64,000 bases of DNA from Pseudomonadota bacterium. Lineage in GTDB: Bacteria; Desulfobacterota; Binatia; Binatales; Binataceae. Below, one piece after another: positions 1 through 64,000 of the stretch (its first letter is position 1; the number at the start of each line of letters is the position of its first letter). Both the position numbers and the translations under genes were made by a program. The stretch spans positions 1 through 64,000 of the forward strand of contig JAJPIG010000012.1 in NCBI GenBank assembly GCA_021324855.1, given 5' to 3'. The notes beneath the pieces are model-generated. The model was not told the DNA's origin, did not search any database, and saw only the letters and a program-made list of their open reading frames with translations.

Positions 1-89
1 CCTGGCCGGGAAGCGCCGAACGCAGAAAAGGCTTCTGCCACAAGGGTTTTCATCCCTTGGGCTCCTCGTCATTCCCGGTGCCGGGTGAA

Positions 90-134
90 TTCCCAAGCTG
101 GACGTCGCCGGTTCGACCCCGGTCGCCCGCTCCA
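90..134 (+). other. 3' half of a tRNA-Gly gene, putative att site scar
   Basis: The sequence reads as the anticodon loop TTCCCAA (90-96, anticodon CCC), 3' anticodon stem GCTGG (97-101), variable loop, T-arm with loop TTCGACC (112-118), 3' acceptor strand CGCCCGC (124-130), discriminator T and CCA (132-134). The U73 discriminator and this acceptor strand are typical of tRNA-Gly. The 5' half is missing: the five bases before the loop do not pair with GCTGG and no GCGGGCG acceptor strand lies upstream in the window. A 3' tRNA fragment beginning in the anticodon loop is what tyrosine-recombinase integration leaves at the far end of an element. The element and the intact tRNA would then lie left of base 1, which is inference. 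Confidence 0.75.
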
Positions 135-313
135 TATTTCCTCTCGCAAATTCAACGAGTTTAGCGGCGCGGCGCGAAACCACGCGAGCAGCGGCGCGGT
201 CCCACCGGGCAAAGCCACGGGCGCGAGCAACGTGCTCTAGCCCGCGCAAGCGGGCACGCTCTCACGACTTTAAGAGGTGTAGAGTTCGCGAGCGAAGCGA
301 GCGCACTATTAAG
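135..313. other. Intergenic stretch with a small hairpin
   Basis: No gene is seen. A six-base-pair hairpin with a GCAA loop (GCCCGC/GCGGGC) lies at 240-255 without a T-run. A purine-rich stretch built on GCGAGCGAAGCGAGC lies near 287-303. Confidence 0.4.
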
Positions 314-583
314 TCAGTTAACGCCTGTCCCGCCATGGTGTAGGCATTGCGGTCGAAAGCCAGCGTTCTTCCAAGGGATGGTTCCATCTTGGATTGTATC
401 ACCCGCGTTAGGAGCCTTGCTCCAGTCTGGTTCCTTGGTTCCCTGAGTTGCGCTCGCAAGCTGCGCGAGAAAAACTCGAAGCTGCGGGTCGCCTTCAACC
501 TTGCCGCGCAAGTCGACGTGCTCGCGTTCGAGACGCTGGAAGCGGGCCCGGAGGTCGCCGGTGATGTTGATTACTTCGGCCAT
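314..583 (-). CDS. Small hypothetical protein, 89 aa
   Basis: Not recognised. The start at 583 (MAEVINITGDL...) is chosen because the residues upstream in frame look unlike protein. The first 45 residues are rich in Leu, Arg and Glu with heptad-like spacing (LRARFQRLEREH), so a short coiled coil or helical hairpin is plausible. Codons there are strongly G/C at position 3; the C-terminal third is less so. No membrane segment or catalytic motif is visible. It lies just beyond the truncated tRNA-Gly and has no operon partner. It could equally be a chance open frame. Confidence 0.38.
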   Translation of the reverse strand: MAEVINITGDLRARFQRLEREHVDLRGKVEGDPQLRVFLAQLASATQGTKEPDWSKAPNAGDTIQDGTIPWKNAGFRPQCLHHGGTGVN

Positions 584-943
584 CTGGCCAGCGATGCTTT
601 TCTTACGTAAGAGAAGCACTCGCTCGATATTACGTCGAATTTTCGCTCTGAAAAAGCAGGTAGTTTTCGTTTGTTGGCTGCGTTCGTTGGTGGAGCGCTC
701 TGCGGCGGTTTAGCTGGAGGCCCGGTGCTTTTTCCGGCAGGATTTTCGCGCGGAGCGAACCGGTCAAGCAAATGAGTGGCTGATTAACGCTGGACGGTAG
801 AGAAACCGCGTCGCCATAAAATCGCGCATACGGATTGAATAATGCAATGCTACATTTTGTATTGCGACGCGATGCCGCGCTCCGAATGCTGCATGTGAAC
901 GGATTCGCCTTGCAGCGTCGACGATTTCTGAACGGTCCGCGAT
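584..943. other. Gap without a recognisable gene
   Basis: About 360 bases in which the open frames look like noise. No RNA gene, repeat or clear promoter is seen. Base composition drops toward A/T around 600-660 and 780-870. Confidence 0.4.
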
Positions 944-1393
944 TTGCCCTGGCAGATCGTCGTGAAGTTCTGGAAGCGCCTGCGCCCTGCATGGTCTCAG
1001 CAGTTGCGGCATCAGTTCGCGATCGGACCGCTTTGCGATGCAGAGCTCTTCAACGGTAAGGCCCGCCTCTACTATTGCATCCGATGCCGATGGCGCTTCA
1101 TGGTCGGCGCCGGCCGGGTGGTTGTGCTCGACGAAGATGGATCGCCGATTACCGGCATCGAGAGTCTCCGCCGCTTTGGTTCCTTTGAGGAAGGGCCGTG
1201 TCCGGTGCTGGAAGCCTTCGCGTTAAAGTCGGCCGCGCGCGCGACCGCGCAGCCGCCGCAGGTTCGAGAGCGACAGGCGAAGCGATTGGAGACACCACGG
1301 ATTCTCGGCTGGCCGAGCCGTCTCAGGCCGTCGCGCCGGGTCCTCGGCACCGTGCGCAAGAAGAACGCGGACCGGCAACTCAGATCGATCTGA
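944..1393 (+). CDS. Hypothetical protein with a CxxC motif
   Basis: Not recognised as a named family. The convincing part is residues 30-95. There, CDAELFNGKARLYYC is followed by IRC (a CxxC pair about residues 46-49), then a strand-rich stretch (VVVLDEDGSPITG), then a further Cys in EEGPCPVLEAF. This could be a small zinc-ribbon-like or thiol protein. The frame is closed upstream by a stop at 929, so the start is TTG 944 or GTG 962; neither has a good ribosome site. The Arg-rich C-terminal third is less convincing. It is convergent with the epimerase gene, ending three bases before that gene's stop codon. Confidence 0.5.
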   Translation: MPWQIVVKFWKRLRPAWSQQLRHQFAIGPLCDAELFNGKARLYYCIRCRWRFMVGAGRVVVLDEDGSPITGIESLRRFGSFEEGPCPVLEAFALKSAARATAQPPQVRERQAKRLETPRILGWPSRLRPSRRVLGTVRKKNADRQLRSI

Positions 1394-1396
1394 TGG

Positions 1397-2386
1397 TCAC
1401 CCCGTGTAGGTTGGTGCGACCCCGAACTTCTCCATCATCGCGATGTAGTCCTTGACCGCGCCGAGCAGGTCGTACTGCGGCTCGTAGCCCAGCTCTTCGC
1501 GCGCGCGCGTGATGTCGTGCAGCGAATAGACGTTGTGCCCGAGGCCGAAGTAGTCGAGGCCCGGACCGATGTCGAACTCGGCGCGCGGATAAATCTCCTT
1601 CAGAACCGCAGCCAGCTCGCGCAGCGTGTGCAGCTTGCCGCTGCCGATATGAAAAATCCGCGAACGCGTCCCCGACGCTTGAGCTGCCAGCACGATGCTG
1701 TTCGCGACATCCTTGACGTAGACGTTGTCGTCGCGCTGCTCGCCACCCTGCGGGATCCGCGTCGGCTTCCCGAGCATCGCGTTCTCGACGATGCGCCCAT
1801 AAATCGACAGCACGCCGTGACGCGCGAGCTTGCCGGGCGCGAAGATGCCGGCGAAGCGCAGCGCGATGAAATCGATGCCGTAGTTGCGATGGTAATTCAT
1901 GCCCATCCCTTCGCTCGCGACTTTCGTCACGTCGTAAACCAACACCGGGCGGGCAGGGTAGTCCTCGTCGAGCGGCCGAAAAGTCGGATGGCCGTACTCT
2001 CCCGTGACGTCTCCGTAAGCGCCCTTCGAACTGGTGAAGACCACCTTGCCGATGTCGCCAAGGCGCGCCGCTTCGAGCACCGTCACGGTCGCCATCGCGT
2101 TGATCTCGAACCCGGTCCGCGGATCGGCCTGCGCTGCGTTGGGCATCAGGGCAGCGAGATGCAGAATCGCGTCGGGACGGGTCTCCTTGATCACACGCAG
2201 GAGGGCGGCGAGGTCGCGCGTGTCGCCGCGATAGAACCTAAAGTCATCCTTTACATCTTTCAGGAACGTAAAGTCCGGCGCCCAATCGAAAACGATCGGC
2301 TCAATCCCCTGCTCGAGCATCTGGCGCACCACCCATACGCCGTTGACGCCGGTGCCGCCGGTTACCAATGCTTTGCGCAATGCCAT
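1397..2386 (-). CDS. NAD-dependent epimerase/dehydratase (extended SDR)
   Basis: Extended short-chain dehydrogenase/reductase of 329 aa, expected to act on a nucleotide sugar or other hydroxylated substrate in the cytoplasm. The dinucleotide motif TGGTGVNG is at residues 9-16, TSSKGAYG near 118-125 provides the active-site Ser, and Tyr151/Lys155 (YDVTK) form the catalytic pair. Length is normal for the family. It is the last gene of a minus-strand run, nine bases behind the zinc alcohol dehydrogenase, and is preceded by an AAGGA ribosome site. The company of carboxylase genes suggests a catabolic redox or epimerisation role rather than envelope sugar synthesis. The substrate cannot be told from sequence. 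Confidence 0.9.
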   Translation of the reverse strand: MALRKALVTGGTGVNGVWVVRQMLEQGIEPIVFDWAPDFTFLKDVKDDFRFYRGDTRDLAALLRVIKETRPDAILHLAALMPNAAQADPRTGFEINAMATVTVLEAARLGDIGKVVFTSSKGAYGDVTGEYGHPTFRPLDEDYPARPVLVYDVTKVASEGMGMNYHRNYGIDFIALRFAGIFAPGKLARHGVLSIYGRIVENAMLGKPTRIPQGGEQRDDNVYVKDVANSIVLAAQASGTRSRIFHIGSGKLHTLRELAAVLKEIYPRAEFDIGPGLDYFGLGHNVYSLHDITRAREELGYEPQYDLLGAVKDYIAMMEKFGVAPTYTG

Positions 2387-2395
2387 GGGAATTCC

Positions 2396-3490
2396 TTAAT
2401 CGGGCGCGATCGTTACCTTGATGGTTTCGTGATTGCCGAGCTCGCGGCCGGCCGCCTTGACCGCCTCCTCGGCGCGGCTCAGCGGATAGCGGTCGGTCAC
2501 GATCTCCTCGAACGGGTATTTGCGATGCGGGTCGAAGGCGATTGCGATCCGCATGGCCTGCGCGCTGCTGGTGAAGACGCCGCGGAAGTTAATCTCCTTG
2601 TAGAGGAACTGATCGAGGCGCAGCGGCGTTTCGGTCGTGTCGCCGGTGACGCCGGCGTTGACGACGGTTCCCTGCGGACGGACCATCTCGACCGACTTTG
2701 CGACCGCCGCGGGCGCGCCGGTTACATCGACGACCACATCGACGCCGCGTCCGTCGGTCACCTCGCGAACGATTTTGCCGAGATCCTGCTTATCGACATC
2801 GACGACGACGTCAGCCGTGAAGCGTTTCGCGAGCTCGAGGCGATTGCGATCGCTGCTGCGGCCGGTTGCGATGATCGCGCGGGCGCCGGCTTCACGAGCC
2901 ACCGCGATGCAGGCGAGGCCGATCGGACCGACACCCTGGATAAGCGCGACATCGCCAAGCTTCAAGCCGCCCTTCAGTATCGTCCACTGGATCGCGTTGG
3001 CGGTGGCGACGTTGAGCAGAATCGCGCGCTCGGTCGGCAGTTCATCGGGAATCTTGTAAACCTGCGTCCCGGGCGCGAGATACATGTATTCGGCGTACGA
3101 GCCCCATAGATGCGGCGGGACGCTCGCCGAGATGCTGGTGCCGTACCCCACGTGGCCCTCGCAGAACTTGTAGTTGCCGTCGATGCAATGGCGGCAGAAG
3201 CCGCATCGCACCAGCGCCTCGAGGACGACGCGGTCGCCGCGCTTCACGCCCCATCGGCGCTCCGCGAGCGGCCCGATCCGCTCGATGCGCCCGAGGATCT
3301 CGTGCCCGAGGATCAGCGGATAATCCGCGTACTTGACTGTGCCGTGGTAGAGGCCGACGTCGGTGTGGCAGATGCCGGCCATCTCGACGCGGAGCAGCCC
3401 GGTGTCGTCGGTGATCTCGGGAATCGCGAAGCGTTTCAAATTGATGCGGTCGGGCGCTTCGAGTACCGCCGCGCGTGCCTCTGCGCTCAT
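2396..3490 (-). CDS. Zinc-dependent alcohol dehydrogenase (MDR family)
   Basis: Medium-chain NAD(P)-dependent alcohol dehydrogenase of 364 aa that should oxidise an alcohol or reduce a carbonyl. The catalytic zinc site is Cys41 with His63-Glu64 (GHE). The structural zinc lobe has Cys96, Cys99, Cys102 and Cys110. The nucleotide fold carries GVGPIG. A GGAGG site lies just upstream of the ATG. It sits between a HyuB-type carboxylase subunit (31 bases upstream) and the epimerase (nine bases downstream) and is probably co-transcribed with both. A plausible job is producing the ketone that the carboxylase uses, as in secondary-alcohol to ketone to ketoacid routes. That is inference from position. 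Confidence 0.92.
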   Translation of the reverse strand: MSAEARAAVLEAPDRINLKRFAIPEITDDTGLLRVEMAGICHTDVGLYHGTVKYADYPLILGHEILGRIERIGPLAERRWGVKRGDRVVLEALVRCGFCRHCIDGNYKFCEGHVGYGTSISASVPPHLWGSYAEYMYLAPGTQVYKIPDELPTERAILLNVATANAIQWTILKGGLKLGDVALIQGVGPIGLACIAVAREAGARAIIATGRSSDRNRLELAKRFTADVVVDVDKQDLGKIVREVTDGRGVDVVVDVTGAPAAVAKSVEMVRPQGTVVNAGVTGDTTETPLRLDQFLYKEINFRGVFTSSAQAMRIAIAFDPHRKYPFEEIVTDRYPLSRAEEAVKAAGRELGNHETIKVTIAPD

Positions 3491-3521
3491 CGTAAACCTC
3501 CTTGTGTATCATCGCGATCGA

Positions 3522-5843
3522 CTAGGCGGCGCTGTCCAGGTCGTAGCGTGTCGGACGGTCTTCCGGAACCACCTGGGTAAGGAATGCGGTATAGCATCCG
3601 GGACAGCAGAACTGCCGGAACACCACCTTTGTATCGACGTAGCGCCACGGTTCGGGAAAAATCTGCGGTCCCGCCATCTGCGGCTCGCCTTCGACGAGCG
3701 CCAGATGCTCGAGGTAGTTCTCGCCGCGCGCACAGATCATCTGGCCGCAATGATTACACTCGAAGACGCGCCGCCCGCCAACATCGGTCTCCACCAGGTT
3801 GTCGTTCCAATGAAGATCGTGCGCATGGTTATGATGCTGATGCTCCGGCGCGACGCCAGCGGCGGCGTGGCCGGCGCGTTTCGCGCGCGTCCTCCGATCA
3901 TTGCAGATACGTGTACGGCGCTCCTCGGTTTTTTTCGCATCAACGGCGCCGTGCGAATCGAGGATGACGCCGTAGATATCGCGCGCTGACTCCTGCGAGA
4001 TGCGCAGCTCGAGTATGTCGCTGCGCACCATCTCGGGGTCGCGCAGGATCGGATCGCCCATGCCGCCGGCGCACTGCCAGTGCAAATAATGCACGTCGCC
4101 GGGATTGAGGTACGACTCCTTCTCCGACGGCTGGTATTCGGTTACGCCCGCGATTTCCTTCAGATCGCCGGGAATGACGCCTCTCTTCAAAAGGTCGCGC
4201 AGGTTGCTATCGCGAATCGTGATATCGACCTGGGTGCTGCCCGGATAGCCGCCGCTGATACCCACGTTCATGCTCGCCGCCTTGCCGGAGCCGGAAACCA
4301 CCATGCTCATCGGCACGTCGGTCTTGTAGGGCGCAAAGCACATCGACGCCGACATCCCGCCGCGGAACCGTCCGGGGCCGCCGGAATCAGTCTCCTCGCG
4401 CCGCCAGAGATAGAGAATCGGATTCATGAACTCGACCATTTCGACATCCGGCGCGCGGCCCATCACGATGCCCGGCAATCCGCCCGTGTCGACGCCGTCG
4501 CTGTCAGTGCGCGCGCCGAGTCCGCCGGCCATCGGATCCATCAGCATGCTGACGAACGGCTTGTGGTACTGATCGATTCCGGAGAGCACCGCGAGCGCCC
4601 AGGTTCCGGTGCAGACCGACATCGCGGATTTTCGATGGTCGGGATGCGCCATCATCATCTTCGCGACGCACTCCTGCACGGCGTTCGCCGTCGTCCATCC
4701 CGAGGCGACGGAGGCCTTCGAGATGCCGGCTGGGAAGGTGCAGTTGTTGAGCGTGCCATCTTCGCTGATGATCTCGCAGCATCGCAGCAGACCGCCTGCC
4801 GCCCACGGCACATCGCCGCAGAGCGTCGGCAGCGTGCTCCACAGGACGCCCGCATGAAGCGTGCTGTGGGTGCAGTTGATCAGACCCTCGACCTGAGGAT
4901 CGGTGCCGCGGAAATCGAAAATCAAATGCTCACCCTTTTTGATCAGGTTGAGGACGATCTTGTAAAGCCCGCGATCGCCCTCGCGCGCTTCCTCCTGGTA
5001 GGCGACGGCGTGCCAGTTACCATCCGGAATCGCCCGCAGTTTGGCGCGCACCCGCTGCTCGGTATCGTCGAGCATGCGCTTCATCACGGCCTTGACCATG
5101 TCGGGGCCATACTTGCGGATCATCCCGCGCAATTGCTCGTGGGCGAAATTGTTGGCGCCGATCTGTGCGCGCAGATCGAGCGCGACGAGCCGCGGGATGC
5201 GCGAGCGGCGCAGGTAGACATCTTCGACATCGCGCTGCAGCCGATAACCGCGCACGATCTTGACCGGCGGCGTCGGCAGCGATTCCCAGAACACGCTGGT
5301 CGCGCGCGGCGTCCAACTGCCCGGCGCGACGCCGCCCAGGTCGAGCTGATGCGATGACGCCGAGGTCCAGCCGAAAAGCCTGCCTTCCCAGAACAGCGGT
5401 GCGTAGACCGCAACGTCGTTCTGATGCATGCCACCGCCGACCCATGGATCGTTGCAGAGGAACATGTCACCTTCTTCGATTCCGGGATTTTCGGCGCGAT
5501 ATTCGAGCGTCCACTTGACGGCGCGGTCGAGCGCGATCGCGAGGCCGGCGTTGTAGGGCCCGATCTGCACCAAATCGCCGACTTCATCCATCAGGGCGAA
5601 ATTGAAATCGTTGGCGTCGGTGACAACGATCGATCCGGACATCCGCTTGATCGCGTCGCCCATCTCCTCGGTCGCCATCCACAAACGATGCCGGATGACT
5701 TCGAAGCTCAGCGGATCGACATGCGCCGCCTCGGATGCCGAAACTTCGTGGAAGTTCACGTACGGCGCGGCCTTCGCGCGCACCACCTCGGGCGGATTGC
5801 CCTTGTAAGCGAAGATTTCAGACCCCGGAATCGTAACCGCCAT
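3522..5843 (-). CDS. HyuB/acetone carboxylase alpha-like subunit with fused AcxC-like domain (copy 1)
   Basis: A 773-aa protein of the hydantoinase B/oxoprolinase family (PF02538), which includes acetone and acetophenone carboxylase subunits. The conserved GDMFLCNDPWVGGG block lies near residue 130. The last ~100 residues form a second domain with CNHC (696-699) and CCPGC (746-750). Its pattern matches the small zinc-binding gamma subunit AcxC of acetone carboxylase, here fused in one chain. A His-rich linker (HQHHNHAHDLH, about 668-678) is unique to this copy. It is more diverged from the other two copies than they are from each other. It heads the run with the alcohol dehydrogenase and epimerase and has no adjacent HyuA, so it may share one encoded upstream. 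Confidence 0.88.
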   Translation of the reverse strand: MAVTIPGSEIFAYKGNPPEVVRAKAAPYVNFHEVSASEAAHVDPLSFEVIRHRLWMATEEMGDAIKRMSGSIVVTDANDFNFALMDEVGDLVQIGPYNAGLAIALDRAVKWTLEYRAENPGIEEGDMFLCNDPWVGGGMHQNDVAVYAPLFWEGRLFGWTSASSHQLDLGGVAPGSWTPRATSVFWESLPTPPVKIVRGYRLQRDVEDVYLRRSRIPRLVALDLRAQIGANNFAHEQLRGMIRKYGPDMVKAVMKRMLDDTEQRVRAKLRAIPDGNWHAVAYQEEAREGDRGLYKIVLNLIKKGEHLIFDFRGTDPQVEGLINCTHSTLHAGVLWSTLPTLCGDVPWAAGGLLRCCEIISEDGTLNNCTFPAGISKASVASGWTTANAVQECVAKMMMAHPDHRKSAMSVCTGTWALAVLSGIDQYHKPFVSMLMDPMAGGLGARTDSDGVDTGGLPGIVMGRAPDVEMVEFMNPILYLWRREETDSGGPGRFRGGMSASMCFAPYKTDVPMSMVVSGSGKAASMNVGISGGYPGSTQVDITIRDSNLRDLLKRGVIPGDLKEIAGVTEYQPSEKESYLNPGDVHYLHWQCAGGMGDPILRDPEMVRSDILELRISQESARDIYGVILDSHGAVDAKKTEERRTRICNDRRTRAKRAGHAAAGVAPEHQHHNHAHDLHWNDNLVETDVGGRRVFECNHCGQMICARGENYLEHLALVEGEPQMAGPQIFPEPWRYVDTKVVFRQFCCPGCYTAFLTQVVPEDRPTRYDLDSAA

Positions 5844-5988
5844 CCATCATGCTCCGTCGGAAGATAATTTTTCGGTTGGCCGATGAGATCGTCTTTATGG
5901 CATCATCGGCGCCGTCGCAAACTAGCGCGATTTCATGCGATCCGCCAATCGCGGCGCTGCAGAGAAATCAAAGCCAAGAGGGGCAATT

Positions 5989-6591
5989 ATGGCCGATTTG
6001 AAACTTCGCAAAAGCACCACCGCGCTCATCGCGATGGACATCCAAAACCTGCAGGTGGGCGCGCTCAAGCAGAACAACCCCGCGCGCGCGAACATGCCGG
6101 AGACGCTGCGCACAGTGATCGAGGCGGCGCGGCAGGCCGGAATCCTGGTAATCCACGTCGTGGTGCGCTTCCGCGACGGCTATCCGGAGGTCAACCCGCG
6201 CAACCTGCTGATCGGCCGGCTCTCGGACACCGGGTTGCTCAAGGAATCGGGCGTGGACGCGCAGATCAACTCCGCGATCACGCCGCTCCCGAACGAACCG
6301 ATCGTGGTCAAACGCCGCGTCAGCGCCTTCTTCGATACCGACCTCGGCACGATCCTGCGCTCGCGCGGCATCGACACTGTGATACTGGCCGGAATCTCAA
6401 CCAGCCGCGTGGTGCTCTCGACGGCAGCCTATGCGTTCGACGCCGACTACTCGATCGTGATCGTCGAAGATTGCTGCGGTGATCCTGACGCCGAGTTGCA
6501 CCGGCTGCTCGCCGACAAGGTGCTCGCGCAATTTGGCACGATCGCCGATTCGCGCGCCGCGATCGCCGCGCTGAAGGGTGCCGCCGACTAG
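5989..6591 (+). CDS. Isochorismatase-fold hydrolase lacking the usual nucleophilic Cys
   Basis: A 200-aa protein of the isochorismatase-like superfamily. Start at ATG 5989 follows an AAGAGGGG site. The Asp of the triad is in AMDIQ and the Lys in VVKRR. Where cysteine hydrolases have GIATNVCVEST, this protein reads GISTSRVVLST, so the nucleophile position is Val. True isochorismatases also lack this Cys, and a GISTSGVVLST-like subfamily is common among environmental bacteria, so it need not be dead. It lies alone on the plus strand between two minus-strand HyuB genes, and its stop overlaps the 3' end of HyuB copy 2 by four bases. Substrate unknown. Confidence 0.88.
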   Translation: MADLKLRKSTTALIAMDIQNLQVGALKQNNPARANMPETLRTVIEAARQAGILVIHVVVRFRDGYPEVNPRNLLIGRLSDTGLLKESGVDAQINSAITPLPNEPIVVKRRVSAFFDTDLGTILRSRGIDTVILAGISTSRVVLSTAAYAFDADYSIVIVEDCCGDPDAELHRLLADKVLAQFGTIADSRAAIAALKGAAD

Positions 6592-8900
6592 GCGCGCGCG
6601 GTAGGCCGCTCAGCGAGACGTTTCAGCCGATACTGCGCCTCTTCGGCCGGCACGATCTCGCTGAGCAGCGCCACGTAGCATCCCGGGCAACAGTACTGAC
6701 GGAACACCACCGGCATATCGACGAATTCGCGCGGCTCGCCGCGAATATGCGGCCCCGCCTCCGATGACGGCGCCTCATGGAGCAGCGCGGCGTTGAGATA
6801 GTTCTGCCCACGCTCGGCGAGCGTCGTCGCGCAATGGGCGCATCGCCAGCGGCCCTCGCGATCAACCATGATGTTGTCATCGATCCGCGACCAGCTCGGG
6901 TCGGGCTCCTTCTTCGGAAGAGGTTCGCGCGCCAGCCTGCCCGCGCGGCGCATCAGAAGCTCGCGCCTGCGCTTGCGCGTCGCTTCGGCATCGAGTTCAG
7001 CGTTCTTGCTCAACACGATGCCGTAGACGTCGCGCGCTGCGGCGGGCGAGATCTTCCGTTCTTCAAGGTCATAAATAACCCGCTCGGGATCGCGCAGGAG
7101 CGGATCGCCGTAGCCGCCGCCGCCCTGCCAGTTGGCGTAGTAGACGTCGTCCCAGCCCAGTTCGATGCCGCCCTCGGGCTGCATCGTTTCTATCGTGCCG
7201 CCGAGATCGGCCAGCCCGCGCGGCCATCGTCCGTGCGTCGCAAGCGTGCGGCGGAAATTCGAATCGCGCACCGCGACGTCATAGGCCGTATTGCCCGGAT
7301 AGCCGCCGCTGATGCCCGAGGCCTGCGGAATCGCCTTGCCGGCCGATGAGATCACGATGTTCATCCGCTTCGCCGGCGAATCGTGAATCACGTAGCAACT
7401 GGTGCCGCCGAGTCCTCCGCGAAAACGGCCAGGACCGCCGGAGTCGACCTCCTCGCGCCGCCAGAGATAAAGGATCGGGAACTGGAATTCGTTCATCTCG
7501 GCGTCAGCCGCGCGGCCCATCGGGATGGTCGCCTCGCCGCCGGTGTCGACGCCGTCGGAATCGGTGCGCGCGCCCAACCCGCCGACCATCGGATCGCAGA
7601 GCATCGTGACGAAACCATGCTCGCGCTGATCGACGCCCGACAGCAGCATCAGATCCCACGACCCGGAGCAGACGCTGGTCGCGTTCCGGCGATGCACCGG
7701 ATGCGTGTCAAGCATCGCGGAAATGCACTCGGTCACCGCGCTCTGCGTCGCCCAGCACGATGCCACCGAGGCCTTGCAGATGCCGGACGGAAAGTTGCAG
7801 TTGTTGATCGTGCCGTCGTCGCTGATCAGCTCGACGCATCGTTCGAGACCGCCGGGCGCCCACGGCATGTCGGCGCAGAGCCAGGGCAGAAGGATTCCCA
7901 TCACCCCCGCGCGCATTCCCGAGTAGGTGCAGTTGATCATCCCTTCGACCTGCGGGTCGGTGCCGCGAAAATCGAAGGTGAGACGATCGTCGCGCTTGGT
8001 CATCGCGACTACGATCTTGTAAAGCCCGCGCTCGCCCTCCTTGGCCTGATCCTGATGCGCAACGGCCTGCCAGGTGCCGTCGGGCAGGCTCTTGAGCTTG
8101 GTGCGCAGCCGCTCCTCGGCATCATCCATGATGCGGTACATGACTGCCTTCACCGTGTCCGCGCCGTACTTGCGGATGAGCGTGGCGAGGCGTTCGTGAG
8201 CGATGTTGTTGGCGCCCATCTTGGCGCGCAGGTCGAGCGCAATCAGCTTGGGCATCCGCGAGCGCCGCAGATAGGCATCCTCGATGTCCGAGCGCAGCTC
8301 GAATTTCTCGACAATTTTGATCGGCGGCGTCGGCAGCGATTCCCAAAAAATATTTTCCGAGCGCGGCGTCCAGCTTCCCGGCGATACTCCGCCGACGTCC
8401 ACCTGGTGCGCGACGGCGCAGGTCCAGGCGAAAATCTTTCCCTCCCAGAACATCGGGGCGAACAGCGAGACGTCATTTTGATGAATTCCGCCGCCGACCC
8501 ACGGATCGTTGCAGAGAAACATGTCGCCTTCCGCGATTCCCGGGTTCGCGGAGCGATTCTCGAGCGTCCACTTCACCGCCATGTCCATCGAGGCGCAGAG
8601 CTCGAGGTTGTAGAGTCCGACCTGAACCTCGTCGCCCAGCTCGTCCATCACTGCGCAGTCGAAATCGTTGCAATCGGTTACGACCACCGAGCCGGACATC
8701 CGCTTCAGCGCCTCGCCCATCTCTTCGGTTATCGCCCACAGGCGATGGCGAATCACTTCGTAGGTCAGCGGATCGATCTTCGCGACCTGCTCGGGCGCGA
8801 CCGTGTGCAGGCCGAGATGTTTCGGCACGCGTTTCAGAATCTCGGCGCGCGGACTCGGCCGGTAGGCGAACTTTTCGGAGCCTGCGATGGTCTGAATCAT
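6588..8900 (-). CDS. HyuB/acetone carboxylase alpha-like subunit with fused AcxC-like domain (copy 2)
   Basis: A 770-aa paralogue of the preceding HyuB. It keeps the GDMFLCNDPWVGGG block, the GPGRFRGG block and a C-terminal zinc domain with CAHC (687-690) and CCPGC (737-741). It is very close to copy 3 along its whole length, for example in the shared SVVVTDCNDFDCAVMDE stretch near residue 73, which points to tandem duplication. It is the third gene of the run HyuA-HyuB-HyuB, three bases after copy 3, and is therefore almost certainly co-transcribed. The predicted role is part of an ATP-dependent carboxylase or hydantoinase-like amidase. The substrate is not deducible. Confidence 0.88.
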   Translation of the reverse strand: MIQTIAGSEKFAYRPSPRAEILKRVPKHLGLHTVAPEQVAKIDPLTYEVIRHRLWAITEEMGEALKRMSGSVVVTDCNDFDCAVMDELGDEVQVGLYNLELCASMDMAVKWTLENRSANPGIAEGDMFLCNDPWVGGGIHQNDVSLFAPMFWEGKIFAWTCAVAHQVDVGGVSPGSWTPRSENIFWESLPTPPIKIVEKFELRSDIEDAYLRRSRMPKLIALDLRAKMGANNIAHERLATLIRKYGADTVKAVMYRIMDDAEERLRTKLKSLPDGTWQAVAHQDQAKEGERGLYKIVVAMTKRDDRLTFDFRGTDPQVEGMINCTYSGMRAGVMGILLPWLCADMPWAPGGLERCVELISDDGTINNCNFPSGICKASVASCWATQSAVTECISAMLDTHPVHRRNATSVCSGSWDLMLLSGVDQREHGFVTMLCDPMVGGLGARTDSDGVDTGGEATIPMGRAADAEMNEFQFPILYLWRREEVDSGGPGRFRGGLGGTSCYVIHDSPAKRMNIVISSAGKAIPQASGISGGYPGNTAYDVAVRDSNFRRTLATHGRWPRGLADLGGTIETMQPEGGIELGWDDVYYANWQGGGGYGDPLLRDPERVIYDLEERKISPAAARDVYGIVLSKNAELDAEATRKRRRELLMRRAGRLAREPLPKKEPDPSWSRIDDNIMVDREGRWRCAHCATTLAERGQNYLNAALLHEAPSSEAGPHIRGEPREFVDMPVVFRQYCCPGCYVALLSEIVPAEEAQYRLKRLAERPTARA

Positions 8901-8903
8901 CGA

Positions 8904-11222
8904 CTAACCTCTCGTGACACTGGCCGCATCGCGCGGCGCGATAGTCTTGGTTCGATATTGGGTTTCGTCCGCGGGCACGATTTCCGTCAGCAGCGCAGCG
9001 TAGCATCCGGGGCAACAGAACTGGCGGAACGTCACGCGCTGATCGACGAAGCGATCCGGCTCGCCGCGAATCTGCGGGCCCGCCTCGCTCGGTGCACCCC
9101 GCCGGACGAGCGCGCCGTCGAGGTAGTTGCGGCCGCCTTCTGCAAGGATGGTACCGCAATGGGCGCATCGCGAACGGCCGTCGGCATCGAGCGCGACGTT
9201 GTCATCGATTCGCGACCATCCCGATTGCGAGACTTCAGCCACGCGCGGCGAGGCGCCGGATCTTCCGGCGCGCCTCATCCGCAGTTCGCGCCGGAGCTGT
9301 TGGGTTTCGCTCATGATGACCTGGCCACGATCGTCGAGCGCGACGCCGTAGACAGCTCGTGCTGCCTCGCGCGAGACCTTGCGCTCAGCGACGTCCCAAG
9401 CGACGCGCTCGGGCTCGCGCAGAATCGGGTCCCCGTAGCCGCCGCCGCCCTGCCAATTGGTGTAATAAACGTCGTCCCAGCCGAGCTGCGTGTCGCACTC
9501 AGGCGGCAGATATTCGAACTCGCCGCCTAGATCGCTCAGCTCGCGCGGCCATCGCCGCCCGCCCAAAAGCTTCCTGACGTTCGAGTTCCGCACCGCGACA
9601 TCGTAGGAAGTGTTTGCCGGGTAACCGCCGCTCGTGCCGCAGGCGAGCGGCACCGCCTTGCCAGATGACGACACCACGAGGCCCATCTGCCGGGTCGATG
9701 AGTCGTGAATCATGAAGCAGCTCGATGCGCCCAGTCCGCCGCGGAAGCGGCCGGGGCCGCCCGAATCGATTTCTTCGCGGCGCCACAGATAAAGAATCGG
9801 GAACTGGAATTCGTTCATCTCGACATCGGCCGCGCGGCCCATCGGGATGCAGGGGCCGCCGCCCGTATCGACGCCGTCCTGGTCGGCGCGCGCGCCGAGT
9901 CCGCCCGCCATCGGATCGCACAGCATCGTGACGAACCCGTTGTCGTGCTGATCGACGCCCGAGAGCAGGATCAAATCCCAAGTTCCGATGCAGACGCTCA
10001 TCGCGTTCTCGCGATGGGTCGGATGCATGTCGAGCATCGCTGCGATGCATTCGATCGCCACGTTATGCGTGGCCCAGGTCGAGCCGACCGAGGCCTTCGA
10101 AATTCCCGACGGGAAGGTGCAGTTGTTGAGCGTACCGTCCTCGCTAATGAACTCCAGGCAGCGCTCGATCCCGCCCGGCGCCCACGGAATGTCGCCGCAA
10201 AGCCACATCATCACGATCGCGAGCACGCCCGCGCGCATTCCTGCGTACGTGCAGTTGATCATCCCGATCACTTGGGGGTCGGTGCCGCGGAAATCGAAGA
10301 TCAGGCGGTCGTGCTGCTTGGTCATCGCGAGCACGACCTTGTGCAGGCCGCGGTCGCCGCTTTTGGCCTGATCCTGGTAGGAGACTGCATGCCAGGTGCC
10401 GTCGGGCAGGGCGCGCAGCTTGGCGCGCAGCCGCTCCTCGGCATCATCCATCGCGCGATACATCACGGCCTTCACGACATCGGCGCCGTACTTGCGGATC
10501 AGCACCGTGAGCCGCTCTTGCGCGATGTTGTTCGCGCCCATCATTGCGCGGAGATCGAGCGCGAGCAGCTTCGGCATCCGCGAGCGCCGCAGAAAGGCAT
10601 CCTCGATGTCGGCGCGAATCTGGAATTTCTCGACCAGCTTGATCGGCGGCGTCGGCAGCGATTCCCAGAAGACGTTCTCCGAGCGCGGCGTCCAGCTTCC
10701 CGGCGACACTCCGCCGACGTCCACCTGATGCGCCACTGCGCAGGTCCATCCGAGCAACTCGCCTTCCCAGAAGAACGGCGCGAACAGGGAGGCATCGTTC
10801 TGATGCAACCCGCCGCCGACCCACGGATCGTTGCAGAGAAACATGTCGCCTTCCGCGATTCCCGGGTTCGCGGCGCGATTCTCGAGCGTCCACTTGACGG
10901 CCATGTCCATCGAGGCGCAGAGCTGCGCGTTGTAAAGCCCGACCTGGACCTCGTCGCCCAACTCATCCATCACGGCACAATCGAAATCGTTGCAATCGGT
11001 GACGACCACTGAGCCGGACATCCGTTTGATCGCCTCGCCCATCTCCTCGGTAATCGCCCACAAGCGATGGCGGATGACTTCGTAGGTCAGCGGATCGAGC
11101 TTCGCGACCTGCGCGCGGCCGACGCTGTGCAGCTTGAGCCCGGCGGGGATTTTCTTCAGGAGGTCGGCGCGCGAACCCGGCCGGTACGCGAATTTCTCGG
11201 CGCCCGCGATGGTGGGAATCAT
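8904..11222 (-). CDS. HyuB/acetone carboxylase alpha-like subunit with fused AcxC-like domain (copy 3)
   Basis: A 772-aa paralogue placed 13 bases after the HyuA gene in the same run, so the two should form the working complex. Family blocks are intact, with the C-terminal AcxC-like zinc module CAHC (686-689) and CCPGC (736-740). In characterised acetone carboxylase the gamma subunit is a separate chain of about 170 aa; here it is the tail of the alpha-like chain. Either copy 2 or copy 3 could pair with HyuA, giving alternative complexes, or both could be needed together as in acetophenone carboxylase, which has several different HyuA/HyuB-like chains. Confidence 0.88.
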   Translation of the reverse strand: MIPTIAGAEKFAYRPGSRADLLKKIPAGLKLHSVGRAQVAKLDPLTYEVIRHRLWAITEEMGEAIKRMSGSVVVTDCNDFDCAVMDELGDEVQVGLYNAQLCASMDMAVKWTLENRAANPGIAEGDMFLCNDPWVGGGLHQNDASLFAPFFWEGELLGWTCAVAHQVDVGGVSPGSWTPRSENVFWESLPTPPIKLVEKFQIRADIEDAFLRRSRMPKLLALDLRAMMGANNIAQERLTVLIRKYGADVVKAVMYRAMDDAEERLRAKLRALPDGTWHAVSYQDQAKSGDRGLHKVVLAMTKQHDRLIFDFRGTDPQVIGMINCTYAGMRAGVLAIVMMWLCGDIPWAPGGIERCLEFISEDGTLNNCTFPSGISKASVGSTWATHNVAIECIAAMLDMHPTHRENAMSVCIGTWDLILLSGVDQHDNGFVTMLCDPMAGGLGARADQDGVDTGGGPCIPMGRAADVEMNEFQFPILYLWRREEIDSGGPGRFRGGLGASSCFMIHDSSTRQMGLVVSSSGKAVPLACGTSGGYPANTSYDVAVRNSNVRKLLGGRRWPRELSDLGGEFEYLPPECDTQLGWDDVYYTNWQGGGGYGDPILREPERVAWDVAERKVSREAARAVYGVALDDRGQVIMSETQQLRRELRMRRAGRSGASPRVAEVSQSGWSRIDDNVALDADGRSRCAHCGTILAEGGRNYLDGALVRRGAPSEAGPQIRGEPDRFVDQRVTFRQFCCPGCYAALLTEIVPADETQYRTKTIAPRDAASVTRG

Positions 11223-11235
11223 GACGACACTCCGG

Positions 11236-13335
11236 TCATTTGAAATGCAGCACGAGGTTCCCGAGCTGGTCGATGCGGGCCATCGCGCGCGGCGTCACAG
11301 CCACCGTCGTGGTCGGCGCCTCGACGATCGCCGGACCTTCGATTTCGTGGCCGAACGCGAGCTTCTCGTAATCGTAGACCGTGGTCTCAATCCATCCGCT
11401 CGCCAGATCGAGAAAGGCGCGCCGCCTGCCCTTGATCGCCGACTCGACGCCGGCGCGCGCTTTTGGCAATACCGGCAGACTCGGCTTGAACGGCAGATAG
11501 CCGACCGCGAACACGCGATATGTAATGAACTGCAGACCCGCCTCGCGATAGCCGGTGCCCTTGCCGTAGAGCTTCGTGTACAGCTCCTCGAAGCTGTCGC
11601 TGATGCCGTGGATATCGTCCTCGCTGAGCTTGCCGGATTTGACTGGTGTCGAGACCTCGGCGAGCTGCAGCGTGTAGCGGATGTCGATCTCGCGCGCCAT
11701 CGTGACCCGCGAGAACGGGATGCGCTGCGCTTCGAGGTCGGAGCGCAGCCGCGCCTCGAGTTCCTCGAACGTGTGATTGACGACCTCGGCCGGCACCGGG
11801 AAATTTTGCGGGCGCGAAACTTCGGCGGTGAGCCCGACGTTCGATGCCGCCAGACCAAAGGCCGAAAATGCCGATGCGGTTTCGCCGAGCGGCACCACGA
11901 CGGTTCCAACGCCCAGATCGGCCGCGTAACCCGCGCAATGCACGGGGCCGGCGCCGCCGAACGAGTAGAGCGCGAAATCACGCGGATCGTAGCCGGCGCT
12001 CACCACGCATTTGCGCACCAGGTCGGAGGCCTGCGCATTCGCGATGCTGTAGATCGTCGCCGCGGCCTGCTCGACGCTCATCTTGAGCGGCTCGGCGATC
12101 TTCTCGCGGATCGCCTGCTCGGAAAGGTCGCGGCGCAGATGCTTTCGGCCGCCGAGGAAAAAATCCGGGTTCAGGATTCCCAGCACCACGTCGGCGTCGG
12201 TGATGGTCGGGTCATGGCCGCCCGCCGCATAGCAGGCCGGTCCCGGAGCCGCGCCGGCGCTGCGCGGACCGACCTTCAGATTGCCGCCCTGATCGATCCA
12301 CGCGATCGCGCCGCCGCCGCTGCCGATCGCCGCCACCCGGACCATCGGCAGGTTCAGCGTGTACTGGTTGATGACGGTCGTGGTCGCCGTTACCGGCTTG
12401 CCATCGACGACCAGGCCGACTAGGAAGGTCGTGCCGCCCATGTCGGTCGAAATGATGTTTTTATGGCCGAGCGACTCGCCGAGATTCACCGAGCCGACCA
12501 CGCCGCCCACCAGCACCGAGCCGATCGTGCTGATCGCCTGGCGCGGTGCGGTGTCGGCGGAAATTGTGCCGCCCGAGCCCTGCATCACGAGCAGGACGCC
12601 GCCGAATCTGCGCCGCTCGAGTTCGTCCTGGAGCGAGCGCAGGTAGGCGCGAAGCGCCGGACCGACCTGGCCGTTCATGATGGTGGTGACGCTCCGCGGA
12701 TACTCGCGGATGCGCGGACAGACCTCGCTTGACAGGCTGACGTAAAGCTCAGGTGCGACTTCGTGAATCAGCTCGCGGATACGATTTTCATGCGCGGGGT
12801 TGCGGAACGACCATAAAAGCGAGACCGCGATCGCCGCCACATCCTCGTCGATTAGTTCCTTGATCGCTTCGCGCGCAACAGTCTCATTAAGCGGAAGAAT
12901 CTCGGCGCCCTTGTAATCGACGCGCTCATCGACCTCCTTGACGAGGCGCTTGCGCACGAGCGGCGGCGGTTTGTTGGTGCGGGTGAAATCCTGGATCTGT
13001 TCCGGACCCAGACCCGCGTAGCGGCCTTCGCCGTTCATGATCACGATTGAATCGCCATGACCGCACGTGGTGATGAATCCAACCTTCGCGGCGGTGCCAG
13101 TGACCAGTGAATTCAGTGACGCGGTGGTGCCGTGGCAGATGTAGCTGGTGCTCTGCAAAAGCGCCTCGGTGCTGAGCTTGAGCCGCGACGCCAGCTCGTC
13201 GATCGCGTCGATCACGCCGCGCGCGTAGTTGTCGGGTGTCGACGGCGACTTGGCCGAGACCACACGCGCCTGATCGTCAGTCGCAAAAGCGTCGGTGAAG
13301 GTTCCGCCGATATCGATGCCGAGAATGAATTGCAT
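11236..13335 (-). CDS. HyuA/acetone carboxylase beta-like subunit (copy 1)
   Basis: A 699-aa hydantoinase A/oxoprolinase family protein. The N-terminal ATPase-type fold opens with GIDIGGTFTDAFA (6-18), the phosphate-binding turn of the ASKHA-like domain. Later family blocks include STDMGGTTFLVG and GSGGGAIAWID. In acetone and acetophenone carboxylases this subunit uses ATP to activate bicarbonate and/or the ketone. It is first in the operon with HyuB copies 3 and 2. It diverges from a second, similar HyuA across a 260-base control region. No frameshift or missing block is seen. Confidence 0.9.
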   Translation of the reverse strand: MQFILGIDIGGTFTDAFATDDQARVVSAKSPSTPDNYARGVIDAIDELASRLKLSTEALLQSTSYICHGTTASLNSLVTGTAAKVGFITTCGHGDSIVIMNGEGRYAGLGPEQIQDFTRTNKPPPLVRKRLVKEVDERVDYKGAEILPLNETVAREAIKELIDEDVAAIAVSLLWSFRNPAHENRIRELIHEVAPELYVSLSSEVCPRIREYPRSVTTIMNGQVGPALRAYLRSLQDELERRRFGGVLLVMQGSGGTISADTAPRQAISTIGSVLVGGVVGSVNLGESLGHKNIISTDMGGTTFLVGLVVDGKPVTATTTVINQYTLNLPMVRVAAIGSGGGAIAWIDQGGNLKVGPRSAGAAPGPACYAAGGHDPTITDADVVLGILNPDFFLGGRKHLRRDLSEQAIREKIAEPLKMSVEQAAATIYSIANAQASDLVRKCVVSAGYDPRDFALYSFGGAGPVHCAGYAADLGVGTVVVPLGETASAFSAFGLAASNVGLTAEVSRPQNFPVPAEVVNHTFEELEARLRSDLEAQRIPFSRVTMAREIDIRYTLQLAEVSTPVKSGKLSEDDIHGISDSFEELYTKLYGKGTGYREAGLQFITYRVFAVGYLPFKPSLPVLPKARAGVESAIKGRRRAFLDLASGWIETTVYDYEKLAFGHEIEGPAIVEAPTTTVAVTPRAMARIDQLGNLVLHFK

Positions 13336-13596
13336 GGTTCCTCAAGCTTTCCTCTAACTTCCGCTATTATCGCGCCGCGCCCTTACAAAGTCGCGATCCG
13401 AATGGAATTATCAGAGAAAGTCGCGGGTTGCCATCGCTCCGTTGCGCTTGACGGCGGCTTCGACCGCGCCCTAAATTGCGCGACAAATTTCCCGCGCTGC
13501 GCTCGCGCCTTTGCCGGCAGATTTTGTTTCTGCGGAACGGCGTTGTGATTCGGCCGGATGGCAAACTAGAGTGAGCAGGATGAGGTACGTTCAGAG
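13336..13596. promoter_or_regulatory. Shared upstream region of two divergent hyuA genes
   Basis: The 261 bases between the divergent HyuA starts must hold both promoters. I cannot point to a convincing -35/-10 pair for either, nor a clear operator palindrome, so the assignment rests on gene orientation alone. Confidence 0.45.
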
Positions 13597-15699
13597 ATGA
13601 GTTATGCGATCGGTGTCGACGTCGGCGGCACATTTACCGACGCCTTTGCCTCCAGCGACAGCGGCGTGGTCGTTTCCGCAAAATCGCCGTCGACGCCGCC
13701 GGATTTCTCCCGCGGGGTGGTCGGGGCGCTGACTGAGCTTGCCCGCACGCTTGGACTCACGCTCGACCAGTTGATGGCCGACACTTCCTACGTATGCCAC
13801 GGCACCACCTCGACGCTGAATGCGCTGGTTACCGGCGACACCGCGAAAATCGGGTTCCTGACCACCAAAGGCCACCGCGATTCTATCTACATAATGAACA
13901 TCGAGGGCCGCTACGCCGGTCTCGGTCCAGAGCAGATTCAGAATTTCGTCCGCACCAACAAACCGCCGGTGCTGCTCCCCAAGCGCCGCGCCAAAGAGAT
14001 TACCGAGCGCGTCGATTATGCCGGCGACGTCGTCGTGAAGCTGAACGAAAACGAGGTCAGGGCGGCGGTCAAGGAACTCCTTGACGACGGCGTCGAGGCG
14101 ATTGCGGTTTCGTACCTCTGGTCATTCCGCAACCCGGCGCACGAGCGGCGCACGCGCGAGATCATCCATGAGCTTGCACCGGGCCTGTTCGTCGGGTTGT
14201 CATCCGACATCTGCCCTAAAATTCGCGAGTACTCGCGCGCCGCGACTACCATCATGAGCACGCAGGTCGGTCCGACGCTGAGGAAATATCTCGAGCCGCT
14301 GATGCGCGATCTCACCTCGGCCGGACTCAAGGGTCCGCTGCTCGTGATGCAGGGCTCGGGCGGCACGGTCGCGGCGCAAGATGCGCCGAATCACGCGATC
14401 ACGACCATCGGCTCGGTGCTTACCGGCGGGGTGGTCGGCGGACTTCATCTCGGCGCGCGTCTCGGCCATCGCAACATCATCACGACTGATGTCGGCGGCA
14501 CGACGTTCCTGGTCGGAATGATCGTCGACAACAACCCGGTCTTCACCACCACCAGTTTCATCAATCAGTACACGATCAACGCGCCGATGATGCGCGTGCA
14601 ATCGATCGGCAGCGGCGGCGGCGCGATCGCCTGGGTCGATCCCGGCGGCAACCTGCGCGTCGGGCCGCGTTCCGCCGGCGCGGCTCCCGGGCCCGCCTGC
14701 TACGGCCAGGGAGGCGAGGAGCCGACCGTCACCGATGCTGACCTCGCCCTGGGAATCCTCAATTCGAAATTCTTTTTGGGCGGCAAATGGCCGCTCAAGC
14801 CTGAACTCGCGACGCAGGCGCTGCGTGAGAAGATCGGCAAGCCGCTCAAGCTCAACGATGAGGAAGCGGCGGTCGCCGTATTCGCCGTGCAGAACTCGCA
14901 GACCGCCGACTTGGTGCGCCGCTCGGTGCTCGAAGCCGGCTACGATCCGCGCGATTTCGTGGTCTACGCGTTCGGCGGCGCCGGTCCGGTGCATGCCTGG
15001 GCATATGCGAAGGACATCGGCGTGCGCGAACTGGTCGTGCCGCTCGGTCCGACCGCCGCAGCGTTCTCAGCTTACGGTCTCGCGGCTTCCGACATCATCA
15101 TCTCGGCGGAGCTTTCCGATCCCGCGAACTTTCCGGTTGATCACAAGGTACTCAACCGCAACTTCGAGAATCTCGAACAGGATGTGCTCGGCCGGCTAAA
15201 GGAGCAGGGCGTCAAGTTCCGCGCGATCGAAACGCGGCGCGAGCTCGATATCCGCTACACGCTGCAGATCGCGGAAGTCGCGACTCCGGTGAAGAACGGC
15301 AAGCTTGACGAAGCGGATGTCGGCGTGATTGCCAGCGATTTCGAGAAGAAGTACGAGACCCTTTACGGCAAGGGTACAGGCTATCGCGAGGCCGGCCTGC
15401 AGGCGATTACTTATCGCGTGTTCGGCACCGGCATGCTTCCACTTAAGCCGGTGCTGCCCGAAGTGCCGAAAGCCAACGGACGTCCGCTCAGCAGCGCGCT
15501 CAAGGAGCGGCGGCCGGTGCTGATGGATCCGCAGGTCGGATGGAAGGAAACGCCGATCTACGATTATCAGCAGCTCGCCGCGGGCCACACCTTTGAAGGC
15601 CCGGCGATTGTCGAGGCGCCGACCACGACGGTGGTCGTCGCGCAAGGCAACCAGGCGACGCTCGATGAACTCGGCAATATCGTGATCCGCTTCTCATAA
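13597..15699 (+). CDS. HyuA/acetone carboxylase beta-like subunit (copy 2)
   Basis: A 700-aa paralogue of the divergent HyuA, alike from end to end: GVDVGGTFTDAFA (6-18), STSYVCHGTT-type block, TTDVGGTTFLVG, GSGGGAIAWVD and a matching C-terminus. It has no HyuB immediately downstream. Instead an amidohydrolase follows after 18 bases. It may therefore pair with one of the three HyuB chains encoded on the other strand, for example copy 1, which lacks its own HyuA. That pairing is inference. Confidence 0.9.
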   Translation: MSYAIGVDVGGTFTDAFASSDSGVVVSAKSPSTPPDFSRGVVGALTELARTLGLTLDQLMADTSYVCHGTTSTLNALVTGDTAKIGFLTTKGHRDSIYIMNIEGRYAGLGPEQIQNFVRTNKPPVLLPKRRAKEITERVDYAGDVVVKLNENEVRAAVKELLDDGVEAIAVSYLWSFRNPAHERRTREIIHELAPGLFVGLSSDICPKIREYSRAATTIMSTQVGPTLRKYLEPLMRDLTSAGLKGPLLVMQGSGGTVAAQDAPNHAITTIGSVLTGGVVGGLHLGARLGHRNIITTDVGGTTFLVGMIVDNNPVFTTTSFINQYTINAPMMRVQSIGSGGGAIAWVDPGGNLRVGPRSAGAAPGPACYGQGGEEPTVTDADLALGILNSKFFLGGKWPLKPELATQALREKIGKPLKLNDEEAAVAVFAVQNSQTADLVRRSVLEAGYDPRDFVVYAFGGAGPVHAWAYAKDIGVRELVVPLGPTAAAFSAYGLAASDIIISAELSDPANFPVDHKVLNRNFENLEQDVLGRLKEQGVKFRAIETRRELDIRYTLQIAEVATPVKNGKLDEADVGVIASDFEKKYETLYGKGTGYREAGLQAITYRVFGTGMLPLKPVLPEVPKANGRPLSSALKERRPVLMDPQVGWKETPIYDYQQLAAGHTFEGPAIVEAPTTTVVVAQGNQATLDELGNIVIRFS

Positions 15700-15717
15700 A
15701 CGGTTGAGGAAATCGCG

Positions 15718-16749
15718 ATGGAGCTGATGATTTCGGCTGACTCGCACGTGTTCGAGCCGCTCGATCTGTGGCGCACCCGCTTGCCAGCGCGCTTTCGCGA
15801 CGCGAAGCTTCCGATTACTGAGGCTGGCGCGAAATCCTTCGCGGCGCATCCGGGCGGCACCGACCCGCATGCGCGGCTCACCGAGATGCGCGCCGACGGG
15901 GTCAGCGCCGAGGTGCTCTATCCCACGGTCGCGCTGCCATTGTTCGCGGTGGACGATCCGGAGCTGCAGCGCGCCTGCTTCGAAACTTACAACGACTGGC
16001 TGTGCGAGTACTGCTCGATCGCGGGCGATCGCCTGATCGGCGTATCGCTGATCGCCTGCCATGACATCCGCAACGCGGTTGCCGATCTCGAGCGCTATCA
16101 CGCGCGCGGCCTCAAGGGTTTCGAAGTCTGGATGTCGCCGGCGCCCGAGCTGCCGTTCTCTTCGCGGCACTACGATCCGCTGTGGGCGGCGGCCGAGCAG
16201 CTCAAGGCGCCCGTCAGCCTGCACATTTTGACCGGCCACGACTACAGCAACAAGCTGTTCGACGATCCGCGCGCCAACTCCCTTGAGTGGTTCCGCGGCC
16301 CGGTGAATCGTAAGCTCGAGGCCGTTATGACCGCGCTCTACGACCTGGTTTTTTCCGGCGTCTTCGCCCGCTTTCCGGGGCTCAAGCTGGTGCTGGTCGA
16401 GAACGAGATCGGATGGCTGCCGTTTGTGATCCAGCAGTGGGATTACTACTACAAGCGCTTCCGCAGCAATCTCGAGCTGCCGATCGATCGCATTCCGAGC
16501 GAGTATTTCGCCGACAACATCTTCGCCACATTCTTTAACGATCGGGTCGGATGCCGGCAGCTTGCATTCTGGGGCGCCGACAATTGTATGTGGTCGAACG
16601 ACTATCCGCATCCGAATTCGACCTGGCCGAAATCACGCGAGCGCATCGAGGAGCTGCTCGGGGGGCTTACGCCGGCGACGCGCACCAAGCTGCTCTCGTC
16701 GAACGTGATTCGGCTCTATGGCCTCGACGCCGCCCGCCTCGCCTCCTGA
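15718..16749 (+). CDS. Amidohydrolase family 2 (ACMSD-like) metal-dependent hydrolase
   Basis: A 343-aa TIM-barrel protein of the amidohydrolase 2 family (PF04909), which contains decarboxylases and hydrolases acting on aromatic or ring-cleaved acids. The N-terminal metal motif reads SADSHVFEP, a barrel His lies in SLHILTG, and the C-terminal metal Asp lies in WSNDYPHPNSTWP. Length is usual. It starts 18 bases after HyuA copy 2 with a GAGG site, so both are likely on one transcript. A decarboxylase acting on the carboxylase product or on an aromatic acid is possible, but the substrate is not deducible. Confidence 0.9.
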   Translation: MELMISADSHVFEPLDLWRTRLPARFRDAKLPITEAGAKSFAAHPGGTDPHARLTEMRADGVSAEVLYPTVALPLFAVDDPELQRACFETYNDWLCEYCSIAGDRLIGVSLIACHDIRNAVADLERYHARGLKGFEVWMSPAPELPFSSRHYDPLWAAAEQLKAPVSLHILTGHDYSNKLFDDPRANSLEWFRGPVNRKLEAVMTALYDLVFSGVFARFPGLKLVLVENEIGWLPFVIQQWDYYYKRFRSNLELPIDRIPSEYFADNIFATFFNDRVGCRQLAFWGADNCMWSNDYPHPNSTWPKSRERIEELLGGLTPATRTKLLSSNVIRLYGLDAARLAS

Positions 16750-16786
16750 GCCGCGTAGCAGTCGATTTATAGGAAAGTTAGGAATC

Positions 16787-16803
16787 TTATCCTCGAAGGA
16801 TAA
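16787..16803 (+). terminator. Weak hairpin after the amidohydrolase gene
   Basis: TTATCC pairs with GGATAA around the five-base loop TCGAA, followed by the A/T-rich AATTTC. It lies 38 bases past the stop codon. The stem is short and lacks a real T-run, so termination here is only a guess. Confidence 0.25.
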
Positions 16804-16998
16804 AATTTCAGGGACCTAATAATTCAGAAAAATTTGTCGTCGCTGAAGATCGTCGGCGATCATGAAGGACTTTATCGCAGCGCAGGATCGAGCGGGAGAC
16901 GCTGGACGTCGTGCGCGTCGGTAAGACAGTCGCTGCCGCGGAGGCGACGATGAGCCGATGTGCCGGCGAACGCGGTCCGCTATAGCTGCGCTGACGAA

Positions 16999-17706
16999 AT
17001 GGCGGTACGACGAACATCAAGAAATAAACCGGAGTCCAACGACACCGAAGCCGCCGAACGCGTTGCGACCGTCGAGACCGTCGCCGAAACGATCCGCCGG
17101 CGTATCCAGCACGGCCGCTACCGTTCCGGGCAGCGCCTGGTCGAGGCTGATCTCACGAGCGAGCTTGGCGTGAGCCGCGGACCGGTGCGGGAGGCATTTC
17201 GACGACTCGCGGCCGAAGGGATGCTCGAGCTGGTGCATAATCGCGGCGCGCAGGTGCCGATGCTCTCGCGCGCCGGCGTCGAGGAACTGCTCGAAGTGCT
17301 TACACCGCTGGTGGTGGCAGGCGCGGAACTCGCGGCGCGCCGCGCTCATATTCCGGCCGTCAAGCGGCGCGTGCGTGCGGCGCTCGCCGCGACGCGGGCG
17401 TTCCAGCGGCGCCCGGCGGCGCGGCTCACCGTCGCCGACTGCATGGACGAGAACGGACGGTTCCATGAAGCGCTGGCGGAACTAAGCGGCAATCCGCGGC
17501 TAGCGCGGCTCATTTCGCAACTGCAGATCAACATGTTCCGGCTTGCCTACCACAATCCGCGTATTCCGGCCGACCGCGCGCGCTGGACGGTAAATCATGA
17601 GGCGATCCTGAAGGCGGTGGCGGCCGGAGATGCGCCGCGCGCGGCGCGCCTGATGCGCGAGTTCTGCCGCCGGATCGGCCCGGTGCTGATCGAACTTGCG
17701 GTTTGA
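16999..17706 (+). CDS. GntR family transcriptional regulator (FCD type)
   Basis: Regulator of about 235 aa. The N-terminal winged helix covers roughly residues 25-90, with GQRLVEADLTSELGVSRGPVREAFRRL being the typical GntR recognition region. The C-terminal FCD domain shows DENGRFHEALAELSGN and NHEAILKAVAAGD, which carry the usual metal/ligand Asp and His residues. ATG 16999 is preferred; an upstream ATG at 16960 would add 13 residues unlike the family. Its stop overlaps the frame leading into the Rieske oxygenase gene, so it may control that gene or the hyuA/amidohydrolase transcript in response to a carboxylic acid. Confidence 0.88.
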   Translation: MAVRRTSRNKPESNDTEAAERVATVETVAETIRRRIQHGRYRSGQRLVEADLTSELGVSRGPVREAFRRLAAEGMLELVHNRGAQVPMLSRAGVEELLEVLTPLVVAGAELAARRAHIPAVKRRVRAALAATRAFQRRPAARLTVADCMDENGRFHEALAELSGNPRLARLISQLQINMFRLAYHNPRIPADRARWTVNHEAILKAVAAGDAPRAARLMREFCRRIGPVLIELAV

Positions 17707-17762
17707 CGCCCGCTCCGGGATTGTCCTACAATTTTGAAGTTCGACCCGGAGGTGATTCAACG

Positions 17763-18923
17763 ATGGCCAGCAAGGCTGCGAACGCTTCACGCGCCGCGAG
17801 CACGACGCCGCGCAGGCGCGCTGCTTCGCGCGCGGCGTATCTCGAAGCGAAGCTCGGCTTCCGCAATTACTGGTATCCGGCGGTCTTCGCCCATGAACTT
17901 GCCGATGGCCGCGCGATCGGAGTGCGGCTGCTCGGCGAGAACATCCTGATCCGCCGCGTCGGCGGAGTGCCGATGGCGGTCGAGGACCGATGCCTCCATC
18001 GCGGCGTCCGCTTCTCGCGCAAGCCCGAATGCTACACCGCCGACACCGTCACCTGCTGGTATCACGGCTTCACCTATCGGCTGAGCGACGGCAAGCTGGT
18101 TGAGATTCTGACCGAGCCCGGCTCGAGCCTGATCGGCAAGCTCGCGCTCAAGACTTATCCGACCATCGAAGCCAAGGGCATCGTGTTCGTCTATATCGGC
18201 GAGCGCGCGGCCGGCGAATTGGCGGGCGATGTGCCGCCGAACTTTCTTGACCCTGACCTAGAAATCGACGGCATCCGCGACGAGGTCAAAACCAACTGGC
18301 GGATGGGTGCGGAGAACGGCTTCGACACCACGCATATCTACATCCATCGCAACTCGCCGCTGGTCACCGGCAACAGCATCGTGCTGCCGCTCGGGATGTA
18401 CCCGAACGATAAACATGGATTCAGCACTTATACCGAGAGCGAGCCGAAAGGCGTGCTCGATCATACGTTCGAGAGCTACCATCCGGTGTTCGAGGCGGCG
18501 ATCGACGGGCAGACGGTGGCGCGCTCCAAGGGGATCAACAACCAAAAGATCGTCGCACGCGAGGTTTCGATCTGGATGCCGGGCGCGCTGAAAGTCGATC
18601 CATGGCCGGACCCGGCGTTGATCCAGTTCGAATGGTACGTGCCGGTCGATGTCGACGTGCATATGTACTGGCGCGTGCTGGGCAAGCGCGTTGGGAGCCC
18701 GGCCGAAGCCGCTGCCTTTCATGAAGAGTTCGAGACGCGATGGAAAACGCTGGCGCTCCACGGCTTCAATGATGACGACATCCAGGCGCGCGAAGGGATG
18801 GAAGAGTTCTACCGCAACGACGACGCCTGGGAGCAGGAGCATCTGTTCAAGGCCGATAGCTGCATTATCGAATGGCGCAAAATCGCGAGCCAGCACAATC
18901 GCGGCCTGCAGCCTTTTGCGTGA
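17763..18923 (+). CDS. Rieske non-heme iron oxygenase, CarAa-like terminal component
   Basis: A 386-aa ring-hydroxylating oxygenase. The Rieske cluster ligands are Cys77, His79, Cys98 and His101 (CLH...CWYH). The mononuclear iron motif ENGFDTTHIYIH gives His191 and His195. The overall sequence and length strongly recall the terminal oxygenase of carbazole 1,9a-dioxygenase, including LGFRNYWYP, CLHRGVRFS, VPPNFLD, QFEWYVP and GFNDDDI. That enzyme makes an angular attack on fused or bridged aromatics and works as a homotrimer without a beta subunit, in line with none being encoded nearby. ATG 17763 follows a strong GGAGGTGA site. No ferredoxin or reductase gene is in the window. Confidence 0.92.
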   Translation: MASKAANASRAASTTPRRRAASRAAYLEAKLGFRNYWYPAVFAHELADGRAIGVRLLGENILIRRVGGVPMAVEDRCLHRGVRFSRKPECYTADTVTCWYHGFTYRLSDGKLVEILTEPGSSLIGKLALKTYPTIEAKGIVFVYIGERAAGELAGDVPPNFLDPDLEIDGIRDEVKTNWRMGAENGFDTTHIYIHRNSPLVTGNSIVLPLGMYPNDKHGFSTYTESEPKGVLDHTFESYHPVFEAAIDGQTVARSKGINNQKIVAREVSIWMPGALKVDPWPDPALIQFEWYVPVDVDVHMYWRVLGKRVGSPAEAAAFHEEFETRWKTLALHGFNDDDIQAREGMEEFYRNDDAWEQEHLFKADSCIIEWRKIASQHNRGLQPFA

Positions 18924-18980
18924 TCGCGCGCCGTAATCCGCGCGGCGATTGCCGAACGCGGAAGATGAGCCGCGGGTGAC

Positions 18981-20117
18981 CTAGCGCGACGGATCGATCG
19001 CTTCGGCGACTACCTCCGCGTAGCGGGTCTTTTCGGCCGTCGCGAGTTCGCGCATCTGATCTTCGCGCGCGAGTTCGGTCTCGACATTGGCAGTATCGAG
19101 CCGCATCGCGCTGCGGGCGACCAGCCGGAGGTCCGGACTGCAGGCCGCGGGCTCCATCCCGAGCGCAATTCGCAGCACCTGGAAACCTACCGCAGGCTTC
19201 ATGTGCAGCACGTCGATGAAAAGCTCGTCATGATGCGACATCTCGTTGTAGCCCGAAAAATCCAGGAACGGACCCACCGTCGCGAGCCGGCGTTTGAAGT
19301 GCTTGAACGTATCCCACAGCCCGCGCTGGCGAATGAGTTCCAATTCATACTGGCTCATCGGCGGGACCAGCACGATCACCTCGACACCGCGCGCGCGGGC
19401 ACGGTTAACGGTGTTGCGGAACTTTGCGAGCAGGTCCTCGGAAAACCGATAGTTGACGTAAAGCTTCGGAAAGCTCTGCGTCAGTTGGATCGCGATTTGC
19501 GCCGGCTTTTGTCGAGTCAGGCCGAACCGCTCTCGGTTGAGTTCCGCGCACACAAGTTCCGCCGGCCATGGTACCGGCGCAAGCTTGCTCGGACGAAGAT
19601 GACGACGGCCGCGCAGCGCGCGCCTGATCATGTCGAGGCTGTCGCCGACTGTTCCGAGGTTCAGGAGCGTATCCTCGATCAGCAGGCGGCGGCTGCCGCC
19701 GAGCCGCGCATCGAGGTTCGGCTCCTCCGCGTCGAACCCCGCATCGAGCTGGAAGAAATCGACGTCCCACAGGATGCGCTTGAGCCGGTGATTGAGGAGC
19801 GCCGCGTTGACGACCTCGATCAACTCGCGCATGCTGGCGCCGCCCAAGCCGGCGTTGAGGACGTCATCGCGCATGCCCTGCTCGATGGGCATCCCTTCGT
19901 AAACTCTGGAGCTGCCGACCAGCACGGTAGTGGGATGCGCCGCGCGCAGCAGATGCGGCATCTCGGCGCGGTTATGAGCGATCTCACGATAGATGGGATC
20001 GATTAGCGCCGGCGGCCATACGCCGTACGGATTCACCGCGTAATTTAACGCCAGGCCGGCGCAGAGCGCAGCGCAGGTGAACCCCAACATCAAAAGCGGC
20101 AGACGGAATCGACGCAT
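18981..20117 (-). CDS. SGNH-hydrolase-like membrane-anchored protein
   Basis: A 378-aa protein with an N-terminal membrane anchor or signal (about residues 5-25). VGSSRVYEGM at 67-76 resembles the nucleophile block of SGNH/AlgX-like acyl-transfer proteins. Near the C-terminus, DFSGYNEMSHHDELFIDVLHMKP contains a D..H pair fitting the block V dyad. Such proteins act in the periplasm on polysaccharide or lipid acyl groups. No membrane-bound acyltransferase gene lies beside it, so it is an orphan. The call is by motif only; the region between is not recognised. Confidence 0.7.
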   Translation of the reverse strand: MRRFRLPLLMLGFTCAALCAGLALNYAVNPYGVWPPALIDPIYREIAHNRAEMPHLLRAAHPTTVLVGSSRVYEGMPIEQGMRDDVLNAGLGGASMRELIEVVNAALLNHRLKRILWDVDFFQLDAGFDAEEPNLDARLGGSRRLLIEDTLLNLGTVGDSLDMIRRALRGRRHLRPSKLAPVPWPAELVCAELNRERFGLTRQKPAQIAIQLTQSFPKLYVNYRFSEDLLAKFRNTVNRARARGVEVIVLVPPMSQYELELIRQRGLWDTFKHFKRRLATVGPFLDFSGYNEMSHHDELFIDVLHMKPAVGFQVLRIALGMEPAACSPDLRLVARSAMRLDTANVETELAREDQMRELATAEKTRYAEVVAEAIDPSR

Positions 20118-20254
20118 GCCCGATCTTCAGAGCAGGCAGTATATTTGCGCCCAAGGCGCCGGAACAGACGGACGTTTTAGATGCTCTCACGCCGCTTGAT
20201 TTCGCACGCGCGACAGTGGAACTGTGTTGGTCTACGGATCCGGCGGAAGGAAGA

Positions 20255-20710
20255 ATGGCAACCGTCATCTCGATCGCTGAGCGGCGCGGCGCGAAAGCGT
20301 CAGAGAACCGTGCGTCAGGTCATGCGCTGACACCGGGCATGACGGTCGTGATGTTTACGGCCGTCGCTTTGGCGATGATTGCAGCAGCCGTTCTGGTCGG
20401 CGCCAATTCCTGGGACGACGCGATCACGCTCGTGATTCTCATTTCAGTGGTCGCATTGCTGAAGCTCGCGCTAGCCGACGCGATGTTCATCGCGATACTG
20501 CGCGCGGACGAGCAAACTGATCGGCGGATTGAGCAGGAGCCTGAGCCAGAACCGCCCAAGCATAGCGCGCGAAGGCCGGATGTCTTGCGTCATCTCGCGG
20601 TCCGCGCCAGACGCATGAATCGTTCAGCGCCGCGTTTCGAGTTGGTCGCGACAGGTTCTCCCGCCCTTCGCTCGTTGGATTTGCCGTCCGATAGAAAACA
20701 ACAGCGCTGA
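20255..20710 (+). CDS. Small membrane protein, 151 aa
   Basis: Not recognised. ATG 20255 with a GGAAGGAAG site is preferred over an earlier in-frame start. Two hydrophobic helices span roughly residues 30-52 and 59-85, followed by an acidic and proline-rich stretch (EQEPEPEPPKH) and a basic tail. This suggests a two-pass inner-membrane protein with a cytoplasmic C-terminal extension. It is divergent from the SGNH-like gene. No catalytic motif is seen. Confidence 0.6.
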   Translation: MATVISIAERRGAKASENRASGHALTPGMTVVMFTAVALAMIAAAVLVGANSWDDAITLVILISVVALLKLALADAMFIAILRADEQTDRRIEQEPEPEPPKHSARRPDVLRHLAVRARRMNRSAPRFELVATGSPALRSLDLPSDRKQQR

Positions 20711-20967
20711 CGATTACGCTGCGCTTGTTGCCTTCGAAGTTCGGTCGTCGCGATGGCCGATGAGGGACTTCAGCCCTGATCGAGCTGCAAATAACTTCGT
20801 ATCTTCAATCTAATCATCTTCTAAACGGTCGTTTTCTCCCAGAAACTTGTCGGCTTTCCGGATACATTAGTATTCGTTGACATCCAAATAAGGCGGTGTT
20901 ATTCAGCGCCTAGCGTTACGTGATGTCCGATGCAGCACAGTTGTATCTAGCAAAGTGAACCGGATTC

Positions 20968-21330
20968 GTGTCGCACCACTTCCGTTGGGGGAATTGCGCT
21001 GGTTACTGCTACGGCAAACGGATTCTCTACTGCGACAAGGAGACTGCCAACGCAATATGGGCTGAGATGTACGAAGAGAACATGAAGCTGTGGAAGTTCT
21101 TTTACGATCCGCAATCACAGATCGTGGTCCCCGGAGTTGGGAAGTTTTGGACCAACGGCGGATGGGGCGAGATTTTCGACGTCCAGAACCAGCACCTGAG
21201 TTGGGTTCACCTGTCGGGTCCGACCGGACCGTTCCGCGCCAACTCGGACTGCGAGAATGTCGACGGTGTCAACCTGACCGACGCAGGGCGCTATGGGAGC
21301 GTGAGAGGACTTTCTGAAATAATGCGCTAG
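20968..21330 (+). pseudogene. C-terminal remnant of a DUF1329 protein
   Basis: The 120-aa frame matches only the end of the DUF1329 protein encoded about 2.4 kb further on: GYCYGK, then a CDKE/IDKE block, ENMKLWK and the identical terminal SEIMR/NEIMR. Similarity begins at GYCYGK (about residue 12); the residues before it have no counterpart. Upstream bases 20760-20960 are noticeably A/T-richer than the surroundings, fitting a rearrangement breakpoint. DUF1329 proteins normally run to about 450 aa with a signal peptide, so this is a broken copy, probably not functional. Confidence 0.7.
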
Positions 21331-21420
21331 CGTATCCGGCAGCGGCGCACCGGTAGCCGTGGGGGATGCCCGGCGCGCCGCTGAAGTTCAATCGCCGACT
21401 TATGTCGCTTGGGGCTTGTT

Positions 21421-22695
21421 ATGGGGCCAATTCCAAGGTCGCGTGCCGGTCTCGTTGTCGTCACAACCCTCCTGACCATCGTCTTCGCCTGGTTCGTGGT
21501 GCGCACCGCCGTGCGATGGCGCAATCTGCGCGCGCTCGACCGGATGGTCGAAGCGCATGACATCGCGGGCGCGGTCGACTTTACGGTCAAGCATTTCGGT
21601 TCCGATACCACTGACGAACGGCGTGCGCTCATGCGTCTTGCGACCCTAATCCTGCACCAAGGGCTCGACGATCGAGACCCTTACGAGCGATGCTTCGCGG
21701 CGACCAGCCTGGTGCGTTATGGCGATTGGACAGGGCGGCCAGTCATCAACTCGTCGATGAGTGCAAAGGACGTCTTCCTGCAGAAGGCAGCCATCGAGGG
21801 GCTCGCTGACTCCCGCGATACCCGAGCGCTCGATCTGCTTCGCGAGGTTTACGATGGGGGTGGTCGTAGCGTACGCGTCTGGACGGCCGAGGCGCTGGCC
21901 GAAACCGACGATCATCGGGTACTGCCGCTTCTCCTGAGCGCCTCGACCAGTTCTGACGAGGGCGTGCGGCTCTGGGGAATTTGGGGACTTGGGCGCCTGC
22001 ACGATCCGCACGTGGTCGGCTACCTGCGCTCGATGGCGACGCGCGAGACCAATCCGCTGATCAGCGCCGCGATTGCCGACTCGCTGCTAAAGCTCGGCGA
22101 CCGAACACTCGGCGCGATCGAACTGCTCGAGGTGACGTTCTATGATCCGAATCCCGATCGCGCGTCCAATGCCGCCCTGGAGCTCGGCGACGCGCAGGAT
22201 TCGTTCGCGGTGCCACAGCTCCGGAGCGCGCTCAACAACACCGCTCTCGATCTAACGGTAAGGCTGGCCGCCGCCGCGGCCCTCACGCATTACGGAAATC
22301 GAGACGGACTGAAGCTGATGGGGACCGTTTCAAAAGATCCATATCTCAATGGCAAGCTCGCGCCGCTGCTCCTTTATCTCAATTTCCATCTCAGTCGGTC
22401 CCTGCTGATCTCCGCGATGGCCTCGGAGAACGTGGTGTTGCAATTGGCGGCAACTGAAGCTATCGGGCGGCTGGGCGGGAAAAGCGAGATTGGCATTTTG
22501 ACTGCAGCGCTCGATCGGACACCGGATGCGTTTATGACTGCGCAGATTGCGTGGTCGCTGGGGCGAATCGGCGGACCCGAAACGGTCCGGCCGCTCCTGT
22601 CGCTGCTGAAGAGCCCAAACGCGACGGTGCGATATTCGGCTGCCGATGCCCTTGCGCGAACGGCGAGCCGGCTGCTGGCGGGAGTCGACGGCTAG
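21421..22695 (+). CDS. HEAT-repeat protein with N-terminal membrane anchor
   Basis: About 424 aa. A single hydrophobic helix lies at residues 8-30. The rest is a chain of ~30-residue helical repeats, such as AAIEGLADSRDTRALDLLREV, VRLWGIWGLGRLHDPHVV, AATEAIGRLGGKSEIGIL and AQIAWSLGRIGGPETV. These are HEAT/PBS-lyase-type repeats used for protein binding. It probably faces the periplasm or cytoplasm as a membrane-tethered scaffold. A TTG at 21409 would add four residues. It is wedged between two incomplete DUF1329 copies, its stop only 52 bases before the likely start of the second. Confidence 0.8.
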   Translation: MGPIPRSRAGLVVVTTLLTIVFAWFVVRTAVRWRNLRALDRMVEAHDIAGAVDFTVKHFGSDTTDERRALMRLATLILHQGLDDRDPYERCFAATSLVRYGDWTGRPVINSSMSAKDVFLQKAAIEGLADSRDTRALDLLREVYDGGGRSVRVWTAEALAETDDHRVLPLLLSASTSSDEGVRLWGIWGLGRLHDPHVVGYLRSMATRETNPLISAAIADSLLKLGDRTLGAIELLEVTFYDPNPDRASNAALELGDAQDSFAVPQLRSALNNTALDLTVRLAAAAALTHYGNRDGLKLMGTVSKDPYLNGKLAPLLLYLNFHLSRSLLISAMASENVVLQLAATEAIGRLGGKSEIGILTAALDRTPDAFMTAQIAWSLGRIGGPETVRPLLSLLKSPNATVRYSAADALARTASRLLAGVDG

Positions 22696-22746
22696 CAAGG
22701 AATGCTGCGGGGCAACGGTAACCGCCCCGGACCTTCCAAGGTTTCC

Positions 22747-23691
22747 ATGACGAAACTGGCGCCGCTAGGGAGGAATTATGAGAAAGGTCGTGAACCGGCA
22801 TACAACCCGATGATGGTGTGCACGCCGCACGCGCATCTCTATTTCCAGGACCGCTACCACAACTCGACCAGCGAGGCCTTCATCGAGGTCTATCGCAAGC
22901 TTGACCATATCGGCGACGCGGGTTATCCGATCACCGACCCGCATTCGCAGGGCGTTCAATTCGTCGAATATCTTCAGATTACCGAGCCCGAGCAGGCCCG
23001 CTACACGGCACAGGTAACACTCTACTACGATGACTTCACCAAGGAAGAAGACCTCTTTCTGTTCGTCCCGTCGCTGCGGCGTTCGCTGCGCCTGTCGTCC
23101 GCGGCGCGCTGCAGTCCGATCATCGGCAGCGACTACAGCCAGGACGAGGCGCGTCCCACGCTGTTCAACACCACGCCGGCGCGTTTTGATGCCAAGTACC
23201 TGGGCGATCAGCAAATCCTGTCGCTGACCAAATCGAACGCGAGCGACTACGGGAACATCGAGAACTACTATCCACAGGTGTTGTTTCCAAAGCCGGCGGT
23301 CGGCAAATGGGAATTGCGTCCGACTTACGTGCTCGATACGCGGCGAATCCCCTCACAGCAGAAAGGCTACTGCTACGGCAAAAAGATCATGTGGATCGAC
23401 AAGGAAGCTTTGGCGACGCTGTGGGAGGATCTGTACGACGAGAACATGAAGCTCTGGAAGGCCGCTTATGTCTGCCCGATCGCGGCCGAAGTTCCCGGCG
23501 AAGGTATCCAGGCCTTCAGTTGGCAGTTGTTCAGCGTGATGTACGACATGCAGGCCGACCATCTGTCAATGTACAACAGTTCGAATCCGGCCACGAAGAC
23601 CAATGAGAATTGCAAAAATTATGACGGCGAGGACTACACGAACATCAACCGCTACTCGACGGTTTCGGCGCTGAACGAAATCATGCGCTAA
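22747..23691 (+). CDS. DUF1329 family protein, probably N-terminally truncated
   Basis: About 314 aa from ATG 22747, which has AAGG upstream. It carries the central and C-terminal parts of DUF1329: YNPMMVCTPHAHLYFQDR, LFVPSLRRSLRLSSAARCSP, a DAKYLGDQQIL block, and GYCYGKKIMWIDKE with ENMKLWK. Family members run to about 450 aa and begin with a signal peptide; here roughly the first 130 residues and the signal are absent. The HEAT gene occupies the space they would need. An orphan AGGGAGGA ribosome site with ATG lies at 22767-22780 in a different frame that stops after 11 codons. DUF1329 proteins are envelope proteins found near hydrophobic-substrate catabolic genes; function here is uncertain. 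Confidence 0.65.
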   Translation: MTKLAPLGRNYEKGREPAYNPMMVCTPHAHLYFQDRYHNSTSEAFIEVYRKLDHIGDAGYPITDPHSQGVQFVEYLQITEPEQARYTAQVTLYYDDFTKEEDLFLFVPSLRRSLRLSSAARCSPIIGSDYSQDEARPTLFNTTPARFDAKYLGDQQILSLTKSNASDYGNIENYYPQVLFPKPAVGKWELRPTYVLDTRRIPSQQKGYCYGKKIMWIDKEALATLWEDLYDENMKLWKAAYVCPIAAEVPGEGIQAFSWQLFSVMYDMQADHLSMYNSSNPATKTNENCKNYDGEDYTNINRYSTVSALNEIMR

Positions 23692-23713
23692 GTGGAGCGC
23701 AACTCCAATCAAA

Positions 23714-23753
23714 ACGGCCGGATCGGCATCGCCTATCCGGCCGTCTATTTTTT
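23714..23753 (+). terminator. Strong intrinsic terminator
   Basis: Ten-base-pair perfect stem ACGGCCGGAT (23714-23723) with ATCCGGCCGT (23735-23744), 11-base loop, then CTATTTTTTC. It lies between the DUF1329 gene and the convergent TetR gene. AAAA before the stem gives a weaker T-run on the other strand, so it may serve both. Confidence 0.88.
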
Positions 23754-23773
23754 CATCGAATAGCGGGCCGAGA

Positions 23774-24451
23774 TCAACCCAGACCTTGGAACGCCATCCG
23801 GAAGACGCACTCCGCGATGTCGTCGGCCTTGAGACTGCCGTCAGGGCGGTACCACTCCGTGATCGAGTTGAGCATCCCGAACAGGAGCCGTGTCGCGAGC
23901 CGCGGATCGATGTCCGTGCGGACCTCGCCCTGGCGCTGGGCCGCCGCGAACAGCTCGGCGATCCGACGGTCGAACTCGCGCCGGCGTTCGAGCACGTGGC
24001 GCTCGGCGCGCGTATTGCCGCGGACGCGAAGCAGCAACGCGACCTCCGGGAGCCGCTCGACCGTGATCTCGACCTGCCGCCTGACGACATGTTTGAGCCG
24101 TTCGAGGTAGCGGCCGGTCGTCGCGCCCGGCTCGTCGAGCACGCCGAACAGCGCATCGAAGGCTCGGTCGACGCCGCGGGTCAGCAGTTCCTCCTTGCCG
24201 GTTACATGGTAATAAAGGCTCGATTTGCTGATTCCGGCGGCTGCCGCTACCTGGTCGAGCGACGTGCCGTCGTAGCCGTGCCGGAGAAAGACGCGGACGG
24301 CGATATCGACCAGCTTGTCGATATTGTAAGGTTTGCGTTCGCGCGCCGGGGGACGCCCCAATGACCGCTCCGTTCCGATGACGCCGCCGCTTCCGGCGGG
24401 TGATTCGCCGTAGAGATTACACGCGCATTGTCGCCAGACAAGACTCAGCAT
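23774..24451 (-). CDS. TetR/AcrR family transcriptional regulator
   Basis: A regulator of 200-225 aa. The N-terminal helix-turn-helix reads [37 protein letters not shown], ending in the typical [13 protein letters not shown]. The C-terminal part is an all-helical ligand and dimer domain. The start is uncertain: an ATG at 24451 and a TTG at 24361 are both in frame, and the latter gives a start close to [12 protein letters not shown] as is usual in the family. It diverges from ilvD. Regulators of this subgroup often respond to acyl-CoA or aromatic compounds; the target here is unknown. Confidence 0.9.
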
Positions 24452-24495
24452 GGCCCATCTGGACCGGCGATCACGCAGCCTGCTATGGAAATGCA

Positions 24496-26169
24496 ATGGC
24501 GGAAAATCTTCGTAGCCGGCTCATAACCCAAGGCGTTCAACGGACTCCGAATCGCGCGATGCTCCGCGCGGTCGGCTTTGGAGATAACGATTTCAAAAAG
24601 CCGATCATCGGGGTAGCGAACGCATACAGCAATCTTACGCCCTGCAATCTCGGACTTAACGATCTCGCCGAGCGCGCCGCGGCGGCGCTGCGGTCGGCCG
24701 GCGCGATGCCGCAGGTGTTCGGCACGATCACGGTGAGCGACGGGATCGCAATGGGCACCGAAGGGATGAAGTACTCGCTGGTCTCGCGCGAGGTCATTGC
24801 GGATTCCATCGAGACCGTGTGCAACGCCGAAGCGATGGACGGCGTGCTTGCGATCGGCGGCTGCGACAAGAACATGCCCGGTGCGATGATGGCGATCGCG
24901 CGCCTCAACATCCCGGCGATCTTCGTTTACGGCGGCACGATCAAACCCGGCCATCTGAATGGCCGCGATCTCACCATCGTCAGCGCTTTTGAAGCTGTCG
25001 GCGAATACAGCGCGCACAAGATCAACGACGAGCAACTGCTCGCCATCGAACGCCATGCCTGTCCCGGGGCCGGCGCCTGCGGGGGGATGTACACCGCCAA
25101 CACGATGTCATCGGCGATCGAAGCGCTCGGCATGAGCCTGCCGTATTCATCGACGATGGCGGCGGTCGATGCGGAGAAGGCCGAGAGCGCCGCGGAATCG
25201 AGCCGGGTGCTGGTCGAGGCGGTGCGCCGAAAAATCCTGCCGCGGCAAATCATGACGCGCAACGCCTTCGAGAACGCGATCGCAGTGGTGATGGCAGTCG
25301 GCGGTTCGACCAACGCCGTGCTCCATCTGATCGCGATGGCGCACTGCGCCGAGGTGCCGCTCACGCTCGATGATTTCGAAGCAATTCGCGAGCGGACTCC
25401 CGTGCTGTGCGATCTCAAGCCCTCGGGCGCCTACGTCACAACCGACCTGCATCGCGCCGGCGGCATCCCGCAGGTCATGAAGATGCTGCTCGCTCACGGA
25501 CTTCTCCATGGCGACGCGCTCACGATCACCGGACAGACGATCGCGGAGACCCTCGCCAAGGTCCCCGAGCGTCCGCGCCCCGATCAAAAAGTGATTCGCC
25601 AGTGGGAGGAGCCGCTCTATCCACAGGGCCATTTGGCGATCCTGCGCGGCAATCTTGCGACGGAGGGGGCGGTCGCGAAAATCACCGGCATCAAGCACAC
25701 GGAGATTACCGGACCGGCGCGGGTCTTCGATCGCGAGGAGGATTGCCTCGCCGCGATCCTCGCTGGACGCATCAAGCGTGGCGACGTGCTGGTGATCCGA
25801 TATGAGGGTCCCCGCGGCGGACCCGGGATGCGCGAGATGCTCTCGCCGACTTCGGCGATCATCGGCGCCGGGCTGGGCGACTCGGTCGGCCTCATCACCG
25901 ATGGCCGTTTCTCCGGCGGTACATATGGGCTGGTGGTTGGGCACGTTGCACCCGAGGCGCAGATGGGCGGGCTTATAGCGCTGGTTCATGAGAATGATTC
26001 GATCACCATCGATGCGCCCCACCGACGGCTCCAACTCAATGTCCCCGACGATGAAATCGCGCGCCGGCGCGCTGCATGGCGTCCACCGCCGCCTCGCTAC
26101 ACGCGCGGCGTTCTGGCCAAATATGCCCGGCAGGTCGCGTCGAGCAGCGTAGGAGCGGTCACTGACTAA
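24496..26169 (+). CDS. ilvD: Dihydroxy-acid dehydratase
   Basis: A 557-aa IlvD/Edd family enzyme of branched-chain amino acid synthesis that dehydrates 2,3-dihydroxy-isovalerate and -methylvalerate to the 2-oxo acids. Cluster cysteines lie in [18 protein letters not shown] and [16 protein letters not shown]. The C-terminal half includes [22 protein letters not shown] 24496 (MAENLRSRL) fits family starts; longer frames upstream do not. No other ilv gene lies nearby. Sugar-acid dehydratases share this fold, but length and motifs favour ilvD. Confidence 0.93.
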
Positions 26170-26196
26170 AAGGGTGGGATTGCGTCGCAGGGCGGT

Positions 26197-26247
26197 TCGG
26201 ACCAAGACTATACCCCGGCCCATTGGAGGCCGAATCGTATGGTCCGA
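26197..26247. repeat. Nested inverted repeat between ilvD and the channel gene
   Basis: An outer eight-base pair arm TCGGACCA (26197-26204)/TGGTCCGA (26240-26247) encloses an inner hairpin CGGCC (26216-26220)/GGCCG (26228-26232). No T-run follows. It may form a structured 3' end for the ilvD transcript or a 5' element for the next gene. Confidence 0.4.
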
Positions 26248-26268
26248 GCCATCCGTAGAAGCTGACGT

Positions 26269-27774
26269 ATGACGCCCACCTCAGCGCAGACATTGCTCGG
26301 TCTCCATCTCGTGCGGTCTGACATACGTCTCGCGATCGAGCTGTTGACGGGCATTTTCGCGGCATTGTTTTCGATGCGCTTGCGCCGGCGGCGCGGCGTG
26401 GTGCGCCCGGTCGGCTTTACGTTCCTCGCGCTAGGGATGTTCAGCGATGCGGCTGCCGAGGTCATCGGGTCGCCTGATGTGCGGTCGACGCTCGAGGCGG
26501 TGGGGCTCGTGCTGCTGCTGTGGGCGATCATCCTGCTGTCGCTGGATCTGGCCGAGACCACGATTCGCCGCCGTCGCCGCCATTTCTCGACCATCTTCAA
26601 AGACCTGCTGATGCTTTTCACGTGCGCGCTGGTGGTGGCAGTGGTCCTGCGCGCGCAATTCAAGGTCGATGTCGAGCCGCTGATTGCCTCGGGCGCGGTC
26701 GCCACCGTCGTTCTCGGCCTCGCGCTTCAGGAGACGCTGGGCAACATCTTCAGCGGGCTCACGCTGCAACTGGAAAAGCCGTTTGAACCGGGCGACTGGG
26801 TGCGGATCACGAACTATGTCGGCCGCGTGCTGGGCATCGGATGGCGATCGACTACTGTGCTCACGCTCAGCAACGAGCGGATGGAAATTCCCAACGCGAT
26901 GATTGCGAGGGACGTGCTCACCAACTTTACGGCCGAGGACGGTGTGGCCGACGAAATCTCGATTGGGATCAGCTACCTCGAGCCGCCGAATCGCGTCCGC
27001 GAAGTCATTCTGCGCGCATTGCTCGACGTGCCTGACGTGGCGCGTTCGCCCGAGCCCGACGTGTACGCCTGGGAATATGGTGACTACGCGATCAAGTACC
27101 GGATTCGCTACTGGCTCGAAGATTATGGCCTGCGTGACCGCGTCCGCGATCGCGTGAATACGACGCTCTGGTACGTGCTGCGGCGCAACTCGATGGAGGT
27201 GCCGTATCCGATCCGTGCACTCCAGTTCCGCCACACGCGGCGCGAGCGAGAGAGCGAGCGCGCGTTCGAAGGGCGGCTCATCGCGGAGTTGCGCCGGGTC
27301 GATTTCCTGCACGATCTGACCGACGAGGAGTTGCAGCTACTCGCGAGCACCGTGCGGATTCACGAGTTCGGCGCCGGCGAGGTGCTGGTGCGGCAGGGCG
27401 ATGCCGGCGATTCGTTCTTCATCATCCGGCGCGGCACGGTCGAGGTGACGGTGAGCGGGGCCAACGGCCAGCGCATTCATGTCGCCGACCTGAGCCCGCC
27501 GGCCTTTTTCGGAGAGATCGCGCTGATGACCGGCGAACAGCGCAACGCCACCGTGCGCGCGCGCACCGACGTTGAAGTGCTCGAGATGGATCGTGAGGCA
27601 TTCACGCGCCTGTTTCACAACCATCCCGATGTCACCGAGCGCATCGGCGCTGTGATCGCAACGCGACTCACCGAACGCCGCGACGTCCTGGCGTCGCTGC
27701 CCGACGGCGACGGCAATCGCGCGCGCCGCAACTGGCTGATGAACAAGATGCGCGCGGTGTTCAGCCTCGGCTAG
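26269..27774 (+). CDS. MscS-type channel with C-terminal cyclic-nucleotide-binding domain
   Basis: A 501-aa inner-membrane protein. Hydrophobic segments occur at about 20-40, 65-90 and 110-130. The pore-lining helix and beta region follow (VLGLALQETLGNIFSGLTLQ, then EPGDWVRI and the STTVLTLSNERMEIPNA strand of MscS proteins). From about residue 335 there is a cyclic-nucleotide-binding domain whose phosphate-binding cassette FFGEIALMTGEQRNA (413-427) keeps the Glu and Arg425. Such channels are gated or modulated by cNMP besides tension. A class III adenylate cyclase is encoded less than 1 kb away, which makes cAMP a plausible ligand. Confidence 0.93.
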   Translation: MTPTSAQTLLGLHLVRSDIRLAIELLTGIFAALFSMRLRRRRGVVRPVGFTFLALGMFSDAAAEVIGSPDVRSTLEAVGLVLLLWAIILLSLDLAETTIRRRRRHFSTIFKDLLMLFTCALVVAVVLRAQFKVDVEPLIASGAVATVVLGLALQETLGNIFSGLTLQLEKPFEPGDWVRITNYVGRVLGIGWRSTTVLTLSNERMEIPNAMIARDVLTNFTAEDGVADEISIGISYLEPPNRVREVILRALLDVPDVARSPEPDVYAWEYGDYAIKYRIRYWLEDYGLRDRVRDRVNTTLWYVLRRNSMEVPYPIRALQFRHTRRERESERAFEGRLIAELRRVDFLHDLTDEELQLLASTVRIHEFGAGEVLVRQGDAGDSFFIIRRGTVEVTVSGANGQRIHVADLSPPAFFGEIALMTGEQRNATVRARTDVEVLEMDREAFTRLFHNHPDVTERIGAVIATRLTERRDVLASLPDGDGNRARRNWLMNKMRAVFSLG

Positions 27775-27795
27775 AAGCGAAGCCGGCGTCGATGG

Positions 27796-28581
27796 TTAAT
27801 GCGCGAGGATTTCCGCGATTCGTGAGCGCGCATCGCGTCCCGCCGGTCCCATAAGATCGAGATACTTCTGATCGATATAGTCGGCGACCGCGCTGAAGTT
27901 CGGCCGCGCCGAGCATCGTGCGAGCCATCGCCCGACCGACGCTCGCGGACCGTCCCACATCCAGGCAAGCGCCAGATGGTCGAGCCGCACGACGTACGGG
28001 ATCAGCGCGACATCGGCGAGGCTGTACTCAGCGCCGGCGAGCCACGGCGTCGAGTCGAGCTGATGCGCCATCTGTGTCAGCACCTTGTCGTAGGCCTTGA
28101 TTGCGGCGGCGAAGGGAGCGGATTCCGGGCCTTGGTTGAGGCGCTGGCGAAAGCCCTCGCGCATCGCGGGATCGGGCCGTCCAGCGGCGTAGCGTTCGAT
28201 CGCGTCAGGGCCCAGCGCGAGGAACTGATGGCGAAAAGCGAGCGCGAAGCTGACCGTCGCGCACGCCATATGCAAGCCGGTATCGGGAATCTGCGTCCAT
28301 ATACGCATCCGCGCGCGTTCGATCGGATCCTTCGGACGGACCGGATGGTCCGGATAGGCGTCGTCGAGATATTCGCAAATCACTGTCGACTCGATGATCG
28401 GCTGACCACGGTCGACAATCGTCGGCACCACCGCCTTCGGATTCATCTTCACGTAGTCGGGCGCGTTTTGATCGCCTGCGCGAAGGTTAAGATGATGCTC
28501 GACGGGTTTCAGATGCTTCTCGTGAAGCACCAGCCTGACCTTCTGCGAACAGACCGACATATTGTTGTGATAAAGGTCCAT
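27796..28581 (-). CDS. Glutathione S-transferase family protein
   Basis: A 261-aa two-domain transferase. The thioredoxin-like N-terminal domain contains SVCSQKVRLVLHEK and the conserved cis-Pro/ESTVICEYLDD glutathione-binding segment. The C-terminal domain is all-helical with the N-capping-like SLADVALIPYVVRLDHL. GGGAGG lies seven bases before the ATG. It is longer than the ~210-aa norm because of an extended helical domain. It could conjugate or reductively dehalogenate/isomerise aromatic intermediates, but no pathway gene adjoins it. It is convergent with the channel gene. Confidence 0.88.
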   Translation of the reverse strand: MDLYHNNMSVCSQKVRLVLHEKHLKPVEHHLNLRAGDQNAPDYVKMNPKAVVPTIVDRGQPIIESTVICEYLDDAYPDHPVRPKDPIERARMRIWTQIPDTGLHMACATVSFALAFRHQFLALGPDAIERYAAGRPDPAMREGFRQRLNQGPESAPFAAAIKAYDKVLTQMAHQLDSTPWLAGAEYSLADVALIPYVVRLDHLALAWMWDGPRASVGRWLARCSARPNFSAVADYIDQKYLDLMGPAGRDARSRIAEILAH

Positions 28582-28624
28582 ATTTGCCTCCCGGTTGCGC
28601 GCTGGCGCGGCGCGCCGCTGCGGT

Positions 28625-30853
28625 TTACTTCGTTTCGAACTCGAAAACCATTTCGCCGGCCGCGTGATGATCGCCGGCAGCGAGCTTCTCGAGGTACAAC
28701 CCGATCAGCTTGTCATCGGGATTTTCCGCCAGCAACGCGCTGAACGCCTGACGGGCGGAATCGGCGGAGCCCTGCCTCAGGATACGAAGCGCTTCCGCAT
28801 AACGTTCGCATCGACGCGGATCGACGCCGTCGCCCGCGCGACCCACAACCTCCACCACCGGCACCAGCTCCTCCTTGCCCTTGACCCTGACCAGCCCTAT
28901 CTCGCGGACGAGGTAATTCGCGGCGCCGGCTTCATCGAGCGTGCGCCTGGTGACGATCAGATGGGATCCGAAGCGGCGCGTCAGTCCTTCGAGGCGCGAG
29001 GCGAGGTTCACGGTGTCGCCGATGACCGAGTATTCGAAATGCTGGTCGCCGCCAAAGTTGCCGACGATCACTTCGCCGGTAGCGATGCCGATGCCGATGT
29101 CGAGGTCGGCGAAGCGTGGATCGTCCTTGCGCAGGCGTCCCAGTTCGTCGAGCATTGCCAGCGCGCAATCGATCGCTTTGCGCGACGGGTTTTCTATCTC
29201 CTCGGGAGCGCCCCAGAAGGCCATGATGCCGTCGCCCATCAGCTTGTCGAGCACGCCCCGGCTCTCGAAAATCAGCCGCGCCATCGCGTTGGTGTACGTG
29301 TTGAGCAGCGCGACCAGCGCCTCGGCCTCGGAACGCTCGGCGCGCGAGGTGAAGTTCATTATGTCGGAAAACAGGATGCTCAAATGGCGACGCTCGCCGC
29401 CGAGCCTGAGCCCCTGCGGATCGTCCATCAACGAGGCGATCACGTGCGGATGGAGATAATGCTCGAAGGCGTGGCGGATGAAGCGTTTTTCCCGGCCCTC
29501 GGTCGCGTAACGGAAACTTGCGAGCAGCACGTAGGTTAGCATCACGGCAGCGAGCGGAAAGACCACGCCAACCAATGAGCCATCGAGCCACAGACGCGCC
29601 TGCGCGTAGAGAAAATAACCGCCCGCGAGTATCAGCAGCATCAGGAATGACCAGACCGCGGAGAGCGTAGCGGCCGCCGCACTGATCGCGAGGCCAAGCA
29701 CGAGCGCGCCGACTTGTTCCTCGCCGGCGCTCGACTCGGAGCGGCGCACGAAGGTCTCCTGAAGCACGTTATCGATCGCGTTGGCGTGAATTTCGACCGC
29801 CGGATAATCGGCGCCGACCGGCGTCACGACGCGATCGCCCAGTCCATGGCCTGTTACCCCCACCAGCACAATCTTTTTCGCGAGCGCATCTGCCGGTAAA
29901 CGATGGTTCACGATGTCCGTGACGGAGTAGCGCGGAAACGCCGACTCGCCGCCGCGAAAATCGACCATCATGCGGCCCATCTCATCGACCGGCACACGCT
30001 CATCGCCGATCGCGACGCTCGTCACGCCCGCCGGCCCAAGGCCGAGCGAGAGCGGCGCCTGATCGCGATACTCGGAGACCAGCGCCATGAAGAGCGGCAC
30101 GCAGTAGCGGTTGTGGAAATGCACCACCGTAAGCTCCGAACGCATGACGCCATCCGCGTCGGAGTCGATGTCCACGTAGGCGGTGCCTTTGGCGGCCTGA
30201 AGCAGCGGTTGAATCGGTGGTAGATAGGCATCGGCAGTCAGGATCGGCGCAGGCCGCCCGGCAGCCTTGAGTACCATTCCGTAAGCAAGCGGCGGCGGAG
30301 TCTGAAGCGCGGTGACGTAGCCGGCGTTCTGCTGCGCCGCTTCGGCATTGACGAACTGATGACTCGCGAAGGGAAAGCCGAGCACCGTCATGCCCTGGGT
30401 GCGCAGCGCTTTGGCGAAGCGCAGGTCGTGGCCCTCGCCGAGTGTGCTCGCGATGGCGGCGGGACTCAGACCCTCGGCACGGAGCCGTTGGGCGATCTGC
30501 TCGCGCTGGATGTCGTCGTCGTCGCGTTCGCTGAAGAAGATATCGAAGCCGACTACCTTGACCCTGTAATCGCGGAGCGCATCGACAAGCCGACCCATCG
30601 TGCTCCGCGGCCACGGCCAGCGGCCAAGCTCGGCGATGCTCTTGTCGTCGACGGCGGCAATCGCGACGACGCCGAGCGGTTTGCGTCCCGGCCGCGCATA
30701 CATCCGGAGGTCGGACGCCTTGAGTTCCGCCATCTCAACCACTTGCGGATAGCGGGCGTTGAGGGCGAACAAAGCGACGACCACCAGCAGGCCGAGCACG
30801 AAAGTGCGCAACCCGGCGCTGTGAAAGACCGTCGTCGGTTTGCCTGAGGCCAT
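28625..30853 (-). CDS. CHASE2-domain class III adenylate cyclase
   Basis: A 742-aa membrane sensor. An N-terminal helix (about 15-32) leads into a periplasmic CHASE2 domain (about 40-330, with VVAIAAVDDKSIAELGRWPWPR and VVGFDIFFSE). Three transmembrane helices follow, then a class III cyclase domain (about 490-650). Metal-binding Asp497 (FSDIMNFT) and Asp541 (LMGDG) are present, and Lys537 with Asp613 (IGDTVNLASR) are the pair that selects ATP over GTP. It is last in an operon behind the FecR protein and a predicted beta-barrel, a known association for envelope-stress signalling. Confidence 0.92.
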   Translation of the reverse strand: MASGKPTTVFHSAGLRTFVLGLLVVVALFALNARYPQVVEMAELKASDLRMYARPGRKPLGVVAIAAVDDKSIAELGRWPWPRSTMGRLVDALRDYRVKVVGFDIFFSERDDDDIQREQIAQRLRAEGLSPAAIASTLGEGHDLRFAKALRTQGMTVLGFPFASHQFVNAEAAQQNAGYVTALQTPPPLAYGMVLKAAGRPAPILTADAYLPPIQPLLQAAKGTAYVDIDSDADGVMRSELTVVHFHNRYCVPLFMALVSEYRDQAPLSLGLGPAGVTSVAIGDERVPVDEMGRMMVDFRGGESAFPRYSVTDIVNHRLPADALAKKIVLVGVTGHGLGDRVVTPVGADYPAVEIHANAIDNVLQETFVRRSESSAGEEQVGALVLGLAISAAAATLSAVWSFLMLLILAGGYFLYAQARLWLDGSLVGVVFPLAAVMLTYVLLASFRYATEGREKRFIRHAFEHYLHPHVIASLMDDPQGLRLGGERRHLSILFSDIMNFTSRAERSEAEALVALLNTYTNAMARLIFESRGVLDKLMGDGIMAFWGAPEEIENPSRKAIDCALAMLDELGRLRKDDPRFADLDIGIGIATGEVIVGNFGGDQHFEYSVIGDTVNLASRLEGLTRRFGSHLIVTRRTLDEAGAANYLVREIGLVRVKGKEELVPVVEVVGRAGDGVDPRRCERYAEALRILRQGSADSARQAFSALLAENPDDKLIGLYLEKLAAGDHHAAGEMVFEFETK

Positions 30854-30925
30854 AGCCGGCGGAACCGGCCAAAGATTAAAACACCGGGGGGCTTATGCCA
30901 ACCGGGTCGGGAGAATCGCGGACCG

Positions 30926-31693
30926 CTATTCCGACCAGCTAAACTGGCGGAACATGCTGATGGTTCCGAACTGCTTCGCAGTGCCGTAGCCGAACTGGGT
31001 CATGAAACCCAACTGCCAGGGACGATAGAGTACGGTTAGATCCGGGCCGCCCTGGCCGGCACTGCCGTTGGTGATGCCGCCTGTCCAGAACGCTCCGCCG
31101 GCTCCAGCCAACAGCAGGAACTTCTCGGTCGACATCGCGACCGTACGCAGATCAATCTCGGTCGCAGTCACGCCGTTTTCCCAAGTATGGAGCGAGCTGA
31201 ACGAAAAGTTCAGCGGGAACCGGCTGTACGCGAAGAGCCAACTGTTGAGATCGCCCTCGACCAGCGAGCTATGGCTGTCGCCGGCATCGTGCCCGCCCGA
31301 GATGTAGAAATGAGTGCTCGGCAGGATCGCGAAATCGAGGCCGCCCTGGAAGCGTCCGAAGTTGTAGCGCGAACTGGGGCCGGTGGTTGGATCGAGTGGA
31401 TTGGAGAAACCATGCCCGACATAGAGTTGATAGCCGGTCGCGCGGCCGAAGATGCCGATATAGCGGGTTACGCTCTGCTCGATCTGAAAGCCTTCCTGCG
31501 TGACGCCCGATTGATCGCTGACGTAACCGCCGCTGTACAGGACAAGCTGGAAGTTTCCCGGCTCCTTAAGTGAGAAGAAATTCGGATAGTAGCTGCTGAG
31601 CTGCGCGTGAGCGGAGCCGGTCCAAACCGCAGTTATCACAAGCGCCAGTGTCGCGACGCATGCGAACGTCAACCTGCCTGACATCCGGGACAC
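30926..31693 (-). CDS. Predicted outer-membrane beta-barrel protein
   Basis: A 255-aa secreted protein with a clear signal peptide ending in SAHA (about residue 30). The mature part alternates aromatic and polar residues in short strands (NFQLVLYSGGYVSD, YNFGRFQGGLDFAI, LTVLYRPWQLGFMTQFGYG) and ends in an aromatic-containing FSWSE, all suggestive of an outer-membrane barrel. No named family is recognised. It lies between the FecR protein (12 bases after it) and the CHASE2 cyclase (72 bases before it) and probably works with them, for example as a surface component of the sensor. Confidence 0.7.
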   Translation of the reverse strand: MSRMSGRLTFACVATLALVITAVWTGSAHAQLSSYYPNFFSLKEPGNFQLVLYSGGYVSDQSGVTQEGFQIEQSVTRYIGIFGRATGYQLYVGHGFSNPLDPTTGPSSRYNFGRFQGGLDFAILPSTHFYISGGHDAGDSHSSLVEGDLNSWLFAYSRFPLNFSFSSLHTWENGVTATEIDLRTVAMSTEKFLLLAGAGGAFWTGGITNGSAGQGGPDLTVLYRPWQLGFMTQFGYGTAKQFGTISMFRQFSWSE

Positions 31694-31705
31694 GGAATAC
31701 TCCGG

Positions 31706-32482
31706 TTATCCGGGGAATCCACCACCGCTTGGCGGGGGGGGAGGTGGCGGGGGGGACAGAGGTGGCGGTGGTGGCGCAGAACTGCCGCCGGGGCTGACTC
31801 CGGTGAAACCGCCCACGCCTCCACCACCGGTGGTTCCGATGGCTGCCGGCTGTAGCGGCGCCAACGCACATGGTACCGACGTGGTATATCCGGCCTGGAC
31901 TTCGACCGCAGGCGCACTCGTATTCAGGGTGTTGCGGACCTCGACCACGCCCTCGCTCACGGAGACATCGGTGAATTTAGCACAGTTCGGATAGCCTGGG
32001 CGCTGGATGCCGGCCCGGTAATCGGTGTCGTAGGTGGTGCCGCGCGCCGCCGCGATCGCGTTCGGCGTATGCACGGAAAAGTTCGGCACTCCGCCAGCGG
32101 AGGTCAGATGAACAAATGATCGCAGCAGGCCCGAAACCAGTCCGATTTGCGTACTGACGCGGCCGCCCGCGCCGATCAGATGTTGGTCGATCGTGACTGT
32201 GCTGGAGTCGTGGATTTCAAGCCGGCTCTGGTCGCTCAGCGTGATCGTCGCGGACGAGTTGGGCCCGGTTACGATCCGATCCCCGACTTGTATCGCAGTT
32301 CCTTGCGCGAGGTTGCTGGTTGCGCCAGCGCGCTGAAGTTGCACTTGCCCCTGGACTGTGGTGGCGGTACCAGCGGTCTGTGCGAGGGCGGCATTCGTGA
32401 ACGCGAACAGCGTCGCGATAGCGAATGCCGTGGCCGCAAGCAGCGCTACACGATGCGGACGGTATTCCTCCTCCGGAGTCAT
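31706..32482 (-). CDS. FecR-domain periplasmic protein with poly-proline tail
   Basis: A 258-aa exported protein. The signal peptide ends near residue 34 (AALAQ). The FecR domain covers about 40-175: GQVQLQRAG, LAQGTAIQVGDRIVTGPNSSATITLSDQSRLEI and VHTPNAIAAARGTTYD. The tail after residue 215 is glycine-rich and then almost pure proline with two runs of five to eight residues. These are encoded by G-tracts of eight (31734-31741) and seven (31749-31755) on the plus strand. FecR domains relay signals across the periplasm; here the partner is likely the CHASE2 domain of the cyclase two genes on. It is the first gene of the operon. Confidence 0.85.
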   Translation of the reverse strand: MTPEEEYRPHRVALLAATAFAIATLFAFTNAALAQTAGTATTVQGQVQLQRAGATSNLAQGTAIQVGDRIVTGPNSSATITLSDQSRLEIHDSSTVTIDQHLIGAGGRVSTQIGLVSGLLRSFVHLTSAGGVPNFSVHTPNAIAAARGTTYDTDYRAGIQRPGYPNCAKFTDVSVSEGVVEVRNTLNTSAPAVEVQAGYTTSVPCALAPLQPAAIGTTGGGGVGGFTGVSPGGSSAPPPPPLSPPPPPPPPSGGGFPG

Positions 32483-32496
32483 AAATCTGCTCGAAC

Positions 32497-32525
32497 CTTT
32501 TACGTTGTGCGGTCCAACCGGTCAA
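32497..32525 (-). promoter_or_regulatory. Candidate sigma70-type promoter for the fecR operon
   Basis: On the minus strand TTGACC (32525-32520) is followed after exactly 17 bases by TAAAAG (32502-32497), 14 bases before the start codon of the FecR gene. Spacing is ideal and the -35 matches five of six consensus bases. Confidence 0.5.
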
Positions 32526-32730
32526 GGCTATTTTGAGCTTTGTTTGCCGATAACGTGGGGAAATTTACAGCACGGCACGTCATTCGACTGAATCGGCATA
32601 ACATCGGATGACCGCAAGCCAGGCGTTGACGCAAGTTGCCTCGTTTTCTTGACACTGTTCGGCGTTCGTGAAAATCAGCTAAACTGGCTGCGCGTACCCC
32701 AGACTGATAGCTCGCAAGGAGTCCCTGTTG

Positions 32731-33645
32731 ATGGCATCAGAGAAAGTCAAAGTTGCAATTATCGGCTCGGGCAACATCGGCACCGACCTGATGTTCAAGC
32801 TGCGCCGCAGCTCGGTGCTCGAGCTCACCTGGATGGTCGGTGTCGTGCCCGATTCCGACGGCCTTCGGCGAGCGCGCGAGCTTGGCTACCGCACCACGCA
32901 TCGTGGCATCGACGACCTGAAGGACCATCTCGAGGATTTCGAGATGGCCTTCGATGCGACCACCGCCCATGCGCATTACCGTCATGCTGAACTGCTCAAG
33001 CAGTGGGGCAAAATCGCAATCGATCTGACGCCGGCCGCGATCGGCCCGTACGTCATCCCGGTGGTCAATCTCGACCAGTATCTCGACCACCAGAATGTGA
33101 ACCTGGTGACCTGCGGCGGTCAGGCGACCGTGCCGATGGTCCATGCGGTGTCGCGGGTCGTGCCGGTCAAGTACGCGGAGATCGTTTCGACTGTGGCCAG
33201 CCGCTCAGCCGGCCCCGGAACGCGTCAGAATATCGATGAATTCACCGAAACGACGGCGCGCGGGCTTGCCGAGGTCGGTGGTGCGGAGGAGGGCAAGGCG
33301 ATCATCATCCTGAATCCTGCCGACCCACCGATCATCATGCGCAACACGGTTTACGTGAGCCTGCCGAAGGGCGCCGATCGCGAAGCGATCAGGGGATCGA
33401 TAGAGGAAATGGTCGCCGAGGTGCAGCGCTACGTGCCCGGCTACCATCTCAAGTCCCCGCCCATCTTCGACGAGGATCGCGTGATAATCATGCTCGAGGT
33501 CGAGGGCGCGGGCGATTACCTGCCCAAGTACTCGGGCAATCTGGACATCATGACCTCGGCGGCGGTGCGCGTCGCCGAGGGTTTCGCAAGCCATCTCAAG
33601 GCGCGCAAGGGCCGTAACGAGCGGCGAGAGGAGAGCAGGGCATGA
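32731..33645 (+). CDS. mhpF: Acetaldehyde/propanal dehydrogenase, CoA-acylating
   Basis: A 304-aa enzyme of the MhpF/BphJ/HsaG family that turns acetaldehyde or propanal plus CoA and NAD+ into the acyl-CoA, the last step of meta cleavage. GSGNIG at 12-17 binds NAD and Cys128 ([12 protein letters not shown]) is the catalytic thiol. ATG 32731 follows AAGGA by ten bases. Its stop overlaps the aldolase start by four bases, fitting the obligate aldolase-dehydrogenase complex that channels the aldehyde. Confidence 0.95.
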
Positions 33646-34694
33646 GTGCCAGGAAAATCTGGATTACCGATACCACGCTGCGCGATGGCGACCATGCGAT
33701 GTCGCACAAGTACGAGGTCGAGCAGGTGCGGCGCATCGCGCAGGCGCTCGATGACGCCGGCGTCCCGGTGATCGAGGTGTCGCACGGCGACGGCCTCGGC
33801 GGCTCATCGATGCAGTACGGCTTCTCGGTCGAGGAGGAGGAGAAGTACCTGCGTGCCGCGGCCGAAGTAATCAAGCGCGGCCGGATGGCGTTTCTACTGC
33901 TCCCGGGAATCGGCACGCGCAAGGATCTCGAGCGGGCCGCGAAAATCGGCGCAAAGGTCGCGCGTATCGCGACGCATTGCACTGAGGCTGACATCTCCGA
34001 GCAGCACATCAAGATGGCCAAGGACCTCGGCCTCGACGTGCATACTTTTTTGATGATGTCGCACATGACCTCGCCCGAAGAGTTGGCCGGACAGGCCAAG
34101 CTGATGGAGAGCTACGGCGCGGATTGCATCTACGTGGTCGATTCCGCCGGCGCGCAGCTCGTCGATCAGGCGCGCCAGCGCGTGCGCGCGCTGCGCCATG
34201 CGCTCGAGCCAAAGACCGAGGTGGGTTTCCACGCTCATAACAATCTCGGGCTTGCGGTCGGCAACAGCCTGGTCGCGATCGAAGAGGGCGCGACACGCAT
34301 CGACGGCAGCACCTGCGGACTCGGCGCCGGCGCCGGCAATACGCAGACCGAGGCGCTGGTCGCGGTGCTCGATCGGATGGGCATCGACACTGGCATCGAC
34401 CTGTTCAAGATCATGGATGTGGCCGAAGAGGTGGTTTATCCGATCATGCGGCAGCGGCACGTCCCGCGCATCGATCGCGGCAGCCTGACTATCGGATATG
34501 CAGGCGTCTACTCCACGTTCCTGTTGTTCGCGCAGCGCGCGGCCGAGAAGTTCGGCGTCGAAGCGCGCGACATTCTGGTGGAGCTTGGCAAACGCAAGAT
34601 GGTCGGCGGGCAGGAAGACATGATCATCGACGTCGCAGTCGAGCTTGCGAACCAGGCGAAGAGCAAGCCCGCGCGCGCCGAAGCCCGCGCCTGA
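33642..34694 (+). CDS. mhpE: 4-hydroxy-2-oxovalerate aldolase
   Basis: A 350-aa class II, divalent-metal aldolase (DmpG/BphI/HsaF family) that splits 4-hydroxy-2-oxo acids to pyruvate and an aldehyde. The N-terminal [17 protein letters not shown] holds the catalytic Arg/Asp and HAHNN provides two metal-binding His. The C-terminal communication domain ([19 protein letters not shown] onward) binds the dehydrogenase. Translational coupling with the previous gene is expected from the ATGA overlap. Confidence 0.95.
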
Positions 34695-34732
34695 CAAACA
34701 TCGGCGCTGAGCGCCGCTGAATCACAAGCGTC

Positions 34733-34772
34733 GATGGGCGCCGGCGATCAGGCGCCCCATCGTCCCTTTTTT
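34733..34772 (+). terminator. Intrinsic terminator inside the meta-cleavage cluster
   Basis: GATGGGCGCC (34733-34742) pairs with GGCGCCCCATC (34751-34761), one base bulged, then GTCCC and six T (34767-34772). It falls between the aldolase and the alpha/beta hydrolase gene. A second small hairpin (CGGCGC/GCGCCG, about 34702-34716) precedes it. Confidence 0.75.
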
Positions 34773-34788
34773 GAGAGGGAGCACTTGG

Positions 34789-35661
34789 ATGTCTATCTGG
34801 ACTGACCTGATGGGCCATGACTTCCGACAGACCTTTTACGATGCCGGCGGCGTACGCACCCGCGCGATAGAAGCCGGCTCCGGCCCCGCGCTCATTTTGC
34901 TGCATGGTACGGGCGGGCACGCCGAAGCCTATGCGCGTAACCTCGTCGAGCACGCGCGCCATTTCCATGTCTACGCGGTCGATATGGTCGGGCACGGCTA
35001 CTCCGGAATGCCCGACATCGCGTACAACTACGACGATTACGTGAAATGGCTCGCCGCGTTTATGGACGCGATCGGCGCGCGCAGCGCCTGTGTTTCGGGC
35101 GAGTCGCTCGGCGCGATGGTGGCGCAGCTCTTCGCGATCCGCCATCCCGAGCGCGCCAAAAAAATCGTGCTCAACACCGGCATCATGTGGCCGCCGGATG
35201 ACGCAGGGCGCAAGGAGGTGACTGATCTCCTCGAACGGAGTCGGGCGGCGACCGGCGGATTGACGCGCGAGCTGGTGCGCAAGCGTCTTGAGTGGCTGAT
35301 GTACGAGCCGGCGAAGAGCGTGACTGAGGAACTGGTCGATGTTCGATATCAAATCTACTCGCAGCCCGGACGCGCGCCGGTGATTCGCAAGATCGCCGAG
35401 GCGAGCATCAGCGGGCTCCTGGCGCTCGAAGCCGGCCGCGGACTTTGCGATCCGGAGTTGCTGCGGCAATGCCGATGCCCGGTGTTGCTGATCTGGACGC
35501 GGCATAATCCCGGTCAATCGATCCCGGTGGCTGAGGCCGGCATGAAGCATATTCCTAACGCCCGCATGGTGATCATGGAGCAAAGCGCGCACTGGCCGCA
35601 GTGGGAGGAGCCCGAGCTGTTCAACAAGCTGCACCTCGAGTTCCTGCGCGGCAACGCCTAG
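34789..35661 (+). CDS. Alpha/beta-fold hydrolase, probable meta-cleavage product hydrolase
   Basis: A 290-aa hydrolase. LLHGTGGHAEAY supplies the oxyanion region and the nucleophile is Ser106 (SGESLGAM). The catalytic His is in SAHWPQW. Where related enzymes have the acid Asp this one reads WTRHNPGQSIP, so the acid may be replaced or lie elsewhere. Position between aldolase and ketopentenoate hydratase suggests it hydrolyses the C-C bond of the ring-cleaved product, like BphD/HsaD. ATG 34789 has a GAGAGGGAG site. A terminator just upstream implies its own promoter or partial read-through. Confidence 0.85.
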   Translation: MSIWTDLMGHDFRQTFYDAGGVRTRAIEAGSGPALILLHGTGGHAEAYARNLVEHARHFHVYAVDMVGHGYSGMPDIAYNYDDYVKWLAAFMDAIGARSACVSGESLGAMVAQLFAIRHPERAKKIVLNTGIMWPPDDAGRKEVTDLLERSRAATGGLTRELVRKRLEWLMYEPAKSVTEELVDVRYQIYSQPGRAPVIRKIAEASISGLLALEAGRGLCDPELLRQCRCPVLLIWTRHNPGQSIPVAEAGMKHIPNARMVIMEQSAHWPQWEEPELFNKLHLEFLRGNA

Positions 35662-35677
35662 AGACAGGAGACCGCCG

Positions 35678-36472
35678 ATGGCATCACGATTGACTTCTTC
35701 GCAGATCAATACGATTGCGAAACGCCTGCTCGACGCCGAGGAAAAACGCGCGCCGATTCCGCCGCTTACCGCTGAGTTTCCGGAGCTTGCGGTCGAGGAC
35801 GCCTATGCGATTCAGCTCGCCGTCCTCGAAGTCAAGAAATCTCGTGGCGAGGTCGTCTATGGCCGCAAAGCAGGCCTTACCAGCCAAGCGATCCAGAAAT
35901 TGTTCGGCGTCAACGAGCCTGACTTCGGCCATCTGTTGGCAAGCATGATGGTCGAGAGCGGCGCCGCGATTCCATCTTCCGAAGTGATTCAGGCGAAAGC
36001 GGAGCCTGAGATCGCGTTCGTGCTCGATCAGGATTTACGCGGACCGGGAGTGACCGCGCTCGATGTAATCGGTGCGACAAAGTACATCCTGCCGGTCCTC
36101 GAAATCATCGACAGCCGTATCGCAGATTGGAAGATCAAGCTCGGCGACACGATTGCGGATAACGCCTCATGCGGCAAGGTCGTAATCGGCGGTCCGGCAC
36201 ATCCGGTGACCGGGATGGACTTGCGGCTCATCGGGGTAGTGCTCGAGAAGAACGGCGAGGTGATCGCGACCGGCGCCGGGGCAGCGGCGCTCGGCAATCC
36301 CGCCATCGCGGTGGCATGGCTCGCGAACAAGCTTTCGACCTTCGATCAGTACCTTCGCAAAGGCGAATTGATTCTGCCCGGTTCGCTCACTTCGGCCTTT
36401 GATGCCAAGCCCGGCGATCATGTGCGGGCGACGTTCGATCGGATCGGCGTGGTCAGCGTACGTTTCACATGA
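35678..36472 (+). CDS. 2-keto-4-pentenoate hydratase family (MhpD/HsaE-like)
   Basis: A 264-aa member of the fumarylacetoacetate-hydrolase-fold hydratase/decarboxylase group. It adds water to the 2-hydroxydienoate released by the hydrolase to give the 4-hydroxy-2-oxo acid used by the aldolase. GRKAGLTSQAIQKLFGV, AEPEIAFVLDQDL and the C-terminal PGSLTSAFDAKPGDHVRATFD are characteristic. 4-oxalocrotonate decarboxylase is the close alternative. It begins 16 bases after the hydrolase with an AGGAG site. Confidence 0.9.
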   Translation: MASRLTSSQINTIAKRLLDAEEKRAPIPPLTAEFPELAVEDAYAIQLAVLEVKKSRGEVVYGRKAGLTSQAIQKLFGVNEPDFGHLLASMMVESGAAIPSSEVIQAKAEPEIAFVLDQDLRGPGVTALDVIGATKYILPVLEIIDSRIADWKIKLGDTIADNASCGKVVIGGPAHPVTGMDLRLIGVVLEKNGEVIATGAGAAALGNPAIAVAWLANKLSTFDQYLRKGELILPGSLTSAFDAKPGDHVRATFDRIGVVSVRFT

Positions 36473-36515
36473 TGATTGTAATATTTGCGCGGCGCCGCGC
36501 CTGCACCATCGAGCG

Positions 36516-36617
36516 ATGCCCAAGAATGCGTCTCCCAAGCCACGGCTGGTTATGAAAAACGCCGGCCGAAAAGCCGGCGTCAAGCTGGCGCCGCGCGGCA
36601 ACAAGAGCGGCTGTTAA
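36516..36617 (+). CDS. Possible 33-aa basic peptide
   Basis: The frame opens MPKNASPKPRLVMKNAGRK and ends NKSGC; nearly a third of its residues are Lys or Arg. It lies just after the hydratase gene. The ribosome site is weak. An eight-base-pair hairpin (36559-36580) lies within it and its stop sits in the loop of the next hairpin, so it may be chance inside a structured 3' region. Confidence 0.25.
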   Translation: MPKNASPKPRLVMKNAGRKAGVKLAPRGNKSGC

Positions 36618-36628
36618 GGCAGCCGCTC
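36605..36628. terminator. Hairpin between convergent genes
   Basis: GAGCGGCTG (36605-36613) pairs perfectly with CAGCCGCTC (36620-36628) around a six-base loop. There is no T-run. Its place between the hydratase and the convergent extradiol dioxygenase suggests a shared 3' end. Confidence 0.45.
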
Positions 36629-36644
36629 CTTCGGCTCGCAGTTC

Positions 36645-37547
36645 TTACAGCGCGCCGCGATGGGCCATGCCCATCGCCGGCTCGATGAACTCATGCCCCC
36701 ACATATCCTTGGTGTAATACTCGGTCTGATGCGTTGAGGGGCGAGCGCCGGCGCCGTACTCGATGAGCCATCCCGACGGATTACGCATGTAGAACGAGAG
36801 CATGCGATCGTTCGAATGCTTTCCGAGCGTGATCGCGATTGGCACGTTGCGCTGCTTCACGATCTCGTAGGTCATCCCGACGTCATCGATCTCGGTCACC
36901 TCGACCATCAAATGGTTGATGCGCTTCTCCATCGGTCCGAGGCCAAAAGCAATGGAATGATCGCGATCGTTACAGTGCATGAAGTAGGGCTTGATCGTCG
37001 GGCCGTTCGGAATTTGGAGCTTGTACTCGACGGTGCCACGCATCCCGAGCACGCGGCTGTAGAACTGCTGTGAGGCATCGACGTTGTCCGCGCGGATGAT
37101 GGTGTGGCCGATGCCGCCGGTGCCGGTGACGAATTTCCCGTACATCCGGCGGCCCGGATAAAACGGCTTGTGTGCGTCGATCCGCGGGCCATGGAAAATC
37201 TCGAGCGGATTGCCGGCCGGGTCCTCGAGTTTCAAAAGCCCGAGTACGTGACGTTCCGCGCAATCCTCCTCGGAGCCAACACGATACGGCACTTCCATCC
37301 GCTTGAGCTGCTTTTCCACTTCGTCGAGCTCATCGGGGCCGGCCACGCGCAGGCCAAGATAGGCGAGATCGTCCTTGCCGTTGGCGTGGAGCGTGATGCG
37401 ATGGTGCCATTCGTCCATCCTGAGGTAGAAACGGTCGCCTTCACCCTCGTCCAGCCATTCCATGCCGACCACTTCGGTCGCATATTCTTTCCATGCTTTG
37501 GGATCGCTGATGTAGACGCCGAGGTAGCCGAATTCCGTGATTGCCAT
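36645..37547 (-). CDS. Type I extradiol ring-cleavage dioxygenase (VOC fold)
   Basis: A 300-aa two-domain vicinal-oxygen-chelate enzyme of the BphC/NahC/HsaC kind, opening a catechol ring next to one hydroxyl. The iron ligands are His148 (GIGHTI), His212 (RINHLMVEV) and Glu263 (GWLIEYG). The N-terminal non-catalytic domain is also present. ATG 37547 (MAITEFGYLG) is chosen because family members begin so; an upstream ATG would add 11 residues. It is divergent from the flavin hydroxylase, which could make its catechol substrate. Bicyclic or biaryl substrates are likely for this subgroup; the exact one is unknown. Confidence 0.92.
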   Translation of the reverse strand: MAITEFGYLGVYISDPKAWKEYATEVVGMEWLDEGEGDRFYLRMDEWHHRITLHANGKDDLAYLGLRVAGPDELDEVEKQLKRMEVPYRVGSEEDCAERHVLGLLKLEDPAGNPLEIFHGPRIDAHKPFYPGRRMYGKFVTGTGGIGHTIIRADNVDASQQFYSRVLGMRGTVEYKLQIPNGPTIKPYFMHCNDRDHSIAFGLGPMEKRINHLMVEVTEIDDVGMTYEIVKQRNVPIAITLGKHSNDRMLSFYMRNPSGWLIEYGAGARPSTHQTEYYTKDMWGHEFIEPAMGMAHRGAL

Positions 37548-37682
37548 GAACCGAGCCTCCAATGCCGATCTTTCTCGCACGATTTTGCGCTGCTATCAAG
37601 CGTCCCGCTTGAGGCTCGATGCCGCGCGGGCGTTTTCCAAGCCCGCCCGTGATGCGATAGAAGTCATTCAGGAGTGCCCAAC

Positions 37683-38876
37683 ATGGCAGCATCGGCGCAG
37701 ACTTTTGGGACGGAAGAACATCCGACAATAACGACGGCCGAGATGGTCGAACGCGCCACCGCGCTGGTCCCTACGCTCCGCGAGCGCGCACAGTATTGCG
37801 AAGCGATTCGGCGCATCCCGGACGAGACCCGTGACGATTTCATCCGCAGCTCGATCATCCGCATCTCGCAGCCCGTCGCGCGCGGAGGGCTCGGCCTCGA
37901 CATGGATTCGGTCTACGAGGTCGCGATGGAACTCGGTCGCGGATGCGGCTCGAGCGCATGGATGGGCAGTTTCTGGCCGCTGCACAACTGGATGGTCGGG
38001 ATGTGGCCGAAAGCGGCGCAGGATGAGTACTGGGCCAACTCGCCCGACGTTCTTTCGTCGACGGCGTGGGACGTGGTCAATATCAAGGTGGAACCGGCGA
38101 GCGGTGGAATCCGGCTCTCAGGCCATTGGGACTACTCCAGCGGCATCGACCATGCCGCGTGGGCGATGGTCTTTGTGCCGGGGCCGCCGGTCGGAATGGC
38201 GTTGGTGCCGCGTAGGGATTTTCGAGTCGTTGACACCTGGCACGCGACGGGGCTGTGCGGCAGCGGCAGCAACGATTTGATCGTCGATGGGGCATTCGTT
38301 CCGGACTATCGCATCCTGAACATGGAGGCCGCTGCAAACGGTCAGAGCGCCGGCCGCGAGCTTTACGGCACTCCGTTCTATCGGCTGCCGCTCTACATGT
38401 GGCTCACTTATTCGCTTGCCGCGCCGCTGATCGGGATGGCGCAGGGCGCAGTCGAAGCGTTCGAAGACCTGATGCGGGAACGAGTGGAAGGAATCAGCGG
38501 CGCGCGGGCGGCCGAGCGCCCCGTGAATCATCTCAGGCTTGCCGAGTCATCGGCAGAGGTCGATGCAGTGCGCGTGCTGATGCGCCGCAATCTGCGTCAG
38601 TTGATCGATTGGGCGAATGCGGACGCAGAGATTCCGGTTAGCGAGCGGCTGCGCATCCGGCGCGACATCACCTTCGGCGGGATGCTCTGTAATCGCGCGG
38701 CGCGCCGTCTGTTCGAGGCTGCCGGCGCCCATTCGATTAAGCGCAGCGCGCCGCTCCAGCGCTTCGCGCGCGATGCGGAAGCGGCTATTCATTCGGGCGC
38801 CCTGGCCTGGGATTCGACCGGCGAGCAGTACGGTCGCGTGCGGCTCGGCCTCGCGCCGACCACGTTCTTCTACTAG
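37683..38876 (+). CDS. Acyl-CoA-dehydrogenase-fold flavin hydroxylase (HsaA/HpaH-like)
   Basis: A 397-aa group D flavin monooxygenase oxygenase component, which hydroxylates a phenol to a catechol using reduced flavin from a separate reductase. Family blocks are GGLGLDMDSVYEVAMELGRGCGSSAW, GHWDYSSGIDHAAW and WHATGLCGSGSNDL. ATG 37683 is nine bases after CAGGAG. With the divergent extradiol dioxygenase it matches the HsaA-HsaC pair of steroid ring degradation. No flavin reductase (HsaB) gene is nearby. It is convergent with the isomerase gene, three bases apart. Confidence 0.88.
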   Translation: MAASAQTFGTEEHPTITTAEMVERATALVPTLRERAQYCEAIRRIPDETRDDFIRSSIIRISQPVARGGLGLDMDSVYEVAMELGRGCGSSAWMGSFWPLHNWMVGMWPKAAQDEYWANSPDVLSSTAWDVVNIKVEPASGGIRLSGHWDYSSGIDHAAWAMVFVPGPPVGMALVPRRDFRVVDTWHATGLCGSGSNDLIVDGAFVPDYRILNMEAAANGQSAGRELYGTPFYRLPLYMWLTYSLAAPLIGMAQGAVEAFEDLMRERVEGISGARAAERPVNHLRLAESSAEVDAVRVLMRRNLRQLIDWANADAEIPVSERLRIRRDITFGGMLCNRAARRLFEAAGAHSIKRSAPLQRFARDAEAAIHSGALAWDSTGEQYGRVRLGLAPTTFFY

Positions 38877-38879
38877 CGC

Positions 38880-39482
38880 CTACGAGGCCGAGGATTCGTT
38901 CAGATACTCCTCGAGGAACTCGATTCGATCATTACCCCAGAACATCTGATCATCGACGGCGAAAATCGGCACGCCGAACACGCCGCGCGCCTTCGCCGCC
39001 TCGGTCTCGCTTTCGTATTGTTTGGCGATCGCGGGCTCGTCGATGCCGCGAAGCAATTTCTCCGGCGAGAGGCCGGCGGCGCGTGCGATGTCACTGAGCG
39101 TCTCGTCGAGGTCAGGATTTTTTCCGTGACCCCAGACCGCGTTGTAGGCCGCGTGCAGATACTCCATCTCGCGTCCCTGCGAGCGCGCCCACAGAAAACC
39201 GCGGTTGGCGCGCGCCGACTTCAACTCGGCGGGCATCGTGAACGGTACGCCATAGCGACGCGCCCATCGATTCAGATCAGCAATCAGCACCTTGAACTTC
39301 GCCGGAATGTTGCGATTGAAGGGCCCGTTGTTGCCCGCCGCGAAGCGTACCGCGACCAGGTCCACCGGATGATAGACGAAGGTCGCCCGGCCCTTGCAGC
39401 GCTTGATCACCTCCGGCAGATGAATCGAAGCGAGATAAGCATACGGACTCATCAGATCGAAATAGAAATCGACGGTCTTCAT
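38880..39482 (-). CDS. 2-hydroxychromene-2-carboxylate isomerase family (copy 1)
   Basis: A 200-aa DsbA-fold, GST-kappa-related isomerase. NahD-type enzymes use glutathione to convert 2-hydroxychromene-2-carboxylate to the benzylidenepyruvate in naphthalene degradation. Catalytic Ser12 lies in FYFDLMSPYAYL, and the C-terminal GVFGVPIFAVDDQMFWGNDR holds the cis-Pro and substrate loop. It is one of three homologues within 5.5 kb. It lies beside the hydroxylase/extradiol dioxygenase pair, so it could act right after ring cleavage. Confidence 0.9.
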   Translation of the reverse strand: MKTVDFYFDLMSPYAYLASIHLPEVIKRCKGRATFVYHPVDLVAVRFAAGNNGPFNRNIPAKFKVLIADLNRWARRYGVPFTMPAELKSARANRGFLWARSQGREMEYLHAAYNAVWGHGKNPDLDETLSDIARAAGLSPEKLLRGIDEPAIAKQYESETEAAKARGVFGVPIFAVDDQMFWGNDRIEFLEEYLNESSAS

Positions 39483-39560
39483 AAGCGCCTCATCTGACGA
39501 CGGATTCTCCGTTCCTTGTTTTCCAAAGTGAGGGTTGGGGAGCGGTCAATTGCCAGAAAA

Positions 39561-39594
39561 CCTCTCCCCGGCCCTTTCCTAGGATAAGGAGAGG
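39561..39594. repeat. Small intergenic inverted repeat
   Basis: CCTCTCC (39561-39567) pairs with GGAGAGG (39588-39594) around CCTAGG-containing sequence. This shape is often a dispersed intergenic repeat, but no second copy is seen in the window. Confidence 0.35.
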
Positions 39595-39610
39595 CAATGA
39601 CGAACACGCA

Positions 39611-39898
39611 TTACAGCCCCTCTACCGCGACGAGGTTGGCGACCGCCGCGCTCTGACGTTTCGCGATAAGCGGCTTGTATTCGGCCGAGTTGTACCAGCG
39701 TTTGAGCGCGTCCATCGAAGGAAACTCCAGCACCACCACGCTTTTCGGCGTCCAGTTGCCCTCCAGGACTTCGAAGCGCCCGTTGCGTACGATTGCCTTG
39801 CCGCCGTGCTGCGCAATCGTCGGGCCGACGGCGCGGCGATATTCTTCGAATCCGTTCTGATCTTTCACATCCAAGTCGACTATCAGATAGGCAGCCAT
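39611..39898 (-). CDS. DUF1330 family protein
   Basis: A 95-aa ferredoxin-like-fold protein: MAAYLIVDLDVKD, YRRAVGPTIAQHGGK, VLEGNWTPKSVVVLEFPS and the ending WYNSAEYKPLIAKRQ are the family signature. ATG 39898 is chosen because sequence upstream in frame is not family-like. The fold is that of ABM/EthD monooxygenases and isomerases, so a role in the catabolic cluster is possible, but DUF1330 function is unproven. Confidence 0.88.
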   Translation of the reverse strand: MAAYLIVDLDVKDQNGFEEYRRAVGPTIAQHGGKAIVRNGRFEVLEGNWTPKSVVVLEFPSMDALKRWYNSAEYKPLIAKRQSAAVANLVAVEGL

Positions 39899-40020
39899 GA
39901 GGTTTCTCCTTCGTGCTTGATGATGACCGCAGTTATCGGACGAATCGCCGCCAAAGTAAACCCTGACGCAAGCATCCTTGCAATGGACGGAATCAACGGT
40001 TGTAGGTATGGTGCGCCAAT

Positions 40021-40782
40021 ATGGCCATTTCGTCGAACAGCAACTTTGATGCGCTCGGACCAATCGCGGCGCGTGGCGGTTTTCTCGACGATTTCGAGGC
40101 GGTTGGACTCGCCCCGAATGAAGTGCCGTCGGCGATCGAACGCGATCGGCCGCATTTTGTCGCGCGTCCCGGTTTCTATCGAAAGCTCCTGCCGCTTCGT
40201 CTGGAGGGCGGACGCGTGTTTTCCGGCGGACGCTATCTGTTCGCGAGCTACGCTCAGGCGGTCGATTTTCGCCGCTGGATCGAGCAGGAGTTTCGTCTCG
40301 ACAACCGGCTCTTCTCCGAGCGTCCATGGGCGCGGGATCTGACCTGCGATCCGTTTCACGTGATCGGAGCGCATGACTTCAAGGACGTGCATCGATCGCA
40401 GACGGTGGTGCGGGCCGAGCGCTGGGCGTTCGAAGGCGAGCGCGGCGGCGCGCTCGATTCGGCCTGGCACGCACTTCGCGAGCGGGCAGAGGCGAGCGGA
40501 CTGGCAAGCGTATGGCTGTTCTTTTCGGACGAACGCCGCGAGGCGGCGGTCATCACGGTGGCCGACCGCATCGGCGCGCGGGATTTGGAGTCTCCCGACG
40601 AGGTGAGCCTGCGCGCGCTCGCGACGCGGCCGACCTTTGCCGAGGAATTCGCGCGCCAACCCTGGGCGCGCAAGACCTTCGATCGGACGAGCTGGGTGTT
40701 TACGCTCTGGTTTTCGCCCGACCACGTGCCGCTTCATCTCTGGCCGAACTCACCGCCGCTGCCGGGTTTGATGACGAGTTGA
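40021..40782 (+). CDS. Hypothetical protein, 253 aa
   Basis: Not recognised. It reads as real protein: no membrane segment, normal composition, and many conserved-looking Trp/Phe/His residues (FRRWIEQEFRLDNRLFSERPWARDLTCDPFHVIGAHDF; KTFDRTSWVFTLWFSPDHVPLHLWP). The first half may be an alpha/beta domain with a substrate pocket rich in aromatics. It stands alone on the plus strand between the DUF1330 gene and the luciferase-like oxidoreductase, both on the other strand. The ribosome site is weak. Confidence 0.7.
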   Translation: MAISSNSNFDALGPIAARGGFLDDFEAVGLAPNEVPSAIERDRPHFVARPGFYRKLLPLRLEGGRVFSGGRYLFASYAQAVDFRRWIEQEFRLDNRLFSERPWARDLTCDPFHVIGAHDFKDVHRSQTVVRAERWAFEGERGGALDSAWHALRERAEASGLASVWLFFSDERREAAVITVADRIGARDLESPDEVSLRALATRPTFAEEFARQPWARKTFDRTSWVFTLWFSPDHVPLHLWPNSPPLPGLMTS

Positions 40783-40821
40783 TCGATTCTCCTTCGGCTG
40801 CGAGCCGGGGCTGTGCTTTGT

Positions 40822-41925
40822 TCAGGTCCGACGTTCAAGCCAGCCGCGCACGGTCGGCATCAACTCGGTCGCGAAGAAGCGCATCGAGGCGGCAGCGGCT
40901 TCCAGAGCGATGCCGCCGCAATCGATATTGAGAATCAGCCCGTCCGGACGAAGCCGTTCGACCACGTGGCGGAGTTTCTCTTCGAGCGCCGGGCGATTGC
41001 CCCAGAAGGCCAGATGGCGCGGGAAATCCGACATCACCCGCTGCTCGCAGACGCCCGGATCGGACATCTCATCGAACATTTTGCCGATCTCCGGATAGGC
41101 GGCGTACTGCGCGCCGCAGCGCTCGGCGTACAGAAGCATGTTGCGCGCGAACACGCGCATTTGCATCGCCAGCGCCTTTGAGCCCATCGCGATCGCCGCG
41201 CGTTCATCCTTGAGGCCATAAAAATTCACGCCGAGCAGGACGGTCCCCTCCGCGTTCCATCGCTCGCGGTATTCCTCGCGATAGGCGCGCATCAGGCTTT
41301 CACACAGCTCGATTGGCGTGCCGAGATAGGCGGGAATCAATATACCGAAGCGACTCGCGACGGCTTCACTGACTGACGAGGGGCTGACCGACACCGCGAA
41401 GAAAACCGGCGGCGGCTTCTGGATGAATTGCGGCATCAGCTCGAAATCGCGCATTTTCCAGAATCGGCCCTCGATCGTATGGCGGCCCGCGGGGTGATCG
41501 AGGATGGCGCGGACCACACGGCAGAATTCTGATGCGCGTTCCTTCGATTCGTTCTGTTCGAAGCCCAGCCGCTCGTAGAGCCATGGATGGCCGCGACCGA
41601 GGCCCAGCATCACGCGTCCCTCGCTCAACACGTCGGCGGCGGCGAAGTCGGAAAGCGCGATCGCAGGATGATGAAACGGCGCGATTGTGATCGCAGTCAG
41701 GATCTTGATCCGCTCCGTGCGCGGCGCCTGGGCCAGGAACAACGCGAGCGGATCGGGCATCACCGAAAAGGTCGAATCAGGATGGTCGAGGCCGTAGCTC
41801 TGGGTGGTTGAAAAGAAGTCGAAACCGAGATGATCGGCAATCACGATCTGTTCGCCAAGCTCGCGATAGTAGGAGTGCGGATTGCGGCCGGGCGTCAGCG
41901 AGCCCTCGGTAAATAGTCCAATCAT
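40822..41925 (-). CDS. LLM-class (luciferase-like) flavin-dependent oxidoreductase
   Basis: A 367-aa TIM-barrel monooxygenase of the bacterial luciferase family that uses reduced FMN or F420. Typical blocks are LGFDFFSTTQSYGLD, ILTAITIAPFHHPAIALSDFAAADVLSEGRVMLGLGRG and SVSPSSVSEA. Start MIGLFTEGS at 41925 fits the family; an ATG 13 codons upstream is possible. It is downstream of the hydratase-aldolase (92 bases). A Baeyer-Villiger-like or hydroxylating step on a ring compound is a fair guess. Confidence 0.9.
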   Translation of the reverse strand: MIGLFTEGSLTPGRNPHSYYRELGEQIVIADHLGFDFFSTTQSYGLDHPDSTFSVMPDPLALFLAQAPRTERIKILTAITIAPFHHPAIALSDFAAADVLSEGRVMLGLGRGHPWLYERLGFEQNESKERASEFCRVVRAILDHPAGRHTIEGRFWKMRDFELMPQFIQKPPPVFFAVSVSPSSVSEAVASRFGILIPAYLGTPIELCESLMRAYREEYRERWNAEGTVLLGVNFYGLKDERAAIAMGSKALAMQMRVFARNMLLYAERCGAQYAAYPEIGKMFDEMSDPGVCEQRVMSDFPRHLAFWGNRPALEEKLRHVVERLRPDGLILNIDCGGIALEAAAASMRFFATELMPTVRGWLERRT

Positions 41926-42017
41926 CGAAAGTCGAGCCTGGTGTAACGGTATGCAGCCCAACATGCGACGGGCGCCCTCGACAGGCGCCCGTCACACGGA
42001 TTTTTCTTGCCGGATGA

Positions 42018-43007
42018 TCAGAAAATCGGCATCCGCTTATCGAGTTCGGCCCAGCGCTGGCCGGCGATGCGCGCGCCCTCGCGAATGTCCTCGGGCATCA
42101 CGTGATAGGGCGGGCGGCACGGCCCGACCTTCATCCAGCCCGCCGCCTGCATCCGCTCCTTCTCGATGCCGATGTTGTACATCGAGAATTCCTTGAAGCT
42201 GCCATGCGGAAAGAGGGTTTGTACGGTCTTGCCCATCTCGTCGTTGATCTTCTTGGCGCGGCTCCAGTCGCCGGTCTGGCGCGCCTTGGCCACCTCGTCG
42301 CGCAGCGCGATGGTCGGCTTGGGGCCGCAAACCGCGCCGCTGCTCCAGAAGGCGGTAACGAATTCGTCGACCCGTGCGCCGGCATAGTAGTCGAGCTCGA
42401 TCGGCATCAGGCGCACCCGCCGTTTCGAAAGGTCGATATTCTGCAGCAGGCCGGCGACGCCGATGTACTTGCACGAGACGACCTGCGGAATCTCGCCAAT
42501 CTGCGCCCAGAAGGCGTGCGGAAAATCGAACTTGAAGGCTTCGGGATTCGCGTAGACGCAGATCGCCATGTTGGGGCAAGCCTCGGCCACGTCCTTGTAG
42601 AAGCGCACCGCGGTCGCAACGCTCGGCGCGCACCACATCGGGATGCCGAGCATCGTGCCGTCCGCGCCGAGATCGGCCGCATACCGGGTCAGCGCGATGG
42701 TGTCGCGGGTGTTGAGCGTGGTGGTGCCGACGAAGCACGGGATGCGTCCGCGAACCGACTCGACCAGCGTCGCCATGAAGCGCTTCTTCTCGTCGAGCGT
42801 CAGCGTCGCGCCCTCGCCGAACGTGCCCATCGACAGCAGGCCGTCGATTCCGGCGCGAATCAGTCCCTCAATCGCGCGGGAAGTTTCATCCAAATCGAGC
42901 GTGTCGGTCATCCGCCAATCTTCGGCGCCCTCCTTGGCCGTGGTCGGCAAAATCACCCACGCCCCGTTTATATCTTTGGCCGTCAACAACTCGCGCTTGG
43001 TTGGCAT
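42018..43007 (-). CDS. Hydratase-aldolase of the DapA superfamily (NahE/PhdJ-like)
   Basis: A 329-aa Schiff-base aldolase close in length and motifs to trans-o-hydroxybenzylidenepyruvate hydratase-aldolase, which releases an aromatic aldehyde and pyruvate. The N-terminal GAWVILPTTAKEGAEDW and LSMGTFGEGATLT blocks are those of this subgroup rather than of DapA itself. Schiff-base Lys180 (VSCKYIG) and Tyr152 (VYANPEA) are present. It sits 24 bases after the second isomerase homologue, matching the NahD-NahE order of steps. Confidence 0.92.
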   Translation of the reverse strand: MPTKRELLTAKDINGAWVILPTTAKEGAEDWRMTDTLDLDETSRAIEGLIRAGIDGLLSMGTFGEGATLTLDEKKRFMATLVESVRGRIPCFVGTTTLNTRDTIALTRYAADLGADGTMLGIPMWCAPSVATAVRFYKDVAEACPNMAICVYANPEAFKFDFPHAFWAQIGEIPQVVSCKYIGVAGLLQNIDLSKRRVRLMPIELDYYAGARVDEFVTAFWSSGAVCGPKPTIALRDEVAKARQTGDWSRAKKINDEMGKTVQTLFPHGSFKEFSMYNIGIEKERMQAAGWMKVGPCRPPYHVMPEDIREGARIAGQRWAELDKRMPIF

Positions 43008-43031
43008 AGACGCCTCCTGTTTAAATTTTTA

Positions 43032-43661
43032 TTAACCGGCAGAGCTTTTGCTTTCACTCGAAGAACTGCGCAGAAGTTCCTCGAGCATCTCGAGTCGGTC
43101 ATTACCCCAAAAGAGTTCGCCGTCGACGAGGAAGCTTGGAACGCCAAAGACGCCGCGCTCGGACGCCTCGGCGATTTCGCGCTCGGCTTCTTTGCGGACT
43201 TCCTCGGAATCGATCGCGTTGATGAAGGCGTCGGCGGAAAACCCCGCCTCGGGAGCCAACTCCCGCAGCATCGCCTCGTTCATCTCGAGGCCTTCGCCCC
43301 AGATTTTCCGAAAAGCGGCGGCCATGTACTTGAGTTCGCTGCCGCGGCGGCGCGCGACGATGAAGCCGCGGCCGATGCGCGGCGGAATCGTATGGTCCAT
43401 GTGCGACACGCTCTCGGGTGAGACCAGCGGTACGCCATAGCGGCGCGCCCATCGAGCGAGGTCGGCGCGGAGATAGCGATACTTCGGAGGCAGCGCATGA
43501 TTGGGACGTCCGGTGGTTCCGGCGTTGGCTTTGATCACCTGGTTATCGACCACGTGATAGACGACATTCGAGTGATTGCGTTCGGCGAGCGGACCGATCT
43601 GAACGCTGGCGAGGTATGAATACGGGCTGAAGAAATCGAAATAGAAATGGATCTGCGTCAT
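43032..43661 (-). CDS. 2-hydroxychromene-2-carboxylate isomerase family (copy 2)
   Basis: A 209-aa NahD-like isomerase with Ser12 in FYFDFFSPYSYL and the C-terminal GVFGVPSFLVDGELFWGNDR loop. It lies between copy 3 (46 bases upstream) and the hydratase-aldolase on the same strand, most likely one transcript, so this copy is the best partner for the hydratase-aldolase. The C-terminus is Ser-rich (LRSSSSESKSSAG) and unlike copies 1 and 3. Confidence 0.9.
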   Translation of the reverse strand: MTQIHFYFDFFSPYSYLASVQIGPLAERNHSNVVYHVVDNQVIKANAGTTGRPNHALPPKYRYLRADLARWARRYGVPLVSPESVSHMDHTIPPRIGRGFIVARRRGSELKYMAAAFRKIWGEGLEMNEAMLRELAPEAGFSADAFINAIDSEEVRKEAEREIAEASERGVFGVPSFLVDGELFWGNDRLEMLEELLRSSSSESKSSAG

Positions 43662-43707
43662 GATCGTCCCCGTCGCCGCCGGCCTTCTGTCCTATGGATG
43701 CAGTGCC

Positions 43708-44328
43708 TTACGGGTGCACCGCGGCATTCGGATCGCGCAAATACTCCTCGAGGAAATCGATCCGGTCATTGCCCCAGAAAAGCTGATCCCCGGCGATAAA
43801 GGTCGGCACGCCGAAGACTCCGCGCGCCTGCGCCGCCTGATTCTCGCGGGCGTACTCGGCGATCGTATCAGGAGCATCGGCCCCTGCGGCCAACTCGGTG
43901 GGATCGAGGCCGGCTTTCGCCGCCACCTCCTTGAGTACCGCGTCGTTCGGTTCACGTCCTGATGCCCATAGCGAGGAGAAAGCAGCGTTCATATAGGGTT
44001 CGGCTGCGCCGCGCCGCGCGGCGCAGATGAAGCCACGGTTAAGCCGGGCGGCGGCCTTGAGATCGAAATGAGCGATGGTCTCCGGGAAGACTAGCGGGGC
44101 ATTGTATCGCGATGCCCATCGAGCCAGATCAGCCTTCAGGTAGCGCAACTTTTTCGGCAGCAGATGGGGGGCCGGACGGGTATTGCCAATTGCCTCTTTG
44201 GCCGCTTCGAGCTCGATGGCGTGAAAGGCCAGCTCAGCGCCGAATTCGTTGCGCAGGCGCGCCAGCCTGAATGTGGCCAGATAGCTGTAGGGGCTCAGGA
44301 AATCAAAGTAAAAGTCGACCTTCGCCAT
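43708..44328 (-). CDS. 2-hydroxychromene-2-carboxylate isomerase family (copy 3)
   Basis: A 206-aa NahD-like isomerase with Ser12 in FYFDFLSPYSYL and GVFGVPTFIAGDQLFWGNDR. It is the first gene of the run leading to copy 2, the hydratase-aldolase and the luciferase-like enzyme. It differs from the other two in the middle helical region, so different ring-fission products may be handled. An oxidoreductase of the DsbA/FrnE type is the general alternative, but the Ser in place of a CxxC argues against it. Confidence 0.9.
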   Translation of the reverse strand: MAKVDFYFDFLSPYSYLATFRLARLRNEFGAELAFHAIELEAAKEAIGNTRPAPHLLPKKLRYLKADLARWASRYNAPLVFPETIAHFDLKAAARLNRGFICAARRGAAEPYMNAAFSSLWASGREPNDAVLKEVAAKAGLDPTELAAGADAPDTIAEYARENQAAQARGVFGVPTFIAGDQLFWGNDRIDFLEEYLRDPNAAVHP

Positions 44329-44410
44329 CTTGTCCGCCAGTCCCCTCCGGTTACGAGGCAGAGACTAGCACGAAACGAACTCAAGCGGGCAGCGCACGAT
44401 GCGACCGTAA

Positions 44411-45013
44411 CTAGGCTTGGGCTTGGTTGACGCGGCCGACGATAACCTCATCGATCAGGCCGTACTCAACCGCCTGCGCCGGCGTCATGAAAGTATCGCG
44501 ATCGGTATCGCGCTCGACGCGCTTTACGCTCTGGCCGGTATGATGCGCGAGGATATCGTTCAGGACTTCGCGGAGCCGGAGTGCCTCGCGGGCTTGTATG
44601 TCGATATCCGCAGCCTGGCCCTCGAAGCCGCCGGAAAGCTGATGAATCATCATACGCGCATGCGGGAGCGCATAGCGGCGCGTCTTGGCTCCGGCCGTCA
44701 GCAGCACTGCACCCATGCTCGCCGCCTGCCCGACGCAAAGCGTCGAAACCGGCGGCTTGATGAACTGCATCGTGTCATATATCGCGAGCCCGGCAGTGAC
44801 CGATCCGCCCGGCGAATTGATGTACATGCTGATCTCTTTTTCGGGATCTTCCGATTCGAGAAACAGCAACTGCGCCGTTACCAGGTTGGCCAGGTCATCG
44901 CTGATCGGACCGCCCACAAAGATGATCCGGTCCTTCAGCAGCCGTGAGTAGATGTCATACGAACGCTCGCCGCGACCCGTCTGCTCGACAACGTAAGGAA
45001 TCAAAACACTCAT
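44411..45013 (-). CDS. clpP: ATP-dependent Clp protease proteolytic subunit (second copy)
   Basis: A 200-aa serine peptidase with the full triad: Ser99 (GQAASMG), His124 (MMIHQ) and the Asp of DTDRD near 171-173. It starts [26 protein letters not shown], as housekeeping ClpP does. It is clearly related to, but distinct from, the clpP in the tig-clpX cluster of this window. It has no ATPase partner here and diverges from pstC over 191 bases holding a candidate Pho box. It could form mixed rings with the other ClpP or serve special conditions. Confidence 0.95.
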
Positions 45014-45104
45014 ATCAATAAAATACTCCAGGCTGCGCGGTTGATCGAGGCGATCAGATAAGTTTCGAAAATCGTCCAGTTTTTAATTTTGATTTGGCCG
45101 CTTA

Positions 45105-45121
45105 GTAACATTTCCGTAACA
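45105..45121. promoter_or_regulatory. Candidate Pho box between clpP and pstC
   Basis: GTAACA occurs at 45105-45110 and again at 45116-45121, an 11-base period. On the minus strand this reads TTGTTAC-GGAA-ATGTTAC, two seven-base half sites with a four-base spacer, the layout of PhoB sites (consensus CTGTCAT repeats). It lies 84 bases before pstC and 92 before the divergent clpP. Confidence 0.5.
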
Positions 45122-45204
45122 AAACTTTCTTAATTTGGGGCTGCCCGTCCATTACCATGAAGGCTGCCAGATCAACGCATACCAACACGGCATATTGAGG
45201 ACAG

Positions 45205-46206
45205 GTGCGTTTGGCGGATCTTTTCGAAGCGGCGGCGGGAACGGCGGCGCTGGAGCGACGCGAGGCGCGCCGGAAGCTCGGCTTCCGGATGCGTGGATTT
45301 GGCGATCGTTTTTTCGGGGTCCTGACGCTCGGACTCGGACTGCTGATCCTTTCGATTTTATGCGGACTCGCGCTGGCGCTGATATTAGGATCAGCGGCGT
45401 CGATCCAGAAATTCGGGCTGCGGTTCATCATCAGCACCGATTGGGATCCCGCCAATGATGTCTACGGCGCCCTGCCGTTCATCTATGGAACTGTGGTCTC
45501 GTCACTGATTGCGCTGCTTATCGCGGCGCCATTGAGCGTTGGGACGGCACTTTACCTGAGCGAGACGGCCCCCGAATGGCTTAGCCGACGGGTCGGCTTC
45601 ATGGTCGAACTACTGGCTGCGATTCCGAGCGTCGTCTACGGACTGTGGGGCATCTTCGTGCTGGGTCCATGGCTGCGCGATTATGTCGAACCCGTGCTGG
45701 GCGAAGGGTTGGGCTTCTTGCCGTTGTTCACGGGTCCGCGCATCTCCGTAAGTATGCTCTGCGCAGGTGTGCTACTTGCGATCATGGTTCTACCGTACAT
45801 CGCGTCGGTCTGTACCGATGTATTCAGGGCCGTGCCGCGCACGCAGCGCGAGGCCGCGCTGGCCCTGGGCGCGACACGCTGGGAGATGGTCCAAATAGCG
45901 GTTTTGCCGTACGGACGATCGGGCATAATCGGCGCGATCATCCTGGGTTTGGGACGCGCACTCGGCGAGACCATCGCGGTGGCGATGGTGATCGGCAATC
46001 GGCCGGAGATTTCGGCCTCACTATTCGCCCCTTCAGCGACGCTCGCCAGCGTCATCGCGAATGAATTCGCCGAGGCGACCTCGAGTCTATATCTGTCCTC
46101 GCTGATGGAGCTTGGCTTGGTGTTGCTCGCGGTCGGCCTGCTGCTGAACGTCGCGGCGCGAGTCCTGGTGCTCAACGCAAAACGTGGCGAAGGAGAGGCA
46201 AGGTGA
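45205..46206 (+). CDS. pstC: Phosphate ABC transporter permease PstC
   Basis: A 333-aa inner-membrane permease for high-affinity phosphate uptake. Six hydrophobic helices are visible, preceded by a cytoplasmic basic N-terminus. The EAA loop that docks the ATPase reads EAALALGATRWEMVQIAVLP. ELLAAIPSVVYGLWGIFVLGP is typical of PstC. The GTG start follows GAGG. It opens the run pstC-pstA-pstB-phoU-phoB-phoR and overlaps pstA by four bases. No pstS precedes it. Confidence 0.95.
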   Translation: MRLADLFEAAAGTAALERREARRKLGFRMRGFGDRFFGVLTLGLGLLILSILCGLALALILGSAASIQKFGLRFIISTDWDPANDVYGALPFIYGTVVSSLIALLIAAPLSVGTALYLSETAPEWLSRRVGFMVELLAAIPSVVYGLWGIFVLGPWLRDYVEPVLGEGLGFLPLFTGPRISVSMLCAGVLLAIMVLPYIASVCTDVFRAVPRTQREAALALGATRWEMVQIAVLPYGRSGIIGAIILGLGRALGETIAVAMVIGNRPEISASLFAPSATLASVIANEFAEATSSLYLSSLMELGLVLLAVGLLLNVAARVLVLNAKRGEGEAR

Positions 46207-47069
46207 TCCCCTCGAACAGCGATGTCTCCCGGCAGTTCCGCCGCAAATTGAAAAGCGACCTGATGATCGGGATGACGGCGTTCGCGACGATGCTTGCGCT
46301 GGCGCCCCTTTTCCTGGTGCTCGGTTATCTCGTGAGCAAGGGTGCGAGCAGCCTGAATCTCGACTTCTTCATCCGAACGCCCAAACCGGTCGGGGAGCAG
46401 GGCGGTGGGATGGCTAATGCGATCGTCGGCACGTTCGAGCTGGTCGGGATCGCCTGCCTCGTCGGCATCCCGATCGGAATTGGCGCCGGGCTCTATCTCG
46501 CGGAGCATCCGCTGAGCACGCTGGGCCGCGCCATCCGCTTTGCCGCCGACATCACGATGGGGGTGCCGTCGATCGTGATCGGCATTTTCGCCTATGCGGT
46601 CGTGGTCAGGCCGATGCACGGGTTTTCGGCGCTGGCAGGCTCTTTCGCGCTGGCGGTCATCATGATTCCGCTGGTCACGCGCACGACCGAGGAGATGGTC
46701 AAGCTGGTGCCGCGCGAGTTGCGCGAGGCCGCGCTGGCGCTGGGCGTGCCGCGCTGGCGCACCAGCCTTTCGGTGGTGGTGCGCACCGCGATGGCGGGCA
46801 TTGCGACCGGCGTGATCCTCGCCATCGCGCGCATCACGGGCGAGACCGCGCCGCTGCTGTTCACCGCCTTCGGCAATCAGTTCTGGTCGATTTCCGTGAC
46901 CCATCCAATCGCGGCGCTGACCGTCCAGGTCTATGCGTTCGCGATTTCGCCGTTCGCCGACTGGCAGCGGCAGGCATGGGCCGGCGCCCTGGTGTTGACT
47001 TGTATCGTACTGACGCTCGAAATCGGCGTAAGATGGATGACGAGTGGCAGCGCGCGAGTGCCGCGCTAG
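46203..47069 (+). CDS. pstA: Phosphate ABC transporter permease PstA
   Basis: A 288-aa second permease of the phosphate importer, pairing with PstC. The EAA loop is [25 protein letters not shown], and [20 protein letters not shown] and [17 protein letters not shown] are family blocks. The GTG start overlaps the pstC stop, so translation is likely coupled. It is followed by pstB after eight bases. Confidence 0.95.
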
Positions 47070-47077
47070 TCAATTTT

Positions 47078-47845
47078 ATGGCCGACAAACTCATCTGCCG
47101 TCATCTGAACGCCTATTACAACTATGGCCAGATCCAGGGACTGCGCAATGTCGATCTGAAGGTCGGCGCGAATCTCGTCACCGCAATCATCGGACCGTCG
47201 GGATGCGGCAAATCGACGTTGGTGCGATGCCTCAATCGGATGCATGAGGAGGTCCCGGGCGCGACTGTCGAAGGCCAGGTGCTGCTCGATGGCGAAGACA
47301 TCTACGCCCCGGATATCGATCCGGCGCGCATCCGGCGCCGCATCGGGATGGTGTTTCAGAAGCCGGCGCCGTTTCCGACCATGACCATCGCCGAGAATGT
47401 CGCCGCCGGACTCAGGCTGAACAGCGCGCGGCTAAGCCGCGCGGAGCTCGATGAGATCGTCGAACGCAGCCTGAGCCACGCGGCGTTGTGGGACGAAGTG
47501 AAGGATCGCCTCGATGAACCCGGTGTCAGCCTTTCGGGAGGGCAGCAGCAGCGGCTGTGCGTGGCGCGCGCGCTTGCCGTCGAACCGGAAGTGTTGCTTA
47601 TGGACGAACCGTGCTCGGCGCTCGATCCCATCTCGACCGCGCGCATCGAGGAGCTGCTGCTCGAGCTCAAGGAGAGTTATACGATCGTGATCGTCACGCA
47701 CAACATGCAGCAGGCGGCGCGCACTTCCGACTACACCGCCTTCATGTACAACGGCGAGCTGGTCGAGTTCGGCGACACCCGGCAAATCTTCACCAACCCG
47801 TCGCGGCCCGAAACCGAGGATTATATTACCGGGCGCTTCGGTTAG
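47078..47845 (+). CDS. pstB: Phosphate ABC transporter ATPase PstB
   Basis: A 255-aa ABC ATPase. Walker A is GPSGCGKST (about 39-47), the signature is LSGGQQQRL, Walker B is [12 protein letters not shown] and the switch His is in [11 protein letters not shown] 47078 ([21 protein letters not shown]) gives the usual PstB length; a longer upstream frame overlaps pstA and is not family-like. [12 protein letters not shown] is typical of PstB. Confidence 0.96.
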
Positions 47846-47861
47846 AAGCGCCGGAGGCGGT

Positions 47862-48554
47862 ATGAACATCACGCAACCTCAGCATACGAACCGGCAGTAC
47901 GAGGAAGACCTGCGCGGCCTGCGCGCTGGCCTGATTAAGATGGGTGGGCTGGTTGAGAGCCAGATAGCCGAAGCGATCGAGGCGCTGGTCCAACGCGATT
48001 CGGCCCACGCCCGCGCCGTAATCGCGCGTGATGCCGAAGTCAATCGGATGGACATCGAGATCGACAACCGCTGCATCAACCTGCTCGCGCTGCATCAGCC
48101 GGCCGCGAGCGACCTGCGCTTCATCACGACCGGCCTCAAGATCACGACCGACCTCGAGCGCATCGGCGACAACGCGGTTAACATCTGCGAACGCGCGCTG
48201 GAACTCAACGAAGAGCCGCAGCTCAAGCCGTATATCGACATTCCACGGATGGCGTCGATCGCCCAATCTATGGTCAAGGACAGCCTTGACGCCTTCATGC
48301 GCAACGACACCAAGCTCGCGCAGCAGGTGATTGCGCGCGACGACGAAGTCGACAGACTCAACTACCAGATCTATCGCGAACTGCTGAGCTTCATGGCCGA
48401 GGACCCGCACAAAATCGGACTTGCGACCTGCGTTTTGTTCGTTTCGAAGTATCTGGAACGGATCGCAGATCACGCGACCAATATCGCCGAGATGGTGGTG
48501 TTCATGGTCGAGGGCAAGAACATCAAGCACATGGACCTCAAACACGAACAGTGA
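47862..48554 (+). CDS. phoU: Phosphate signalling regulator PhoU
   Basis: A 230-aa all-helical protein made of two three-helix PhoU repeats. The metal-binding motifs are seen as TDLERIGDNAVNICE in the first half and KYLERIADHATNIAEMVVFM in the second. It links the Pst transporter state to PhoR and represses the Pho response when phosphate is plentiful. It starts 16 bases after pstB and its stop overlaps the phoB start. Confidence 0.96.
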   Translation: MNITQPQHTNRQYEEDLRGLRAGLIKMGGLVESQIAEAIEALVQRDSAHARAVIARDAEVNRMDIEIDNRCINLLALHQPAASDLRFITTGLKITTDLERIGDNAVNICERALELNEEPQLKPYIDIPRMASIAQSMVKDSLDAFMRNDTKLAQQVIARDDEVDRLNYQIYRELLSFMAEDPHKIGLATCVLFVSKYLERIADHATNIAEMVVFMVEGKNIKHMDLKHEQ

Positions 48555-49309
48555 TGGATCGGCAGATGAATCAACCGCAGCAGCAGGAGACGCGGGCCCC
48601 GGTCAATCATCGGATCCTGGTGGTTGAGGACGAAGGGGAAATCCGGCAGTTGATCCGCTACAACCTCGAACGCGAGGGCTTCACCGTCGAGGAGGCGGCC
48701 GACGGCGCGGCGGCCCTGGCGCGCATTCGGCGCCGCGCGCCCGACCTGATCGTGCTCGACCTGATGCTACCCGGGATGCCCGGGCTCGAGCTGTGCCGGC
48801 AGGTACGCGCTGATCCGGAAATCGCGAGTCTGCCGATCCTGGTGGTGACCGCGCGCGGTTCGGAGGTCGATCGCGTCATCGGCCTGGAGATGGGCGCCGA
48901 TGACTACGTCGTCAAGCCGTTCTCGCCGCGCGAACTCGTCGCGCGCGTGCGTGCGCTGCTGCGCCGCGCGGGGCACGCGACCGAACCAACCAGCGACGGA
49001 CTTTATGAGCGCGGACGTCTCCGGATCGATTTCGATACCTACCAGGTCTGGGTCGAAGGCGAGCGCAAAGCGCTGGCGCTCCGCGAGTTCGAACTGCTGC
49101 GTTTCTTCGTGCAGCATCCCATGCGTGTCTACACGCGCGAGCAGCTACTCGACATGGTTTGGGGGCGCGACACCTTCGTTGAGCCGCGCACAGTCGATGT
49201 TCACGTGCGGCGTTTGCGCCAGCATATCGAACGCGACGACGCCAATCCGCGGCTGATCCTTACCGTCCGGAGCGTCGGTTATCGTTTCGACCCGAGCGCG
49301 CTTGACTAG
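48554..49309 (+). CDS. phoB: Phosphate regulon response regulator PhoB
   Basis: About 251 aa, OmpR/PhoB type. The receiver domain has acidic EDEGE and the phospho-acceptor Asp in IVLDLMLPGMPG, with the switch Lys in YVVKPFSPREL. The C-terminal winged helix includes LREFELLRFFVQHPMRVYTREQLLDMVWG and RTVDVHVRRLRQHIE. Possible starts are GTG 48551, ATG 48554 and ATG 48566. Position right after phoU and before a PhoR-like kinase supports the call. Confidence 0.92.
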   Translation: MDRQMNQPQQQETRAPVNHRILVVEDEGEIRQLIRYNLEREGFTVEEAADGAAALARIRRRAPDLIVLDLMLPGMPGLELCRQVRADPEIASLPILVVTARGSEVDRVIGLEMGADDYVVKPFSPRELVARVRALLRRAGHATEPTSDGLYERGRLRIDFDTYQVWVEGERKALALREFELLRFFVQHPMRVYTREQLLDMVWGRDTFVEPRTVDVHVRRLRQHIERDDANPRLILTVRSVGYRFDPSALD

Positions 49310-50741
49310 AACGCTAAAGCTACGCCTCGCCGCCGTCATCCTGCTTGCGATCGCTCCGCCGGCCGCCGTGCTGATAGTAGTCGCGGCGACCCAGCCCGGC
49401 TATTGGCCGTGGGTTACGATCGCGCTCGTGGCGGGGAGCGTGGGCGCGATTCTCACGGCCGGCACGATCATCGGCCTGGCGACGCGCAGCGCACAGCGGA
49501 TCGGCGCAATCGCGTCGGCGCTAGCCGGCCGCCGCCCACCCGCCCATTTCACTTCGGACTCGCGCGACGCGATCGGCCGCGCGGAGCATCTGTTGCTCGA
49601 AGCTGCCGATTCGGTAATCGCTGACCTGGCCCGGCTCTCGGAGGAAGCCGACGAATTCGACGCGATCCTGCGCGGCATGAGCGAGGCGGTGGTGGTCACG
49701 GCGGCAAACGGCGCGGTGGTGCTGCTCAATGGCGCGGCGGTCAGGATGTTTGCGCTGAGCGAGGGGACCGACTACCGCGGACGCGACTTTGTCGAACTAT
49801 GCCGCGATCCGCGGCTGCAGGAATTCGTCGCCCGCGCGATGAGCTCGAGCGGCGGACCGTCAGCGGCAAACGGACAGCCGATGCCGGCCGCGGAGATCAC
49901 CATCCAGACCCCCGCTCCGCGGCACTTGAGCGCGAGCGCCGCTCCGCTGCATCCCGCGCGGCCTGGAGCCGCAGCCTGGGTCTTCGTCTTTTATGACATT
50001 ACGCAGCTCAAGTCCTACGAGACGGTGCGATCGGATTTCATCGCAAATCTGACCCATGAATTACGCACGCCGCTGAGCGCGCTTTGCGGGTATGCGGAGA
50101 CTCTGATGGGCGGCGTGGAGGATGCCGAAACGCGACAGCGCTTCCTTGGTATTATCGAACGCCAGGCGCGGCGTCTTTCGCGGCTCCTCGACGATCTCAT
50201 CTCGCTGTCCGATCTCGAACGCGGCTTTGCGGCGCTCAAGCTCGAAGCGCTCGAGCCGCGACGCGCGATCGCTGAGGCAGTTGACGTGATGCAGGAGCAG
50301 GCGCATCGGCAGGGCGTCACCCTGGCGATGAAGTGTCCGGAAGGATTGCCCACGATTTCCGCCGATCGCGATCGCGTGCAGCAGGTGATGCTCAACCTGA
50401 TCGACAACGCCATCAAGTATACGCCGCGCGGCGGCAGCGTGACGGTCGAAGCGCGCGGGTTGACTGATACCCTCGATGGCAGGACGCAGCCCGGCGTCGA
50501 GTTCATCGTTGCGGACACCGGCGACGGCATCCCGGCCGCCGATATCCCGCGACTCACTGAGCGCTTCTATCGCGTAGACCGCGCGCGTTCGCGCGAACTC
50601 GGCGGGACCGGTTTGGGTCTCGCGATCGTGAAGCACATCGTGCAGCTTCACCACGGCCGTCTCAGGATCGAGAGCCGGCTGCGCGAGGGCACGACGGTCA
50701 CGGTCTGGCTGCCCGCCATCGAATCACAGCCGGCCGCTTAA
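49302..50741 (+). CDS. phoR: Phosphate regulon sensor kinase PhoR
   Basis: A 479-aa histidine kinase. Two N-terminal membrane helices (about 8-30 and 37-60) are followed by a short HAMP-like link, a PAS domain (about 110-235) and the kinase core: H-box FIANLTHELRTPLSAL, N-box NLIDNAIKYTP, G1 VADTGDGIPA and G2 GTGLGLAIVKHI. The little periplasmic sequence is typical of PhoR, which senses through PhoU and Pst. A TTG start overlaps the phoB stop by eight bases. Confidence 0.92.
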   Translation: MTRTLKLRLAAVILLAIAPPAAVLIVVAATQPGYWPWVTIALVAGSVGAILTAGTIIGLATRSAQRIGAIASALAGRRPPAHFTSDSRDAIGRAEHLLLEAADSVIADLARLSEEADEFDAILRGMSEAVVVTAANGAVVLLNGAAVRMFALSEGTDYRGRDFVELCRDPRLQEFVARAMSSSGGPSAANGQPMPAAEITIQTPAPRHLSASAAPLHPARPGAAAWVFVFYDITQLKSYETVRSDFIANLTHELRTPLSALCGYAETLMGGVEDAETRQRFLGIIERQARRLSRLLDDLISLSDLERGFAALKLEALEPRRAIAEAVDVMQEQAHRQGVTLAMKCPEGLPTISADRDRVQQVMLNLIDNAIKYTPRGGSVTVEARGLTDTLDGRTQPGVEFIVADTGDGIPAADIPRLTERFYRVDRARSRELGGTGLGLAIVKHIVQLHHGRLRIESRLREGTTVTVWLPAIESQPAA

Positions 50742-50813
50742 TGCGCGGACGGGGAGCGGTGGACCGTTCTTGAAACCGAATCGCCGTTATGAAAAGTCTT
50801 TTGGTTCCGGCGC

Positions 50814-50890
50814 GCGCCGTTAGCTCAGCGGATTAGAGCGGCAGACTACGGATCTGTAGGTCGGGGGTTCAAATCCCTCACGGCGCGCCA
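50814..50890 (+). tRNA. tRNA-Arg (anticodon ACG)
   Basis: A 77-base cloverleaf with encoded CCA: acceptor GCGCCGT/ACGGCGC, D-arm GCTC/GAGC, anticodon stem GCAGA/TCTGT with loop CTACGGA (anticodon ACG, expected to be edited to ICG), T-arm GGGGG/CCCTC with loop TTCAAAT, and discriminator G. Confidence 0.96.
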
Positions 50891-51201
50891 GCTTTCCCTT
50901 CGACAGCCGCGGTTTTGAATCCAACTTCGAAAAGGCAGGCAACTGATCGCGAGGAATGCGGCAGTCGCCGATTCGCCGGAAAGGAATAGCTCGGCTGAGG
51001 GTAGCGCCGGCAGGCCGCGACCTCGATTTTCGGGGCCGGCAAGGTTTGGCGGGTGGTTTACTCTACGCCTGCGGCTCCACAAGTCCGCGCAGGCAGCTCA
51101 GCGACGCACGGTACCGACGTTACGAACCAGCGCGGGCTTGAAGCGCAGACGGCGGCTCGGTCTCGCCTCTAGCCCTCACGTCGGGTAAAAGTTAAGGCGC
51201 G
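50891..51201. other. Gap between tRNA-Arg and the adenine methylase gene
   Basis: About 310 bases without a believable gene. One minus-strand open frame runs into the antisense of the tRNA and ends in the familiar RDLNPRPTDP artefact. No repeat of the tRNA 3' end, and no integrase, is seen here. Confidence 0.5.
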
Positions 51202-52020
51202 ATGGCGGCGGTTGGGGTTCTTCAGGCGCAGGTGGTTCCAGTGCGTCCCCCTCTGAAATGGGCGGGAGGCAAACGCTGGCTCGTTCCGCATTTGGCCGAG
51301 CTATGGGAACCGCATGATCGTCGGCGCCTAGTCGAGCCGTTTTGCGGCGGCCTCGCCGTCGCCCTCAGCTTGCGCCCAAAGCGCGCACTTTTGAACGACA
51401 TCAATCCCCACGCGGTTCATTTCTATTCATGGTTGAAGCGCGGTTTGAAAGTAGATGACGCGCTGGAGTTTGCAAACCGCAAGGCTCTTTACTACGAGCA
51501 TCGAAAGCGCTTCAACGCACTCATCTCGAATGGCGGTGCCGAGTCGGCGGAGGCGGCGGCGCTTTTCTACTATCTGAACCGCACCTGCTACAACGGGCTT
51601 TGCCGCTTCAATTCGAGTGGACAGTTCAACGTTCCGTTTGGTAGTTACAAGCGAATCAACTACAAGCGCGACTTTAGCGATTACCGTCGCATTTTCAGTG
51701 AATGGGGATTCTCGATTGGTGATTTCCAGCAGGTCGCGGTCGAATCCGGAGACTTTCTGTACGCCGATCCGCCTTATGACGTGGAGTTTAGGTCGTACTC
51801 AAAAGAGGGCTTTAGTTGGGACGATCAAGTCCGGCTGGCAGAGTGGCTGGCAAAACACCGAGGGCCGACGGTCGTGTCAAACCAGGCTACCGATCGGATA
51901 ATCCGCCTTTACAAGAAGCTCGATTTCAGACTCCGCCTGATCGACGCGCCGCGCATGATCAACTGCACGGGGGATCGATCGCCGGCGAAAGAAATGCTCG
52001 CGACCCGCGGTCTCGATTAA
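51202..52020 (+). CDS. DNA adenine N6-methyltransferase (D12 class)
   Basis: A 272-aa alpha-class adenine methylase of the Dam/DpnM kind. WAGGKRWLVPHL (19-30) is the N-terminal motif, VEPFCGG (44-50) the AdoMet-binding motif and ADPPYDVEF (about 190) the catalytic DPPY. AAGG precedes the ATG. It is followed after four bases by a nuclease-like gene, so the pair looks like a type II restriction-modification system with this as the protecting methylase. The recognition sequence cannot be read from the protein; GATC is only the commonest in the family. Confidence 0.92.
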   Translation: MAAVGVLQAQVVPVRPPLKWAGGKRWLVPHLAELWEPHDRRRLVEPFCGGLAVALSLRPKRALLNDINPHAVHFYSWLKRGLKVDDALEFANRKALYYEHRKRFNALISNGGAESAEAAALFYYLNRTCYNGLCRFNSSGQFNVPFGSYKRINYKRDFSDYRRIFSEWGFSIGDFQQVAVESGDFLYADPPYDVEFRSYSKEGFSWDDQVRLAEWLAKHRGPTVVSNQATDRIIRLYKKLDFRLRLIDAPRMINCTGDRSPAKEMLATRGLD

Positions 52021-52024
52021 CGCC

Positions 52025-52438
52025 GTGGGGCGTAACACCAATACCGGAGCCGTGCTTGAGAGCATGGTGCTGCCAGCGCTCAAACGTGGTGGCTACTCGT
52101 GCCGCAAGCAAGTGATGGTCGGCTCCCGTCCAGGCGGAGGACGCCATAAGGTGGATCTGGTCGCCGAGAAATCCGGCCATGAGTTCCTGATCTCAATGAA
52201 ATGGCAACAAAGCTCGGGCACCGCTGAACAGAAAGTGCCGTTCGAGATCATCTGCCTAGCGGAAGCCGTAAAGGCGACTCCGAACTACAAACGCGGCTAT
52301 GTGGTGCTCGGTGGACCCGGCTGGACGCTCCGGGATTATTACGTCGACAACATTCAGAAACACCTCGTCGGCACAGAGGCAGTGAGGGTGCTGTCGCTTG
52401 AGGCTTTTGTAGCACTCGCGAACGAAGGGAAACTCTGA
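52025..52438 (+). CDS. Predicted PD-(D/E)XK nuclease, restriction partner of the methylase
   Basis: A 137-aa protein from GTG 52025. GGRHKVDLVAEKSG followed by HEFLISMKWQQSSGTAEQK gives the pattern D-(about 12)-SxK of a PD-(D/E)XK active site, with Ser in the second acidic position and a Gln-rich strand following. The N-terminal GAVLESMVLPALKRGGY helix matches the opening of small endonucleases of this fold. It is close behind the adenine methylase on the same strand. Unusually short for a restriction enzyme. No named family is recognised, so the role is inferred from motif and neighbour. Confidence 0.7.
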   Translation: MGRNTNTGAVLESMVLPALKRGGYSCRKQVMVGSRPGGGRHKVDLVAEKSGHEFLISMKWQQSSGTAEQKVPFEIICLAEAVKATPNYKRGYVVLGGPGWTLRDYYVDNIQKHLVGTEAVRVLSLEAFVALANEGKL

Positions 52439-52467
52439 CGAAAGTCTGGAGGTCTCTTCGCGCTCTC

Positions 52468-52905
52468 TTAATTGGTGTCGCGAAAATATATCTTGCCGGC
52501 CAGCGTGATTCCGCGCTGCGGAAACGTCGGATCAGAGCGGATTCCGATCCAGCGGTCTTGTCGCTCGATGACAACCTTCTTCCACACGTTGCCGAAGAAC
52601 ATTCCGGCGAGGTCCTCATTGCAACCGCACGCATCGTAGATCGGCTGGAACACGGTGCCTCTCCAATCGCCCCTTATACCGGTGTTAGGGTTCGTCCGAC
52701 CGCCTTCTATCGACGTATTGGTGATGGAGCCCCAGTTTGGATCCGGCGACGCGATGAGCGCATCAAGACGTCGCCTAATCTCGTCTTCGATTGCGGTTCT
52801 CTCTGAAACCGGAATCGAAAGCCACACGCGGTCGAAGTCGCGCTTGTGGCTTAGACTTAACACTTCGTAGACGCTGCCATCCTCTCCGATTTCCCGCAGT
52901 GCCAC
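52468..52905 (-). CDS. Hypothetical protein, 145 aa
   Basis: Not recognised. It is soluble and of mixed charge: an N-terminal SLSHKRDFDRVWLSIPVSERTAIEDEIRRRL helical region, then ITNTSIEGGRTNPNTGIRGDWRGTVFQPIYDACG, rich in Gly, Asn and Arg. The GTG start has GGTG-type spacing only. It is convergent with the nuclease gene (29 bases apart) in the tRNA-flanked accessory segment, so it may belong to the same transferred unit. Confidence 0.6.
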   Translation of the reverse strand: MALREIGEDGSVYEVLSLSHKRDFDRVWLSIPVSERTAIEDEIRRRLDALIASPDPNWGSITNTSIEGGRTNPNTGIRGDWRGTVFQPIYDACGCNEDLAGMFFGNVWKKVVIERQDRWIGIRSDPTFPQRGITLAGKIYFRDTN

Positions 52906-53081
52906 CTTTTCAACTCCCGGGTCTAAACTGTCGCCTCGATATGCTCATATGATTCATCGCGGCTTTCCAACCTTACGCAAGTCGAGCCAGCAAGTTCGAT
53001 GCGATCCCGCGAGGCGCGGAATCCGCGCGTCTGGCGATTCGAAAAGCATCTGGTCTCTGCGCGAGCACGCACTCTGGCCGG

Positions 53082-53351
53082 CTATCTTCGAGTACCTTGC
53101 CACTGGTAACGCCGGGCTGGATCGGGGTCTTCGGCGTCTACGTAGTGCCTGCAGTGCTCGTTTCCGTCCTCGTCCAACCCCCCGTTCTCATCGAAGCCGA
53201 AAAATTCGCATTCCTTCGGAAGATAATCGCCCATGGTGCCCGAGGCTTCGGAATTCGCAACGATGCTGAAATGATGCTCTTCGTAGCTGTGGCCGCAGAG
53301 ACAGACACCGGAATAGATGAGCTTTCTGAAATGGGACATTGTTTCAGACAC
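53082..53351 (-). CDS. Small Cys/His-rich hypothetical protein, 89 aa
   Basis: Not recognised by name. GVCLCGHSYEEHHF near residue 16 and a later CEFFG...EHCRHYVD give four Cys and several His in an order fitting one zinc site. The middle is acidic (FDENGGLDEDGNE). Starts are GTG 53351 or ATG 53339. It shares the minus strand with the 145-aa gene upstream, 116 bases apart. It may be a zinc-binding accessory protein of the island. Confidence 0.6.
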   Translation of the reverse strand: MSETMSHFRKLIYSGVCLCGHSYEEHHFSIVANSEASGTMGDYLPKECEFFGFDENGGLDEDGNEHCRHYVDAEDPDPARRYQWQGTRR

Positions 53352-53474
53352 TGCCCTACCGGCGAGTCCGCCCGCCTCAACATTGGCTGGTTCTGGAGCG
53401 CTTTCGCAACCGGCACCAAAACCAGCACCTGACGATAACCGGAAAATCGGGAATCGTGTAACCCCTGATTTTAT

Positions 53475-53549
53475 TGGTGGGCGGTGCTGGTTTCGAACCA
53501 GCGACCCCCGGCTTGTAAGGCCGATGCTCTACCGCTGAGCTAACCGCCC
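53475..53549 (-). tRNA. tRNA-Val (anticodon TAC)
   Basis: A 75-base cloverleaf read on the minus strand with encoded CCA: acceptor GGGCGGT/ACCGCCC, D-arm GCTC/GAGC, anticodon stem TCGGC/GCCGG with loop CTTACAA (anticodon TAC), T-arm GCTGG/CCAGC with loop TTCGAAA, and discriminator A. Confidence 0.97.
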
Positions 53550-53599
53550 GTTCGGAGCGCGCGACCGGCGCGTAAAAGACGGACCGATTGCTCCACGGC

Positions 53600-53923
53600 T
53601 CAGGCCGCCGAAGGAGGATTCCCGGAACTACCCTGCTGTGAGGAGTCGTTGAGCGAGTCGCGGAGCTGCTTGCCGGCACGGAACTTGGCCGACCGGCTCG
53701 CCGAAATCGCAATTGGCTCGCCGGTCTTCGGGTTGCGCCCGGTACGGGCCTGGCGGACCGAAACCGAGAAGGTCCCGAAGCCCGAGATGTTTACACGTTC
53801 GCCCTGCTGCAGCGCCGCGATGATGTCATCGAGGAGGATGTTGATCGCTTTCTCGGCGTCGGCCTTGTTAAGTACCCCCGGGAGCTTGTTGGCCAGTCCC
53901 TCAATTAATTCGGCCTTCGTCAT
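53600..53923 (-). CDS. hup: HU/IHF-family DNA-binding protein
   Basis: A 107-aa nucleoid protein: MTKAELIEGLANKL helix, dimer core, ISGFGTFSV and the DNA-binding arm RQARTGRNPKTGEPIAI. It bends DNA without strong sequence preference. It extends about 15 residues past the normal 90 with a Ser/Gln/Pro tail. It follows lon at 96 bases, an order seen in many proteobacteria. Confidence 0.95.
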   Translation of the reverse strand: MTKAELIEGLANKLPGVLNKADAEKAINILLDDIIAALQQGERVNISGFGTFSVSVRQARTGRNPKTGEPIAISASRSAKFRAGKQLRDSLNDSSQQGSSGNPPSAA

Positions 53924-54019
53924 CTTGAATTTATCTCCGCCAGCTAGTTAGGGCGACATCCGCTCCGGTGTCAAGAGCCGGCGGAGGCCAATTTCCGCCT
54001 TGTTCCGCCAGCCTTTTGT

Positions 54020-56491
<2,472 letters not shown>

Positions 56492-56514
56492 CTGCGTGAT
56501 CCGAACCTTATCCC

Positions 56515-57765
56515 CTAAGCGGTCTCAGCGGTTTTCTGATAGACGAGCAGCGGCTGCTCCTTCTGCGTGACGACCTCTTCCGAGATCAGCACCTCCTTGA
56601 TGTTGGGTTGCGACGGAATTTCGTACATCAGATCCACCATGATGCTTTCCATTATAGCGCGAAGTCCGCGCGCGCCCGACTTGCGCTTGAGCGCCTCGCG
56701 CGCAATCGCCTTGAGCGAGCCCGGCGTGAACTTCAGGTGGACGTTCTCCATGTCGAACAGCTTCTGATACTGCCGCACCAGTGCGTTCTTCGGCTCCGTC
56801 AGGATCCGCACCAGCGCGTCCTCGTCGAGCTCGCCCAAGGTCGCGATCACCGGCAGCCGGCCGACGAACTCCGGAATCAGACCGAACTTCAACAAGTCCT
56901 CGGGCTGCACCTCGTTCAGAAGCTCAGAGACGGTCTTGGGATCTCGATGAGTCAGGTCGGCCCGAAAGCCCATGGTCTTGCCCGCGATGCGTCGCCTAAT
57001 GATGTCGTCGAGACCGACGAACGCTCCGCCGCAGATGAACAGGATGTTGGTCGTATCAACCTGCAGGAATTCCTGCTGCGGATGCTTGCGGCCGCCCTTG
57101 GGCGGGACGCTCGCCATCGTGCCTTCGATGATCTTAAGCAGCGCCTGCTGGACGCCTTCGCCCGAAACGTCGCGCGTGATCGATGGGTTATCGCCCTTGC
57201 GCGCGATTTTGTCGATTTCGTCGATGTAGACGATCCCGCGCTGGCATCGCTCGATGTCGTAGTCGGCGTTCTGGAGCAGCGACAGGATGATGTTCTCGAC
57301 ATCCTCGCCGACGTAGCCGGCCTCCGTAAGCGAGGTCGCATCGGCAATCGTGAACGGCACCTGCAGAAAGCGGGCCAGGGTCTGCGCGAGCAGCGTCTTG
57401 CCGACGCCGGTCGGGCCGATCAGCAGGATATTCGATTTCTGCAGTTCGACATCGCCGGTTACCATCTGCGAGTCGATGCGCTTGTAATGATTGTGAACGG
57501 CGACCGAGAGGATCTTCTTGGCGCGTTCCTGACCGATCACATACTGATCGAGGACGCGTTTGATCTCGGCCGGTTTTGGTACGGCCGAGGTCTGGCTGAA
57601 GGCCTCGTCGCCGTCGGCTTCCTCCGCGATGATGTCGTTACACAGGTCGATGCACTCGTCGCAGATGTAAACCGTCGGGCCCGCGATAAGCTTGCGGACT
57701 TCGTCCTGGCTCTTGCCGCAGAACGAGCAGACCAGGTTGCCCGAACGGTCGTCATGCTTTGCCAT
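56515..57765 (-). CDS. clpX: ClpX, AAA+ unfoldase of ClpXP
   Basis: A 416-aa hexameric unfoldase. The N-terminal zinc domain carries four Cys in [17 protein letters not shown] and ICDECIDLC. Walker A is [12 protein letters not shown], Walker B is [11 protein letters not shown], and [15 protein letters not shown] is in the sensor region. It recognises substrates and feeds them to ClpP. It starts 15 bases after clpP, so the two are co-transcribed. Confidence 0.97.
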
Positions 57766-57780
57766 ACTGCCTCCTGCGCT

Positions 57781-58377
57781 TCACTTGGAGGGCCCCCGGC
57801 TAACGATTACCTCATCAATCAAACCGTATTCAACCGCTAGCGTGGGCGTCATGAACATGTCGCGATCGGTATCTTTCTCGATCTTGCGCAGGCTCTGCCC
57901 GCTGTGTCGCGCGATAATGTTGTTGATCTCCTCACGCACGCGCAGAATCTCGCGCGCCTGGATGTCGATATCAGTCGCCTGCCCCTGCGCGCCGCCGAGC
58001 GGCTGATGAATCATGATCCGCGAGTGCGGCAGCGCGTGACGCCGTCCCGGCGCGCCCGCCGCCAGCAACACCGCCGCCATGCTGGCCGCCTGACCGAGGC
58101 ATAGCGTCGAGACCGGCGGCTTGATGAACTGCATGGTGTCGTATACCGCGAGCCCGGCCGTCACTGCGCCACCGGGGCTGTTGATATACAGGCTGATTTC
58201 CTTCTCCGGATCCTCGGATTCGAGAAACAGAAGCTGCGCGATAATGAGATTGGCGATATCGTCGTTGATCTCGGTGCCGAGCATTACGATGCGGTCCTTG
58301 AGCAGGCGCGAGTAGATGTCGTAAGCCCGCTCGCCCCGGCCGGTCTGCTCGATTACAATCGGTACCAGCCCGCTCAT
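57781..58377 (-). CDS. clpP: ATP-dependent Clp protease proteolytic subunit (housekeeping copy)
   Basis: A 198-aa ClpP with Ser99 (GQAASMA), His124 (IMIHQ) and the DTDRD Asp. It is placed between tig and clpX, the canonical order, so this is the ClpXP partner. It differs from the second clpP of the window mainly around 100-115 and at the C-terminus. Confidence 0.97.
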
Positions 58378-58476
58378 AATTCCCCGGCGTCGGGATCAAA
58401 AAAACCCCGCCAACCGCGACCTCATACATGAATTGTATCGGCTGAGAAAAAGGTGGGCAACTCGATTCTACGCGAG

Positions 58477-59793
58477 TTATTCGCTCGATGCGGACGCGGC
58501 GCTTTCGCCTGCCGCCTGATTCTCGATTTGCGCCCGATTCATCACGAGATCGATCGCCTTCTCGCGACGCATGGCATCGCGCAATTCTGCGCGCCGCTCC
58601 TCTTCGCCATAGAACTGCGCGACCCGCTCGCGATCGCGGCCCGCTTCGCGCACCATCCGCGCGATCCGCTCTGCTACATCTTCCTCGCTGACCGTGACAT
58701 TCTCCTGGTTCGCAATCGCGTCAACCAGCAGCATCGTGCGGGCGCGCTTCTCGGCACGCGTCCGCAGTTCGCCTGCGTTCTCATGAGCGCGAGCGTGGGC
58801 CTGCTCATGCGGTACGCCGCTGGCTTCGAGCGTTGCGGCAAGCTCGGCCTCGAGCGCCCGCTGCTCGCGATCGATAAGGGATTCGGGAACGTCGAAGGGG
58901 TTGCGCTCGATGATCAGGTCGAGCAGTCCCTGGCGGACACGATTCTCGGCCTCGCGTTCGGCCTGTTCGACAAGCTGGCTCTTCACCTTGGTGCGCAACT
59001 CGCCGAGGTCCTGGTAGCCCTGGTCTTTGGCGAATTCATCATCGATGGTCGGTAAATCGCGCCTGAAAATCTCCTTGACCGTCGCGTGCCATTCCACGCT
59101 CTTACCGGCGATCTCCTTTTCCGCGTAATCGGCCGGATAGTTGCGCGTGCGCGTCACAGCCCGGCCGACTTCGGCGCCGATGAGCACCTCATCGATACCG
59201 TGCGCAAGCGTCTTCGATGAAACCTCGAACAGTCGATCCTCGGCTTTGAGGCCGGGAAGCGATTTGCCATCGAGCTGTCCGTCAAGCTCGGCGAGCACGA
59301 AATCGCCCGACTCCACGGTTTTGCGGTCTTCCACCTTCTTTAGGGTCGCATGACGCTCGCGAATCCGTTCGAGGGCCGCTTCAACATCCGAGTCTGATAT
59401 TTCAACTGCGGCCCGCGGGACTTTGAGACCCTCGTAGTCCTTAACCTGCAGCTCGGGCCGCACGTCGAAGACCGCGCTGAACCGGAGCGCCTTCGATAGA
59501 TCGCTCTCCTCGGTGATGATCTCCGGTGCGACCATCGGCTTCAGGTTCTGCTCCTCGAGCGCCTTTTCCGTATATTCGCGGACCAGCCGCTGGATTACGT
59601 CGCTGCGCACCCGATCGCCGAAAAACCGTTCCAGGAGCTTCTGCGGCGCATGTCCAGGACGGAAGCCCTTGAGCTGCACGGTCCGCCGCAGTTCACCATA
59701 GGCTTTGTCGAGTTCGCGCTTAATCTCGACGGGTTCGAGTTCGACAGTAAGTTTGCGCCGGAGCGCGGAGGTATTCTCTACGTTAATGTTCAT
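58477..59793 (-). CDS. tig: Trigger factor, ribosome-bound chaperone
   Basis: A 438-aa chaperone and peptidyl-prolyl isomerase. The ribosome-binding domain has GFRPGHAPQKLLERFFGDRVR (the GFRxGxxP signature, about 44-65). The FKBP-like domain covers about 155-245 and the C-terminal helical arms follow. Start MNINVENTSALRRK at 59793 fits the family; 14 further upstream codons are not. It leads the minus-strand run tig-clpP-clpX-lon-hup. Confidence 0.96.
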   Translation of the reverse strand: MNINVENTSALRRKLTVELEPVEIKRELDKAYGELRRTVQLKGFRPGHAPQKLLERFFGDRVRSDVIQRLVREYTEKALEEQNLKPMVAPEIITEESDLSKALRFSAVFDVRPELQVKDYEGLKVPRAAVEISDSDVEAALERIRERHATLKKVEDRKTVESGDFVLAELDGQLDGKSLPGLKAEDRLFEVSSKTLAHGIDEVLIGAEVGRAVTRTRNYPADYAEKEIAGKSVEWHATVKEIFRRDLPTIDDEFAKDQGYQDLGELRTKVKSQLVEQAEREAENRVRQGLLDLIIERNPFDVPESLIDREQRALEAELAATLEASGVPHEQAHARAHENAGELRTRAEKRARTMLLVDAIANQENVTVSEEDVAERIARMVREAGRDRERVAQFYGEEERRAELRDAMRREKAIDLVMNRAQIENQAAGESAASASSE

Positions 59794-60047
59794 GATCAGC
59801 CGATTAAGTAAATAAACACATCGCGTTCCTGACAATCAATGCTCGAACCTCGCTCAAAGGCGTTCATCGATCTAAGTTGCGCGGGACCGATCGGGGTTGG
59901 CTGGACAATCGCGTGCTGAAAATCTAGGCTTTATCAGTTTACTGCTGGTAGATCTTTCCGGTAGGTGCGATTGCCGCTTGGGACGGCGATCGTGAACCCC
60001 GAAATCTGTCAGGAGACCGAGTTCATCCATCAGGAGATCGAATTTAG

Positions 60048-62327
60048 ATGAGCGAAGCGAAAATCGTTCTACCCGCGCTTACCAACGTCCAGCTTTGGAT
60101 TCTCTGGGCTGTTCTGATTTCAGCGGTGATCGCGCTCGGCTACGGGCTCGCGCTGGTCAGGATCGTGCTGCGCGCCGATGCCGGCGCCAAGTCGATGACC
60201 GATGTGGCCGACGCGGTTTACGAAGGCGCGATGGCCTACCTGCGGCGTCAGGTCAAAACCATGATCTGGTTCGTGGTCGGCATCGCGATCGCGCTGTTTC
60301 TCATGTATCGCCATGTCTACAGTGGATTGGAGCTCCCGATCGGCATCGCGGTCGCCTTCGTGATGGGCGTCAGCGCCTCGTACGGCGCGGGCTTCGTCGG
60401 GATGTGGCTCGCGGTCAAGGGCAACGTGCGGAGCGCAAACGCCGCGCTTACCTCGTTCAAGGACGCGATGGAACTCGCGTTCAAGGCCGGCGGCGTCTCC
60501 GGAATGTTCACGGTCGGTCTCGGCCTGCTCGGCGCGACGATCATCTTTCTCTACTTTCAGCAGGACGCGATGAAGGTCCTGGTCGGATTCGGTTTCGGCG
60601 GATCACTCGCTGCGCTCTTCATGCGCGTTGGCGGCGGGATCTATACCAAGGCGGCCGATGTCGGCGGCGACCTGGTCGGTAAGGTCGAGGCTGGTATTCC
60701 CGAGGACGATCCGCGCAACGCTGCCACGATCGCCGACAACGTCGGCGACAACGTCGGCGATTGCGCCGGGATGGCAGCCGACGTCTTCGAATCTTACGAA
60801 GTCACGCTGGTCGCGGCGATCATCCTCGCCGCGTACGCGGTAGGCGACAGCGCTTTCCTGAAGACCTACGGCGCGGCAGCCGGCGCATTCGCGATGAAGC
60901 TGATCATCTTCGCGCTTATACTGCGCGGGGTCGGCGTTTTCTCCTCGATCCTCGGCATCATGGCGGTCCGCGTGCCGGCGGGCAGCGCGATGCGCGACCC
61001 GATGCGCCCCATCAACATCGGTTACCTGACTTCGGCCGTCGCCTCCGTGATCGGCTTCTTCATCGTCAACTATTTCTACATGACCGACCCGCGCACCGGC
61101 GCCCCGGACTGGCGTTTCGGCGTTACCGCGAGCCTCGGCATCATCCTGGCGGTCGTGACGCTCTGGCTCACCAATTATTTCACGCATCCTGATCGCGGAC
61201 CGGTCATCGAAACTGCCAACTCGGCTCGCACCGGCCCGGCGACGCTGATTCTCTCGGGCATGAGCGAGGGTCTCGAATCGTCAGTCTGGGCGCTGGTCGT
61301 GATCGTACTGGTGATCATCGGCGCGATGGTTATCTTCTCCGAGTCGCTGGCGCTCCAATTCTACGGCATCGCGCTCACCGGCCTTGGATTGCTGACCACT
61401 ACCGGGTTCATCCTCGCGATGGACACCTACGGCCCGATCACCGACAACGCCCACGGTATTTTCGAGATGGGCGGAATCCATCAGGAGGAGGCGTCGCGCA
61501 CGCTCTCGTGGATGGACGCAATCGGCAACACGACCAAGGCACTGACCAAGGGCCTCGCGATCGCCACCGCGGTCATCGCGGCGGTCTCGCTGTTCCGCTC
61601 GTTCATCGATGAGGCCCATCTCGGCCTGATGGGCGTGCAGGTGAATGCGCCGACCGTGTTCGTCGGGCTGCTGATCGGCGGCGCGGTGCCGTTCCTGTTC
61701 AGCTCGTTTGCGATCAAAGCGGTGAGCCGCGCGGCTTACCAGGTGGTCTTCGAGGTGCGGCGCCAGTTCCGCGAGCATCCGGGAATCATGGAAGGCAAGG
61801 AACTACCCGACTACGGCCGCTGCGTCGATATCGTCACCGCGACCGCGCAAAAAGAACTGCTGAGCCCGGCCATCCTGGCGGTCTTCACTCCCCTGCTGGT
61901 TGGCTTCGGCCTCGGCGCGGGCGCGCTCGGCGGGTTCCTCGCCGGCACGATCCTGACCGGTCAGTTGCTTGCCGTCTTCATGGCGAACGCAGGCGCCAAC
62001 TGGGATAACGCGAAGAAGAAGGTCGAAGATGGCTTCCTCGGCGGCAAGGGCACCGAGGTCCACAAGGCGACGGTGGTCGGCGATACGGTCGGCGATCCGT
62101 TCAAGGACACCGCCGGCCCGGCGCTCAACCCGATGATCAAGGTCATGAACCTGGTCGGAATTCTCGCCGCGCCGTTCACCACCGTCGAGGTCGGCAACCT
62201 GACCTCCGGACGCCTCGGCGTGGTCATCCTCGCCATCGTGATGCTCTCGATCGCGGTGGTGCTGTCGAAGCGCGGCTCGATCGCGGAAGATCAGGGCCAG
62301 CGTGGCGCAGAAAAGAAAGCCGCCTGA
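60048..62327 (+). CDS. hppA: Membrane-bound H+-translocating pyrophosphatase, K+-independent type
   Basis: A 759-aa integral membrane pump with about 16 helices that uses PPi hydrolysis to export protons. The substrate-binding block DVGGDLVGKVEAGIPEDDPRN and NVGDNVGDCAGMAADVFESYEV are intact, as is DTVGDPFKDTAGPALNP near the C-terminus. The residues that set potassium dependence read GNTTKALT: Lys where K+-dependent enzymes have Ala, and Thr three positions on. This indicates a K+-independent proton pump. It diverges from tig and is probably monocistronic. Confidence 0.97.
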   Translation: MSEAKIVLPALTNVQLWILWAVLISAVIALGYGLALVRIVLRADAGAKSMTDVADAVYEGAMAYLRRQVKTMIWFVVGIAIALFLMYRHVYSGLELPIGIAVAFVMGVSASYGAGFVGMWLAVKGNVRSANAALTSFKDAMELAFKAGGVSGMFTVGLGLLGATIIFLYFQQDAMKVLVGFGFGGSLAALFMRVGGGIYTKAADVGGDLVGKVEAGIPEDDPRNAATIADNVGDNVGDCAGMAADVFESYEVTLVAAIILAAYAVGDSAFLKTYGAAAGAFAMKLIIFALILRGVGVFSSILGIMAVRVPAGSAMRDPMRPINIGYLTSAVASVIGFFIVNYFYMTDPRTGAPDWRFGVTASLGIILAVVTLWLTNYFTHPDRGPVIETANSARTGPATLILSGMSEGLESSVWALVVIVLVIIGAMVIFSESLALQFYGIALTGLGLLTTTGFILAMDTYGPITDNAHGIFEMGGIHQEEASRTLSWMDAIGNTTKALTKGLAIATAVIAAVSLFRSFIDEAHLGLMGVQVNAPTVFVGLLIGGAVPFLFSSFAIKAVSRAAYQVVFEVRRQFREHPGIMEGKELPDYGRCVDIVTATAQKELLSPAILAVFTPLLVGFGLGAGALGGFLAGTILTGQLLAVFMANAGANWDNAKKKVEDGFLGGKGTEVHKATVVGDTVGDPFKDTAGPALNPMIKVMNLVGILAAPFTTVEVGNLTSGRLGVVILAIVMLSIAVVLSKRGSIAEDQGQRGAEKKAA

Positions 62328-62347
62328 TCCTCTTTCGGCTGGTCGAT

Positions 62348-62387
62348 GGCAAGCCCGGTATCCGTTTGGTTGAACACCGGGCTTGCC
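62348..62387 (+). terminator. Long perfect hairpin after hppA
   Basis: GGCAAGCCCGGT (62348-62359) pairs over all 12 bases with ACCGGGCTTGCC (62376-62387) around a 16-base loop, starting 21 bases past the hppA stop. There is no T-run. It may end the transcript or protect its 3' end. Confidence 0.6.
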
Positions 62388-62463
62388 GCCCCCGCCGGCA
62401 ACCTCGTCCCATCTTGAACCGCGCGTACGTGCGTGTAGATTGGGCATCTCGTTTTGAACGGTT

Positions 62464-62934
62464 ATGCCACGGCCAAATCCGGGACCTTTCGAGCCGCTTG
62501 TCTACCTGATTCAATCGCCGGCGTTCTTCCGCGCCGTCGGGCTCGGAGGCTTAGCGCTGTTCACGGTGCTATCGCTGAGGATTGCGGCGGGGCATGGCCT
62601 CGGTTATTTCGCGCTGGGCCTGATTCTGTTTATCGCGACTTGGTATGACCAGACCATCGCGATCTGCCGCCGATGCCGGTTTTACGGCACGTGGCATTGC
62701 CTGGGGCAGGGGATGCTCGCCTCGCGGATGTTCACGCGGCTCGAGAATCCGCTCGACGACGCGCGCGTGTTCGTCCATTTCGCGCTTACCGCGTTGTTCC
62801 TTATTTATGGACTGTTCTGGCTCTGGCATTCGATCGCACTGGGAGTCCTCTTCACGCTCTGGCTCCCGATCGCCGGTTTGAGCGCGACCCGCCCCGGCGG
62901 GTTTTCATGGCGCGCGCGCCCGGTTGCTCGGTGA
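62464..62934 (+). CDS. Small integral membrane protein, 156 aa
   Basis: Not recognised. Four hydrophobic helices are likely (about 20-38, 44-60, 100-118, 120-140). Between the second and third there is a Cys-rich loop, AICRRCRFYGTWHCLGQG, with three Cys and a His that could bind metal. The stop overlaps the next start (GTGA), so it should be co-translated with the MFS transporter and may assist it. Confidence 0.75.
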   Translation: MPRPNPGPFEPLVYLIQSPAFFRAVGLGGLALFTVLSLRIAAGHGLGYFALGLILFIATWYDQTIAICRRCRFYGTWHCLGQGMLASRMFTRLENPLDDARVFVHFALTALFLIYGLFWLWHSIALGVLFTLWLPIAGLSATRPGGFSWRARPVAR

Positions 62935-64000
62935 TCGATGTAGAAAACGCGGGCTGTCGAACGCCGAATAAGCGCCGCAGTCTGCGTGCGCTCGATTTCG
63001 TCAATTTTTTTCAAGCCGACATTCAGACTGGCGTAGGTCCATTTCTCGCGGTCTATCTGCTCGCCACTCGCCACTGGGATCCCGGCCGTATCGGGATTGC
63101 GATGTCGGTCCAGGGTATCGCGACGATCGTCGGACAGACGCCCGCCGGCGCGCTGATCGACCGCACGCCGCTCAAGCGAACGCTCATCGTTCTTGCGAGC
63201 CTGATCATCGGAGGCGGCTCAATCGCGATGGTGCACGCGCACGGTTTGGCGCCAGTGATCGCCGTACAAGTCCTGATCGGATTGACCGCGGTGGTGGTGC
63301 CGGTAGCTATAGCCGCGATTACACGGGGACTGGTTGGCAACGACGATTTTGCTCCGCGCATGGGACGCAATGAGGCATTTAACCATGCCGGGAATGTGAG
63401 CGGCGCGTTGATGGCCGGGGTGCTCGGCCAGTGGTTTGCGCAAAGCGCGATTTTCTACTTTGCCGCCGCGATGGCGCTTGCGACCGCGATTGCCACTTTC
63501 GGCATCCGCGGTCGCGATATCGACCATCGGATGGCGCGCGAGGCGGCTGCAAATGGCGCCGAAAATCAACCGGCGAGCGCGCGCGCTCTGCTAGCCGATT
63601 ATCGCATCGCAACGTTCGCCGGATGCGTCATCATGTTTCACTTCGCGAATGCCGCGATGCTGCCGCTGCTCGGCGAGCTGCTTGCGCGCCACGCGCCGCG
63701 CGACTCGTCGGCGTACATGTCCGCTTGCATCATCGTCGCGCAGCTCGTGATGGCGCCCGTGGCGCTTTTGGCCGGCCGGCTCGCCGCGACGGTTGGACGC
63801 AAGCGGACACTGCTGATCGGATTCGGCGTGCTGCCGTTGCGAGCGGCGCTTTACACCTCCACCAACGTTCCGTTTCTGCTGGTCGCCGTCCAGATTCTCG
63901 ACGGGATCGGCGCTGGTATTTTCGGCGTGGTCTGGGTGATAGTGGTCGCAGACCTGGCGCGCGGCACCGGGCGTTTCAACCTGCTCCAGGGCGCGATCAT
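62931..64000 (+). CDS. MFS transporter, 3' end outside the window
   Basis: GTG 62931 opens a frame still open at base 64000 (about 356 codons). Repeated hydrophobic helices occur with the typical MFS loop GALIDRTPLKRTLIV between helices 2 and 3 and its pseudo-repeat GRLAATVGRKRTLLIGFG in the second half. NFFQADIQTGVGPFLAVYLL in helix 1 resembles drug/sugar efflux members. Substrate unknown. The start overlaps the previous stop by four bases. Confidence 0.88.
   Translation, partial: MIDVENAGCRTPNKRRSLRALDFVNFFQADIQTGVGPFLAVYLLATRHWDPGRIGIAMSVQGIATIVGQTPAGALIDRTPLKRTLIVLASLIIGGGSIAMVHAHGLAPVIAVQVLIGLTAVVVPVAIAAITRGLVGNDDFAPRMGRNEAFNHAGNVSGALMAGVLGQWFAQSAIFYFAAAMALATAIATFGIRGRDIDHRMAREAAANGAENQPASARALLADYRIATFAGCVIMFHFANAAMLPLLGELLARHAPRDSSAYMSACIIVAQLVMAPVALLAGRLAATVGRKRTLLIGFGVLPLRAALYTSTNVPFLLVAVQILDGIGAGIFGVVWVIVVADLARGTGRFNLLQGAI

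Follow-up and report, generated by a model that had tools for sequence, protein, structure and literature searches.

The locus studied here lies in a 64,000-nucleotide stretch of DNA (the window) and raises the question of whether three proteins of the hydantoinase B (HyuB) family, each with a cysteine-bearing C-terminal module, may be subunits of a ketone carboxylase or of a hydrolase. Analysis of the open reading frames indicated that the three chains are intact and occupy exactly the span 3522-11222 on the minus strand, and that each ends in a module of about 100 residues with four cysteines, in which, as the original prediction had described, a C-x-H-C motif is followed by CCPGC, here about 47 residues on.

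HyuB-gamma 3 (8904..11222, minus strand, 772 aa) is made up of a HyuB body, matched by Pfam at residues 43-599, followed by the gamma tail (8946..9266, minus strand). HyuB-gamma 2 (6588..8900, minus strand, 770 aa; tail 6591..6941) is 73% identical to HyuB-gamma 3, while HyuB-gamma 1 (3522..5843, minus strand, 773 aa; tail 3540..3863) shows 56-58% identity to both. According to the open reading frame list and Pfam, the gene order on the minus strand is HyuA1 (11236..13335, a kinase-like subunit), HyuB-gamma 3, 2 and 1, a zinc alcohol dehydrogenase (2396..3490) and an NAD-dependent epimerase/dehydratase-type protein (1397..2386), which is the final gene of the putative operon. The plus strand carries, in divergent orientation, a second kinase-like subunit, HyuA2 (13597..15699, 61% identical to HyuA1), the adjoining Amidohydro_2 protein (15718..16749), a putative GntR-type regulator ORF that gave no NCBIfam matches at 1e-25, and a Rieske ring-hydroxylase-type oxygenase (17703..18923). 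The inventory of the locus is two kinase (HyuA) genes and three beta-gamma genes.

In a genome of the same genus, G001, the block from HyuA1 to the epimerase-type gene is kept in the same order with 81-88% identity (alcohol dehydrogenase 86%, epimerase-type protein 81%). HyuA2, the amidohydrolase (75%) and the Rieske oxygenase (72-73% over the part covered) are also kept, at 72-89%, and a different alcohol dehydrogenase adjoins HyuA2; the regulator ORF had no match in the stretch covered. An isochorismatase-family ORF (5935..6591, plus strand) lies between HyuB-gamma 2 and 1 in the window. Since it is missing from that place in the G001 stretch covered, it was left out of the system and rejected as evidence for a hydantoin pathway; it may be an insertion in the window lineage. 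The named locus L089, retrieved in the scan described below, appears to be a contig of G001.

The Pfam family of the acetone carboxylase gamma subunit (PF08882, Acetone_carb_G, curated cut-off 21) gave 21.4 bits for HyuB-gamma 1 and 19.6 and 15.2 bits for the other two window proteins, so that one of the three passed; in the genome scan the same proteins scored 25.6, 22.8 and 18.3 bits and two of three passed, and matches under the cut-off were also obtained at E <= 1 in two of 14 control genomes. Among ten relatives scanned, six matched at E <= 1 and two of the ten passed the cut-off; two fused actinobacterial chains gave no PF08882 match at E <= 1. Since PF08882 misses HyuB-gamma 3 and these two chains, the case for gamma homology rests on profiles and folds. 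A single-sequence phmmer search of the PDB with HyuB-gamma 3 aligned residues 681-751 with ApcB (5l9w_C, E 7.3e-5) and matched the body to ApcD, CapB, AcxA and N-methylhydantoinase. A tail profile of 17 sequences (fused tails and split gammas) retrieved ApcB (5l9w_C) from the PDB as the top match at E 1.4e-7, followed by AcxC at E 0.11, which is insignificant alone, and an unrelated zinc finger at 0.14. The rows of this alignment were picked for their cysteine pattern, and therefore the invariance of the cysteines in it is partly built in. Comparison of the tails with the gamma family, which had been proposed as a check, was positive for ApcB and gave PF08882 scores on both sides of the cut-off. 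Alignment of profiles with hhalign matched the tails to eight ApcB-type gammas at 97.6% (E 2.6e-12) and to nine AcxC-type gammas at 96.2% (E 2.1e-9), and the ApcB-type and AcxC-type gammas to each other at 99.2%. In a more distant fused relative (L082) the tail matched ApcB (0.002) and AcxC (0.0067) and passed the PF08882 cut-off with 38.8 bits.

The conserved ligands of the tails are the pairs CxxC and CPxC, the extra cysteine preceding CP being variable in the alignment. The CxxC...CPxC spacing is that of the ApcB type, and the tails are 29-30% identical to ApcB; AcxC-type rows show CxC...CPxC. The spacing had originally been likened to that of AcxC: CxHC and CCPGC are indeed present, but the spacing follows ApcB, which is also the nearest solved gamma subunit. 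In HyuB-gamma 3, Cys685/Cys688 and Cys736/Cys739 align with the ApcB zinc cysteines, numbered Cys22/25 and Cys75/78 in PMC5214803. The cysteine pattern was found in 88/88 fused rows and 19/20 split gammas. In the split gamma of L093 (9893-11563) the second cysteine pair is garbled and the frame continues into a Rieske oxygenase, which may reflect a frameshift in the metagenome-assembled genome (MAG) or a gamma-Rieske fusion. In another locus (L190 5269-8409, G090 C296) a 1047-aa frame carries a gamma-like stretch at 278-360 preceding a HyuB body at 424-1030; this may reflect either a gamma module placed at the N-terminus or the run-through of a frame.

The AlphaFold2 model of HyuB-gamma 3 (48 sequences) has a mean pLDDT of 92.4 and a pTM of 0.92, with residues 671-750 at 90-96. 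Foldseek matched the full-length model to 5m45_A (4.3e-50) and 5l9w_A (8.7e-50), and also to 9h03_A and 6yra_B. Lower in the list stood 5l9w_C (E 1.6e-3, 97 columns, 3.4 A), a match attributed to the tail because its length and identity fit; two DhaR-DhaK chains (TM 0.11) ranked directly above the gamma chains. VIA-align superposed the full-length model on ApcD (5l9w_A) with Z 37.1 and rmsd 2.2 over 632 residues; its list for this model held no gamma chains, which did appear for the tail-only model. The latter (17 sequences; pLDDT 81.4, pTM 0.66) matched five PDB chains at E <= 1e-3, all five being Apc or Acx gamma subunits, and in VIA-align 5l9w_C scored Z 8.3, the best other fold being a yippee-type domain at Z 3.8. 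The predicted fold of the tail is thus that of a gamma subunit. Since the model contains no metal, the zinc site was read from the cysteine alignment. The phmmer, profile, hhalign and fold matches agree, and support the tails of the three HyuB chains as gamma-subunit homologues fused to HyuB, with a plausible zinc site, as originally proposed.

A quick, unrooted tree with long branches was built from the HyuB bodies only, the tail being left out of the alignment. It contained 41 rows with gamma, namely fused and split chains, ApcD, AcxA and the canonical operons, and 28 gamma-less rows, and a single change of label (SH-aLRT 99) separated the two sets. The gamma-less set includes caprolactamase and N-methylhydantoinase. 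CapB and N-methylhydantoinase were labelled gamma-less from the literature and the other 26 of the 28 because gamma was found neither in the ORF nor in the stretch covered, which extended 156, 354 and 556 bases downstream for three rows and at least 657 for the others. Two HyuB trees placed the new family on a branch separate from both Acx and Apc. In a 98-row tree, made after four duplicate loci and then 33 of the 131 rows, closely related fused chains from actinobacteria, had been omitted, the fused label requires seven changes, at least five of them on starred branches, and HyuB-gamma 2 and 3 are placed beside split-gamma chains of actinobacteria and Labrys. The Asp-His-Asp-His metal site is present in all three window HyuB chains and is equally conserved in gamma-less and gamma-bearing chains. 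Its residues were therefore rejected as a discriminator of carboxylase and hydrolase, and they give no pointer to carboxylation. The NCBIfam ApcD equivalog gave 214-236 bits on the window HyuB proteins against a cut-off of 1500. The assignment of the HyuB body to the ketone-carboxylase (gamma-bearing) side of the family is supported by the tree.

Analysis of the kinase-like subunits led to the same placement. HyuA1 harbors the motifs DxGGTFTD, DMGGT and GAAPGP, and ATP motifs of the ASKHA type, as defined in PMC8453981, are present in both HyuA1 and HyuA2. With these motifs and the Asp/Glu-His-Asp-His site of HyuB, the window carries the features that define the hydantoinase/ketone-carboxylase superfamily. 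Among solved structures HyuA1 scored highest with ApcC (5l9w_B, 426 bits), followed by N-methylhydantoinase (365), CapA (364), AcxB (331) and ApcA (204), while in NCBIfam HyuA1 and HyuA2 scored higher with CapA (532 and 531) than with ApcC (439 and 393), all far under the cut-offs. In the HyuA tree, which was built without ApcA itself, both fell within a 45-row set (support 100) apart from AcxB, ApcC, the second HyuA of Apc-type operons, CapA and N-methylhydantoinase. No alpha-prime partner was found near the locus, both HyuA being outside the branch of the Apc-type second HyuA, and no epsilon partner as in Apc was recognised there. Because the HyuB and HyuA trees agree, the new family is placed on the carboxylase side as neither Acx nor Apc.

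We asked how widely the fusion occurs. In the genome of the window PF08882 was matched seven times, always within frames of 739-797 aa; the same genome contains ten full-length HyuB and a 55-aa fragment, and seven HyuA, four of which lie beside HyuB-gamma. Three of the ten full-length HyuB have no tail, so that the tail is not a universal part of hydantoinase B proteins. Two further HyuB-gamma of this genome (L071, G000 C13; L072, G000 C2) are on contigs with no HyuA match and are orphan beta-gamma chains. PF08882 was matched in 20 of 57 relatives (own genome counted), and 25 of the 43 matches listed are in 709-816-aa frames with a HyuB body. In 54 relatives 196 HyuB matches stand against 25 fused chains among the matches listed, and the tail is therefore far from universal in HyuB. 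In an even sample of the phylum 18 of 297 genomes had a PF08882 match.

When named genomes were scanned with the fused proteins, 206 stretches were confirmed, and the 80 that scored best, corresponding to 79 loci, were kept. Since the search started from the fused family and retained only the best 80 of 206, these loci are not an unbiased sample of HyuB. Gamma was fused in 59 of these best 79 loci and encoded by a separate next ORF in 20. Most loci are from Actinomycetota, others from Labrys, Mesorhizobium and one gammaproteobacterial MAG, and three from MAGs deposited as Deltaproteobacteria; the listing of one Rhodococcus MAG under Cyanobacteriota in the taxonomy used was read as a homonym and disregarded. 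The architecture itself is firmly shown. It had been thought unusual, but with its occurrence in these 59 loci and in a haloarchaeon it is broader than that. Among the 20 split loci of this set, 16 have a gamma start that overlaps the hyuB stop (ATGA/GTGA), and in the remaining four a start lies 8-10 bases past the first base of that stop; only a small mutation thus separates the fused from the split state. Plasmid-borne forms were split in Natronosalvus halobius and fused in Halorientalis marina and Mycobacterium branderi. In N. halobius (L242 4992-7222, plasmid NZ_CP099998.1) hyuA and hyuB are followed by a separate gene annotated as acetone carboxylase subunit gamma, which overlaps hyuB by 4 bases. 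The product of this gene reaches 81.6 bits against the profile of the tails and 58.7 against that of canonical gamma, and in sequence it is intermediate between the two. More than one fused HyuB per locus was found only in the window genus (three, in the window and in G001) and in G035 (two), the named loci being viewed over +-8 kb, and the triple set only in the window genus among the loci examined. The G035 locus (L081 3967-6237 and 12814-15093, C72, same class) has its two fused HyuB in 12 kb with one HyuA between them.

The neighbourhoods of fused and split loci differ. Within +-8 kb in the best 79 loci, an EntE-like ligase was found in 34/59 fused and 3/20 split loci, an aldehyde dehydrogenase (ALDH) in 7/59 and 17/20, an SDR in 9/59 and 10/20, and a Rieske protein in 0/59 and 7/20, respectively. 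Therefore the substrate, perhaps even the reaction, would vary, and the naming of a substrate from neighbours was tried and rejected. A conserved actinobacterial cluster surrounds the fusion (L138 10276-12048 and neighbours), with an EntE-like ligase, a salicylyl-CoA-hydroxylase-like monooxygenase, TetR, a VOC protein, an arylmalonate-decarboxylase-like protein and a 437-aa protein, each present in 24-37 of the 59 fused loci among the best 79; the 437-aa protein gave no Pfam matches at 1e-5 and no PDB matches at 0.01. A paper on skatole (PMC13101512) considered for the Rhodococcus cluster was set aside, the term hydantoinase being absent from its main text. The N. halobius locus has a thiolase and an acyl-CoA dehydrogenase. 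On the M. branderi plasmid (L244, NZ_AP022607.1) the fused HyuB-gamma is surrounded by five genes annotated as cytochrome P450, together with one annotated as of the 2,4'-dihydroxyacetophenone dioxygenase family. Taken over these loci, the context would fit a pathway in which an alcohol dehydrogenase supplies the ketone and the resulting acid undergoes activation or further oxidation, although single neighbours such as a ligase, a dehydrogenase or a Rieske protein are commonplace in catabolic clusters.

The best reading of these data is a putative third branch of the ketone carboxylases driven by ATP, marked by the fusion of beta with gamma. The locus probably gives rise to one carboxylase complex, or to two, dependent on ATP but not on biotin, with the metal-site subunit (named beta in Apc, alpha in Acx) and zinc gamma in one polypeptide. 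In Apc and Acx the ketone is phosphorylated by the kinase subunit, and bicarbonate by the same kinase subunit in Acx and presumably by alpha-prime in Apc; for Acx, formation of the C-C bond has been proposed at the metal bound by the HyuB-type subunit, with which gamma associates, its zinc being thought structural (PMC5214803, PMC5543143). By analogy, HyuA would bind ATP and phosphorylate an enolisable carbonyl and bicarbonate, and the activated species would pass to the Asp-His-Asp-His metal site in the HyuB body for formation of the C-C bond. The zinc tail would act as a structural clamp on the body, and the fusion would set a 1:1 ratio of the subunits. The substrate may be a ketone, perhaps formed when the adjoining alcohol dehydrogenase acts on a compound that the Rieske oxygenase has attacked.

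An ordinary hydantoinase B with an unrelated C-terminal zinc ribbon is very improbable: PF08882 scores near its cut-off, unrelated zinc ribbons are weak matches for the split forms and the zinc finger is level with AcxC in the PDB profile search, but ApcB stands alone there, and both the profile-profile and the fold searches rank Apc/Acx gamma first. ATP-dependent hydrolases acting on cyclic amides or lactams, of the hydantoinase, caprolactamase or oxoprolinase type, that kept gamma as a structural clamp are a more serious contender, though an unlikely one. They would account for the good scores of HyuA with CapA in NCBIfam, for a metal site common to hydrolases and for the isochorismatase ORF between two window hyuB genes, one being nearby in 4/59 fused loci of the best 79 as well; that ORF is missing from its place in G001, however, and hydantoinases are reported to have no gamma (PMC5214803). 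The body tree also argues against them. The 28 gamma-less rows, caprolactamase and N-methylhydantoinase included, are on its opposite side, and forcing the 30 rows of the new family together with the 10 of the caprolactamase branch, a group named after the tree was seen, cost 107.7 log-likelihood units and was rejected (p-AU 2.2e-5).

Whether one enzyme or two are encoded is a separate matter, since a locus with two enzymes is compatible with either reaction and its chances do not add to those above. HyuA1 with HyuB-gamma 2/3 and HyuA2 with HyuB-gamma 1 could form two enzymes, the extra HyuB-gamma being substrate-specific modules with a common kinase; we give this arrangement somewhat less than an even chance. 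HyuA2 clusters with the HyuA chains from L119/L121/L131 (support 81), HyuB-gamma 1 is in a set with the HyuB of the same three loci (support 88), and another genome (G012) pairs HyuA1 with a HyuB-gamma 2-like chain. The excess of HyuB-gamma over adjacent HyuA in the window genome (seven to four), with two HyuB-gamma contigs that have no HyuA match, points the same way. These supports are modest, however, and in a second tree HyuB-gamma 1 lies closer to the HyuB-gamma 2/3 set than to L119/L131. A still broader extension of the carboxylase reading, which we consider doubtful, would be a third, unrecognised biotin-free carboxylase branch in actinobacteria, some proteobacteria, the window lineage and haloarchaea, annotated as hydantoinase, with repeated beta/gamma fusion or splitting, and with several beta-gamma modules sharing few kinases in this genus, a single kinase then possibly acting on several ketones.

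Gamma subunits are considered the mark that distinguishes acetone carboxylases from hydantoinases (PMC4959651), and the published criteria for the distinction are the gamma gene, gene order and subunit length (PMC5214803). A fused gamma escapes these published criteria, since the operon resembles hyuAB and the chain is annotated as of the hydantoinase B/oxoprolinase family. Because the zinc subunit is fused and the body falls on the carboxylase side, a widespread enzyme group may carry an annotation for the wrong reaction; no description of the HyuB-gamma fusion, and no tested activity for a member of the branch, was recognised in the literature searched, of which coverage was partial. A carboxylase assignment would be a testable hypothesis for many uncharacterised genes of catabolic clusters, among them those of Rhodococcus, Gordonia, Amycolatopsis and Streptomyces, whose reactions may fix CO2 on ketones. 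The single-chain beta-gamma protein would also be convenient for probing the role of the zinc subunit, which the papers on the structures leave open (PMC5214803, PMC5543143).

Comparison with known systems indicated that the locus is like the acetophenone carboxylase ApcABCDE of Aromatoleum aromaticum (5L9W) in its parts: the body resembles ApcD, the tail resembles ApcB and shares its CxxC...CPxC cysteines, and HyuA1 is nearest to ApcC. It differs from Apc in that gamma is fused to beta, in its own branch of the HyuB tree, in a HyuA pair outside the Apc-type second-HyuA branch and in that epsilon was not recognised near the locus. The acetone carboxylase AcxABC of Xanthobacter autotrophicus (5M45/5SVB/5SVC) likewise consists of kinase, HyuB-type and gamma parts, and the split relatives share its order of kinase, HyuB and gamma; the acetone carboxylation that marks Acx forms AMP. 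Acx gamma, however, is a separate gene downstream of acxB, its cysteines are spaced CxC while those of the window are CxxC, its metal ligand Glu89 is Asp in the window, and the window HyuB form a separate branch. Caprolactamase CapAB (6YRA) and N-methylhydantoinase (7HK5) have the same two core folds and the same metal-site residues; they have no gamma, and their bodies lie across a well-supported branch from the window HyuB. 5-Oxoprolinase is grouped with this gamma-less type.
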